From: Flavihumibacter sp. CACIAM 22H1
Lineage (GTDB): Bacteria > Bacteroidota > Bacteroidia > Chitinophagales > Chitinophagaceae
Direction of reading: 5' to 3'
Assembly (NCBI RefSeq): GCF_001601815.1
Contig: NZ_LUKG01000013.1
Location: 30,023 to 74,970, forward strand
Length of the DNA: 44,948 nucleotides
Below the pieces are notes generated by a model. It saw only the letters and a program-made list of their open reading frames with translations. It was not told the origin of the DNA and made no database searches. A program made the translations under genes and the position numbers. Of the stretch, positions 1 to 44,948 are shown piece by piece (position 1 is the stretch's first letter; every line of letters starts with the position of its first letter).

Positions 1-630
1 CGCAATTATATCATGGCTCAGGCAGGTAAATACCGTACTGCCAGGCACCTGCAGGCGCGCATCGCCCGACCTGGCCGGGAAATACCCGAACAAAAGGGCT
101 TTTTTTGCCGGGTGATAATAGGCATTGGCTCTTCGAAGGGCATGCGGATACACTCTTAACTTATGTACATAATGATTCCTGGTTTTGGCAGCATCCGGAA
201 TCCGCCTGTCTGACCATTGAATTTTTCTTCCCAGTGCCTGTTCAAAATTTTTGATGGTAACCATAATAACCGCATATACCATTTGCTGATGAAAACGCGG
301 ATCTCCTACATCCGGATTAAGCCCATCCTGAGCCAATACATGCGGATGATCAAGGTCTACCGGTTCATACAGCACTCCTGAAGCAGGATCAATATCTATA
401 ATTTCAATGTAATCGCCGGAAGGCACCGTTCTGTGCCAGCTTTCGGGCGAACGTTGTTTTGACTTATTTGCTTTCCTGTCGAAGGAGTAAAAATCCAGGT
501 CTTCCCATTCTACGCGGTAAGTAATGGTATTAACCGTAACCGTATCAACGGCCAGGGATAATGAAGGATCAAAAGCATAGGCCCTTAGTTTACGAAACGG
601 CGGCCTGGTGTAAGCAGCAGTAGTTGCCAT
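1..630 (-). CDS. Metallopeptidase-like protein, partial (runs off left edge)
   Basis: This reading frame is absent from the ORF track because it has no stop inside the window. Reading the minus strand from ATG at 630 gives about 210 codons open to the window edge. The N-terminus is MATTAAYTRPPFRKL and there is no signal peptide. The last visible residues (VFTCLSHDIIA) resemble the run-up to a HExxH zinc site in gluzincin-like bacterial proteins, where HETTHA usually follows. That catalytic site lies outside the window, so the peptidase assignment is inference. The gene starts 10 bases after the stop of the patatin-like gene on the same strand, so the two are probably co-transcribed. Confidence 0.6.
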   Translation of the reverse strand, partial: MATTAAYTRPPFRKLRAYAFDPSLSLAVDTVTVNTITYRVEWEDLDFYSFDRKANKSKQRSPESWHRTVPSGDYIEIIDIDPASGVLYEPVDLDHPHVLAQDGLNPDVGDPRFHQQMVYAVIMVTIKNFEQALGRKIQWSDRRIPDAAKTRNHYVHKLRVYPHALRRANAYYHPAKKALLFGYFPARSGDARLQVPGSTVFTCLSHDIIA

Positions 631-640
631 AAAAATTAGT

Positions 641-2551
641 TTAAAGGACAGTTTCCATTTCTTTTACCAGCCAGTAGGGATCTTTGCGAAACTTCTCCAT
701 CAATGCTTTTAATTGCAGCACCATGTCAGATACAACCTGTTTATAATGGGCAGAAAGATGATCGTTATACCGGCTTTGCTCCAATAATAGCGCATATTGA
801 AACAACTCATAGGCCGTAGTAAATTGCCCGCAGGCGATCAATGCTTTTCGTTTATTCCTGCCGGTATCGGCTCCTTCCTCTTCGGGCGAAAACCATAAGG
901 TGGTGCCCATTGAGTAGGCCAGGTCTGCCACTTTTTGCATTTCGGGCGAATACATATTGTGTTGCGCCAGCAAAAGGCGGAACTGCTTTTTTCTTTCCGC
1001 ATAAGCGCTATCCGCTTCTTCTCCCTGGATATCAAAAGCAGGGTTTTTCCTTGCTTTATTATTGGTTTTGCTTAGCGAATAAATAGGAATATAGGTACGA
1101 CGATAAAAGGTCTGTTGATCTGAATACAGTTTATAATAAATCTGCCGCCTGATTTGTTTCAGGAAAATATCACCCAACAATGTTTTACCCGAACTGACAC
1201 GGTCCATTACCCAGCGGCTCAATTCTGAAATCGGTCGCTGCCGCAGGTAGTTTACCAATTGATTGCCCAGCTCAACACTGAAACCTGCACCTGGGAAAAG
1301 CCGCAGCAATATGTTTTCAAGATCTGGCTGGTGCAGGATTGATACAAAACTGCCGGGCTTGTTTTTATACTTTTTAATGGCGCGCTTAGCAGCAAATGCC
1401 GTCAGCATTACCAGTATGCTCAGTACCCCCAAAATAAGGGCCGGAGCCTGCATACCATGTTGCCAGCAATACCAACCCAGGTAAAGCACTAAACACAATC
1501 CACCCCAACTCAGTAAGCCCAGGGCCAGCGGAATTTTAGTCCACCAGGCATGCAGTTTGCTCCAATAATTATCCAATGTTTTATTCCGTACCTGCAACGG
1601 AATGGCCGGATCGCTGAAAACTGCAGGGTGCATATAATGGCTGGCCACATCGCAAACCAGCAGCAGGTCAAAAGCATCCCCTTTGGAGTTGTTTCGATTA
1701 GCCAGCAGGGGTGCTCTTCGGAAGGCATTGAGCAGGGAGTCGAGGCCCTGGTTATCACAGATGCCGCCATCCATGAGGGCAAGTGTTTTAACCGGCTTAC
1801 CGATGGTTGGTTCAATTTTTAATGCCTGCTCAAGAGCCGAAACAGGGAGCTCTTCGTGAGCGAAATCAGCGGGATACCGCATCGGCTCAAATCCGCCGGG
1901 AAAACAGGAGGAACTGGCCAGCACATCCGCAAGCCGGATAGAATCGATCGTATTCCAGGAATCTTTATCTACCAAACTGGCACCATCACTGCCAAAATCA
2001 CCTCCGCGGGCTAGAGGATTTTCGGGTTCCTGGCAACATTGAAACCGGAAGGATAAACCCGTTGTAAACTCAGAAGCATTAAAACATACTTCTTTTATAT
2101 GAGACGGTTGGGCTGGCTTGCGCAGATCCCCCAATTTACCGGGAATACCCGCAAACAGTATTTTATGGTAAACCAGGCTAAATGCATTGATCGGGTTCCG
2201 GCATTTTCCCTCTGCCGAACCCGCTTTCCAATTCGCATCGTCTTTTAAAACAGTAAATACCTGATTAAGCAGTACCTGCCCCTCCAGCTTCGGATACAGG
2301 TGCCGGTAAAACGCGTCAAATGACATTCCGGCGGATTTACAGGCAGCATACACACTTAAGGTAATGGTTCCCCCACTGGCCGAGGAAACAAAATGCACTT
2401 GTTCAAGTAAGGGCTGGGTACTGCCATCGGGCTGCAACACCCTTATTTTGTTTAACAATGATAATACACCCAGACCATAAGCGGCGGCACGAAACCCGCC
2501 ACCGGAAAGTGCCAGCGCAAGCGACTGAAAAGGAGTATCCGGGAAGAGCAT
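641..2551 (-). CDS. Patatin-like phospholipase family protein
   Basis: This is a predicted lipid acyl hydrolase of the patatin fold, 636 residues long. The glycine-rich oxyanion loop SGGGFR is at residues 16-21. The nucleophile motif SSASGG is at 56-61, with Ser59 as likely nucleophile. The DGG motif at 261-263 supplies the catalytic Asp, so the Ser-Asp dyad is intact. Two hydrophobic helices near residues 340-385 (IPLALGLLSWGG and LILGVLSILVML) interrupt the soluble part, so the protein is probably membrane-anchored. There is no signal peptide, which places the catalytic domain on the cytoplasmic side. It is followed closely by the partial metallopeptidase-like gene. The substrate cannot be read from sequence. 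Confidence 0.88.
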   Translation of the reverse strand: MLFPDTPFQSLALALSGGGFRAAAYGLGVLSLLNKIRVLQPDGSTQPLLEQVHFVSSASGGTITLSVYAACKSAGMSFDAFYRHLYPKLEGQVLLNQVFTVLKDDANWKAGSAEGKCRNPINAFSLVYHKILFAGIPGKLGDLRKPAQPSHIKEVCFNASEFTTGLSFRFQCCQEPENPLARGGDFGSDGASLVDKDSWNTIDSIRLADVLASSSCFPGGFEPMRYPADFAHEELPVSALEQALKIEPTIGKPVKTLALMDGGICDNQGLDSLLNAFRRAPLLANRNNSKGDAFDLLLVCDVASHYMHPAVFSDPAIPLQVRNKTLDNYWSKLHAWWTKIPLALGLLSWGGLCLVLYLGWYCWQHGMQAPALILGVLSILVMLTAFAAKRAIKKYKNKPGSFVSILHQPDLENILLRLFPGAGFSVELGNQLVNYLRQRPISELSRWVMDRVSSGKTLLGDIFLKQIRRQIYYKLYSDQQTFYRRTYIPIYSLSKTNNKARKNPAFDIQGEEADSAYAERKKQFRLLLAQHNMYSPEMQKVADLAYSMGTTLWFSPEEEGADTGRNKRKALIACGQFTTAYELFQYALLLEQSRYNDHLSAHYKQVVSDMVLQLKALMEKFRKDPYWLVKEMETVL

Positions 2552-2641
2552 GACTTGGAGAAGGTTTAACTATAGAAAGTTAAGACAGCGCAGGGAAGTT
2601 ACCAAGGGTGTTTTTCCGGTATTTTTTATGGATATTCGCCC

Positions 2642-3907
2642 ATGCGATTATTCTTTTTATGCCTTATCCTTTTCGCATTTAACCTCGTAAACGGACAAAC
2701 CGAAAACAGGTTTGTGCAGGAAGTAAATGCGCTTGATTCACTCTTACAGAAAACCACCTCTTTCCGGGAACAACTAATCCCTAATCGATTAACGGAGTAC
2801 CAGCAACTTAAAACGGCTATTCGTCAACGGACAGATACCGCCACTGTTCACCAGCGCTTTTTCCACCTTAGCGAATTGATCAGCCTGGTCCGCGACAATC
2901 ACCTGGGCTTTTACCAGCGGGTGAATTATTCCCTGTATAAAAGCAATACCCAAATTGACTCCTTGTATGCTTCCGATTATTTCAACACCTGGCCGGTTAG
3001 CCCCCTACCTACAGATTCGCTGAAACAAGCGCTTTCAGATCTACCCCGGCAGGAGTTAACCGGCATTTATACATATGGGGAGTATTATAAAATGGCATTG
3101 GTTAAAACAGGACCCAGGCAGTACCAGGGCATAGTAGTAGAATCCGCTGTTCCTTATATGAAACCCGGTCAACTTATTGCCTGGTTAACCGAAAAAGGCG
3201 ATAACCGGTTTTCCGCAATATACCTTCACCCATTGACCCATAATTTTCTCTACCACCCTATTGAACGATTTGAGGAAGGAAAACTGCTCTATTCAAGTTT
3301 TTACCAATCCTATTACAACGGGGTATATAGTAAAGCCGGAAATACGGTGGATTATTGCAACCTGCCCGATACCGCAAAACCATTTCTCCTTACGGAACCA
3401 AGGCCTTCCGTCCGATATGTGCGGGTAAGCAGTTTCGCCAATAACGGAATACATCGCCGGCAATCCGACAGCCTTGTGCAATTGCTTGGAACAACTTTAC
3501 CCCTGCCCTACACTATTGTCGACCTTCGGAATAATACCGGCGGTGCCGGATCAATGGCAAAGCCCTATATCAGGTGGATTAAACAACAACGCAAAAAATC
3601 AAAGGTACTGGTACTGATCAATGCCAATACCATTAGTATGGGGGAAATAACGGCAGTGCGTTTATCCAAACTGAAAGGGGTATTACTAGCCGGCCAGCAG
3701 ACTAAAGGCATGTTGGCTTATGGCAGCAATTACGGCAAACATATTCCATTACCCTCCGGAGAATTTTCCTTTTATCCGACCGATATGCGAACCCCCGGCT
3801 TATTGTACCTGGAAGATAACGGAATAGCGCCTGCACTACCTTTATCCGGCCATACAGACTGGTTGCTGCAACTCTATCGATACTTGAAAATAGATACACT
3901 CAACTAA
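2642..3907 (+). CDS. S41 family peptidase, exported
   Basis: This 421-residue protein starts with a clear signal peptide (MRLFFLCLILFAFNLVNGQ), so it acts in the periplasm or outside the cell. The C-terminal half carries the tail-specific protease core. VDLRNNTGG is the conserved strand and loop, and NTISMGE contains the likely catalytic Ser332. GQQTKGMLAYG follows, as in other S41 enzymes. I see no obvious PDZ domain, so it differs from CtpA-type processing proteases and belongs to the looser Bacteroidota S41 group. It is divergent from the patatin gene. A VOC-family gene starts 10 bases downstream and may share its transcript. Confidence 0.88.
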   Translation: MRLFFLCLILFAFNLVNGQTENRFVQEVNALDSLLQKTTSFREQLIPNRLTEYQQLKTAIRQRTDTATVHQRFFHLSELISLVRDNHLGFYQRVNYSLYKSNTQIDSLYASDYFNTWPVSPLPTDSLKQALSDLPRQELTGIYTYGEYYKMALVKTGPRQYQGIVVESAVPYMKPGQLIAWLTEKGDNRFSAIYLHPLTHNFLYHPIERFEEGKLLYSSFYQSYYNGVYSKAGNTVDYCNLPDTAKPFLLTEPRPSVRYVRVSSFANNGIHRRQSDSLVQLLGTTLPLPYTIVDLRNNTGGAGSMAKPYIRWIKQQRKKSKVLVLINANTISMGEITAVRLSKLKGVLLAGQQTKGMLAYGSNYGKHIPLPSGEFSFYPTDMRTPGLLYLEDNGIAPALPLSGHTDWLLQLYRYLKIDTLN

Positions 3908-3917
3908 ATCTTCACAG

Positions 3918-4292
3918 ATGCAAAAACGCTTTGAAGCAGGTATAAATATTGCTTTAAAAATCCCGAAAAGCAAGTACCAAGAAACTGTTCGATTTTACAA
4001 AGAAATTCTTCAACTGGAAGTGGAAGAAAAGCCGATTGAAAATCCGACGATCTCCCGAACACATGCTGTTAAATTCGGAAACAATATACTATGGCTCGAT
4101 TGTGTTGATAATTATACGCATTCAGAAACCTGGCTGCAACTCACGGTTCCGGATGTGGAAGAAGCAACTGCTTATCTGAAAGCAAAAAGTATCGATACCT
4201 GCGACGAACTGGAAGAGCTTCCTCCCGGCATGCATTGGATTCAGGATCCGGCAGGTACTGTATTTAATATTCAAAAGCGATCAAATATCTAA
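3918..4292 (+). CDS. VOC family (glyoxalase/bleomycin-resistance fold) protein
   Basis: This small soluble protein of 124 residues has the length and pattern of one vicinal-oxygen-chelate module. FYKEILQLEVEEKP is the typical first betaalpha unit, WLQLTVPDVEEATAYLKAK the second, and WIQDPAGTVFNIQ the ending with its DPxGxxxxI/F signature. The family includes dioxygenases, glyoxalases and antibiotic-binding proteins, and the substrate is not predictable here. It starts 10 bases after the S41 peptidase stop, suggesting co-transcription. Confidence 0.85.
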   Translation: MQKRFEAGINIALKIPKSKYQETVRFYKEILQLEVEEKPIENPTISRTHAVKFGNNILWLDCVDNYTHSETWLQLTVPDVEEATAYLKAKSIDTCDELEELPPGMHWIQDPAGTVFNIQKRSNI

Positions 4293-4405
4293 AATAAAAA
4301 CGCATCATACACGTTATCTTTTTTTGTAATTCTAGATTTTTATGCCTGTCTTTAAACCTTTTGAATAGTTTCCTGTCCAATGATCAACCAAATCACCAAT
4401 CCTGT

Positions 4406-5476
4406 ATGAAACCTTTTCTGTTGCTGTCAATAGTTTTATTGACTATTTCCGGCTGTAAAAAAGACGACCCCAAGTCACCGGATACTCCCTCCGATTCCAT
4501 GTATTTCCCTCCCAATTCTGGTACTGCCTGGGAAGCGCAAACAGTTGCCAGCCTGGGCTGGAACCTGACTGCTATTCAGCCATTAAAGGATTTCCTGGTT
4601 GCCAAAAACAGCAAATCCTTTATGATACTGGTAAACGGAAGAATTGTGCTGGAAGAATATTTCAATGGGCATTCTTCTGCTACCGACTGGGAATGGAACA
4701 GTGCAGGCAAAACGCTGGTAGCTACCACAACGGGCATAACACAACAGGCTGGCCTGCTGAATATCAATAACCGCGTATCGGATTATATCGGTACCGGCTG
4801 GACAAGCATGTTACTGGAAAAAGAAAATCTTATTAAGGTCCGGAACCTGTTAACGATGACCTCCGGAATTGATGATACCAAACAATTGGTTATAAAATCC
4901 AACCTTAGTTATGTGGCAGATGCGGGAACCCGCTGGGCCTATGGCAACGTATTTCAAAAGCTAACCGATGTAGTAGCGGCTGCAAGCGGTCAGAACTTTG
5001 AATCCTATTTTAATACCAAGCTTAAGAACAAGATAGGAATGGATGGATTCTGGAATTTCGGTACCATTTTCACCATCTATCACAGCACCACCCGCAGCAT
5101 GGCACGTTTTGGACTACTGGCCCTTAACAAAGGGAAATGGAAAGAAGAACAGGTGGTACCTGAAGCTTACTTTACCGAAAGCACCAGCAGTTCCCAATCC
5201 ATTAATCCCTCATATGGATACCTGTGGTGGCTGAATGGAAAAACAACCTATATGTTACCCAGCGACCAAACTGTTTATACAGGCACCCTGGTTCCTAATG
5301 CCCCGGCCGATATGTATGCAGCAATGGGTGCCAAAGATCAACGCATTTATGTGATTCCAGGCAAAAAAATGGTGGTGATCAGAATGGGAGAAGCGTCGGA
5401 TGCTGCCAACCCTGATTTTGCCGTGTCGGGTTTTGACAACGCATTATGGGAAAAAATAAATGCTGTCATAAATTGA
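4406..5476 (+). CDS. Serine hydrolase, class C beta-lactamase-like lipoprotein
   Basis: The ORF track starts at 4361. The internal ATG at 4406 is preferred because it begins directly with a lipoprotein signal (MKPFLLLSIVLLTISGC) whose lipobox Cys is at residue 19. The mature protein is therefore probably lipid-anchored. The penicillin-binding fold is shown by SAGK at 99-102 (SxxK, Ser99 nucleophile) and YGN at 179-181 (YxN). Length (356 residues) and the C-terminal layout fit the broad beta-lactamase/esterase EstB/DD-peptidase family. Real beta-lactam resistance should not be assumed: most members in Bacteroidota are uncharacterised esterases or peptidases. Confidence 0.88.
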   Translation: MKPFLLLSIVLLTISGCKKDDPKSPDTPSDSMYFPPNSGTAWEAQTVASLGWNLTAIQPLKDFLVAKNSKSFMILVNGRIVLEEYFNGHSSATDWEWNSAGKTLVATTTGITQQAGLLNINNRVSDYIGTGWTSMLLEKENLIKVRNLLTMTSGIDDTKQLVIKSNLSYVADAGTRWAYGNVFQKLTDVVAAASGQNFESYFNTKLKNKIGMDGFWNFGTIFTIYHSTTRSMARFGLLALNKGKWKEEQVVPEAYFTESTSSSQSINPSYGYLWWLNGKTTYMLPSDQTVYTGTLVPNAPADMYAAMGAKDQRIYVIPGKKMVVIRMGEASDAANPDFAVSGFDNALWEKINAVIN

Positions 5477-5567
5477 TCATCTGATTTTCGGCTACAAATT
5501 CAGCAGATCTGGCTAAACCTGGTAAATAAGGGAACCGGAAATTTGTGCTTCATTAAATCCATAAAAA

Positions 5568-6326
5568 ATGAGTACAAAAATTGCCCTGGTAACAGGTGGC
5601 AGCCGCGGTATCGGAAAGGATATAGCATTGGCAATGGCCAAAAAAGGGATAGACCTGATTATTACCTATCATTCCAATAAACAAGCTGCTGAAGAGGTTG
5701 TAAATGAAATCAACCAATTGGGGCAAACTGCGGTTGCCTTTCAGCTCGATACCGGCAATACCGGTAGTTTCAGTGCCTTCCTGGGCCAGGTGACCGATTA
5801 TTTACAGAAAAGCCGGGGATCTGAACAGTTTGATTTTCTTGTCAATAATGCCGGAACCGGCCTCTATGCTCCCATAGCAGAGGTAGCCGAAATTCAATTT
5901 GACGAAATCTTTACTATTCACTTTAAGGGTGTATTTTTTCTTACTCAACAATGCCTGCCTTATATTAAAGAACAGGGAGCCATCCTCAACATATCTTCCG
6001 GACTAACCCGTATAACCATGGTTGGTTCGTCGGTATACGCATCCGCTAAAGCCGCCGTTGAAACCCTTACGCGTTACCTGGCAAAAGAACTAGGACCCAG
6101 GAAAATAAGAGTAAATGTATTGGCCCCTGGTGCCATTGAAACGGATTTTGCCGGTGGCAGGACCAGAGACAATAAAGAGATCAATTCGTATATTGCCGGT
6201 ATTACTGCTTTGGGCCGGGTAGGCCTGCCCGGCGATATAGGTGGTGTAGCCGCCTTTTTATGCACCGATGAAGCTGGCTGGATAAATGGCCAGCGGATCG
6301 AAGTTTCCGGAGGGCAAGCTATTTAA
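5568..6326 (+). CDS. SDR family NAD(P)-dependent oxidoreductase
   Basis: This is a classical short-chain dehydrogenase/reductase of 252 residues. The cofactor loop TGGSRGIG is at residues 9-16, NNAG is present near residue 92, and the active-site YxxxK (YASAK) follows the catalytic Ser region ISSGLTR. The C-terminal half ends with the typical GWINGQRIEVSGGQ. The TGGSRGIG basic residue suggests NADPH use. Substrate is unknown. The neighbouring AraC-family gene starts 16 bases downstream, and this pairing is common where the regulator controls the reductase. Confidence 0.92.
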   Translation: MSTKIALVTGGSRGIGKDIALAMAKKGIDLIITYHSNKQAAEEVVNEINQLGQTAVAFQLDTGNTGSFSAFLGQVTDYLQKSRGSEQFDFLVNNAGTGLYAPIAEVAEIQFDEIFTIHFKGVFFLTQQCLPYIKEQGAILNISSGLTRITMVGSSVYASAKAAVETLTRYLAKELGPRKIRVNVLAPGAIETDFAGGRTRDNKEINSYIAGITALGRVGLPGDIGGVAAFLCTDEAGWINGQRIEVSGGQAI

Positions 6327-6342
6327 GTAATGAATCAAAGCA

Positions 6343-7254
6343 ATGACAACCAGCCAACCGGTTCGGATTAAAACGATCAGCGAATTTCACCGGATGAGAA
6401 ATCTGCCGGCACCGGAACATCCGTTGATCAGTGTGCTGAATGTGCATGATTTCCAGTATCCACCCGAAACAAGGCAGTTGAGAATAGTAATGGATTTTTA
6501 TTCCATTTCACTTAAACGTAACTGTGGGAAAATCCGCTACGGCCAGCAACAATACGATTTTGATGAAGGTGTTTTATATTTTATTGCTCCCAACCAGGTT
6601 TTTCAGGTAGAACATAACCCGGAGGAACCCAAACAATCAGGAAGGATGTTGCTCATCCATCCTGATTTTCTTTGGAAAACACCGCTGGCAAAAACCATCC
6701 ACAACTATGAATTTTTCAGCTATTCCGTAAACGAAGCCTTGTTTCTGTCGGAAAAAGAGGAGGCCATTTTATTAGATATACTCCAAAACATACAGTTGGA
6801 ATACAATACCAATATTGATCCCTTTTACCAGCGTATCATTGCCTCACAAATTGAAACGTTTCTACATTATTCCGAACGTTTCTACCAGCGGCAGTTCATC
6901 ACCCGAAAGCCAACGAATCATCAGTTGCTCAACCGGTTGAACCAACTAATTACCGATTATTTCAACAATGAAGCACTTAGCAGGACCGGGTTACCCAGTG
7001 TTCAGTACATTGCCGACCAGTTGCATGTTTCCCAGGGTTACCTGAGCAGCTTACTAAAACACCTAACCGGTCAGAGTACCCAATACCATATTCACCAGGC
7101 ATTAATAGAAAAAGCCAAGATAAAATTATCCACCACTAATTTATCAATAAGCGAAATTGCGTATGAATTAGGTTTTGAACATCCACAATCTTTCAGCAAA
7201 TTATTCAGAGCAAAAACAAATTTTACGCCTTTGGAATTCAGGCAGTCTTTTTAA
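6343..7254 (+). CDS. AraC family transcriptional regulator
   Basis: This 303-residue protein has an N-terminal cupin-like sensing half (FDEGVLYFIAPNQVF) and a C-terminal double helix-turn-helix domain of the AraC/XylS type at about residues 205-303. The second helix-turn-helix (LSISEIAYELGFEHPQSFSK) and the following KLFRAKTNFTPLEFR closely match the family signature. It sits directly after the SDR gene in the same orientation, so it may regulate that gene or be expressed with it. The effector is unknown. Confidence 0.93.
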   Translation: MTTSQPVRIKTISEFHRMRNLPAPEHPLISVLNVHDFQYPPETRQLRIVMDFYSISLKRNCGKIRYGQQQYDFDEGVLYFIAPNQVFQVEHNPEEPKQSGRMLLIHPDFLWKTPLAKTIHNYEFFSYSVNEALFLSEKEEAILLDILQNIQLEYNTNIDPFYQRIIASQIETFLHYSERFYQRQFITRKPTNHQLLNRLNQLITDYFNNEALSRTGLPSVQYIADQLHVSQGYLSSLLKHLTGQSTQYHIHQALIEKAKIKLSTTNLSISEIAYELGFEHPQSFSKLFRAKTNFTPLEFRQSF

Positions 7255-7263
7255 CTATAAAAT

Positions 7264-7797
7264 ATGGATAGCAAACTTATCAGGGAACTATTATGGAGTC
7301 AGTTCGGCGCTTGCATAGAAATGCTTTCCAATTGTATTAAAACAGTTCCGGACGATTATTTTTCCACTCATCCACGTGCTTATTTCATCACCTATCATAC
7401 GATTGTTTTCCTGGATTATTATTCCTGTTTTCCACCGGCAGCATTTTCGACCGGGCTTGCCTTTACCCAATTGCCACCGGAACAATGTCCACCGAACTCC
7501 ATCGGCGATATGGTACCGGATAAACTATATTCCAATAGCGAAATGCTTGAATACATTGATGCCATTCGAACAAAATGCCAGTTACTGATCAATGGCTTAA
7601 CAGAAGAAACACTGCAATTGAGGTTTATCGAAGGAAATGAACCTGGTGATATGAACTATTCGTTCCTGGAAATATTCCTCTATAATATGCGCCATACAGC
7701 GCACCATATAGGGCAACTACACCTGCTCTTACGGCAGGATTTAAACCTGCATGCCGCATGGGTTTTTCAGGAATCCAACGATTACCAGGGAAGCTAA
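7264..7797 (+). CDS. DinB-like family protein
   Basis: This 177-residue protein resembles the DinB/YfiT four-helix-bundle metalloenzyme family. The C-terminal RHTAHHIGQL is the characteristic helix with metal-binding histidines, and an earlier histidine in ITYHTIVFLDYY fits the first ligand position. Family members are often thiol-dependent transferases or have unknown function. It begins 9 bases after the AraC gene, so it is probably in the same transcription unit. Confidence 0.75.
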   Translation: MDSKLIRELLWSQFGACIEMLSNCIKTVPDDYFSTHPRAYFITYHTIVFLDYYSCFPPAAFSTGLAFTQLPPEQCPPNSIGDMVPDKLYSNSEMLEYIDAIRTKCQLLINGLTEETLQLRFIEGNEPGDMNYSFLEIFLYNMRHTAHHIGQLHLLLRQDLNLHAAWVFQESNDYQGS

Positions 7798-7879
7798 CAA
7801 ACTACCATATAAACGCATTCTGCAACGGCAACAACTTAAAATATTACCCTAAGTCAAGAAGCAAGAATAGCCTATGCAC

Positions 7880-7887
7880 TAATTTTG
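7880..7887 (+). promoter_or_regulatory. Bacteroidota -7 promoter box (TAATTTTG)
   Basis: TAATTTTG is a full match to the Bacteroidota -7 consensus TAnnTTTG and lies 15 bases before the ATG at 7903. No clear -33 TTG is visible. The TTG start used in the ORF track (7885) lies inside this box, which favours ATG 7903 as the true start. Confidence 0.5.
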
Positions 7888-7902
7888 AAAAAATCTTGCA
7901 CA

Positions 7903-8475
7903 ATGCAAACCAGAAAGCTGCATTTAGTTTCAGGTACACTTTTAGCTGCTTTTATAGGCATTCACCTTTTCAACCACCTGATCAGTATTTGGGGAGTAGA
8001 GCAGCATATACAACTTATGAACCAGCTCCGAAAAATTTACAGACACCCGGTGGTAGAACTTATCCTATTCCTCTCTATTGGCCTGCAGTTATTTTCCGGC
8101 ATTCGCCTCGCACGGAGAAAAGAAAAAAACAAGCTGCCTGGTTATGAAAAACTACAGCTGTTTACCGGGCTATACCTTTCCTTCTTTTTACTTATCCACA
8201 TTGCTGCCATTTTGGTTGGCCGATACTACCTGCACCTCAATACCAATATTTATTTCGGGGCTGCCGGCATCAACTACTTTCCTGTAAACCTTTTTTTTAT
8301 TCCTTATTATGCGCTGGCAATTTTATCCTTTTTTGGTCATATTGCAGCCTTGTTGAAATCTCGCATCTTACTGATTGCCGGTTTATTCATCACCTTACTT
8401 ATTTTCTACGGTTTAACCAATCATTTTAGCGGAATTGATTTACCAAAAGAATACATGCTCTTAATCGGCCGATAA
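7903..8475 (+). CDS. Five-helix membrane protein with conserved-looking histidines
   Basis: This 190-residue protein has five strongly hydrophobic segments. Histidines sit in or near four of them (GIHLFNH, RHPVVE, LLIHIAAI, FGHIAAL). Five helices with paired histidines resemble the cytochrome b subunit fold of succinate dehydrogenase/fumarate reductase, so heme binding is possible, but no flavoprotein or iron-sulfur partner is nearby. Start chosen at ATG 7903; the tracked TTG at 7885 overlaps a probable promoter box. Function unknown. Confidence 0.7.
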   Translation: MQTRKLHLVSGTLLAAFIGIHLFNHLISIWGVEQHIQLMNQLRKIYRHPVVELILFLSIGLQLFSGIRLARRKEKNKLPGYEKLQLFTGLYLSFFLLIHIAAILVGRYYLHLNTNIYFGAAGINYFPVNLFFIPYYALAILSFFGHIAALLKSRILLIAGLFITLLIFYGLTNHFSGIDLPKEYMLLIGR

Positions 8476-8686
8476 GCATCTTCCCGGCTTTTAGGAATTA
8501 TTACTGATTCGAAACGATCCGCATAGAAAACTAATTTCACCAATTGTAATACCCAGGTATTCCTGCGTGTGTATCTCCAAAAAAATAGCTATCCCTTCAG
8601 GTACAGCATCCCTGAACTACGCAACCAGTTCAGTGCAGATCTTATCAAAATTTCCAGGTGGTCTTATCTTTACTAAAAGAAAGCCT

Positions 8687-9286
8687 TTGGAACTCTCTCA
8701 AAAAATAAGCACCGCAAGAAAAATAAAAGGGCTCACCCAGGAAGAACTGGCTGATAAGGCGGCCATTACAGCCCGTACCATTCAACGGATTGAAAGTGGA
8801 GAAACCAGGCCAAGACCCTATACCCTGAAAACGCTGGCCGCTGCGTTGGACATACCTTATGAAGAACTTGTCGACCACCAAATCAGCACTGCTGATTCTA
8901 GTGATACTAACGACATCCTCCCTACCGACCGCGAACATTACCAATTGCAACTGATTTGCATTTCCTGTTTCAGTTACCTGGTAGTTCCCTTGGTTCATTT
9001 TCTTATCCCAGCTATCTTATTAAAAAAGTCAGGGCTTCAAGATCACCGGTTAGTAACCTTTGCAAGAACTGCCATACGCAGGCAAGTTTATTGGACAATT
9101 TCCCTATGGCTTATTTTATTTGCCACCATGGGCTATAATTTCATCCGTGTCATTTACTTTGAAAAAACCGGTATTGTAAATTTTCTCTGGCCTTTCTTCC
9201 TTTTGTATACAGGCAATGCGGGGCTTATTTTTTTGCACTTGTATCACTTAAAGCGCATAGCATCAATACAGTTTGCTGCCAAATAA
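8687..9286 (+). CDS. XRE-type helix-turn-helix regulator with C-terminal membrane helices
   Basis: A Cro/C1-type helix-turn-helix occupies about the first 60 residues from the chosen start (ARKIKGLTQEELADKAAI, then RTIQRIESGETRPRPYTL). Three hydrophobic helices follow (FSYLVVPLVHFLIPAIL, YWTISLWLILFATMGY, FLWPFFLLYTGNAGLIFL), so it is probably a membrane-tethered DNA-binding protein. The track uses GTG 8567, but the extra 40 residues look non-coding. TTG 8687 begins immediately before the domain with an AAAAGAAAG purine run upstream, so it is preferred. It lies just upstream of a set of 11-bp direct repeats that it could bind, which is speculation. Confidence 0.8.
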   Translation: MELSQKISTARKIKGLTQEELADKAAITARTIQRIESGETRPRPYTLKTLAAALDIPYEELVDHQISTADSSDTNDILPTDREHYQLQLICISCFSYLVVPLVHFLIPAILLKKSGLQDHRLVTFARTAIRRQVYWTISLWLILFATMGYNFIRVIYFEKTGIVNFLWPFFLLYTGNAGLIFLHLYHLKRIASIQFAAK

Positions 9287-9305
9287 CTCATTGATTGTCA
9301 ATATC

Positions 9306-9334
9306 TGTCGGGCAAATGTCGGGTAAATGTCGGG
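9306..9334 (+). repeat. Three direct repeats of TGTCGGG with 11-bp period
   Basis: TGTCGGGCAAA at 9306, TGTCGGGTAAA at 9317 and TGTCGGG at 9328 are spaced exactly one helical turn apart. They lie 21 bases upstream of a TAGTTTTG promoter box. Exact helical spacing suggests a cooperative protein-binding operator. Confidence 0.6.
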
Positions 9335-9355
9335 GGGCAGCATGGCTCACCTGGC

Positions 9356-9363
9356 TAGTTTTG
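9356..9363 (+). promoter_or_regulatory. Bacteroidota -7 promoter box (TAGTTTTG)
   Basis: TAGTTTTG fully matches TAnnTTTG and lies 21 bases before ATG 9385. No -33 TTG is obvious, so an activator acting through the upstream 11-bp repeats would make sense. The box lies downstream of the tracked TTG start at 9295, which argues against that start. Confidence 0.5.
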
Positions 9364-9384
9364 CTGCAGATAAAACAATCGAAT

Positions 9385-10338
9385 ATGGCAAGAAAAAATT
9401 CCTTTTTTAGCAGCAGTAGCCTCCTTTTTTTATGTAGCCTCCTGGTCGGAACGGGCACCTTAACCGGACAAACCCGAACCAATGCCACCCAAATAATACC
9501 CCTTCACTGGCTGGGAGATAGTATTGACACAGTTTGGGAACCTTATGCCGCATTAGTAATACCCGTAAAACTCAAAGATTGTCCCCGGCAATTTTATATG
9601 CAATTTGATTTGGGTGCCCCTTCATCCCTACTTTACCGGAACAAACTATTGTCAATTCAATCAAAATACCCCAGCGTCCTTCAACTGAAGGATACAAGTA
9701 CTTTAATCGGCCAACTTTGCTTACAGGCTGGCAAAACCGTCATAGAGCAGAAAAACATAGCCATACGGCAATTCGAGAACGACTCTATAAACTGGACCAA
9801 TCCGGCAAGCATAGAAATAATTGGAACATTTGGCGTAGACCTTATTGATGGGAAAGTAGCTGTCATTGATTATCCTGGCGGAAGTCTTCAACTTTCTGAC
9901 ACCCTGGCTAATACCAGCCCCCATTTAACGCTCTCCAAATTTATTTATCAGCAAAAAAGAATCTTACTGCCAGCAACAATAAACGGCCAGTCAACCCTAC
10001 TGTACTTCGATACGGGATCCAGTATGTTTGAATTGCTCACGGACAAAGCAACTGCCCAGAATTTATCGACACCGCCCCATCAACCCCTTCGTTACCAGGT
10101 GAATTCCTGGGGAAAAACCCTAACAGCAAATAGTATTGCAGCAGCTTCCGGCATTACAGTAAACAACCAACAACTCCCTATTCGGTTTGTCACTTATATA
10201 GAGGGTGTAAACAGTGCACAAATTCAACAAATGCAACAAATGGGCATTGGTGGCATGACGGGTAATAAGCTATTTCTTGCTTATAAGCTGGTACTTGATA
10301 CCAGAAATCAGTATTTTGGCCTTATACCGGAAAACTAA
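9385..10338 (+). CDS. Aspartyl-protease-like exported protein
   Basis: Starting at ATG 9385 gives 317 residues with a signal peptide (SLLFLCSLLVGTGTLTGQ). The track start at 9295 adds 30 residues and crosses a probable promoter, so it is rejected. Two pepsin/retropepsin-like lobes are visible: FDLGAPSS with Asp75 and YFDTGSSM with Asp209-Thr-Gly. Each is followed by hydrophobic strands typical of this fold. The first lobe has DLG in place of DTG, so activity is uncertain. It probably acts in the periplasm or at the cell surface. The next gene starts 3 bases after the stop. Confidence 0.75.
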   Translation: MARKNSFFSSSSLLFLCSLLVGTGTLTGQTRTNATQIIPLHWLGDSIDTVWEPYAALVIPVKLKDCPRQFYMQFDLGAPSSLLYRNKLLSIQSKYPSVLQLKDTSTLIGQLCLQAGKTVIEQKNIAIRQFENDSINWTNPASIEIIGTFGVDLIDGKVAVIDYPGGSLQLSDTLANTSPHLTLSKFIYQQKRILLPATINGQSTLLYFDTGSSMFELLTDKATAQNLSTPPHQPLRYQVNSWGKTLTANSIAAASGITVNNQQLPIRFVTYIEGVNSAQIQQMQQMGIGGMTGNKLFLAYKLVLDTRNQYFGLIPEN

Positions 10339-10341
10339 ACA

Positions 10342-11286
10342 ATGGCTCCAATTTTCTCAAAACGGCATATTTTCAAGTTTTATATTTCGGTAGCTATCGG
10401 CTTCATTTTTTTATTGTTAATGGGCCTGACCTTGCTTTTCGCATACCTGAGTACGCCTGCAAGTCTTGAAAAAATGCCCAAACAATTACTACTGCTACTT
10501 GCTGCCATCGCAACCTGTATGCTGGCCTTTTATACCGTGTACAAGTATGTAAAAAACGTTCCTACAATAATCCTTGACGCGGACATTATATATATAGGAA
10601 ACAATGTTTACGCTTACTCCGAAATAAAAAGAATCCGATTAACCGGTAAACAGGCCTTTCGACTACTTATAGATTTTCCGATGGAAGCAACGGCCATTAC
10701 ATTGGAGGACAACCGAACAATCTTTCTGTTTGATGATATGTACTCAAATTCCTGGGAAATCAAAAGCTTTTTGAAACAAGTAATTCAGGAAAAAAAAGAA
10801 TATATAGCACCGTCCCCGTCTTTTCTGCCCAAGGATACGGGGAAGAATGAGCTCTACGAAAATTTTAAAGGTAATCCTGTTACATCTCTGAGGGGATTAT
10901 CTATTGTTACTTTCTGTCTTTTAATCGGATTTGCGTTGTTGACCAATAGCAAGCCACTTTCCGTAGTTACCATTCTTTTCTTTTCCGGGTTTACCAGCGG
11001 CTGGATCTTCCTGAATGCCTGGATGATGCATTTTTTCCAGGTATCCGCCCAATATTTTGTTGTAAGAAATCATCTGTATTTTTGGAAAAGAACCGTATAC
11101 GATCTAAACCAGGTAAAAGAAATTGTTTTTGAAACACAGGGTAAGCTACCTAATTGCGTTCGAATTATTACGAAGGATTTCAGGAGCAAACTTTACCCGG
11201 CTTGCACACTTCGCAAAAGGCACTGGCTGGCACTTAAAGAAAAAATCAGAGCTCATAAAATAAAACTGAGGAATGAATGCATTTAG
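10342..11286 (+). CDS. Membrane protein with two PH-like halves
   Basis: This 314-residue protein is built as two similar halves. Each has a pair of transmembrane helices (FYISVAIGFIFLLLMGLTLL and LLLLLAAIATCMLAFY; later LSIVTFCLLIGFALL and TILFFSGFTSGWIFL) followed by a beta-rich stretch (YAYSEIKRIRL; VYDLNQVKEIVFE). This resembles STM3941-like or bacterial PH-domain membrane proteins. Function unknown. It starts 3 bases after the aspartyl-protease-like gene and overlaps the arginase-family gene by 10 bases, so translation is probably coupled. Confidence 0.65.
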   Translation: MAPIFSKRHIFKFYISVAIGFIFLLLMGLTLLFAYLSTPASLEKMPKQLLLLLAAIATCMLAFYTVYKYVKNVPTIILDADIIYIGNNVYAYSEIKRIRLTGKQAFRLLIDFPMEATAITLEDNRTIFLFDDMYSNSWEIKSFLKQVIQEKKEYIAPSPSFLPKDTGKNELYENFKGNPVTSLRGLSIVTFCLLIGFALLTNSKPLSVVTILFFSGFTSGWIFLNAWMMHFFQVSAQYFVVRNHLYFWKRTVYDLNQVKEIVFETQGKLPNCVRIITKDFRSKLYPACTLRKRHWLALKEKIRAHKIKLRNECI

Positions 11287-12212
11287 ACAAGACCATCGGA
11301 AATAGAAGGAACTCACTGGTAGTGCTTGAACTTCCGTTTAATGCAGGTCTGAAAGAACCCTTACCCGGTCATGAACCCGGCGTAAATAAACTACCTGATC
11401 ACCTAAAAAAATATGGTTTTCATGGGGCCTTACAGCCGGTAGAAGTTCAACGACTTCCTGCTCCGCCCTATACGTCTATAATGGATGCAAAATCGGGTGT
11501 AAGGAATGTGCCGACAATTATATCTTATGCAATACAACAGGCGGAGCTACTGCAAACCATACTCAACAGGCATCAGTTTCCCCTCCTACTTGGCGGTGAT
11601 TGCAGCATCTTAATCGGGACCGCCCTGGCATTGAATAAATTAGGCAGGTATGGCCTATTCTATCTCGACGGACATACCGATTACATGAGTGCGTCGCTTT
11701 CCCAAAGCGGCGGTGCGGCCGGAATGGACCTGGCCATCGTTACCGGATACGGGCATCCGAGCCTTACCAATATTGGTCAGCAACAGCCTTATTTTCAGCC
11801 ATCACATGTTTGGTGTGTTGGCAACCGGGAGTATGAGCAAGCTTATGTTAATGAAATTCTTCAATCTGCTATTCAATATACAGACCTGGCGGGTTTACGA
11901 AAAAACGGTTCTAACGCCTGCACCAATAGTTTTCTTCAAATGATTGAACAGGAAAAACTAGACGGCTTCTGGATACACATAGATGTTGATGTACTGGATG
12001 ATGCCATTATGCCCGCAGTAGATAGCAGAACGCCGGATGGATTAAGCTATGCTGCATTCAAGGAAATCTTGCGCCCGCTCCTGGCAAGTAATAAATTAAC
12101 CGGCTTGCAAATTACCATTCTCGACCCCGACCTTGACCCCGATGGCTTGTACACCAAAGAATTTATTACTAATTTTTGTGAAATAGTAACCGCAAGTTGG
12201 CGTTATGAATAA
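11277..12212 (+). CDS. Arginase/agmatinase family protein
   Basis: This 311-residue ureohydrolase-fold protein carries most of the binuclear manganese site. The first motif is GGDCS (residues 107-110), the second DGHTD (Asp131, His133, Asp135) and the third HIDVDVLD (Asp236, Asp238). The usual ligand His of GGDHS is replaced by Cys109, a variant that occurs in part of the family. The substrate could be arginine, agmatine, guanidinobutyrate or another guanidino compound. The gene overlaps both neighbours by a few bases, which implies a coupled operon with the upstream membrane protein and the downstream PhyH dioxygenase. Confidence 0.85.
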   Translation: MHLDKTIGNRRNSLVVLELPFNAGLKEPLPGHEPGVNKLPDHLKKYGFHGALQPVEVQRLPAPPYTSIMDAKSGVRNVPTIISYAIQQAELLQTILNRHQFPLLLGGDCSILIGTALALNKLGRYGLFYLDGHTDYMSASLSQSGGAAGMDLAIVTGYGHPSLTNIGQQQPYFQPSHVWCVGNREYEQAYVNEILQSAIQYTDLAGLRKNGSNACTNSFLQMIEQEKLDGFWIHIDVDVLDDAIMPAVDSRTPDGLSYAAFKEILRPLLASNKLTGLQITILDPDLDPDGLYTKEFITNFCEIVTASWRYE

Positions 12213-12906
12213 TTTTGAACAGAATGGATTCGAGCTCATTGATTCCGTTTATACGGGAGAAGAAACGGCTCAGATACTGCAAACCATCAACCAACATACA
12301 AACCAGCAGAATAGTGTCCAAACAGCCTCTTCTCTTTTTGCCATACGACAGTTTTTTAAAGAAATTCCGGACTGCCTTCCACTTGTTTTTACCAACAAGC
12401 TCAAGTCTCTCCTTTTTAACCGTTTTGGCAACGCTTATTTTATCGTAAAGTCGATATATTTTGACAAACCCCCAGCCTCAAATTGGTTTGTAGCCTATCA
12501 CCAGGACCTGACTATTTCTGTGGATAAAAAAACCGAAATTCCGGGCTACGGCCCCTGGACCACCAAACAGGACCAATTTTCGGTACAGCCCCCGACCGCA
12601 ATACTTGAAGATAATTTTACGATTCGTATTCACCTGGATACGACAACGGACGAAAATGGCGCCTTGCGCGTAATACCCGGCTCACACCAAAATGGCGTTA
12701 TTCGTTTAAACGCTGCCGATCTGCAGCAGATGAAGGAGATCGTTTGTACCGTAAAGGCCGGCGGCGTTATGCTGATGAAACCCCTGCTCTTACATGCCTC
12801 CGGCAGAACCACCAATAACCGGCAAAGACGGGTAATTCATATAGAATTCAGCCGTTCACCATTACCCGATGCCATACATTGGTCAGAAAAAACCAGTATT
12901 CCCTGA
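12205..12906 (+). CDS. Phytanoyl-CoA dioxygenase (PhyH) family protein
   Basis: This is a predicted iron(II)/2-oxoglutarate-dependent oxygenase of 233 residues. The metal triad is visible as H99-Q-D101 (YHQDLTI) and His197 (LLLHASG), with the downstream RQRR supplying an arginine for 2-oxoglutarate. RIHLDTTTDENGALRVIPGSH is the typical core strand of the family. The start overlaps the arginase-family stop by 8 bases. The two enzymes may modify one guanidino or amino-acid-like substrate, but that is inference. A hairpin follows 16 bases after the stop. Confidence 0.88.
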   Translation: MNNFEQNGFELIDSVYTGEETAQILQTINQHTNQQNSVQTASSLFAIRQFFKEIPDCLPLVFTNKLKSLLFNRFGNAYFIVKSIYFDKPPASNWFVAYHQDLTISVDKKTEIPGYGPWTTKQDQFSVQPPTAILEDNFTIRIHLDTTTDENGALRVIPGSHQNGVIRLNAADLQQMKEIVCTVKAGGVMLMKPLLLHASGRTTNNRQRRVIHIEFSRSPLPDAIHWSEKTSIP

Positions 12907-12922
12907 TATACCACCCATAAAA

Positions 12923-12954
12923 AACCGCCCCACAAGGAGGCGGTTCAATTTTTT
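12923..12954 (+). terminator. Rho-independent terminator-like hairpin
   Basis: AACCGCC pairs with GGCGGTT around a 9-base loop, followed by CAATTTTTT. It lies 16 bases after the PhyH stop and probably ends the operon that precedes it. A-rich sequence on the other side could make it bidirectional. Confidence 0.75.
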
Positions 12955-13321
12955 CCGGACGAGACATCAACCTACGGTTTCATAGAAATAGACGATTCAA
13001 TACTTGCTTCATGCATATTACGCTCTTCATTTTCAGGGAGCCCGGACAATTGTCTATCAATGATGGACACATCAATAAACCTTCTTCATTGGGTTGGATT
13101 TTACTCGTTTCACGGACATGGATTCATTACTGCTGTTTCAAAGGATTGGATCAACTGCATTTCACAAACAACTATTTTTCTTAGGATATGATCTTAGTTT
13201 TTCAGGAACCGGATAATTAATGCTTTCAATGGATTTGGATCTTTCAGTAGTTGTATTCTGTGTTGCTGATACAAAGATGGTGTGTTTTTTCGCCCTTTTA
13301 AAACTCTTTCGGTATTCAAAC
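12955..13321. other. Gene-poor stretch between two hairpins
   Basis: I see no supported gene here. On the minus strand two short frames read like protein (one ending NPLKALIIRFLKN, one ending HEASIESSISMKP), but neither has a convincing start, and they lie in different frames. They could be remnants of a decayed gene. No tRNA cloverleaf or riboswitch was recognised by eye. Confidence 0.4.
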
Positions 13322-13359
13322 AAAAACCGTCGATAAACAGACGTTTACGACGGTTTTTT
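13322..13359. terminator. Strong bidirectional terminator hairpin
   Basis: AAAAACCGTCG pairs with CGACGGTTTTT, extended past one bulged A by TAAAC/GTTTA around a 4-base loop. Runs of A and T flank the stem, so it can terminate both strands. On the minus strand it follows the leuS stop by 27 bases and is probably the leuS terminator. Confidence 0.85.
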
Positions 13360-13386
13360 GGATTATTCCTTGTTCTTCACAGGTGC

Positions 13387-16164
13387 TCAGAGTACAATAT
13401 TGATCATCCTGTTTTTTACATAGACCACTTTCTTCGGTGTTTTGCCTTCCAGCCATTTCTGTACCAATTCATTTCCCAAAACAATGGCCTCTACCTCTGC
13501 CTGTGTAGCCTCTAATGCAATGGTAATTTCTGTTCGGGTTTTACCGTTGATGGCCACCGGGTAAGCTTTAGCCGATTCTCGCACAAATTCCTCCCTGAAT
13601 TCAGGAAAAGCAGCATCCAGCACCGAGCCCTGCTGCCCCGCTAATTGCCAAAGTTCTTCGCTAATATGCGGCGCATAGGGTGCCAACAATATCAGCAAGG
13701 GTAGCAATACTGATTTTTTCCGGCATTTCAGCTCATTCAGTTCGTTAACACAAATCATGAACGTACTAACCCCGGTATTAAAAGAAAACCGTTCGGTATC
13801 TTCTTCCACTTTTCGAATGGTGCGATGCAATATCTTGAGTTCAGCGGCAGTAGCAGCTTCATCACTCAGGTTCATGCCTTTCAGCTCATCTACATACAAA
13901 CGCCAGAATTTTTTCAGGAAACGATGCACCCCTTCAATGCCCTTGGTATCCCAGGGTTTGCTGATTTCCACCGGCCCCAGGAACATTTCATACATCCGGA
14001 AGGTGTCAGCTCCAAATTTCTCAACAATATGATCGGGATTAACCGTATTAAATTTGGATTTAGACATCTTCTCCACTTCTGCTCCGCAGGTATAAATGCC
14101 GTCTTCCAGTATAAATTCTGCCGCGGCAAATTCAGGTTTCCAGGTTTTAAATGCTGTAGTATCGAGGGTAAACCCATCCACGATATTTACATCCACATGC
14201 AGTTTATCTATCAATTTGCCTTCATAGTTCCCAGCTGCGTCCAATAAGCCTTTTGAAACATAGGTATTGGTGCCATTTATCCGGTATACAAACCGGCTGC
14301 TGCCCTGTATCATGCCCTGGTTTACCAGCTTTTTATAGGGCTCATCAAATCCGATATACCCCAGGTCATAGAGGGCTTTTGTCCACATCCTGCTGTACAG
14401 TAAATGGCCAACGGCGTGTTCGGTTCCGCCTATGTACAGATCCACCTGCCCCCAATAGTCACTCACCGACCGGGCGCAAAATTCTTTTTCATTCCTCGGA
14501 TCCATATACCGCAAAAAATACCAGGAAGATCCTGCATAACCAGGCATTGTATTGGTTTCCAGTTCGCGCTCTACCCATTCCGGTATATTGGCCAGCGGCC
14601 CCTCTCCTTCCGGTCCGGGTTTGTAGGAATCTACATAAGGTAATTGCAGCGGAAGATCTGCTGCGGGCAATGCTTTTGCAACGCCCTCTTTCCACTGAAT
14701 GGGGAAAGGCTCGCCCCAGTAGCGCTGGCGGCTAAAAGCAGCATCGCGCATGCGGTAATTAACTTTCCGATTACCGATACCCATTGCTTCCAGTTTATCC
14801 AGCACAATAGCAGCGGCTTCCCGCATCGGCACTCCATTCAGAAACCCACTATTCTCCAACAGGGCGTCTTTAGTAGGATTTGCCTCTTTCCCATCGTATT
14901 GGTCGCCAATAATGTTGGTGATGGGAATAGAAAAATGAACAGCAAAGCGATGGTCCCGTTCATCGCCACAGGGCACCGCCATAATAGCGCCCGTACCATA
15001 TCCCGCCAGTACATATTCCGATATCCAGATAGGAATTTCCCGGCCATCAAATGGATTAATGGCATAGGACCCGGTAAATACACCGGTTATTTTTTTCTCG
15101 GCCATCCGCTCACGCTCGCTGCGGCTCTTCACATAGTCGAGGTAGGTTTCTACGGCAGTTGCCTGTGCGGCAGATTTTAAGCCCTCCACTATGTCTAGTT
15201 CCGGGGCAATTACCATAAAATCTACCCCAAAAATGGTGTCGGGGCGGGTGGTATACACCCGCAAGGTTGATACCGAATGCTGCTCGGATTTCACAGCAAA
15301 ATCAATTTCAGCCCCATAACTTTTGCCGATCCAATTGGTTTGCATTTCCTTCATGGCATCGCTGAATTCGATCTGCTCCAGGCCCTCCAGCAGGCGGTCT
15401 GCATATTCAGTGATCCGTAGGTACCATTGCCGTAGTTTTTTCTTGATAACCGGGTAGCCCCCCCGCTCGCTAACGCCGTTTACTACCTCATCATTTGCCA
15501 ATACAGTGCCGAGCGCCTCACACCAGTTAACTTCTCCATAACCACAGTATGCCAAGCGATAATCCATCAAAATTTCCTGCTTACGGGCTTCCGAAAACCC
15601 GGCCCATTCACCGGCAGTAAACTGTAAACCCGGGTTACCCGGACAAACATACCCTGCATTTCCCTGTTCCGCAAAAGCGACCACCAGTTCTGTAATCGGC
15701 GCCGCTTTTTTAGCGGTTCGGTTATAGTAGGATTCAAATAGTTGCAGAAAAATCCACTGTGTCCATTTATAATAGGAAGGATCGCTGGTGCGTACCTCCC
15801 TGCTCCAATCGAAGCAAAAACCAATATTGTCCAGTTGTTTCCGGAAATTCTGGATATTAGCTTCCGTGCTCACAGCAGGGTGTACCCCATGTTCGAGGGC
15901 ATATTGTTCAGCCGGCAGCCCAAACGCATCATATCCCATCGGGTGTAATACATTATATCCTTTTAACCGTTTGAACCGGCTGTATATATCACTGGCAATA
16001 TAACCCAGTGGATGACCCACATGTAACCCTGCACCGCTGGGATAGGGAAACATATCCAGCACATACGCTTTAGGTTTTTCCGAGGTATTGGAAACAAGGT
16101 AAGTCATGTTCGTCTTCCACTGCTCTTGCCACTTTTTTTCTATCTGCCTGAAACTATATTCCAT
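13387..16164 (-). CDS. leuS: Leucine--tRNA ligase
   Basis: This 925-residue class I aminoacyl-tRNA synthetase attaches leucine to its tRNA in the cytoplasm. The HIGH-type motif is HVGHP at residues 48-52 and the KMSKS loop is at about 699-703. A CP1 editing domain is recognisable from TTRPDTIFGVDFMVIAPE and the downstream GYGTGAIMAVPCGDERD. The C-terminus (KNRMINIVL) matches the usual end of bacterial LeuRS. Length is normal for Bacteroidota. It is divergent from ftsX across a 145-base intergenic region holding a mirrored pair of promoter boxes. Confidence 0.98.
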   Translation of the reverse strand: MEYSFRQIEKKWQEQWKTNMTYLVSNTSEKPKAYVLDMFPYPSGAGLHVGHPLGYIASDIYSRFKRLKGYNVLHPMGYDAFGLPAEQYALEHGVHPAVSTEANIQNFRKQLDNIGFCFDWSREVRTSDPSYYKWTQWIFLQLFESYYNRTAKKAAPITELVVAFAEQGNAGYVCPGNPGLQFTAGEWAGFSEARKQEILMDYRLAYCGYGEVNWCEALGTVLANDEVVNGVSERGGYPVIKKKLRQWYLRITEYADRLLEGLEQIEFSDAMKEMQTNWIGKSYGAEIDFAVKSEQHSVSTLRVYTTRPDTIFGVDFMVIAPELDIVEGLKSAAQATAVETYLDYVKSRSERERMAEKKITGVFTGSYAINPFDGREIPIWISEYVLAGYGTGAIMAVPCGDERDHRFAVHFSIPITNIIGDQYDGKEANPTKDALLENSGFLNGVPMREAAAIVLDKLEAMGIGNRKVNYRMRDAAFSRQRYWGEPFPIQWKEGVAKALPAADLPLQLPYVDSYKPGPEGEGPLANIPEWVERELETNTMPGYAGSSWYFLRYMDPRNEKEFCARSVSDYWGQVDLYIGGTEHAVGHLLYSRMWTKALYDLGYIGFDEPYKKLVNQGMIQGSSRFVYRINGTNTYVSKGLLDAAGNYEGKLIDKLHVDVNIVDGFTLDTTAFKTWKPEFAAAEFILEDGIYTCGAEVEKMSKSKFNTVNPDHIVEKFGADTFRMYEMFLGPVEISKPWDTKGIEGVHRFLKKFWRLYVDELKGMNLSDEAATAAELKILHRTIRKVEEDTERFSFNTGVSTFMICVNELNELKCRKKSVLLPLLILLAPYAPHISEELWQLAGQQGSVLDAAFPEFREEFVRESAKAYPVAINGKTRTEITIALEATQAEVEAIVLGNELVQKWLEGKTPKKVVYVKNRMINIVL

Positions 16165-16231
16165 GCTTGTGATTTAGATCAACTTTATTTTAAATGTGAA
16201 ATTGGCCTTAAAAGAACCGGCCAAGGGGCGA

Positions 16232-16239
16232 CAAAAATA
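16232..16239 (-). promoter_or_regulatory. -7 promoter box for leuS (TATTTTTG)
   Basis: The minus strand reads TATTTTTG, a full TAnnTTTG match, about 68 bases upstream of the leuS ATG. It is the mirror image of the ftsX box at 16262-16269. Confidence 0.55.
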
Positions 16240-16261
16240 CAAACTGAACGGCTAAAACCGC

Positions 16262-16269
16262 TATTTTTG
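16262..16269 (+). promoter_or_regulatory. -7 promoter box for ftsX (TATTTTTG)
   Basis: TATTTTTG on the plus strand fully matches TAnnTTTG, 40 bases upstream of the ftsX ATG. No -33 TTG is seen at the right distance, where the opposite promoter lies. Confidence 0.55.
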
Positions 16270-16309
16270 TCCGTATCGACCTAGTACTGACCCATCGAAA
16301 TTTCAAATC

Positions 16310-17182
16310 ATGACGCAAATCGGAAAATCCTCCGCCAAACGTTCCCAACCATCTTATTTTATGTCCATACTGGGGGTATCCCTGGTACTTTTTATTCTCG
16401 GCCTGCTGGGCTGGATTGTTATCAATGCCAATAAACTGGGGCAATATTTTAAGGAAAACGTGGAAGTAAGGGTATACCTGAAAGAGAATATTTCGGCCAA
16501 AGACAGCGCCGACCTTTCCCAGTATATTGCCAGCAAACCCTATGTTCGGCAATACACCTATGTTACCAAGGAGGATGCCAAAAAGAAATTTATGGCCGAT
16601 GGCAATGACGACTGGAAAAATATCCTGGAAGCCAATCCCCTGCCGGCCAGCATTGATTTTACACTGCGGAATGAATATGTGCATTCCGACTCATTGGCTG
16701 CCATCCAGGTAGATCTGGAACAGAATATTGCCGTAAACGATGTACAATATCCCCGCTCACTGGTAGACAACCTGAATGAAAACGTCAAAAAGATAAGCCT
16801 GATATTACTCATTATAGCCATCGTTCTCTGCGTGGTAGTGATTGTGCTGATCGATAATACCATAAGGCTGGCAATGTTCAGTAATCGCTTCATCATCAAA
16901 ACCATGCAAATGGTAGGGGCCACCCGCGGCTTTATTGCCAAACCCATGGATCTGCGCGCCATTATTAATGGCGCAATAAGCGGCGTAATTGCCCTGGCCG
17001 GGATTATTACCCTCATCTTTTTTGCGGAAAGACAACTACCCGAACTCAAAGCCATGCGAGATATTACCTGGTTATTGGTACTGGGAGGCGGAATCATATT
17101 ACTAGGAATTATTATATCTCTGCTCAGTACCCACCGGAGTGTGGTTAAGTACCTGAAGATGAAGCTGGATGATTTGTATTAA
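16310..17182 (+). CDS. ftsX: Cell division protein FtsX (ABC permease)
   Basis: This 290-residue inner-membrane protein works with the FtsE ATPase to activate peptidoglycan hydrolases at the septum. It has a short cytoplasmic N-terminus and a first helix (ILGVSLVLFILGLLGWIV). A periplasmic domain follows (VEVRVYLKENISAKDSADL, FMADGNDDWKNILEANPLPAS), and then three more helices in the FtsX permease domain (IIKTMQMVGATRGFIAKP is the conserved cytoplasmic loop). No ftsE lies next to it, which is usual in Bacteroidota. It heads the DUF3098-uppP cluster. Confidence 0.95.
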   Translation: MTQIGKSSAKRSQPSYFMSILGVSLVLFILGLLGWIVINANKLGQYFKENVEVRVYLKENISAKDSADLSQYIASKPYVRQYTYVTKEDAKKKFMADGNDDWKNILEANPLPASIDFTLRNEYVHSDSLAAIQVDLEQNIAVNDVQYPRSLVDNLNENVKKISLILLIIAIVLCVVVIVLIDNTIRLAMFSNRFIIKTMQMVGATRGFIAKPMDLRAIINGAISGVIALAGIITLIFFAERQLPELKAMRDITWLLVLGGGIILLGIIISLLSTHRSVVKYLKMKLDDLY

Positions 17183-17245
17183 TCCTATCCAGCAAACAGG
17201 TGATTTTAGTTTTTACTTTTTCCATTTTACTTTTTACTTTGCAAC

Positions 17246-17506
17246 ATGTCTAAAAAAGAAAACGCTGCTCCTACTACCCATACATCGGAAAGCCTGTTTG
17301 GCAAGGTAAACTATACCTGGATGTTGATTGGCCTTGCGGTAATTGCCCTGGGGTTATTATTGATGGCAGGGGGCAACAGTTCCGACCCGGCTGTTTTTGA
17401 CCAGAAAGAAGTGTATAGCAGTACCCGTATTACCATTGCACCCCTGCTTATCCTGGCCGGCCTCGCTATTGAAGTGGTAGCCATCTTCAAAAAGCCTAAA
17501 GCCTGA
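17246..17506 (+). CDS. DUF3098 domain-containing small membrane protein
   Basis: This 86-residue protein has two hydrophobic segments ([21 protein letters not shown] and [18 protein letters not shown]) separated by a short loop with [16 protein letters not shown], the DUF3098 signature. Its position between ftsX and uppP is conserved in Bacteroidota. Function is unknown; the location suggests a link to envelope growth or division. Confidence 0.9.
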
Positions 17507-17520
17507 TTTATAATTGTTCC

Positions 17521-18351
17521 ATGAACATTATTGAAGCTATTATAATTGCCATCGTAGAGGGCCTGACCGAATTTTTGCCCGTATCTTCTACCGGCCACAT
17601 GATTATTGCCAGTTCACTGCTGGGCATACATACCGAATCCTTTACCAAGCTCTTTGAAGTAGCCATTCAATTGGGTGCTATCCTTGCAGTAGTGGTTCTG
17701 TATTGGAAAAAATTTGTTGATTTTAAGAGTTTTACATTTTATTTTAAGCTGGCGTTTGCGGTTGTACCTGCACTATTACTGGGTTTTCTTTTTTCAGACC
17801 AGATAGATGCATTACTTGAAAGTCCGCTTACGGTAGCCATTACTTTATTACTTGGCGGCTTCGTGCTGTTATTCATAGACAAAAGCTTTCAAAACCCAGG
17901 TATACACGACGAAACTGAAATTAGCTTCGGCAAAGCATTTATTATAGGCTGCTGGCAGTGTTTGGCAATGATTCCGGGGGTAAGCCGGAGCGCTGCTTCC
18001 ATAATCGGCGGCATGCAACAACAATTATCCCGCAAGGTGGCGGCTGAATTTTCCTTTTTCCTTGCCGTACCTACCATGGCCGCTGCTTCAGGTTATTCCC
18101 TGGTACTGAAAAAATGGACCATGGAAGATGGAACTATTCAAAAAGGATACGAATTATTGCTTAGTTCAAAAGATAACCTGGTGGCATTTGTAGTGGGAAA
18201 TGTGGTAGCGTTTATTGTTGCTTTACTGGCAATCAAATTTTTTATCGGGTTTCTTCAGAAAAACGGGTTCCGCTGGTTTGGTTATTACCGGATTGCGGCT
18301 GGAATAATTCTTCTTATATTGCTGTGGACGGGTATTATTCAGAACGGCTAA
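17521..18351 (+). CDS. uppP: Undecaprenyl-diphosphate phosphatase
   Basis: This 276-residue integral membrane enzyme removes a phosphate from undecaprenyl diphosphate to recycle the lipid carrier for peptidoglycan and other glycans. The first signature [14 protein letters not shown] is at residues 13-26, with Glu13, Glu17, Ser23 and His26 at catalytic positions. The second signature PGVSRSAAS follows in mid-protein. About eight hydrophobic helices and normal length support the BacA/UppP assignment. It follows the DUF3098 gene by 14 bases. Confidence 0.97.
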
Positions 18352-18381
18352 GTCCGACCTGTTTTAAAATCAACTTCCTGC

Positions 18382-19722
18382 ATGCAGACGGCACCAAAAA
18401 AAGTCATCAACGGTTGGGCTATGTACGATTGGGCCAATAGCGCCTACAATCTAGTTATCACCAGCACCATATTTCCTGCCTATTTTGTTGCCATTACTTC
18501 TGCCGGTAATGGCAGTGGCGAACACAAGGTCTCTTTTTTCGGAAGAGAATTTGTGAATACTGCATTGATGGATTACGCACTTTCCCTGGTTTTTTTACTG
18601 GTAGCAGTTAGCTCCCCCATCCTTTCCTCCATAGCCGATTATCGCCGAAACAAAAAAGTATACCTGCGCTGGTTTAGCCTTATTGGTTCTGCCGCCTGCC
18701 TGGGTTTATTTTTTTTCACCCCCCAGCGCATTGAGCTGGGTATCATTTTTTTTGCGATAGCCGCCCTCGGGTACTGGTCGAGCCTGGTGTTTTACAACTC
18801 TTATTTGCCCGATATTGCTGCTCCCGAAGACCAGGACCGGGTCAGTGCCAAAGGATTTGCATTAGGTTATATCGGCAGCGTTACCTTACAGATAATCTGT
18901 TTTATCCTAATCCTGAAGCCTACTATCCTGGAAACCCTTTTTGGCATGGATCCCACTGATAAAACACTGGGGCCACGCTTCTCCTTTCTGCTCGTCGGAA
19001 TCTGGTGGTTCGGCTTCGCCCAACTAACACTTCGGGTGCTGCCACTTAGTAGTAAGGCAGAACGCCAGGCAAAAAAACACGTATTGATAAATGGTTTTCA
19101 TGAACTAAAGCTGGTTTGGACGCAGTTGAAACAGATAGCAGTACTGAAACGCTTCCTACTGGCTTTTTTTCTATATAATATGGGCGTGCAAACGGTTATG
19201 CTGGTTGCCGCCGGATTTGGGAAAAAAGAAATTTTTCCAAACCCGGAAGATGAGCCCAAATTGCTGATAACCATAATTTTAATTCAGCTCGTCGCTATTA
19301 TCGGCGCCATCGGGTTAAGCCGGCTTTCCCGGAAAATTGGCAATATGTGGGTACTCATCATTGCTGTCAGCATCTGGATTGGCGTGTGTATTGCCGGCTA
19401 TTATGTAAAAACCCAGACCCAGTTTTATATCCTCGCTTGCTGTGTGGGGTTGGTTATGGGAGGCATTCAGAGCATGAGCAGGAGTACCTATTCCAAATTA
19501 TTACCTCCCACCCGCGATACCACTTCCTTTTTCAGCTTTTATGATGTAACCGAAAAAATCGCCATTGTAATCGGGATTTTCACGTTCGGCTACCTGGAAG
19601 AACTGACCGGTAGTATGCGGAATTCCATCATTGCACTGGGCATTTTCTTCCTGCTCGGATTAATTGCCCTGTTTTATACCAAAAAAGCCTACGATCCAAG
19701 CCATGGAACTATACACCATTGA
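18382..19722 (+). CDS. MFS transporter, UMF1/Atg22-like family
   Basis: This 446-residue protein has about twelve transmembrane helices. The N-terminus INGWAMYDWANSAYNLVITSTIFPAYF is diagnostic of the UMF1/Atg22-like major facilitator group. GGIQSMSRSTYSKLLPP in the second half is the equivalent conserved cytoplasmic loop. The substrate is unknown; yeast Atg22 exports amino acids from the vacuole, but bacterial members are uncharacterised. The 3' end overlaps the start of the MBL hydrolase by 20 bases, indicating coupled expression. Confidence 0.92.
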   Translation: MQTAPKKVINGWAMYDWANSAYNLVITSTIFPAYFVAITSAGNGSGEHKVSFFGREFVNTALMDYALSLVFLLVAVSSPILSSIADYRRNKKVYLRWFSLIGSAACLGLFFFTPQRIELGIIFFAIAALGYWSSLVFYNSYLPDIAAPEDQDRVSAKGFALGYIGSVTLQIICFILILKPTILETLFGMDPTDKTLGPRFSFLLVGIWWFGFAQLTLRVLPLSSKAERQAKKHVLINGFHELKLVWTQLKQIAVLKRFLLAFFLYNMGVQTVMLVAAGFGKKEIFPNPEDEPKLLITIILIQLVAIIGAIGLSRLSRKIGNMWVLIIAVSIWIGVCIAGYYVKTQTQFYILACCVGLVMGGIQSMSRSTYSKLLPPTRDTTSFFSFYDVTEKIAIVIGIFTFGYLEELTGSMRNSIIALGIFFLLGLIALFYTKKAYDPSHGTIHH

Positions 19723-20566
19723 TACGGGTAATTTTAAACTGGACGGGGGCGCCATGTTTGGCGTGGTACCCAAAACGCTGTGGAACAAACTTAACCCCGC
19801 CGATGAAAACAATTTATGTAGCTGGTCAATGCGCTGTTTGCTGGTACAGGACGGCAACCGCCTGATACTGATCGATACCGGCATCGGCACCAAACAGGAT
19901 GCAAAATTTTTCTCGCATTATTACCTGCACGGAAACGCCAGCCTCGATAGTTCCTTAGCCCATCATGGCTTTCATCGCGATGATATCACCGATGTTTTTC
20001 TAACCCACCTGCATTTTGACCATTGTGGAGGGGCCATTATAAGGGAAGGTGATCAACTGAAACCCGCATTCAAAAATGCCACTTACTGGAGCCATGCAGC
20101 ACACTGGAACTGGGCCATATACCCGAACGACCGGGAAAAAGCCTCTTTCCTCAAGGAAAATATCCTGCCTATTCAGGAGTCAGGCCAGCTTAAACTCCTT
20201 GAAACAGCTGGTAATTACCAGGGAAACAAGTTGGAAAAAATTGCGTTCACCGATAATTTCTCCATTCGTATCGTAAACGGGCATACGAATTCCATGATGT
20301 TGCCCCAGTTAAATTACAAAGGCACTACCATTGTGTACATGGCAGATCTTTTACCTTCTGCAGCACACCTTCCTGTTCCTTACGTAATGGCATATGATAT
20401 GTTTCCCCTAACCACCTTGAATGAAAAAAAGTCTTTCTTAAAAGAAGCTATTGAGCAAAATTACCTGCTCTATTTTGAGCACGATCCGCAAATTGAGCTA
20501 TGCCACCTGGTGCAAACCGAAAAGGGAATACGTGCCGGAGAAACACTTCCACTAACAGCACTCTGA
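19703..20566 (+). CDS. MBL-fold metallo-hydrolase
   Basis: With the start at ATG 19703 (MELYTIDTGNF) the protein has 287 residues. The track start at 19664 adds 13 residues deeper inside the MFS gene and is less likely. The zinc-binding HxHxDH motif is THLHFDH (His102, His104, Asp106, His107). Further expected ligands appear in VNGHTNSM and YFEHDPQ. The family covers lactonases, thioesterases and other hydrolases. No substrate can be assigned. No secretion signal, so cytoplasmic. Confidence 0.9.
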   Translation: MELYTIDTGNFKLDGGAMFGVVPKTLWNKLNPADENNLCSWSMRCLLVQDGNRLILIDTGIGTKQDAKFFSHYYLHGNASLDSSLAHHGFHRDDITDVFLTHLHFDHCGGAIIREGDQLKPAFKNATYWSHAAHWNWAIYPNDREKASFLKENILPIQESGQLKLLETAGNYQGNKLEKIAFTDNFSIRIVNGHTNSMMLPQLNYKGTTIVYMADLLPSAAHLPVPYVMAYDMFPLTTLNEKKSFLKEAIEQNYLLYFEHDPQIELCHLVQTEKGIRAGETLPLTAL

Positions 20567-20585
20567 GCAACTTATTGAAACTAAC

Positions 20586-21380
20586 TTATCGAACACTTAC
20601 CAGGCTTGATAAGGGGTAGCGAAGGTTGCGGTAGGACATCATATCCACCTTAACACTACCCACACTGATTGGGCTTTCTACCCGAAGCGGTATTTTATTG
20701 CCGTCATCACTTACCCAAACCGTCATTTTTTCTCCGCCTTCAAAGATGGTGCCTTTAACCAGGAGTGGCTTAAACTTAATAGCGCGAAACTTACCATACT
20801 TGGTTTTGATGGTTTCTTTGCCCATATACCGGATATACAGGTTATAGGTTTCATCATCCAGGAACATGGAAAAGGGAATTTTATCGCCTGGTTTGTATTT
20901 CTGAAAATCGATGTTTCGGGCGTAATATATAGAGCTTACGACATCCTGCACACAGTTTGGCACATTGAATGTACCATAATTGGTCACCGCTTTATTGGCT
21001 GTATGGTCAAAATTGACTGTTTGAAATTTCGTATACCCGCCTTCATATACGTTCCGGATAAACTTATGCGGCTGTAGAGAGGCGGTATCGATATACGATT
21101 CATACTTATCCCGCACTTTGAAAAAACTGTCGTAGAAACTATAGGTTTTACCATCGCCTACCACATGGTATACCGGTTTATTATTAAGGTTGGTAAGCCG
21201 CACGTTAAAACTGGCTTCTCCTGCTCCGATATACATGCCAGCCAAGGTATAAAATACTTTGAAGGTGACTGATTCACCATTGACAAAAGCAATATTTCGT
21301 ACGCCGCAATACTCATTATCCGCATCCAATCGGGTAGACAAGACCACTGTAGCCAGTATAAACAATACAAGTTTTTTCAT
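20586..21380 (-). CDS. DUF3108 domain-containing exported protein
   Basis: This 264-residue protein has an N-terminal signal peptide (KLVLFILATVVLSTRLDA) and a beta-rich body. FKVFYTLAGMYIGAGEASFNV near the start and GEKMTVWVSDDGNKIPLRVES near the end match the DUF3108 pattern. Family members are periplasmic proteins of unknown function. It begins 1 base after the stop of the upstream YbhN-like gene on the same strand, so the pair is an operon. It converges on the MBL hydrolase with 19 bases between. Confidence 0.85.
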   Translation of the reverse strand: MKKLVLFILATVVLSTRLDADNEYCGVRNIAFVNGESVTFKVFYTLAGMYIGAGEASFNVRLTNLNNKPVYHVVGDGKTYSFYDSFFKVRDKYESYIDTASLQPHKFIRNVYEGGYTKFQTVNFDHTANKAVTNYGTFNVPNCVQDVVSSIYYARNIDFQKYKPGDKIPFSMFLDDETYNLYIRYMGKETIKTKYGKFRAIKFKPLLVKGTIFEGGEKMTVWVSDDGNKIPLRVESPISVGSVKVDMMSYRNLRYPLSSLVSVR

Positions 21381-21381
21381 G

Positions 21382-22398
21382 CTAAATCTTTTCTTTGACC
21401 GGATTAGCTTTTATGAGTTTAATCCGGATAATCAGCAAACTGCCTAAAACAGCCGGCCCAATCAGGTTGATTAGCCAGATACCCAGCGCAGCTGCAATGA
21501 TGCCAAGCTGATTAGTACTGATCATTCCAAACAACTCCAGTGCCAGTTTACCCCTGATACCAATATCAGCCAGTGCAATGGTTGGAATAATTGCCATAAC
21601 CAGGAATTGCAGGCTGATTAACCAGGCTGCCACGCCTATCTGCTCCGTTACCCCAAAACATTGCAGTAGTAAGATATACTGAATAATAAAAACCAGGTAC
21701 CTCAGGAGCGACCATCCAAGCACTCTTAACAAAATTGTAACCGGTAAATCATCCACCACCTGCAAAACAGGCAGCAATTTCGCGGCGCCCGGAATTTTTT
21801 CTACCCAACGTACAATCCAGCTTATACGAAGATAAAGCAGGATTCCACAACCTGTCAGAAAGGATAAGAGCCATCCGAGGGCTGGTACCCATAGTTCCTG
21901 CAAATCCCAATGAGATGGCAGGTCAATTGCCTGATAGTTCGCATACCATATCCACAGGGCAATGGTGCCTGTACTCAAGGTTACCAGTACCTGGCTAAAG
22001 CTTCCAACGAGGGTGAGCGATATGGATGCCAACCGCTTACCCTCCGGAAGGTATACCACCCTTCCTGCATATTCTCCCATTCTATTAGGTGTGTTTACCG
22101 CAAATGCCAAGCCCGCTAAAATTGCCTTTAGCGCCGTACCTACAGATATACGATGTAAAGGCGTCACCAGTTCGCGCCACTTAATGGCTTCCAGTCCCCA
22201 GTTTACCACCATCAAGCCGATGGCCGCCAATAATTTCCAGGCATGCTGGGTTCGGAGGCTTTGTTGTATTTGCTCCCAGGTAGTGGCCAAATCGGGCTGC
22301 TGGCTGAGTTGCCGGTAAATAGACCAGCTCAACCATAGGAATATCAGCGGGCCCAACCAGTAGTTGAGAAAGATTTTAATATTTTTGTTTGGAAGCAT
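21382..22398 (-). CDS. Lysylphosphatidylglycerol synthase TM region / UPF0104 (YbhN-like) protein
   Basis: This 338-residue polytopic membrane protein has about eight hydrophobic helices. GLAFAVNTPNRMGEYAGRVVYLPEGKR is the hallmark segment of the LPG_synthase_TM (UPF0104) family. It lacks the catalytic C-terminal domain of MprF, so it does not itself aminoacylate lipids; a lipid transport or flippase-type role is suspected for the family. It is divergent from ruvC with only 21 bases between the starts. Confidence 0.85.
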   Translation of the reverse strand: MLPNKNIKIFLNYWLGPLIFLWLSWSIYRQLSQQPDLATTWEQIQQSLRTQHAWKLLAAIGLMVVNWGLEAIKWRELVTPLHRISVGTALKAILAGLAFAVNTPNRMGEYAGRVVYLPEGKRLASISLTLVGSFSQVLVTLSTGTIALWIWYANYQAIDLPSHWDLQELWVPALGWLLSFLTGCGILLYLRISWIVRWVEKIPGAAKLLPVLQVVDDLPVTILLRVLGWSLLRYLVFIIQYILLLQCFGVTEQIGVAAWLISLQFLVMAIIPTIALADIGIRGKLALELFGMISTNQLGIIAAALGIWLINLIGPAVLGSLLIIRIKLIKANPVKEKI

Positions 22399-22419
22399 CC
22401 CTGTTAAAAATAATCGCTG

Positions 22420-22992
22420 TTGAAAAAATCACCACAAATAATTCTTGGCATTGATCCAGGCACCATAGTAATGGGATACGGGCTGATAGCTGTGAACGGC
22501 CAATCGTTGCAACTATTGCATATGGATGTACTTAAATTGAATGCCAAAAAAGACCAGCATATCCGTTTAGAGCAGATTCATCGCCGGGTTGCCGAACTTA
22601 TTCAACAGTACAAACCTACCAGTTTTGCTATCGAAGCGCCTTTTTTTGGCAAAAACGTGCAAAGTATGCTTAAACTGGGACGGGCACAGGGCGTAGCTAT
22701 TGCCGCTGCTATCCAGGCTGGACTGGAAGTTTGTGAATATTCTCCCAAAAAAGTGAAGCAATCTATCACCGGCAATGGAAATGCCGACAAAGACCAGGTA
22801 TGGGCCATGCTGCAGCGAATTGTTACCATCGAAGAAAAACCCGAATTCCTGGATGCTTCTGATGCATTGGCTGTAGCCATTTGCCACCATTATCAAACCA
22901 ATTCTCCTATACCCGGCCTCGGTACTGCTAAATCCAGGGGCTGGGAAGATTTTATCAAGAAAAACGAACATAGAATCAGGAAACCGGTCTGA
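22420..22992 (+). CDS. ruvC: Crossover junction endodeoxyribonuclease RuvC
   Basis: RuvC is the dimeric nuclease that resolves Holliday junctions with RuvAB. The four acidic catalytic residues are in place: Asp12 (LGIDPGT), Glu72 (AIEAPFFGK), Asp145 and Asp148 (DASDALAVAICHH). The protein has 190 residues, close to the family norm. The start codon is TTG. The 3' end overlaps the convergent HIT gene by 17 bases. No ruvA or ruvB is nearby. Confidence 0.97.
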   Translation: MKKSPQIILGIDPGTIVMGYGLIAVNGQSLQLLHMDVLKLNAKKDQHIRLEQIHRRVAELIQQYKPTSFAIEAPFFGKNVQSMLKLGRAQGVAIAAAIQAGLEVCEYSPKKVKQSITGNGNADKDQVWAMLQRIVTIEEKPEFLDASDALAVAICHHYQTNSPIPGLGTAKSRGWEDFIKKNEHRIRKPV

Positions 22993-23395
22993 ACACTTCT
23001 GGTTTTTCCAGGTGTGCCAGTATTTTTTCCTGGGCCGCTTTTAATTCTTCAGGGCTTTGTTTAATTTTTGGACGGGTAAAATTAAGATCGTCGGCCGACT
23101 GTAATGGTACCAGGTGCAGATGAGCATGGGGTACTTCCAGGCCTATAACGGCCGATCCTACCCGCTGACAGGGAAATGCCTGTTCAATGGCTTTTGCAAT
23201 AGGTTTTGCAAATACCAGGATTTCAGCCAGGTAAGCATCCGGCACTTCATAAAACTTATCTACTTCCATTTTAGGCACTACCAGTACATGGCCTGGCACC
23301 ATTGGAAATACGTCCAGAAACGCGTAAAACTTATCGTTTTCTGCAATTTTGTAGGAAGGAATATCGCCGTTGATCAGTTTGGTGAATATGGTCAT
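22976..23395 (-). CDS. HIT family protein
   Basis: This 139-residue histidine-triad nucleotide hydrolase/transferase has the active-site motif HAHLHLVP, with the triad at His90, His92 and His94. DIPSYKIAENDKFYAFLDVFPMVPGHVLVVPK is the typical first half. The family usually hydrolyses phosphoramidates or dinucleoside polyphosphates. Its ATG overlaps the stop of the upstream gene (ATGA), so the two are translationally coupled. Confidence 0.93.
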   Translation of the reverse strand: MTIFTKLINGDIPSYKIAENDKFYAFLDVFPMVPGHVLVVPKMEVDKFYEVPDAYLAEILVFAKPIAKAIEQAFPCQRVGSAVIGLEVPHAHLHLVPLQSADDLNFTRPKIKQSPEELKAAQEKILAHLEKPEVFRPVS

Positions 23396-24098
23396 CTTGA
23401 AGTAATTGAATGCAAATCAGCACCCAATGCCATCGTTATTTTAATATCGCGGGTTTCCCAGGTATCAAAAAAAGGCTGCCAGCGACCCATATTGTAGAAC
23501 ATTCCAAACACTTCATTTTCTACATTTTCCGTCCAGATTTCGTCCCTGGTCGGACATTCAACATGCGTCACCCTGCCCGAGGCATTAATGGTGACAACAA
23601 AGGTATGATTCCAATTGGGAATGGTATTGGCTTTATAATACGCCGCACTGAAATAATCTACCAGGTTCTGCGTAGCAAACATGTATACCGGGTCTATTTT
23701 CACCGCATACCAACGCTTGAGTTCTGCCAATTCATTTTGCCCGAACCCTTTTGGTAAATGATCCAGCTCTATCCGGAACGACTGTTCATGCTGTACAAAT
23801 ACACCATTAACAGGTTCATCTTTGTAGTAATAAATAAAATGTTCCAGGCTATCAGTGGGGGTTAAACGAACCAGTACGGTATCGCCTTCATTAAAAAAAA
23901 CTCGCGGCCCTACCAATTTATCATTCCGGTACTGGCACTGTAACAGTACATTTCCTTTTTTGTCAAAAAACAGCCAATCGCCCTGTTTGCGTCCTTGTTT
24001 ATCGATCGCATTCAGTTGAATTCATTCCATTTAATGGTTTTCTGCGCCACCGTAGCCAGTGGAAACAAAAGGACTAAGAACAGAATTCGCCAAATCAT
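23392..24098 (-). pseudogene. Exported protein with TonB-C-like domain, single-base frameshift
   Basis: The track shows only the C-terminal 174 residues. Upstream, ATG 24098 opens a signal peptide (MIWRILFLVLLFPLATVA) that reads KTIKWNEF and then hits a stop. One inserted base near 24,016-24,024 would continue it as QLNAIDKQGRKQGDWLFFD into the tracked frame, giving about 235 residues. The middle resembles YwqK-type antitoxin-like repeats (KQGDWLFFDKKGNVL). The end resembles a TonB C-terminal domain (FVVTINASGRVTHVE, then GRWQPFFDTWE). The gene could be truly broken or the base could be a sequence error. It is coupled to the HIT gene. Confidence 0.65.
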
Positions 24099-24102
24099 GG
24101 CG

Positions 24103-24110
24103 CAAAACTA
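24103..24110 (-). promoter_or_regulatory. -7 promoter box (TAGTTTTG), near-leaderless
   Basis: The minus strand reads TAGTTTTG, a full TAnnTTTG match, only 4 bases before ATG 24098. The transcript would start at or next to the ATG. It lies just downstream of five 11-bp repeats. Confidence 0.55.
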
Positions 24111-24118
24111 GCCGCCCA

Positions 24119-24173
24119 TTGTTACCAAACTGTAACCATACTATTACCGGAACGTTACCAAATTGTTACCTGC
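24119..24173 (-). repeat. Five direct repeats of GTTACC-type core with exact 11-bp period
   Basis: On the plus strand the cores GTTACC, GTAACC, ATTACC, GTTACC and GTTACC begin at 24121, 24132, 24143, 24154 and 24165. The last copy overlaps the rhamnosidase stop codon. The array ends 8 bases from the -7 box of the frameshifted gene, so it covers the -33 region. It resembles PhoB/OmpR-family operators, which also use 11-bp direct repeats. The orientation is opposite to that of E. coli Pho boxes relative to transcription. Confidence 0.65.
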
Positions 24174-26535
24174 CGGGTGGTATTGTATGCAGGATGCGGT
24201 TCTTACCGGCCTTCAGCAACCGGGTTTGCGAACGTCTATGCATTTCATTTACCGGCAATTGCACCTGTACCCTGGTATCGGCGGGTACCTCCACCAGCAA
24301 CTCCAATTGATTGCCTGTTTTTTTCCATTCAACAGTCAGGGGCCCATTTTTTGTACCCACCCCTGCCTTCACCCATTCCAAGCGCCTTGTATCAGGCGCT
24401 ATTAACCAGTCTACCTTCCCTCCTCCTACTACGTCCTTTCCATTGTACCCATGCATTCTTCTGATCCCCGCCAACCAACGGAAGAAAAATTCTGTTACCG
24501 TACCAAACATGGGATGATTATGCGAAAACGTATCATCACTGTATTCCCAGTGCTCCCACAAACTGGTAGCCCCCCGATCCATCATGTGCATCCATCCGGG
24601 AAAGCCTTCTTTTGTAATAATATCATACGCCAGATCCGCCCTTCCATATTGTGCCAGCACTTCCAGTAAAAACCGGGTGCCAAAAATACCTGTACTCAGG
24701 TGACCGTCATTCTTTTCTATAATATCAGCCACCAGGTAGTCAAAGGCTTTTTTCTGTAAGGGTGCGGGAACCAATCCAAAATAAAGGGCATGTGCCTGGG
24801 TAGACTGGGTTCCGATTCCGACTTTGCCTGTACTATCGTTTACAAAACGTTCAATAAATCGCTGGCGAACCTGGTTGGCTTCCTTTATATAAACCATGGC
24901 TTCGTTCTTTCTCCCCAACTCCATGGCAAATTCCGCCAATAAAGAAATCGAATAATAATAGAAGGAGCTGGCACTTACCGACAAATCTTTGGGAGCAATG
25001 GACTCATGATCGCCTATGGTGGTATGTAGTAAATGATCAACCGCTTTGCTTTTTAAAAAATCCACCCATTTTTTCACCTGTGGATACTGGGCCTGCAGCA
25101 GCTCCTTTTTACCATAATACCGATACAATTGCCTCAGCAGTTCCGGGTGTGCGACCCCCCATTCCACGGGGCCCGAGCCGCCTCCATAGCCTTCATCTGC
25201 AATGCCTACAAAGGGCGCCGTTTCAGTAAAACCTCCATCCGGCCGGGCTGCATCTGCAAAATCCAGTACCGTTTTGGTATAAAATGCTTCCATATCAAAT
25301 AACTGAATAAACGATTCAGCGGTAGCAACAATATCTCCTCCATATCCAAGTTTTTCGCGATGTGGACAATCCGATTGTACACCAATGAGGTTACTTAGAA
25401 AGGTTCTTTTAGAGATGGCCAGCAATTCATTAAGCCTTGGGTCAGAGCAACTGAAACTACCAGTTTCCTGAACGGCAGCATGCAAAACAAGCGCCCGGAT
25501 GCCGGCAGTGTCAGGAAATCCAGGGTAACCCTGGATTTCCGCATAACGAAAACCATGGTAGGTGAAAGCCGGCCTAAACAGATCCTCTTCTCCGGAGCAG
25601 ACGAATATATCCTCCTGGTAAGCCGTATCGGGCGCACCCGGCCCACCTGTTCCAGCTGATTTTATTTGCCCGGCTACGCTGGTCATTTTATTCAGGGTTC
25701 TGTCAGAATACAGAAGCTCTCCGTATTGCACTTTTAAAATTGTACCTGCAGGTAACCGGGTTTTGACTTGCAGTACCCCGGTTTGGTTGGTTCCGAAATC
25801 AAGTAACCAGCCCTTGGTTGTTTGCCAGATCGCTTTGGGCGCAATTTCTTGCGCAATAATAACAGAAGGGCTCTCCTGCGGCTGCAGTGTGCCCGCGGGT
25901 GAAACCGCCTTAGTAGCTGGCTGCAGAGGCCTGTTCTGTTTTGCCACGCGCAGGTCGATCCATTCACCCAGGTAAATACTGTTTCTGCGGATATTGCTTT
26001 CTCCCACCTGCCAGGAAGGGTCAGTAGCAATAATTTCCTTGCTGCCGTCTTCCCCGACAAGTTCAAGTTGCGCCAATAGGGCAGGTTCGCCCACCGGTAA
26101 AACATCCTGCAGGTTAAACCGGCCAAATAAACGAAGCGGCAGGGGGTTATACCAACCATTGCCGACAAGTACTTCCAACCTGTTCTCCTTTCGGTTAAGC
26201 AGGCTGGTGATATCATAACTGCTGTAAAAGACCCGGCGTGCGTAGTCTGCTTGCGAAGGCTCCAGTACCCGATTGCCGATTTTTTTTCCGTTCACAGACG
26301 CTTCATAATAGCCTAATGCCGTAATATGAAGGGTAGCTGTACGCAGGGGCTTATTCAGCACAAACTCTTTTACAAACAGCGGTGCCGGATTTTCCTGGTA
26401 AGCCCGTTGATCCTTAAAAAAATGGGTTTGCTGATCACGGATCCAGGATGCCTCCCATTTTACAGGAATATTTTTCTGAGCGGTAGCTGTTATGCAGAAA
26501 ATAGGCAGCACCAGACAGGAAAGAAACAATCGCAT
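24166..26535 (-). CDS. GH78 family alpha-L-rhamnosidase
   Basis: This 789-residue exported enzyme (signal MRLFLSCLVLPIFCITATAQ) should release terminal L-rhamnose from plant or bacterial glycans. The N-terminal beta-domain has YYEASVNGKKIGNRVLEP, typical of GH78. The (alpha/alpha)6 catalytic domain begins around residue 340. SDCPHREKLGYGGD contains the acidic and arginine residues conserved in the family active site. GATSLWEHWE and HNHPMFGTVTEFFFRWLAG follow as expected. No SusC/SusD pair is in this window, so it is not part of a visible polysaccharide utilisation locus. Confidence 0.93.
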   Translation of the reverse strand: MRLFLSCLVLPIFCITATAQKNIPVKWEASWIRDQQTHFFKDQRAYQENPAPLFVKEFVLNKPLRTATLHITALGYYEASVNGKKIGNRVLEPSQADYARRVFYSSYDITSLLNRKENRLEVLVGNGWYNPLPLRLFGRFNLQDVLPVGEPALLAQLELVGEDGSKEIIATDPSWQVGESNIRRNSIYLGEWIDLRVAKQNRPLQPATKAVSPAGTLQPQESPSVIIAQEIAPKAIWQTTKGWLLDFGTNQTGVLQVKTRLPAGTILKVQYGELLYSDRTLNKMTSVAGQIKSAGTGGPGAPDTAYQEDIFVCSGEEDLFRPAFTYHGFRYAEIQGYPGFPDTAGIRALVLHAAVQETGSFSCSDPRLNELLAISKRTFLSNLIGVQSDCPHREKLGYGGDIVATAESFIQLFDMEAFYTKTVLDFADAARPDGGFTETAPFVGIADEGYGGGSGPVEWGVAHPELLRQLYRYYGKKELLQAQYPQVKKWVDFLKSKAVDHLLHTTIGDHESIAPKDLSVSASSFYYYSISLLAEFAMELGRKNEAMVYIKEANQVRQRFIERFVNDSTGKVGIGTQSTQAHALYFGLVPAPLQKKAFDYLVADIIEKNDGHLSTGIFGTRFLLEVLAQYGRADLAYDIITKEGFPGWMHMMDRGATSLWEHWEYSDDTFSHNHPMFGTVTEFFFRWLAGIRRMHGYNGKDVVGGGKVDWLIAPDTRRLEWVKAGVGTKNGPLTVEWKKTGNQLELLVEVPADTRVQVQLPVNEMHRRSQTRLLKAGKNRILHTIPPGR

Positions 26536-26597
26536 ACCGGTAGTTTGCTTGAAATTAACCTGCTTCTCGTAAAAAACTATCCTGTTCTATCGCGTAA

Positions 26598-26632
26598 AAA
26601 AAAACGGCCATCTTAAGGATGGCCGTTTTTTT
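26598..26632 (-). terminator. Rho-independent terminator downstream of greA
   Basis: A 15-bp stem pairs across a 5-base loop (ACGGCCATC with GATGGCCGT plus flanking A/T runs). On the minus strand it lies 16 bases past the greA stop and ends in a T run. The flanking A and T runs make it potentially bidirectional. Confidence 0.88.
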
Positions 26633-26647
26633 ATTGCGCATCATCAC

Positions 26648-27121
26648 TTATGCTGAAATCTCTTCTACTTTAAATTTGAGAATACCAGCCGGGGCTTTTA
26701 CTTCGGCTACCTCACCTACGGTTTTACCCAGCAGGCCCTGCCCAATGGGTGAGGTAACGGAAATTTTACCGGCTTTCAGATCCGCTTCTTTCTCTGAAAC
26801 GATCTGGTAGGTCATGGTTTTTTTGGTATTCAGGTTAGACACCGTTACTCTGGTAAGTATAGATACTTTGCTGGTATCAATTGAATCTGCTTCAAGAATC
26901 CGGGCAATAGCCAGATCGCTCTCCATTTTTTTGATCTTGGCTTCCAGGATTCCCTGCGCCTCTTTAGCCGCATCGTATTCCGCATTCTCACGTAAATCTC
27001 CTTTTTCTCGGGCCTCCGCAATTGCCCTGGAGGCAGCCGGACGTTCCACCGCTTTCATATGGTGGAGCTCCTCTTTCATTTGCTCAAGAGTTTCTTTTGA
27101 CACATAAATTACATCTGCCAT
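26648..27121 (-). CDS. greA: Transcription elongation factor GreA
   Basis: GreA binds the RNA polymerase secondary channel and stimulates cleavage of backtracked transcripts. The 157-residue protein has the N-terminal coiled coil with its acidic tip (AREKGDLRENAEYDAAKEAQG). The C-terminal FKBP-like domain (TYQIVSEKEADLKAGKISVTSPIGQGLLGK) is also normal. It has a strong Shine-Dalgarno sequence and its own terminator, so it is probably transcribed alone. Confidence 0.97.
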   Translation of the reverse strand: MADVIYVSKETLEQMKEELHHMKAVERPAASRAIAEAREKGDLRENAEYDAAKEAQGILEAKIKKMESDLAIARILEADSIDTSKVSILTRVTVSNLNTKKTMTYQIVSEKEADLKAGKISVTSPIGQGLLGKTVGEVAEVKAPAGILKFKVEEISA

Positions 27122-27126
27122 AATTA

Positions 27127-27134
27127 ACCTCCTT
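27127..27134 (-). promoter_or_regulatory. Strong Shine-Dalgarno of greA
   Basis: The minus strand reads AAGGAGGT, with 5 bases to the greA ATG. Near-perfect anti-16S complementarity is unusual in Bacteroidota, where most genes in this part of the window lack such a site. Confidence 0.7.
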
Positions 27135-27145
27135 TGGTTAAAAAG

Positions 27146-27187
27146 TAAAAAAAAAGAACAACGCCTTCAACAGAAGTGAAAGCGTTG
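27146..27187 (-). terminator. Terminator downstream of the 2-hydroxyacid dehydrogenase
   Basis: On the minus strand CAACGC pairs with GCGTTG, extended by TTC/GAA past a mismatch, and is followed by a run of T. It lies about 30 bases after the dehydrogenase stop and separates it from greA. Confidence 0.7.
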
Positions 27188-27217
27188 CACTCAGATAGGC
27201 AAATATAGGGTTTTTAA

Positions 27218-28141
27218 TTAACCAAACAGTTTCTCCACCACTACTTCCGCCATCTTCAAATAAGCTTCGTGGCTGTATCCTGCAATATGCGGCGTAACCA
27301 ATACATTGGGCTGCGCACACAACCATTGAAGCGCCGCTTTTTCTGCTTCTGAATAGGTTGTGAGTTGTTCATTTTCAAGCACATCCAAGCCGGCAGCAAC
27401 TATTTTACCAGTTTCAAGTGCACGGATCACTGCACCTGTATCATGCACTTTTCCGCGGCTGGTATTTAAAAAAACCGGGTTACAGGCTAATTGATCAAAA
27501 AACGCATCATTGGCCATATGATGTGTTTCCTCCGTTAACGGTACATGAAAACTGATCACATTTGAATAACGGGCCACCTGCTCCAAGCTGGCTTCTTTAA
27601 CAAATCCTTTAGCAAATCCAAACCGGTATTTATCATAAGCCAGTACCGTAACCCCAAAAGGTTCCAACAGGCGGGCAAAAGCTCCCCCCGTATGACCAAA
27701 TCCTATGATTCCCACTGTTTTTCCACTGAGTTCTGTACCGCGGTTGGCATCCCTTATCCACTTTCCTTCGCGTACTTCTGCAGCACTGGAACTAAGTTTA
27801 TTCAGGAGCGATAAGAGCATTCCCAGTTCGTGTTCTGCCACGGCATTGCGATTGCCTTCCGGGCTGCTGACGCAGCGGATTCCTTTTTCAGCTGCAAAAC
27901 CAAGGTCTATTAATTCAAGACCGCTGCCTAAGCGCCCCACCCATTTCAAACGGTCCGCTTTTTCCAGAAGCGGGCGATCCAGCTTAATGCGGGTGGTCAG
28001 AATCAGCCCGGTTATATCACCAATAATTTCACCCACCTGCTCATAGGTTATAGCAGGTTGATAAATAACCTCAAAACCCAGTTTGCTTAATTTTTCATTC
28101 AGCCAGGGATGTACACCTGCTGTTATCAATACCTTATCCAT
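27218..28141 (-). CDS. D-2-hydroxyacid dehydrogenase, NAD-dependent
   Basis: This protein of about 307 residues belongs to the D-isomer-specific 2-hydroxyacid dehydrogenases (phosphoglycerate dehydrogenase-like). The Rossmann motif is [20 protein letters not shown] with the acidic residue in LAYDKY that favours NAD. The conserved Arg is in NTSRGKVHD, the Glu in LDVLENEQ and the catalytic His in [10 protein letters not shown]. No ACT domain is present, so it is not the long SerA form. Start taken at ATG 28141, which overlaps the rsmA stop by 8 bases; ATG 28150 is also possible. Confidence 0.9.
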
Positions 28142-28898
28142 TGTTTCCATTCATTTTGAACGTGAGTGCCGCAAACTCTTCCACAGATAACTGTTCAGCT
28201 CTTTTCTGAAAAACAGGATCCAGCAACATTTCAGGTGGAAACAAGGATTTTACAGCGTTGCGAAGTGTTTTACGGCGCTGGTTAAACGCCGTTTTTACCA
28301 GCAGGAAAAACTGTTTGCGACCAGCCATCACCGGTATTGTTTTCCGGGGTTGCAGTGCAATTACCCCGCTCATTACCTTTGGCGGGGGATTAAAGCAACC
28401 CGGTGCTACATCAAACAGGTAGGCTACATCAAAATAGGCCTGTATCAATACACTGATTACCCCATACACTTTGGAACCCGGCGGAGCGGCCACGCGCTGG
28501 GCTACTTCTTTCTGAAACATGCCTACTACTCTTTCCACTTTCCCTTCCCATTCCAACACTTTAAACAAAATCTGGGAAGAGATATTATAGGGGAAATTGC
28601 CAACCAGCGTAAAGGGGTCGTCGAAAGGGCAATCAATATCCAGGAAGCTCCGGTGAATCAGCTTTCCTTTCAACGCCGGGTAGGCCGTTTCGAGGTACTG
28701 AACTTTTTCTTCATCCAGCTCCACCGCCCTGAATGCTACCCCCTGCAGCTCCAACAGGTATTTAGTGAGTGCGCCACCGCCCGGCCCTACTTCCAGCAAG
28801 CGTTCAAAAGGCTGCTGCTGCAAGGCCTCAACGATCTTTCGGCAAATATTCTCATCCCGGAGAAAATGCTGACCCAGTGATTTTTTAAGCGTATACAT
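28134..28898 (-). CDS. rsmA: 16S rRNA dimethyladenosine transferase RsmA (KsgA)
   Basis: RsmA dimethylates two adjacent adenines near the 3' end of 16S rRNA during 30S assembly. The protein starts [18 protein letters not shown], the family N-terminus. The SAM motif is [15 protein letters not shown] and the catalytic NLPY-type motif is [25 protein letters not shown] and [14 protein letters not shown] are the expected C-terminal landmarks. ATG 28898 is preferred to the tracked TTG 28910, because the latter lies inside the probable promoter box at 28908-28915. It is coupled to the dehydrogenase by overlap. Confidence 0.97.
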
Positions 28899-28907
28899 AA
28901 ACTGGCG

Positions 28908-28915
28908 CAAAAATA
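28908..28915 (-). promoter_or_regulatory. -7 promoter box for rsmA (TATTTTTG)
   Basis: The minus strand reads TATTTTTG, a full TAnnTTTG match, 9 bases before ATG 28898, so the 5' leader would be only a few bases. It is one arm of a 14-bp inverted repeat shared with the pdxA side. Confidence 0.55.
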
Positions 28916-28950
28916 CAGTATTGGGCGCGGCCGCTGAATACTGTATTTTT
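28909..28950. repeat. 14-bp perfect inverted repeat between rsmA and pdxA
   Basis: AAAAATACAGTATT and its reverse complement are separated by a 14-base GC-rich spacer. Each arm contains a TATTTTT promoter-like box facing outward. It could be an operator or two mirrored promoters. Confidence 0.6.
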
Positions 28951-28975
28951 ACTGCTTATTTAAGCATAGTACAAA

Positions 28976-30067
28976 ATGTCAACTGAAACTATACGTCCGA
29001 TAATTGGTATAAGCTGTGGTGATCTGAACGGCATCGGCCTGGAGCTAATCATTAAAACCGTAGGCAACAGCAAATTGCTGGACCTCTGTACGCCCATTGT
29101 GTTTGCCTCTAATAAGGCCATCAATTTTTACCGTAAATCAACCCCCGACAGCAATTTCAACTTCCAGCAAATCAAGGATTTCAGCCGTATCAACCCGAAA
29201 CAGGTGAATATCTACAATTGCTGGGAAGAAGAAGTAGCCATAACCCCCGGGCAATTAACTGCCGAAGGCGGAAAATATGCGGTACTTTCTCTGACTACCG
29301 CCACAGAAGCCTTGCTGGCCGGCCATATTCATGGGCTGGTAACAGCTCCGATCCATAAGAAAAATACCCAGAGCGATGCATTTCCTTATACCGGTCATAC
29401 GCCTTACCTGAAACAGGCTTTCGGCGCTAAAGAAGTGGTTATGATGATGGTAGCCAGTAACATGCGGGTAGCTTTGCTGACAGAACATGTACCTGTTCAG
29501 GAAATAGGCCCTTTTGTTACAAAAGCAGCCATTCTTTCCAAGTTGAAACTGATCGAATCCAGCCTGAAACAGGATTTCGGAATAGACCGGCCCAAAATTG
29601 CGGTATTAGGATTAAACCCACATGCCGGTGATGAAGGTCTTATTGGTTCAGAAGAAGAAGCCATTATTAAACCTGCCATCAAGGAATTCAAACAACAAAC
29701 AGGCGCAATTGTACAGGGTCCCTTTTCAGCGGATGCTTTTTTTGCCAGAGGATACCATGAACGTTTCGATGCAGTACTGGCCATGTACCATGACCAGGGG
29801 CTGATTCCCTTTAAATCACTTTCGCATGGCGAAGGGGTAAACTTTACCGCCGGCTTATCGGGTGTTCGTACCTCGCCCGACCATGGAACGGCCTTTGATA
29901 TTGCCGGTAAAAACCGGGGCGATGAAAGTTCCTTTATCAGCGCCCTGTTCACCTGTGTAGACATAATCAGGCAGCGGTCTTTTTATCGCGAAAACAGGGC
30001 AAACCCTATGAAAAAACTCACCAACCGCCTGTTAGCCAATGCGGTTGATGAGAAAATTGAAGAATAA
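28976..30067 (+). CDS. pdxA: 4-hydroxythreonine-4-phosphate dehydrogenase PdxA
   Basis: PdxA oxidises 4-phosphohydroxy-L-threonine in the DXP-dependent route to pyridoxal 5'-phosphate. The 363-residue protein opens with PIIGISCGDLNGIGLELIIK. The metal-binding histidines are in FPYTGHTPYL, LLTEHVPVQ and AMYHDQGLIPFK, and the phosphate-binding segment VRTSPDHGTAFDIAG is intact. Length is slightly above the E. coli enzyme, which is usual in Bacteroidota. It converges on the T9SS protein gene with 6 bases between the stops and is divergent from rsmA. Confidence 0.97.
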   Translation: MSTETIRPIIGISCGDLNGIGLELIIKTVGNSKLLDLCTPIVFASNKAINFYRKSTPDSNFNFQQIKDFSRINPKQVNIYNCWEEEVAITPGQLTAEGGKYAVLSLTTATEALLAGHIHGLVTAPIHKKNTQSDAFPYTGHTPYLKQAFGAKEVVMMMVASNMRVALLTEHVPVQEIGPFVTKAAILSKLKLIESSLKQDFGIDRPKIAVLGLNPHAGDEGLIGSEEEAIIKPAIKEFKQQTGAIVQGPFSADAFFARGYHERFDAVLAMYHDQGLIPFKSLSHGEGVNFTAGLSGVRTSPDHGTAFDIAGKNRGDESSFISALFTCVDIIRQRSFYRENRANPMKKLTNRLLANAVDEKIEE

Positions 30068-30073
30068 ACCGGT

Positions 30074-33000
30074 TTACCGGAGTACCACTTTATGGGTGAT
30101 CACCTCCTGGTTATTGGAAACCATACGCAACAGGTAAACACCTCTGGCATATTTTCCCAACCCGGAAATCTGGATGGTATTATTTCCTTTCTGCAATTGT
30201 TGAGATTGCTGATATACCAGGCGACCCCGATCATCCATTAATTGGCAATCCAACCATTGTTTTTCTTTTGCAGCAATAATAATTTGGAGATAAGACTGTG
30301 CCGGGTTAGGCATTACCGACAACTGCTCCACTACGGAAAGTTTTACCAGCACCACATCACTGATTACCGATTTACCTTCCCGGTTAATAGCTTTGATCCG
30401 GTATTGAACACCTGTTGAATGGCCAGGTTTGGTATCATGGAAGCTGGTAGCGTTATAAACCGTACCAATCACTACAAAATTACCGTTACCGTCTTTCCGC
30501 AGTACTTCATAATAACTTACCGGTTCTGTTGTACTTATTTCCCAGTTCAGGTGCACACCATCCGGTTGCTGGAAGGCGGTTACTTTTACGAAACGGGTTG
30601 ACAGGATATAGAGGTACACTCTCCAGTCGCGTTCGGATGATTCGTTGGAATGTCGCTGCACCATGGTTTTAGATCCCGGGCTTGCATCCCCCGTCATAGA
30701 ACCTGCAGTGCCCATGTAGGCAGACGTGCCTTTAGCAGAACTGTTATCCAGGTCAAATGTATTATCCAATCCATCGTCATCTGTATCCAGTCCACTTAGT
30801 GTAATATCATCATCAGCTTTACTGTTCATGTTAAAATCATTGGCTTCAATGATATCGCTAACGCCGTCGCCATCAGTATCACTGTCTCTATAATCCGGTA
30901 TGCCATCCAGGTCTTCATCATTGGGTGTAATTCCGTTTCCGCCATAACCGTTGAACCCATCATACGCATTATCGATTCCATCATTATCCGAGTCCAATCC
31001 GGAAGGTAATTGATAGCTGTTGGTAGCAAGTCCCTCTACATTATCCGGAACACCATCATCGTCCGAATCAATATCGAGGTAATCAGGGTGTGTTCTGCCA
31101 TCCGTATTCGGATAAACAAAATGACGGACAGTACCTGCATCCAGCATGCCATTGAAATCAATATCTGCATAACCAGCTTCGCGCAGATCGGTTATTCCAT
31201 CCCCGTCACTGTCCAGGTCATAGGGGTTGGGGCGTCGGTCGTTGTCTTTATTGCGGAAGGGATAACTGTCTGCTCTTCCATCGTTGTTGGTATCGGCACC
31301 TGTTCTCAGGATCATAGTTCCGTTATCAATACGGCCATCGTTATTGGCATCTATACCTCCAGCTTCGATAACGTCGTATATACCATCATTATCACTATCC
31401 AGATCAAACATATTGGGTATACCATCCCCATCCAGATCGGGCAGTCCTAAGCCTACGCCAGAACCGGCGGCTCCTGTAGACGAAGCATCTACGTTCTGGG
31501 AAAGACCATCTCCATCCGGATCGGTAAAATTATCGATACGACCATCTCCATTCGCATCAACGCCACCTGCTTCTACCACGTCAGCAATCCCATCATTATC
31601 ACTGTCCAGGTCAAACGAGTTTAATGTTCCATCAAGGTCAAAATCGAAACGATCATCAATTCCATCATTATTAACATCCACGAAACCGGGGGTATCAGCA
31701 TCGCGATAATCAAGCGTACCATCCATGTCTTGATCCAGGTCTGCATCCAGGCCATTGTTTTCAACAAGATCCGGAATACCGTCATCATCATCATCAATAT
31801 CACAGCCCAAATTAACCCGGTAGCTTACGCAGGTGGTCATATTACAATCACCTTCAATCCGAACATAATAGGTTCTGCTGGTGGAAGGATTTACCGTTAA
31901 AGTAGGGCCATATCCTAATGGAATATTAGTACCACAACCGTTTGCATACCAAACATAGCGTGCATTTGTTCCGAAGCTGCCACCATAGGCTGTTAAGGTT
32001 ACACCACTACCCGGACAAACAGTTGTTTTATTGGCCCTTATACCGGTAGGCGAAACAGTGCTGGGTGACTTTAATGGCAGATAGAAACCGGGTGAAGCAT
32101 AACGACATCCAGGATTATTAATGTTTCCGCCCGATGCTACCAATACCCTGTAATAGCGCTGATTGGTAGCACTCATAGAGGCAATGGTATAGGTTGAATT
32201 GGTGGCTCCGGAAAGATTGGTCCAGTTCAGACTATCGGTACTCGATTGCCATTGATACTGAACGGTACCATCAATAATTGTAGGATCACTTAAAGTAGCG
32301 GAGAAGGTTGCCTGTCCGCCCACGCAACCCGCACTTACTGCGGTAGTATTTACAACGGGTTCCGCATCACAAAGTCCAAATTCAATATCATCAATGGCCA
32401 GGTCATTTCCACAACCACCTTCTCCCTGGTTTATCACTTCCAGGATAATGGAAGAATATCCACTGGGTAATACAAACCGGATCCCGTGTCGTTCCCAGGC
32501 ACTATTCGTTATTTCTGGGGTACTCAGGTAGGTAAGTACCAGGCCGGTTACTGCATCTCTGGCACGGAATAATAAACGGGGTGATTTGAAGCCACCAACA
32601 GCTGCACAAAAGCTTCGCTGGTTGCTGTTACTGATATTGGCCACCCACACATTCAGGGAATATTTGAGGTTGGAACAAAGATTATTGACCGTAGTACTGA
32701 ATAATACGCTCTGTTGCACATCCGCATTAACTACCAGCATCTGGCCATTGGGATTGCCTGTATGATCCGGCATGGAATTCCAGTAGGTACTGTTTCCATT
32801 TGCGGGATTATTGGTTATCACATAGGAGTTGGTTGGTAATGGGTTGGAGGTAGAACCCGTATATTCTGTAGTGGTACCAAGGGGCATCAGGATAGAGGAA
32901 CCCGTACCACTGCCGAAATTTTGCGAATACAATACATTATTTATAGCCGGACAAGGAGGAGATTCGCCTGCCACTACTACCACAAATGGAGTAGGCACTG

Positions 33001-34351
33001 ATTCGCCTGCATCATCTGGTTTGCCGTTCAGGTTAAGATCAGGATGAGCGCCATCGGTTGAAACATCCCTAAGATTAACCCCAAAGCCGGAGGCTGTACT
33101 ACCAAATCCGGTTCCGGTAACCGTTGCCGAGTTATTATAAATTTTTCCTCTTTCAATATTGCGTAACCGCACTGAAATCCGAATCGTAAAATTATTTTCG
33201 TTAACCGGGAAGTTTTTTAGCGTTTGAGCGTTTGCCAGTAAACGGGTATTGGTGGTTCCGTTGTAGGAACCGTTCAATGTAACTCCGGCGGGATTAGATA
33301 CCAGGCTCGCACTGGCACTAACAACATTTGAGGCAAAATTTATGTTTGAAAGCGTATCGAACACCTGTAAGTTAGATATAGGATAATTACCGAAATTCCG
33401 GACATAGAGATCGTATACAACATCGTATTCTCCGGGTGTACCCGTAGGGGTTAGGGACACCAGCTTTTTGGCGGATCCTATTCCGGATGTAATACTGGTA
33501 TTATCAAATGAGCTAAAGGTGGAACTGGCACCCAGGTTAAACCGGTCGCCGGTTAACATATCCAATCGGCTGTGCATACATAATGCGGGTGACGACCTTC
33601 TGAAAGAGCCCACAAATTGCCCACCTGCATAGGCCAGTCCTACCAGGTTTACATTGGCACCCGGTAATGGAATTGTATCAATATAAGTTGCTCTGATGGG
33701 GGCTGTACCGTAATCGCGGTAGTTCATCGTCATCAACTTATTATCAAAGGCAAAATAAAACTGACCCGTAGGAGTAATGGCGAAATCTCCATTCTGCGTA
33801 TAAATCTTAACACCGGTTGGCATGGTAACTGGTACCGCTGCACCAATATTACCTGTGGTAAAATCAATACGCTGCAAAGTAAGATTATAGTTCAGGGGAG
33901 ATCCGGTGGCAGGATTCATATTCACCATCCAGGCATAGCCATCTGAATCAAATGCTGCTGTTAAAATACTATTGAATACCCGAATTGGTGCCAGGTTATT
34001 ATTCGGACAGGTACCGGGTGCCCATCTCCACACATAGGTGCTGGTTCCCGACCACCTGAAATAATAAATCATATTATCCTTTGGGTTAAAATCAACCAGG
34101 GCCCCGGAGGAAGAATAACCGGGTGAAGCGAGGCTGGGTGTACAGTCAAAGGAATTGATTTTGCTTAAAATATTGGTCTGGTCCTTAAACTCCATATAAG
34201 CCATACCAAGGGTACCGCTAGCGCAATTGGAGCGGCCAATACCAATTACAATGGAACGGACAGCCGGATCCTGGGCGCGCAGGGTACTTAAAAACATCAC
34301 CAACAGCAGGCTAAGAAAGCTGGTTTTTAGGAAGGGGGTGGTCATACTCAA
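30074..34351 (-). CDS. Large T9SS-exported protein with thrombospondin type-3-like calcium repeats
   Basis: This 1,425-residue surface or secreted protein starts with a signal peptide (FLSLLLVMFLSTLRAQ). An N-terminal region of about 270 residues looks beta-propeller-like. A DUF11-like segment (YDVVYDLYVRNFGNYPISN) and a jelly-roll-like region after CPAINNVLYSQNFGSG follow. Ig-like modules come next (VQYQWQSSTDSLNWTNLSG). Residues ~850-1205 hold about a dozen DxDxDGxxD calcium-binding repeats such as DLDSDNDGIADVVE. A fibronectin-III-like domain precedes a type A T9SS sorting domain from about residue 1345 (VMPNPAQSYLQI to VITHKVVLR). A role in adhesion or matrix formation is plausible; no enzyme domain is visible. 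Confidence 0.9.
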   Translation of the reverse strand: MSMTTPFLKTSFLSLLLVMFLSTLRAQDPAVRSIVIGIGRSNCASGTLGMAYMEFKDQTNILSKINSFDCTPSLASPGYSSSGALVDFNPKDNMIYYFRWSGTSTYVWRWAPGTCPNNNLAPIRVFNSILTAAFDSDGYAWMVNMNPATGSPLNYNLTLQRIDFTTGNIGAAVPVTMPTGVKIYTQNGDFAITPTGQFYFAFDNKLMTMNYRDYGTAPIRATYIDTIPLPGANVNLVGLAYAGGQFVGSFRRSSPALCMHSRLDMLTGDRFNLGASSTFSSFDNTSITSGIGSAKKLVSLTPTGTPGEYDVVYDLYVRNFGNYPISNLQVFDTLSNINFASNVVSASASLVSNPAGVTLNGSYNGTTNTRLLANAQTLKNFPVNENNFTIRISVRLRNIERGKIYNNSATVTGTGFGSTASGFGVNLRDVSTDGAHPDLNLNGKPDDAGESVPTPFVVVVAGESPPCPAINNVLYSQNFGSGTGSSILMPLGTTTEYTGSTSNPLPTNSYVITNNPANGNSTYWNSMPDHTGNPNGQMLVVNADVQQSVLFSTTVNNLCSNLKYSLNVWVANISNSNQRSFCAAVGGFKSPRLLFRARDAVTGLVLTYLSTPEITNSAWERHGIRFVLPSGYSSIILEVINQGEGGCGNDLAIDDIEFGLCDAEPVVNTTAVSAGCVGGQATFSATLSDPTIIDGTVQYQWQSSTDSLNWTNLSGATNSTYTIASMSATNQRYYRVLVASGGNINNPGCRYASPGFYLPLKSPSTVSPTGIRANKTTVCPGSGVTLTAYGGSFGTNARYVWYANGCGTNIPLGYGPTLTVNPSTSRTYYVRIEGDCNMTTCVSYRVNLGCDIDDDDDGIPDLVENNGLDADLDQDMDGTLDYRDADTPGFVDVNNDGIDDRFDFDLDGTLNSFDLDSDNDGIADVVEAGGVDANGDGRIDNFTDPDGDGLSQNVDASSTGAAGSGVGLGLPDLDGDGIPNMFDLDSDNDGIYDVIEAGGIDANNDGRIDNGTMILRTGADTNNDGRADSYPFRNKDNDRRPNPYDLDSDGDGITDLREAGYADIDFNGMLDAGTVRHFVYPNTDGRTHPDYLDIDSDDDGVPDNVEGLATNSYQLPSGLDSDNDGIDNAYDGFNGYGGNGITPNDEDLDGIPDYRDSDTDGDGVSDIIEANDFNMNSKADDDITLSGLDTDDDGLDNTFDLDNSSAKGTSAYMGTAGSMTGDASPGSKTMVQRHSNESSERDWRVYLYILSTRFVKVTAFQQPDGVHLNWEISTTEPVSYYEVLRKDGNGNFVVIGTVYNATSFHDTKPGHSTGVQYRIKAINREGKSVISDVVLVKLSVVEQLSVMPNPAQSYLQIIIAAKEKQWLDCQLMDDRGRLVYQQSQQLQKGNNTIQISGLGKYARGVYLLRMVSNNQEVITHKVVLR

Positions 34352-34436
34352 GGGTTGGATACCTTTAAAACGACCAAATATTAATTATATTTTTTCTACA
34401 AATAAAATAATGGAAAACCCCTAAAATTGAGGGAAA

Positions 34437-35126
34437 CTACTTAAATAAGGCAGGAGATAAGCCCTTATTTATGCTATAGGTTTTGTAAACCAGGGAAACC
34501 CGGCCCTTGCCATCCCCGGACGCCTGGGGGGCTTTGGTAGATTTACCACCCTCATATTCCATGGTTACCCCTTTCGGCAGCTTGAAAGTACTGGTATTGA
34601 ACACAAAAAGAATTTTATCCGGTAACCCCCATTGGGCAAACCGGTTGTATTCCATGTTGGATTCGTAGGTGCCATTTTCTTTCGTGGTGGTCGTAGCTTT
34701 CCAAACCAGGGCGGAACTTTCCTCAACCAGCAAGGTGGTTAATACGACATCGCTGTTCTCGGCAATGGGCAATAGTTTAATAATCGCCAGTTTACGGCCA
34801 TTCACCGAGGTGTACCCACCCGGTACAGAGGTAAACTCTTTCCCTGAAATAAGGGAGTTCAGGCTTACATTCATGCCACCTTTAGGTAAAATGGAGATAC
34901 CATCGGGTTTAATTATTTTAAATTGATCGGGTTGGCGGAAGTAAACTTTCACCTTTGAGTCGGGAACTTTCATAAAACTCACCTCTACCGAAAGAGTGGC
35001 ATCCCCGGTATAGTCCTTCACCGATTCGAGCTTTTTTTTAACCGCCTGAAGCAATTGCGCTGCGTCCTGCGCCCTCAGAGATAGGGTAAATAACAGCGTA
35101 CAGAAGAGAAAGCCAAACTTTTTCAT
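34437..35126 (-). CDS. LolA-like outer-membrane lipoprotein carrier family protein
   Basis: Starting at ATG 35126 gives 229 residues with a signal peptide (KKFGFLFCTLLFTLSLRAQ). The tracked start at 35246 lies well inside the permease gene and is rejected. The body is a beta-rich half-barrel pattern (LLQAVKKKLESVKDYTGDATLSVEV, YFRQPDQFKIIKPDG) typical of LolA/LolB-like proteins that bind lipid or lipoprotein. It begins 1 base after the permease stop and is probably co-transcribed with the ABC genes, so it may be the periplasmic partner of that transporter. Confidence 0.75.
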   Translation of the reverse strand: MKKFGFLFCTLLFTLSLRAQDAAQLLQAVKKKLESVKDYTGDATLSVEVSFMKVPDSKVKVYFRQPDQFKIIKPDGISILPKGGMNVSLNSLISGKEFTSVPGGYTSVNGRKLAIIKLLPIAENSDVVLTTLLVEESSALVWKATTTTKENGTYESNMEYNRFAQWGLPDKILFVFNTSTFKLPKGVTMEYEGGKSTKAPQASGDGKGRVSLVYKTYSINKGLSPALFK

Positions 35127-35127
35127 A

Positions 35128-35967
35128 TTAGGATAAAATATCTTTTTTGCGGAATACAAAAATAGTAGCCAGTAGTAGGCCAACAATATGCAGCACCAGG
35201 ATACCGGCCGATTGAAGTACAGGCTGCCAGGCAACCGGCGCATCAAAAAAACCTTTCCAGCCGATCATGTGGGTGGTAAACAAAAAGGGCTTGATAGTAT
35301 TAAAAATGGGAATATCCATGGTGCTGAGAATGGTACAAACGATAATTACACTCATAGTGGTAACAATGGGTCCGATAGAGTTTTCCGCAAATACAGAAAA
35401 AAAGAAAGCGAGTGCAGGTACCGTTGTCATAGCAATTGCCGCAAATCCAAATGCGGCGAAATAGCGCCACAAGACGTCGGCTTTTTCCAGTATAACTACT
35501 TCGGTACTTTTTAAAATCATGAGGTCACCAGTTCCGAAAATCCAAACAGACACCAAGAGCGCCAGAAAGGCCATCCAGATCAATAATAATATGGTGTAAA
35601 TAACAGAAGCAGTAAACTTAGCCAGTAAGAGGCGGGTTCGGCTAACCGGTTTGGTGATCAATAGGCGAAGGGTACCCATATTGGCTTCTCCGGCAATCTG
35701 ATCACCAGCTACAAGGGCAATTAATAAGGGTACATGAATAAGAAGGGTCTGCAGCACGATAAAACAAATCAGGTAACCATTCAGGACATTCCCCTGTATA
35801 TCAAAACTCTGGGTTAGAGATTGCATACCAAATGCCATATAATTTGAGCCATCGGCATAAAAGGCCAGCAATATTAAAGCTACAATTGCACCAATAGCCG
35901 CAAAACTGATATAGGTACGCGAACGCTTGAATATCTTAAACAGTTCAATTTGTAAAAGTGGCCACAT
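35128..35967 (-). CDS. ABC transporter permease (ABC-2 type)
   Basis: This 279-residue integral membrane protein has about six helices. GDQIAGEANMGTLRLLITKPVSRTRLLLAKF is the cytoplasmic loop characteristic of ABC-2 type permeases of the NatB/YhaP/NosY kind. Its start overlaps the 3' end of the ATPase gene by 23 bases, as expected for an ATPase-permease pair. The substrate is unknown; this class often handles antibiotics, copper-enzyme maturation or lipids. Confidence 0.9.
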   Translation of the reverse strand: MWPLLQIELFKIFKRSRTYISFAAIGAIVALILLAFYADGSNYMAFGMQSLTQSFDIQGNVLNGYLICFIVLQTLLIHVPLLIALVAGDQIAGEANMGTLRLLITKPVSRTRLLLAKFTASVIYTILLLIWMAFLALLVSVWIFGTGDLMILKSTEVVILEKADVLWRYFAAFGFAAIAMTTVPALAFFFSVFAENSIGPIVTTMSVIIVCTILSTMDIPIFNTIKPFLFTTHMIGWKGFFDAPVAWQPVLQSAGILVLHIVGLLLATIFVFRKKDILS

Positions 35968-36142
35968 GTTGATTGCCCGAGGTTAAGGATAAAAAATATG
36001 CTTCCAGTGAATTGACCGAGCGGATGGATTGCAGATCAATGTCCATTTGCACCAGGTAACGCGTTAGTAAGGGAACCTGGTCTGGCGGCAGGGGCACCAC
36101 CAATTCCTGCTTCCATTCTTCTACCGGCAGGTTCCAGGGAGC
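35945..36142 (-). CDS. ABC transporter ATP-binding protein, C-terminal fragment (cut at junction)
   Basis: Only about the last 65 residues remain, from PWNLPVEEWKQEL to the stop. They match the C-terminal tail of ABC-2 ATPases, where SLEAYFLSLT is the usual ending. Walker A, signature and Walker B motifs are all missing because the sequence changes to planctomycete DNA at about 36,140. The tracked ORF to 36,241 reads through the junction into foreign sequence in a meaningless frame. Confidence 0.8.
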   Translation of the reverse strand, partial: APWNLPVEEWKQELVVPLPPDQVPLLTRYLVQMDIDLQSIRSVNSLEAYFLSLTSGNQHVATFTN

Positions 36143-36150
36143 CCGGGTCA
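36130..36150. other. Junction between Bacteroidota and Planctomycetota sequence
   Basis: Left of this point codons spell the tail of an ABC ATPase on the minus strand. Right of it they spell the tail of a GT2 glycosyltransferase on the plus strand (VTQVPVRHHPRTAGKSKY). Base composition changes abruptly from moderate to high GC at the same point. There is no transposase, integrase, tRNA or repeat at the join. Confidence 0.9.
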
Positions 36151-36545
36151 CGCAGGTTCCCGTCCGGCACCACCCGCGGACGGCCGGGAAATCGAAGTAC
36201 ACCATCTTCCGCACCGTGCGGGTGATCCTCGACCTGCTCACGGTGAAGTTCCTCGCGAGCTACCAGACCCGACCAATGCACCTCTTCGGCCTCGTCGGCC
36301 TGGGGTTGATGTTCGCCGGGACGGTCGCCCTCGCGGCCGCGGTCGCCATGAAGTACACGAGCGGCCCGGGGATGACCTCGAATCCGCTGACGCTGCTCGG
36401 CCTGCTCGCCGAGGTGTGCGGTGTGCAGTTCCTGTCGCTCGGCCTAATGGGCGAAGTGATGACGCGGGTCTATTCGAGAGCCAGGGAAAACGGCCGTACC
36501 GCGTCCGCGAGATTGCCGAAGGCGTACGCGATCGCGGCGTGCTGA
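36138..36545 (+). CDS. GT2 family glycosyltransferase, C-terminal fragment (cut at junction)
   Basis: Reading back from the tracked ATG 36216 in frame, the protein begins near 36,138 as GARVTQVPVRHHPRTAGKSKYTIFRTVR. The VPVRHHPRxxGKSKY segment is characteristic of polyprenyl-phosphate glycosyltransferases of the DPM1/GtrB kind. Two C-terminal transmembrane helices follow (HLFGLVGLGLMFAGTVAL and LLAEVCGVQFLSLGLMGEV). The whole catalytic GT-A domain is missing. GC-rich codon use matches the rest of the right part. ATG 36216 is an internal Met, not the real start. Confidence 0.8.
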   Translation, partial: GARVTQVPVRHHPRTAGKSKYTIFRTVRVILDLLTVKFLASYQTRPMHLFGLVGLGLMFAGTVALAAAVAMKYTSGPGMTSNPLTLLGLLAEVCGVQFLSLGLMGEVMTRVYSRARENGRTASARLPKAYAIAAC

Positions 36546-36558
36546 CGGCGAAGTGACG

Positions 36559-36589
36559 AAAAAAGGCGGCCGGTCTGCGACCGGCCGCC
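36559..36589 (-). terminator. Rho-independent terminator downstream of the oxidoreductase gene
   Basis: GGCGGCCGGT pairs perfectly with ACCGGCCGCC around a 5-base loop. On the minus strand it is followed by a run of T (A run at 36,559-36,564), 22 bases after the Gfo/Idh/MocA stop. Confidence 0.88.
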
Positions 36590-36610
36590 CCGAATTCGGT
36601 TCATTTCAAA

Positions 36611-38152
36611 TTACGCGCCGGCGGGGTCCTTGCCGCCGATCCACGGGCCTTCGAGCTTCTGGTAAGCCGGCGGTTCGAGCAGGCTGCCCTTGTCGCCGCC
36701 GGTCCAGCCGATGACCTGGTTCGGCTTACCGCGTTCCTTCGACCGCTTTTCCCAGGCGGCGGCCCAGGTCGCGTCGGCTTCCGTCGGCTTGCGGGCTTGC
36801 TTGTCCCAGAACAGCGCCTTGCCGTTGCGGTAACTGAGCACGCCCATGTTCACGGTGCTGAACGCGGCGGCTCCGAGTTCTGGCGTGCAGAGCGTGTCCT
36901 GCTTGCCGGCGGCGACGTGTTCGAGGAAGTCTTCCCACAGGGCGTAGGTCGCGTTCCCCTTCTTCGGGTTTTCGTAGGTGAAGACCGGGGCGTCGTTCTT
37001 TTCGCCCGGCTTGACAGGCCCGCCGGCGATCTTCTGGCCGTAGACCTCGAAGCCCTTCATGTAGTCGCCGCCGCCGGTGAACTTGATCGTGGCCAGGTGG
37101 CCGCGGATCATTTCGCCGAGCTGGGTGTCGTTGGCCATCGTCGCGGAGACGATGAACTGGCAACCTTCGTCGTAGTCGGCAACCACGGTGGCGGTGTCCG
37201 GCACGTCGCGGCCGTCGTACTCGATGTAGATGCCGCCGGCCCCGACGACGCGCCGCGGATAGCGGATCCCCATCGCGGCGATGAGGTGGGTCGTCTGGTG
37301 GACGAACAGGTCAGTGAACATGCCGCCGCCGAACGGCCAGTAGCAGCGCCACTGGGCCCAAACGGCGCGGTCGAACGGCATGTCGGCTTCCGCCGGCCCG
37401 ATCTTCTCGCCGTTGACTTCCTGCTCGTTGCCGAGCCAGGTCTTCCAGTCGATGGTCTTCGGCGACATTTCCTTGGTCAGCGGGTAGTAGCGCCACTGGC
37501 CGACGCTGCTGTTGCGGAAGTAGCTGGTCTGGCCCTGGAGCACGTGGCCGATGTTGCCGGCCGTGATGTACTTGTTCGCCTCGGACCAGGTCGGATCGGC
37601 CATGCTCTGCACGCCGACGGTCATCACCTTACCCGATTCCTTCCACGCATCGACGACGGCCTGCGATTCGGCGATGGTCCGGGTCATCGGCTTTTCGCAG
37701 TAGACGTGCTTGCCCTTCTTGAGGGCGTCGATCGTCATTTTCGCGTGCCAGTGGTCCGGTGTGGCGATGGTGACGACGTCGACGTCGCCGTTGTCGAGGA
37801 TGACGCGGTAATCCTTGGTGACGCGCTTCTTATCGTCCTTGTCGAGCCCGCAACGTTCGGCCGACGGGTACAGGCCACGCCCCTTGATGAGGTTCGGGAC
37901 GACCTGGCCGTCCCAGACGTCGCAGACCGCGAACGGGACGACGTTCTTGTTTTCCTTCTGCATCTGCAGCACGACGTCGATGTGCTGCTGACAGCGGCCG
38001 CCGACGCCGAGGAAGGCGACGTTGAGTTTGCCGTTGGCTCCGAGCACCTTGGCGTAGGACTTGGCCGGCAGGGCCATCGCGGCACCTGCGACGCCCGCGG
38101 CCGCGGACGTTTGCAGGAACCCGCGCCGGGTCGGCTGCGTGGAATTCGACAT
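36611..38152 (-). CDS. Gfo/Idh/MocA family oxidoreductase, Tat-exported
   Basis: This 513-residue protein starts with a twin-arginine signal (TRRGFLQTSAAAGVAGAAMA), so it is folded before export. The NAD(P)-binding Rossmann domain begins at LNVAFLGVGGRCQQH. IATPDHWHAKM and YCEKPMTRT carry the conserved lysine of the family. The C-terminal GFO/IDH/MocA domain follows (FPFGGGMFTDLFVHQ-type stretch). Exported Gfo/Idh/MocA proteins are very numerous in Planctomycetota and probably act on sugars or cyclitols, often with a tightly bound cofactor. GGAG lies 7 bases before the ATG. It is followed by a strong terminator. Confidence 0.93.
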   Translation of the reverse strand: MSNSTQPTRRGFLQTSAAAGVAGAAMALPAKSYAKVLGANGKLNVAFLGVGGRCQQHIDVVLQMQKENKNVVPFAVCDVWDGQVVPNLIKGRGLYPSAERCGLDKDDKKRVTKDYRVILDNGDVDVVTIATPDHWHAKMTIDALKKGKHVYCEKPMTRTIAESQAVVDAWKESGKVMTVGVQSMADPTWSEANKYITAGNIGHVLQGQTSYFRNSSVGQWRYYPLTKEMSPKTIDWKTWLGNEQEVNGEKIGPAEADMPFDRAVWAQWRCYWPFGGGMFTDLFVHQTTHLIAAMGIRYPRRVVGAGGIYIEYDGRDVPDTATVVADYDEGCQFIVSATMANDTQLGEMIRGHLATIKFTGGGDYMKGFEVYGQKIAGGPVKPGEKNDAPVFTYENPKKGNATYALWEDFLEHVAAGKQDTLCTPELGAAAFSTVNMGVLSYRNGKALFWDKQARKPTEADATWAAAWEKRSKERGKPNQVIGWTGGDKGSLLEPPAYQKLEGPWIGGKDPAGA

Positions 38153-38187
38153 GGGATCTCCGGAATGGAAAAGGTAGGTTTGGGTTT

Positions 38188-38253
38188 GGCGAGCCGGGAG
38201 CGTAAGCGACCGGAGTTTGGTGGCACTCCGGTCGCTTACGCTCCCGGCTCGCC
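38188..38253. repeat. Perfect 29-bp inverted repeat (palindromic intergenic element)
   Basis: GGCGAGCCGGGAGCGTAAGC and the next 9 bases are repeated as an exact reverse complement at 38,225-38,253 after an 8-base loop. The element lies between the hydrolase stop and the oxidoreductase start. It has no T run, so it is not a standard terminator and looks like a REP- or MITE-like element. The same unit read as protein gives the SRERKRPE seen in several shadow ORFs. Confidence 0.8.
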
Positions 38254-38257
38254 GGAA

Positions 38258-38998
38258 TCACTTCTTCTTTTGTTCCAGCAACCAGGTGTAGAGTTCATCG
38301 GTGCCGTAGGCGTTGTCCCAGGAGTTGTGGGCGACGCCGGGGTATTCGGTGTACTTCGGTTTGCCGCCGGCCTTTTCGATTGCATTGATCATGTCGCGGG
38401 ACAGGTCGACCTTCACGGCCGCGTCCTTGTCGCCGTGGAAATTCCAGATCGGCAGATCCTTGAGTTTCTCGGCGTCGGCGACGTTGCCGCCGCCGCAAAC
38501 GGGGGCGATTGCGGCCCACTTCGTGGGGTTGGCTGCCGCCTGGTTCCAGGTGCCGAACCCGCCCATCGACAGGCCGGTCAGGTACACGCGGGCCGGGTCG
38601 GTCTTGTACTCCTTCGTCGTGGCTTCGAGCATCGCCAGGGCCCGGTCGCCGTCGGGCTTGCCGGCGAACCAGCGCTGCACCACGGGCGTCTTCGTGTGCT
38701 CCGCCTGCGGAATCACCACGATGAACGGGAAGGTCTTCTCGCGTTTCTGAATCGCCGGCCCGATGCCGACTTGCACCGGCTTCTTGCTGCCGCCCTTGGT
38801 CTCGCCGGCACCGTGCAGGAACAGGATGATCGGGACTTCCTTCGTGCCGTCGTAGCTGTGCGGCACGAACACGACGTAAGGCGATTCGGTGCCGTCGGCA
38901 TTCTTGAACGTCTTGTCGACGAATCCCGTTTTCGTGTCGGCGGCCGACGCGGTGCCGGCAAAAACGACGAAGCAGGCGAGGAACAGCGGACGGAACAT
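38258..38998 (-). CDS. Exported alpha/beta hydrolase (esterase/PHB-depolymerase-like)
   Basis: Starting at ATG 38998 gives 246 residues with a signal peptide (MFRPLFLACFVVFAGTASAA). The tracked start at 39184 adds an Arg-rich leader with no coding character and is rejected. The nucleophile elbow is GLSMGGFG with Ser144. LFLHGAGE forms the oxyanion region, HGDKDAAV supplies the Asp and VAHNSWD the His, so the triad is complete. This layout fits the phospholipase/carboxylesterase and prolyl-oligopeptidase-like group common in planctomycetes. Substrate unknown. The gene ends next to the 29-bp inverted repeat. Confidence 0.88.
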   Translation of the reverse strand: MFRPLFLACFVVFAGTASAADTKTGFVDKTFKNADGTESPYVVFVPHSYDGTKEVPIILFLHGAGETKGGSKKPVQVGIGPAIQKREKTFPFIVVIPQAEHTKTPVVQRWFAGKPDGDRALAMLEATTKEYKTDPARVYLTGLSMGGFGTWNQAAANPTKWAAIAPVCGGGNVADAEKLKDLPIWNFHGDKDAAVKVDLSRDMINAIEKAGGKPKYTEYPGVAHNSWDNAYGTDELYTWLLEQKKK

Positions 38999-39211
38999 GG
39001 AGAGGCTCCGGTGGCAGGCGTGTGAAGGTAAAGTAACAAATCGCTCGGCGAATCGCCAACGATTACCGGCCGTCGGCCTCGCAATCTGATTTTCAGATGG
39101 CAAGGTTTTCCGCGTCGACCCGAAAGCCCGGCGAGCCCATTCGCCTTTTGGACTTTTCGCGGCCGTCCGTAGAATTTCCGCCATCGACTCGAACGTTTCG
39201 CGGAGATGGCG

Positions 39212-39850
39212 ATGGAGCAGATGCTGATCGGTGCTGTGCTCGGGGCCGCGTTTTCCGGCTTTGTGCTTTCGGTGGCGATGGTCGCCCGAGCGGGGTCAAT
39301 CGGCCGGGCCACCTGGGGCCTGACCGTCGCGGGCCGGGCGAACCAGGACGCGGCGTTCGACGCCGCCGTCCGCGGTCTCCTCGGTCAACCCGTGCCGCCG
39401 CCGCCCGAACCGGCGAAGGTCGAGGCGCCGAAACCGGTCGCACCGCCGAAGCCGGTCGCGCCGCCAAAACCGACCGGCGAACCGGTCCGAGTGCTCGCAT
39501 TGCTGCAGGCCGAAGCTCGCCTCGTCGATTTTCTGATGGAAGACATCGCCGGCGCGAGCGATGCCCAGGTCGGACAGGCCGTCCGCGACATTCACAAGAA
39601 GGCGGCCGCGGCACTGAAATCGCATATGACCGTCGAACCGGTGCTCGGCGGCACCGAGGGAGATACGGTCACGGTGCCGGTCGGATTCGATCCGTCGGCC
39701 GTCCGCGTGACCGGGAACGTGACGGGGCAACCGCCGTTCAAGGGCGAACTCCAACACCCCGGCTGGCGCGTCCGCGACCTGAAACTCCCGACGATTGCCG
39801 ACGGACAGGATCCGTTCGTCGTCCAACCCGCCGAGGTGCAACTGCCGTAA
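39212..39850 (+). CDS. DUF2760 domain-containing protein
   Basis: This protein of about 212 residues has one N-terminal hydrophobic helix (MLIGAVLGAAFSGFVLSVAMV) and a proline-rich linker with repeated APKPVAPPKP units. The C-terminal DUF2760 domain reads ALLQAEARLVDFLMEDIAGASDAQVGQAVRDIH. ATG 39212 is preferred over the tracked ATG 39206, because GGAG at 39,202 is correctly spaced only for the second one. The proline-rich linker probably spans from the membrane to the domain. Function unknown. Confidence 0.88.
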   Translation: MEQMLIGAVLGAAFSGFVLSVAMVARAGSIGRATWGLTVAGRANQDAAFDAAVRGLLGQPVPPPPEPAKVEAPKPVAPPKPVAPPKPTGEPVRVLALLQAEARLVDFLMEDIAGASDAQVGQAVRDIHKKAAAALKSHMTVEPVLGGTEGDTVTVPVGFDPSAVRVTGNVTGQPPFKGELQHPGWRVRDLKLPTIADGQDPFVVQPAEVQLP

Positions 39851-39867
39851 ACCTCCCGAGATCGCCC

Positions 39868-42116
39868 ATGCCCATTCGCCCCCGCCTCGGTGTCACCCGC
39901 CTCGAAGACCGCACGACGCCCGTCGTATCCGCATTCGAAATCGCACCGATCGTCGGTTCCGGAGTCGGATTCGACGGCGTCGTCAACTTCGGCGAAAACC
40001 TCAACGCACTCGATTCCACCGGCGTCGTGCTGACCGACGCCCGCTACGTCCTCACGGCGGCGCACTGCGTCGATTCCAACGGCGACAAGATCGCGGATGC
40101 GGAGAACTACTTCGTCCGCTTTGCGTTCACGAGCGGGCCGGTGGTTCTGACGGTGCCGCGGGCGGCCATCACCATCGAGCCGCGCTGGCAGGGAAGCAAC
40201 CGGATCGGCGAGGGGGGCGACATCGCCCTTATGCGGTTACCCGCGATCGCTCCCGGCGGTACGAGCATCGGCTTTGCCCCGTACGCTGTGACCGACGAAC
40301 TCGGCAAAACCGTCACCTTCTACGGTTTCGGATTCGCCGGCACCGGCACGACCGGCGAGGCGAGCGGCAACGCGAACGGAAACGCCGAGGTGCAGCGGCT
40401 CGCGATTTCGGGAGCCGGCAATCTCACGCTCGGCTTCAACGGCCAAAGCACCACCATTGCCGCGAACATCACGGCCTCAGCCTTGCAGGCGCAACTTCAG
40501 GCATTCACCGGCCTGACCACGGTCAACGTGTTTACGGTCGATTCGCCCGGTAATCCGAACAACGGTGCCTTCGAACTCGTGTTCGAGAACGTCGATACCG
40601 CCCTGTTCGGCGGACTGAACGTGCCGCAGGTCACGCTGACGCCGCAGGGCGGATTCGTGGGTACCGCCGTGGCCACGACCCTGCAGGACGGCAACTCCGG
40701 AGGCGTGCGACACGTCGGCACCGCGGTCGTGAACCAGTTCGGGCAGTCTGGTGAAACCGACATCTTCGGAGCCGGCTTTCCCTCGGTGGCCGGCGCAAGC
40801 GTGCTCGGGGCCGGCGATTCCGGCGGGCCCGCGTTCATCGACGGCAAAATCGCCGGCATCGCCTCCTACGGCACCGACGAATCCCGATTCGGCGACAGCA
40901 CCTTCTGGGCCCGCGTCTCGGTGCTGCTGCCGACGTTCCTGAATCCGCTGCTCGCCCAGAAGGCGGCCGTCGTCCTCGACATGACGACGCAACCGATCGG
41001 AAACGACGGCACGCCCGATTCGGTCCGCGTGTTCCAAGAGGACTACCAGATCGTCGTTGAGGTCAACGGCGTGCGGTACCTCACGGTGCCTGTCAGTACC
41101 GTGTCCGGCATCACCGTCCGGGGTTCGGCCGATGGAACCAGCGTGAATGCCGATGGGGCCTACCCGTTCGCGGTGACCGCCACCGACGCGACCTTCTCGC
41201 GCACGAATGCCCACAACATCGCCGTGGGAGCGCCCCCGGCGGCGGGCCGCGGGTGCAGGTGATCGACAGTACCAACGGCACCGAACTCGCCAGCTTCTTC
41301 GCCTTCGAGTCGACGTACACCGGCGGCGTCAACGTCGCCCGCGGCGACCTCACCGGCGACGCCATCCCCGATCTGATTGTGACGGCCCGCGCCGGCGGCG
41401 GACCGCGAGTGGTGGTGCTCGACGGCAAGACCGGAGCCGAGGTCCGCAGTTTCTTCGCCTTCGAGGAATCGTTTACCGGCGGCGTGAACGCGGCCGTCGG
41501 CGACCTCAACGGCGACGGTATCGCGGACATCATCCTGACGCCGGGCGTCGGCGGCTCGCCGCGGGTGCGAGCGTTCGACGGGGCGAGTGGCGCGGAACTG
41601 CTCAGTTTCTTCGCCTACGACGGCAGTTTCCGCGGTGGGGCGACCATCGCCGTCGGCGACGTCAACGGCGACGGCATTGCGGATTTGGTCACGGCACCGG
41701 GTGCCGGCGGCGGCCCGAACGTGCGTATCTTCGACGGCAAGACCGCGACCGAGCTGCGGAGCTTCTTCGCCTTCGACCCGAACTTCCGCGGGGGAATTAC
41801 GGCCGCCGTCGGAGACGTCACCGGCGACGGCTTTGCCGAAATCTTTGTCGGCGCGGGTGCCGGGGGAAGCCCGCTGGTGAACTCCTACAACGGGCAGACC
41901 GGCTCGCTCATCAACTCCTTCAACGCCTACGATTCCGGGTTCAACGGCGGCGTCGCCGTCGGCTTCAGCCCGGACGGCAACGGCGACCCCCGCCTCGTCG
42001 TGGCTCCGCTGACGAAGCCCGGCGCAATCAAGTCGTATCGCTTCGACGCCGGGAACATCCTGATCAACAACGCGTCGCAAATCGGCTTCGCCGACGTCGG
42101 CGCCAGCATCGGCTGA
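39868..42116 (+). pseudogene. Trypsin-like serine protease with FG-GAP/VCBS repeats, single-base frameshift
   Basis: Two tracked ORFs are one gene: the protease half (true start ATG 39868; the tracked start at 39097 is too early) and the repeat half ending at 42,116. A missing C in the C5 run at 41,233-41,237 breaks the frame. Adding one C restores VGAPPGGGPRVQVID and a protein of about 749 residues. The N-terminus has the planctomycete TRLEDRTTP motif. The trypsin triad is His66 (LTAAHC), Asp118 (GGDIALM) and Ser318 (GAGDSGGP). The C-terminal part has about five repeats of ~47 residues (GDLNGDGIADIIL) that should form a beta-propeller. Confidence 0.8.
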
Positions 42117-42171
42117 GGAGCGTCCAGCGGCTAATCCGCGTTCCGATTAGTGCACGCAATCGCTTCGTTTT

Positions 42172-42355
42172 GGAGCCTGAAAGGCTCCTTCCGTCAGCCC
42201 AGGCCGGAGGCCTGGGAATCGGGGATTGGGAGTCTCCCGACCCTGTAAGGGTCGCTCACCCATGTGGCGAGAACGACCCTTATAGGGTCGAAAACGGTGA
42301 CCGCAGAGTTCCCAGGCCTGCGGCCTGGGCTGGTAGAAGGAGCCTTTCAGGCTCC
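42172..42355. repeat. Compound palindromic intergenic element
   Basis: The outer arms of about 48 bases are near-perfect inverted copies. Each arm is made of two small palindromes, GGAGCCTGAAAGGCTCC and CCCAGGCCGGAGGCCTGGG or its variant. The centre holds another pair, CGACCCTGTAAGGGTCG and CGACCCTTATAGGGTCG. No open reading frame on either strand looks genuine here. Together with 42,117-42,171 it fills the space between the two genes. Confidence 0.75.
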
Positions 42356-42422
42356 CAGACCAGGATTCGCCCATGAGAACGCGGAGTAGTCGCTGGACGA
42401 TTCCTAAGCCGCGTCGCGGCCA

Positions 42423-44948
42423 TCACGGTTTCGCCCGCTGTTCCAGTAGGTACGCGATCAGGTGGAGGAACTCGGGTTCGGGGACGGCGGTGTCGAAATT
42501 CGCGGGCATCGGCGACAGTGGCGAGAGCGTGCGTTTCTCGACGTCGTCGGCCGCGATGCGAACCTCCTTGCCCGTCGCGTCGGCGAGTACCAAGGTTTTT
42601 CCCTCCTCGCGGAGCAGCAGTCCCGTCACGGTGCGGCCGTCGACGAGGTTGAGCGTCGTCGCCCGAAACGCGGCGTCGACGTTGCGGTTCGGGTCGAGCA
42701 CGTCTTCGAGCAATCGGTCGGACCCGCGATTGCCGACGCCATCGAGCTGTGGCCCGACTTTCGCCCCGAGGCCGGCGAGTTGGTGGCAGGCGGCGCAGTT
42801 CGTCGCGAACGCCTTCTTTCCGATTTCCAGGTCCGGCTTCAGCCCGCGGAACTTGTCGCCGCGGGTGCGAATCAGGTCGGCGATGCGCTGATCGGCCGTT
42901 GGCAAGCCTTTCGTGAGTTCGCCAATTCGCGACTTGTGCTTGCCGCCGTCGATGGCCAGGAGTTTCGTCGACACGGATTTATCTTGCAGCAAACGCGGCG
43001 ACGCTTTCCCCACGGCGACGGCATCGAGGAGTGCTGATGCTCCTGGGGGCGAGCCTGCGAGAGCCGCGGCGATGGCTCCCGAAAGGCGGGCAGGGGAGGT
43101 CGGCAACGCGGCGAGGAGCGCGGCCCGCCCGTCGTCGCGGCCGGCCAGCGACTGGGCCACTTTTACCTGCACGGCGAACGGCGTGCCGGGAGTCGCCAGG
43201 AGTTTCGCGAGCGTCGGAACCGCCTTCTCGCCGTCGAGCGCGACCAGCGAGGTCGCCGCCGCGGAACGCAGCGGTTCCGGGCGATTGGCCGCGGTCGCCA
43301 CCGCCGAGATGGCGTCGAACGTCGACTTCAGTTTCAGGGCGGCGGCGAGTTCGATGGCCGATTGCACCGCGGCCGGGTCGGTGCCCGCGAGCCCGTCGCT
43401 GCACGATTTCTCGGCGAGCGTCGGCAACTCGGCCGGCAGTTTCCCGCCGCGAGATTGCACGCCTCGCACGAGCCGCTGCAACCCCTGCACCGCGAACGCC
43501 GGAGGAGCTTTCTGCGACAGGTAGATGATCGCGTGCGCGGCCTGGTCGTCGGTGCCGAAGCGGCCGACCGGTTCGCAGAAGAAGAGGTCGTTCTTGCCGG
43601 AGATTAGTTGCTTCAAAAGAAACGCTGACGCTTCCGACGAGCCAACGGCCACCGCCACGTCGGCGATGGCGTTCGCCTCGGAGTCGGGAAGTTCCGCCAC
43701 GGCGGCCCAACCGCCCTTGGTTCGCACGCAATTCCGCAGCGCGAGCCGGGCGGCGTACTTGAGGTGCGTGTCCTCGGGCGGACACGATCGAATGACTCGG
43801 ACCAGTTCGGGAATCTGCCGCGGATCAGGGAACGCGATCAAATGATCGAGCTGGGTTCGGAGCACCTGAGGCTGGGGATCGAGCTTCGCGTTGCCGATGG
43901 GCTCGAGCTTGCCGTTGACCTGCATCAGATTCTCGTCGCCGGCCGTGTAGGTACGGAGGAGGTGCGCTTTGGTCAGCGAGTCGGTCGGTTCACCGGACAC
44001 GCGGAAGGAGAGTCCCTTTCCAATACGAGGACCGAGGTCGACCCAGTTGCGATGGGCCGTATAAGTCGCATTCCCCGCCAGCGGCGAGGGACCCGTGTTC
44101 TTGAGGCTGTCGGCATCGCGGCGGCGGATCAGTTCCAGAGTTGCCATCAACCGCACGGTCAGGTTCGGATGGCCGAGCAGTGGGTCGACGTCCTCGGCCT
44201 TCGCGGTCGTCAGGTCGGCGAACGGGGCGGTCGGAACCTCGCCCTTGCCGTCGACGCCGCGGTAGACGATGCGCCAGACGCGGCCGCGGTCCTTGTCGCG
44301 GCCCGGGTGCTTCAAATCGACTTCGTAGTGACCGATGATCCGGTTGTAAAAGTCGGCGACGTAGAGCGCACCGTCCGGCCCGAGCTTGATGTCGGTGGGG
44401 CGGAACCAGGGGTCGGAACTCGTCAGGAAATCGGGTAGTTCCTTGGCGACGGGCGTGCTGCCGTGCCACTCGATTTTGTCGGCATTGATGCGGTTCGTGA
44501 CCACGTTGCCGAGAAACATGCAGCCGCGGTACTCCTTCGGAAACTGGTCGGCGTCGTACCAAGTCAGACCGCAGAGTGCGGTGCTGCCGTGGCCGTGAAC
44601 CGTAACGTGCGGCGCGAAACCGAGGCCGTCGTGCGGCTTGCCGAAACTCTGGTACGTCGCGCCGCGGATCAGTTGCGTGATCGGCTTCGAGTGGCAGTCG
44701 GCCGTGTACAGGTTGAACCACGGGTCGACGGCTACGCCGAACGGATTGACCTGACCGTAGGTGAAGTTTTCGAGGTGCGTGCCGTCCGGTCGGAAGCGGA
44801 AGGTATTCCCGGAAACCATCTTGATCGTGCTGCCGTCGGTGCCCTTCGCCGCGGAGTCGTTCGCAAATCCGTGCGTGGCATAGACCCAACCGTCGGGCAG
44901 CAGGGTGAACGAGTTCGTCATCCCGTGCGTGTCCTTGGTGCCGAGACC
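42423..44948 (-). CDS. PVC-type heme-binding CxxCH protein, partial (runs off right edge)
   Basis: The frame is open past the tracked ATG 44921 to the window edge (GLGTKDTHG before MTNSF), so the N-terminus is missing. The first part is a beta-propeller dehydrogenase-like domain (GWVYATHGF, NPFGVAVDPWFNLYTADCHS, GALYVADFYNRIIGHYE) as in TIGR02604-type membrane-bound dehydrogenase proteins. HEAT-like alpha repeats follow. A C-terminal cytochrome-like domain has CAACH at residues 709-713 of the tracked ORF, then GPQLDGVGNRGSDRLLEDVLDPN, typical of TIGR02603. Such proteins are abundant in Planctomycetota and probably oxidise sugars or alcohols in the periplasm. Confidence 0.92.
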   Translation of the reverse strand, partial: GLGTKDTHGMTNSFTLLPDGWVYATHGFANDSAAKGTDGSTIKMVSGNTFRFRPDGTHLENFTYGQVNPFGVAVDPWFNLYTADCHSKPITQLIRGATYQSFGKPHDGLGFAPHVTVHGHGSTALCGLTWYDADQFPKEYRGCMFLGNVVTNRINADKIEWHGSTPVAKELPDFLTSSDPWFRPTDIKLGPDGALYVADFYNRIIGHYEVDLKHPGRDKDRGRVWRIVYRGVDGKGEVPTAPFADLTTAKAEDVDPLLGHPNLTVRLMATLELIRRRDADSLKNTGPSPLAGNATYTAHRNWVDLGPRIGKGLSFRVSGEPTDSLTKAHLLRTYTAGDENLMQVNGKLEPIGNAKLDPQPQVLRTQLDHLIAFPDPRQIPELVRVIRSCPPEDTHLKYAARLALRNCVRTKGGWAAVAELPDSEANAIADVAVAVGSSEASAFLLKQLISGKNDLFFCEPVGRFGTDDQAAHAIIYLSQKAPPAFAVQGLQRLVRGVQSRGGKLPAELPTLAEKSCSDGLAGTDPAAVQSAIELAAALKLKSTFDAISAVATAANRPEPLRSAAATSLVALDGEKAVPTLAKLLATPGTPFAVQVKVAQSLAGRDDGRAALLAALPTSPARLSGAIAAALAGSPPGASALLDAVAVGKASPRLLQDKSVSTKLLAIDGGKHKSRIGELTKGLPTADQRIADLIRTRGDKFRGLKPDLEIGKKAFATNCAACHQLAGLGAKVGPQLDGVGNRGSDRLLEDVLDPNRNVDAAFRATTLNLVDGRTVTGLLLREEGKTLVLADATGKEVRIAADDVEKRTLSPLSPMPANFDTAVPEPEFLHLIAYLLEQRAKP

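Follow-up and report, generated by a model that had tools for sequence, protein, structure and literature searches.

Background

The authors of GUNC describe misassembly into chimeric contigs as a known, relatively rare error of metagenome-assembled genomes (MAGs), beside mis-binning (PMC8201837), and a comparison of marine SAGs with MAGs reported potential chimerism in about 11% of MAGs under the GUNC defaults (PMC11247762). The contig described here is a case of this ordinary class of MAG misassembly. As in the chimeras that GUNC flags (Orakov et al. 2021, PMC8201837), two lineages lie on one contig, composition and gene content change abruptly, a contig end is involved, and marker-based contamination is low; nothing of substance sets the present case apart, in which the join could be narrowed to about 5 bases and it is known which native block is missing.

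The other described system to be considered is the horizontally acquired genomic island, which likewise has a composition unlike that of the host genome. Here, however, host and donor genes are truncated at one point, the genes of a native block are missing, and no second boundary was found. Instead of being enclosed by host sequence on both sides, the foreign DNA reaches the contig end.

Sequence data

The window, i.e. the whole stretch of DNA that was analysed, is 44,948 bases long and corresponds to bases 30023-74970 of contig C13 (74970 bases) in the genome G000, a Bacteroidota assembly of 169 contigs and 4.87 Mb with a completeness of 97.3% and a contamination of 1.06%. The right end of the window (44948) is the terminus of C13, and the anomalous part is the terminal 8.8 kb of the contig. 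Genes of the native block are named below by their length in the congener G014 (p362, p212, p213 and p202), and TonB denotes a TonB-type receptor. The features are listed in Table 1.

Table 1. Features of the window (positions counted from its first base)
Feature	Position	Strand	Remarks
Bacteroidota part, the genome's own sequence	1..36139	.	Collinear with congener G014
LolA-like protein, in conserved block	34437..35246	-	82% identity to G014 gene
ABC-2 type permease, intact	35128..35967	-	PF12730; 92% identity to G014
ABC ATPase, C-terminal remnant from residue ~238 of 310	35945..36139	-	Open frame and homology stop at the join
Join, CAGGG, fits both parents	36135..36139	.	Overlap inferred from relatives' codons
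GT2 glycosyltransferase, C-terminal remnant	36135..36545	+	71% identity to full-length Gemmataceae GT2 genes
Gfo/Idh/MocA oxidoreductase with Tat signal	36611..38152	-	PF01408; best relatives 74-75% identity, titles almost all planctomycete
Dienelactone hydrolase / esterase	38258..39184	-	PF01738; paired with the oxidoreductase in 37 fetched loci
Trypsin-like protease, then repetitive C-terminal region in another frame	39879..42170	+	PF00089
DUF7133 / cytochrome c protein, N-terminus cut by contig end	42423..44921	-	PF23500 from profile position 135; PF00034

Results

Two lineages with one abrupt switch

Over the first 36 kb, the GC content calculated per kb lies between 0.40 and 0.49; at the join, where the first-pass annotation had described a change, it rises from 0.43-0.45 immediately on the left to 0.64-0.68 on the right. 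With a two-segment GC model, lnL improves by about 626 units, and the optimum lies at 36070-36078, less than 70 bases from the join. The tetranucleotide comparison of the two sides, proposed as a check in that annotation, shows that the affinity flips from the congeners to Gemmataceae: eight 4.4-kb pieces of the left part give correlations of 0.79-0.93 with four congener loci and of -0.19 to 0.00 with Gemmataceae, and for the two halves of the right part the values are 0.92-0.93 against Gemmataceae and -0.18 to -0.23 against the congeners. The window thus combines two lineages, with one abrupt change between them, as defines an inter-phylum chimeric contig. The gene families follow the same division, from Bacteroidota to Planctomycetota, as had been claimed: the left part is collinear with congeners, and the right part has planctomycete gene order as well as planctomycete composition.

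On the left, positions 1-33733 match an uninterrupted series of genes on C2 of G014, every one of them in a single frame and mostly with 60-97% protein identity, and the LolA-like protein, the permease and the ATPase extend this shared gene order up to the join. In the genus set of 15 genomes, which includes the query, 12 carry the permease. The ATPase, which has 310 amino acids in G014 and is whole in all seven congeners inspected, is here reduced to its last ~70 residues, in agreement with the reported loss of the 5' part of a minus-strand ABC ATPase.

On the right, the loss of the 5' part of a plus-strand GT2 gene is equally evident, in that the fragment corresponds to the C-terminal ~134 amino acids, the last third of the gene. 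A GT2 match was obtained in 21 of 21 planctomycete genomes tested, where the best match per genome lies in open frames of about 290-420 codons. The pairing of the oxidoreductase with the hydrolase is typical of planctomycetes. Two genome sets, one of 102 from the order of Gemmata sp. and one of 398 drawn from the class, contained no near-identical donor; in them, the best DNA identity to the right part is at most 81% and is confined to short pieces, and the best long matches reach 69-79%.

Some smaller features of the right part may be recorded here. A strong hairpin lies between the oxidoreductase and the esterase at 38185-38255, where the inverted repeat gcgagccgggagcgtaagcgaccggag ... ctccggtcgcttacgctcccggctcgc was read by eye. 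In the interval 39097-42376, the trypsin-domain protease is preceded by a region with a different GC-phase pattern (39261-39980), and part of what is translated in the open reading frames listed at 39097 and 41207 is in the wrong frame.

The join

The first-pass annotation had placed the junction at 36130-36150, and the two homology limits confirm this position and narrow it to the five bases CAGGG. Read leftward, the homology to the ATPase (P W N L ...) ends at 36139; read rightward, the first position with homology to GT2 (Q G A R V T Q V P V R H H P R) is 36135. The Bacteroidota reading of the overlap, ...CCC TGG (P W), is conserved in each of the four congeners compared, and the planctomycete reading, CAG GG(N) (Q G), is found in seven of the nine homologues whose codons were read. 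Both genes that are cut at this point are intact in the relatives of the respective parents, the ATPase in 7/7 congeners and GT2 in 21/21 planctomycetes.

The absence of a mobile element at the join had also been remarked on, and the searches bear it out: the window as a whole is free of tRNA genes, repeats that touch the join reach at most 12 bases, and no Pfam match to an integrase or other mobility family was obtained among the genes tested. An island would be expected to carry an integrase, a tRNA, direct repeats or an insertion sequence at its boundary, and the tRNA, Pfam and repeat searches gave none of these. The right part runs to the contig end, so that the far side of the foreign DNA lies outside the contig. 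Insertion by a mobile element, which was considered as a separate candidate, was rejected for lack of a tRNA, of a repeat and of a second boundary.

The missing native block

Synteny is the strongest evidence for the chimera. The gene order atpH-p362-p212-TonB-p213-p202-ATPase-permease-LolA is kept in all seven congeners examined, although the small genes of the block are weakly conserved in the more distant ones. Because a DNA search of the bin with the 4.3-kb upstream block of G014, which gave no match, is uninformative at genus-level divergence, we used protein searches of the bin. These found no ortholog of TonB, p213, p202 or p212 in the assembly, and the N-terminal part of the ATPase is absent from the whole assembly, where the best other ATPase shows 38% identity. 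The genes atpH and p362 are on another contig, C51 (33822 bases), whose last base lies within p362 (residue 305 of 362). By arithmetic, residue 305 of p362 and residue 238 of the ATPase are about 5.8 kb apart in G014, and native sequence of this length, between the end of C51 and the ATPase of C13, is missing from the bin. In view of the missing genes, the ending of C51 within p362 and the spacing in G014, in the true order of the genome C51 is very probably followed by about 5.8 kb that was left unassembled and then by C13. The native continuation of C13 thus corresponds to another contig end across an assembly gap, as expected of a chimeric contig, and it is to the C13 edge of this gap that the planctomycete DNA is joined.

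A real inter-phylum transfer, in which planctomycete DNA of at least 8.8 kb took the place of, or was inserted into, the ~5.8 kb that separates p362 from the ABC ATPase through illegitimate, microhomology-mediated recombination, would likewise leave the missing genes absent from the whole assembly, and a microhomology of ~5 nt is possible in such events. We nevertheless regard it as highly improbable, since both boundary genes are broken, GT2 being cut as well as the ATPase, the composition is fully planctomycete with no amelioration, and the integrase match (among the genes tested), tRNA and repeat at the join are lacking; moreover, two contigs end where the other boundary would lie, which hides it from view, and the ancestral order is kept in seven congeners. 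The particular form in which a very recent replacement of ~5.8 kb through ~5 nt of microhomology broke the ABC transporter operon has an equally slight chance of being correct.

Origin of the chimera

The contig has two parents, a gene of each is broken at one and the same point, and a native block is missing where contigs end. We conclude that the contig is almost certainly an inter-phylum chimera produced during library preparation or assembly, i.e. an assembly artefact with no biological feature behind it. A chimera predicts that the broken ATPase is whole in relatives, that its lost part and its neighbours are gone from the bin rather than relocated, that the true continuation is another contig end, and that the foreign DNA keeps the gene order and composition of its own phylum; the seven intact congener genes, the missing block, the end of C51 in p362 and the planctomycete character of the right part agree with these predictions and strengthen what the first-pass annotation had called a probable chimeric contig.

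According to this explanation, positions 1-36139 are real Bacteroidota genome, and at the edge of the unrecovered ~5.8 kb the contig was continued with 8.8 kb from an unrelated planctomycete of Gemmataceae-like character, which presumably belonged to the same community. The bridge was likely a chimeric read or library molecule, accepted perhaps at low coverage; such a molecule is favoured because an overlap of ~5 bases is too short for an ordinary k-mer overlap. As most of the contig is Bacteroidota sequence, the binner would then have left all of it in the Bacteroidota bin.

The same artefact could have arisen by another route, namely an error of a graph-based assembler through a repeat of k-mer length common to both organisms, with no chimeric molecule involved. 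Chimeric contigs in metagenome assembly are known to arise from misassembly (PMC8201837), but the protein-level boundaries, taken from relatives, leave a shared stretch of only ~5-8 bases, far below the usual k, and we consider this route unlikely. We infer that the ~5-nt overlap counts against the simplest assembler mechanism and requires a chimeric molecule.

Sequence quality and contamination

Two apparent one-base frameshifts are present in the right part, both at short homopolymers. One, in the GT2 fragment near 36474, was seen by comparison with homologues, where the alignment and the frames place TATTCGAG against Y-F-E; the other, in the protease gene near 41230 at a CCCCC run, was called from a frame change and the GC phase, which switches at ~41180. 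None was seen among the matched genes of the left part. This imbalance (2 in 8.8 kb versus 0 in 36 kb) has a chance of about 4% if both are placed at random, and is weakly suggestive of a lower depth on the right.

The 8.8-kb piece is not part of a wholesale planctomycete contamination of the bin. This possibility was set aside because PF07596, searched with two planctomycete genomes and one congener as controls, has no copy in the G000 bin, whereas the two planctomycete controls contain 141 and 123 copies.

Implications for the use of the assembly

The significance of the locus is that of a quality warning only. Analyses of gene neighbourhood, transfer or defence islands would go astray if they took the two sides to be adjacent, and the Bacteroidota genome should be trimmed of the 8.8 kb (C13 from ~66160 onwards); the marker-based contamination value of the bin (1.06%) fails to reveal the chimera.

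Two database entries met during the comparisons deserve mention. The locus L026 (JAIXLE010000008.1), titled 'Bacteroidales bacterium UW1SPNA076', is a high-GC locus of Gemmataceae type, and the taxon in its title is probably wrong. It was considered as a second chimera and rejected, since the whole genome (G047) falls among the order of Gemmata sp. The title 'Candidatus Kuenenia stuttgartiensis' of the locus L072 may likewise be wrong.
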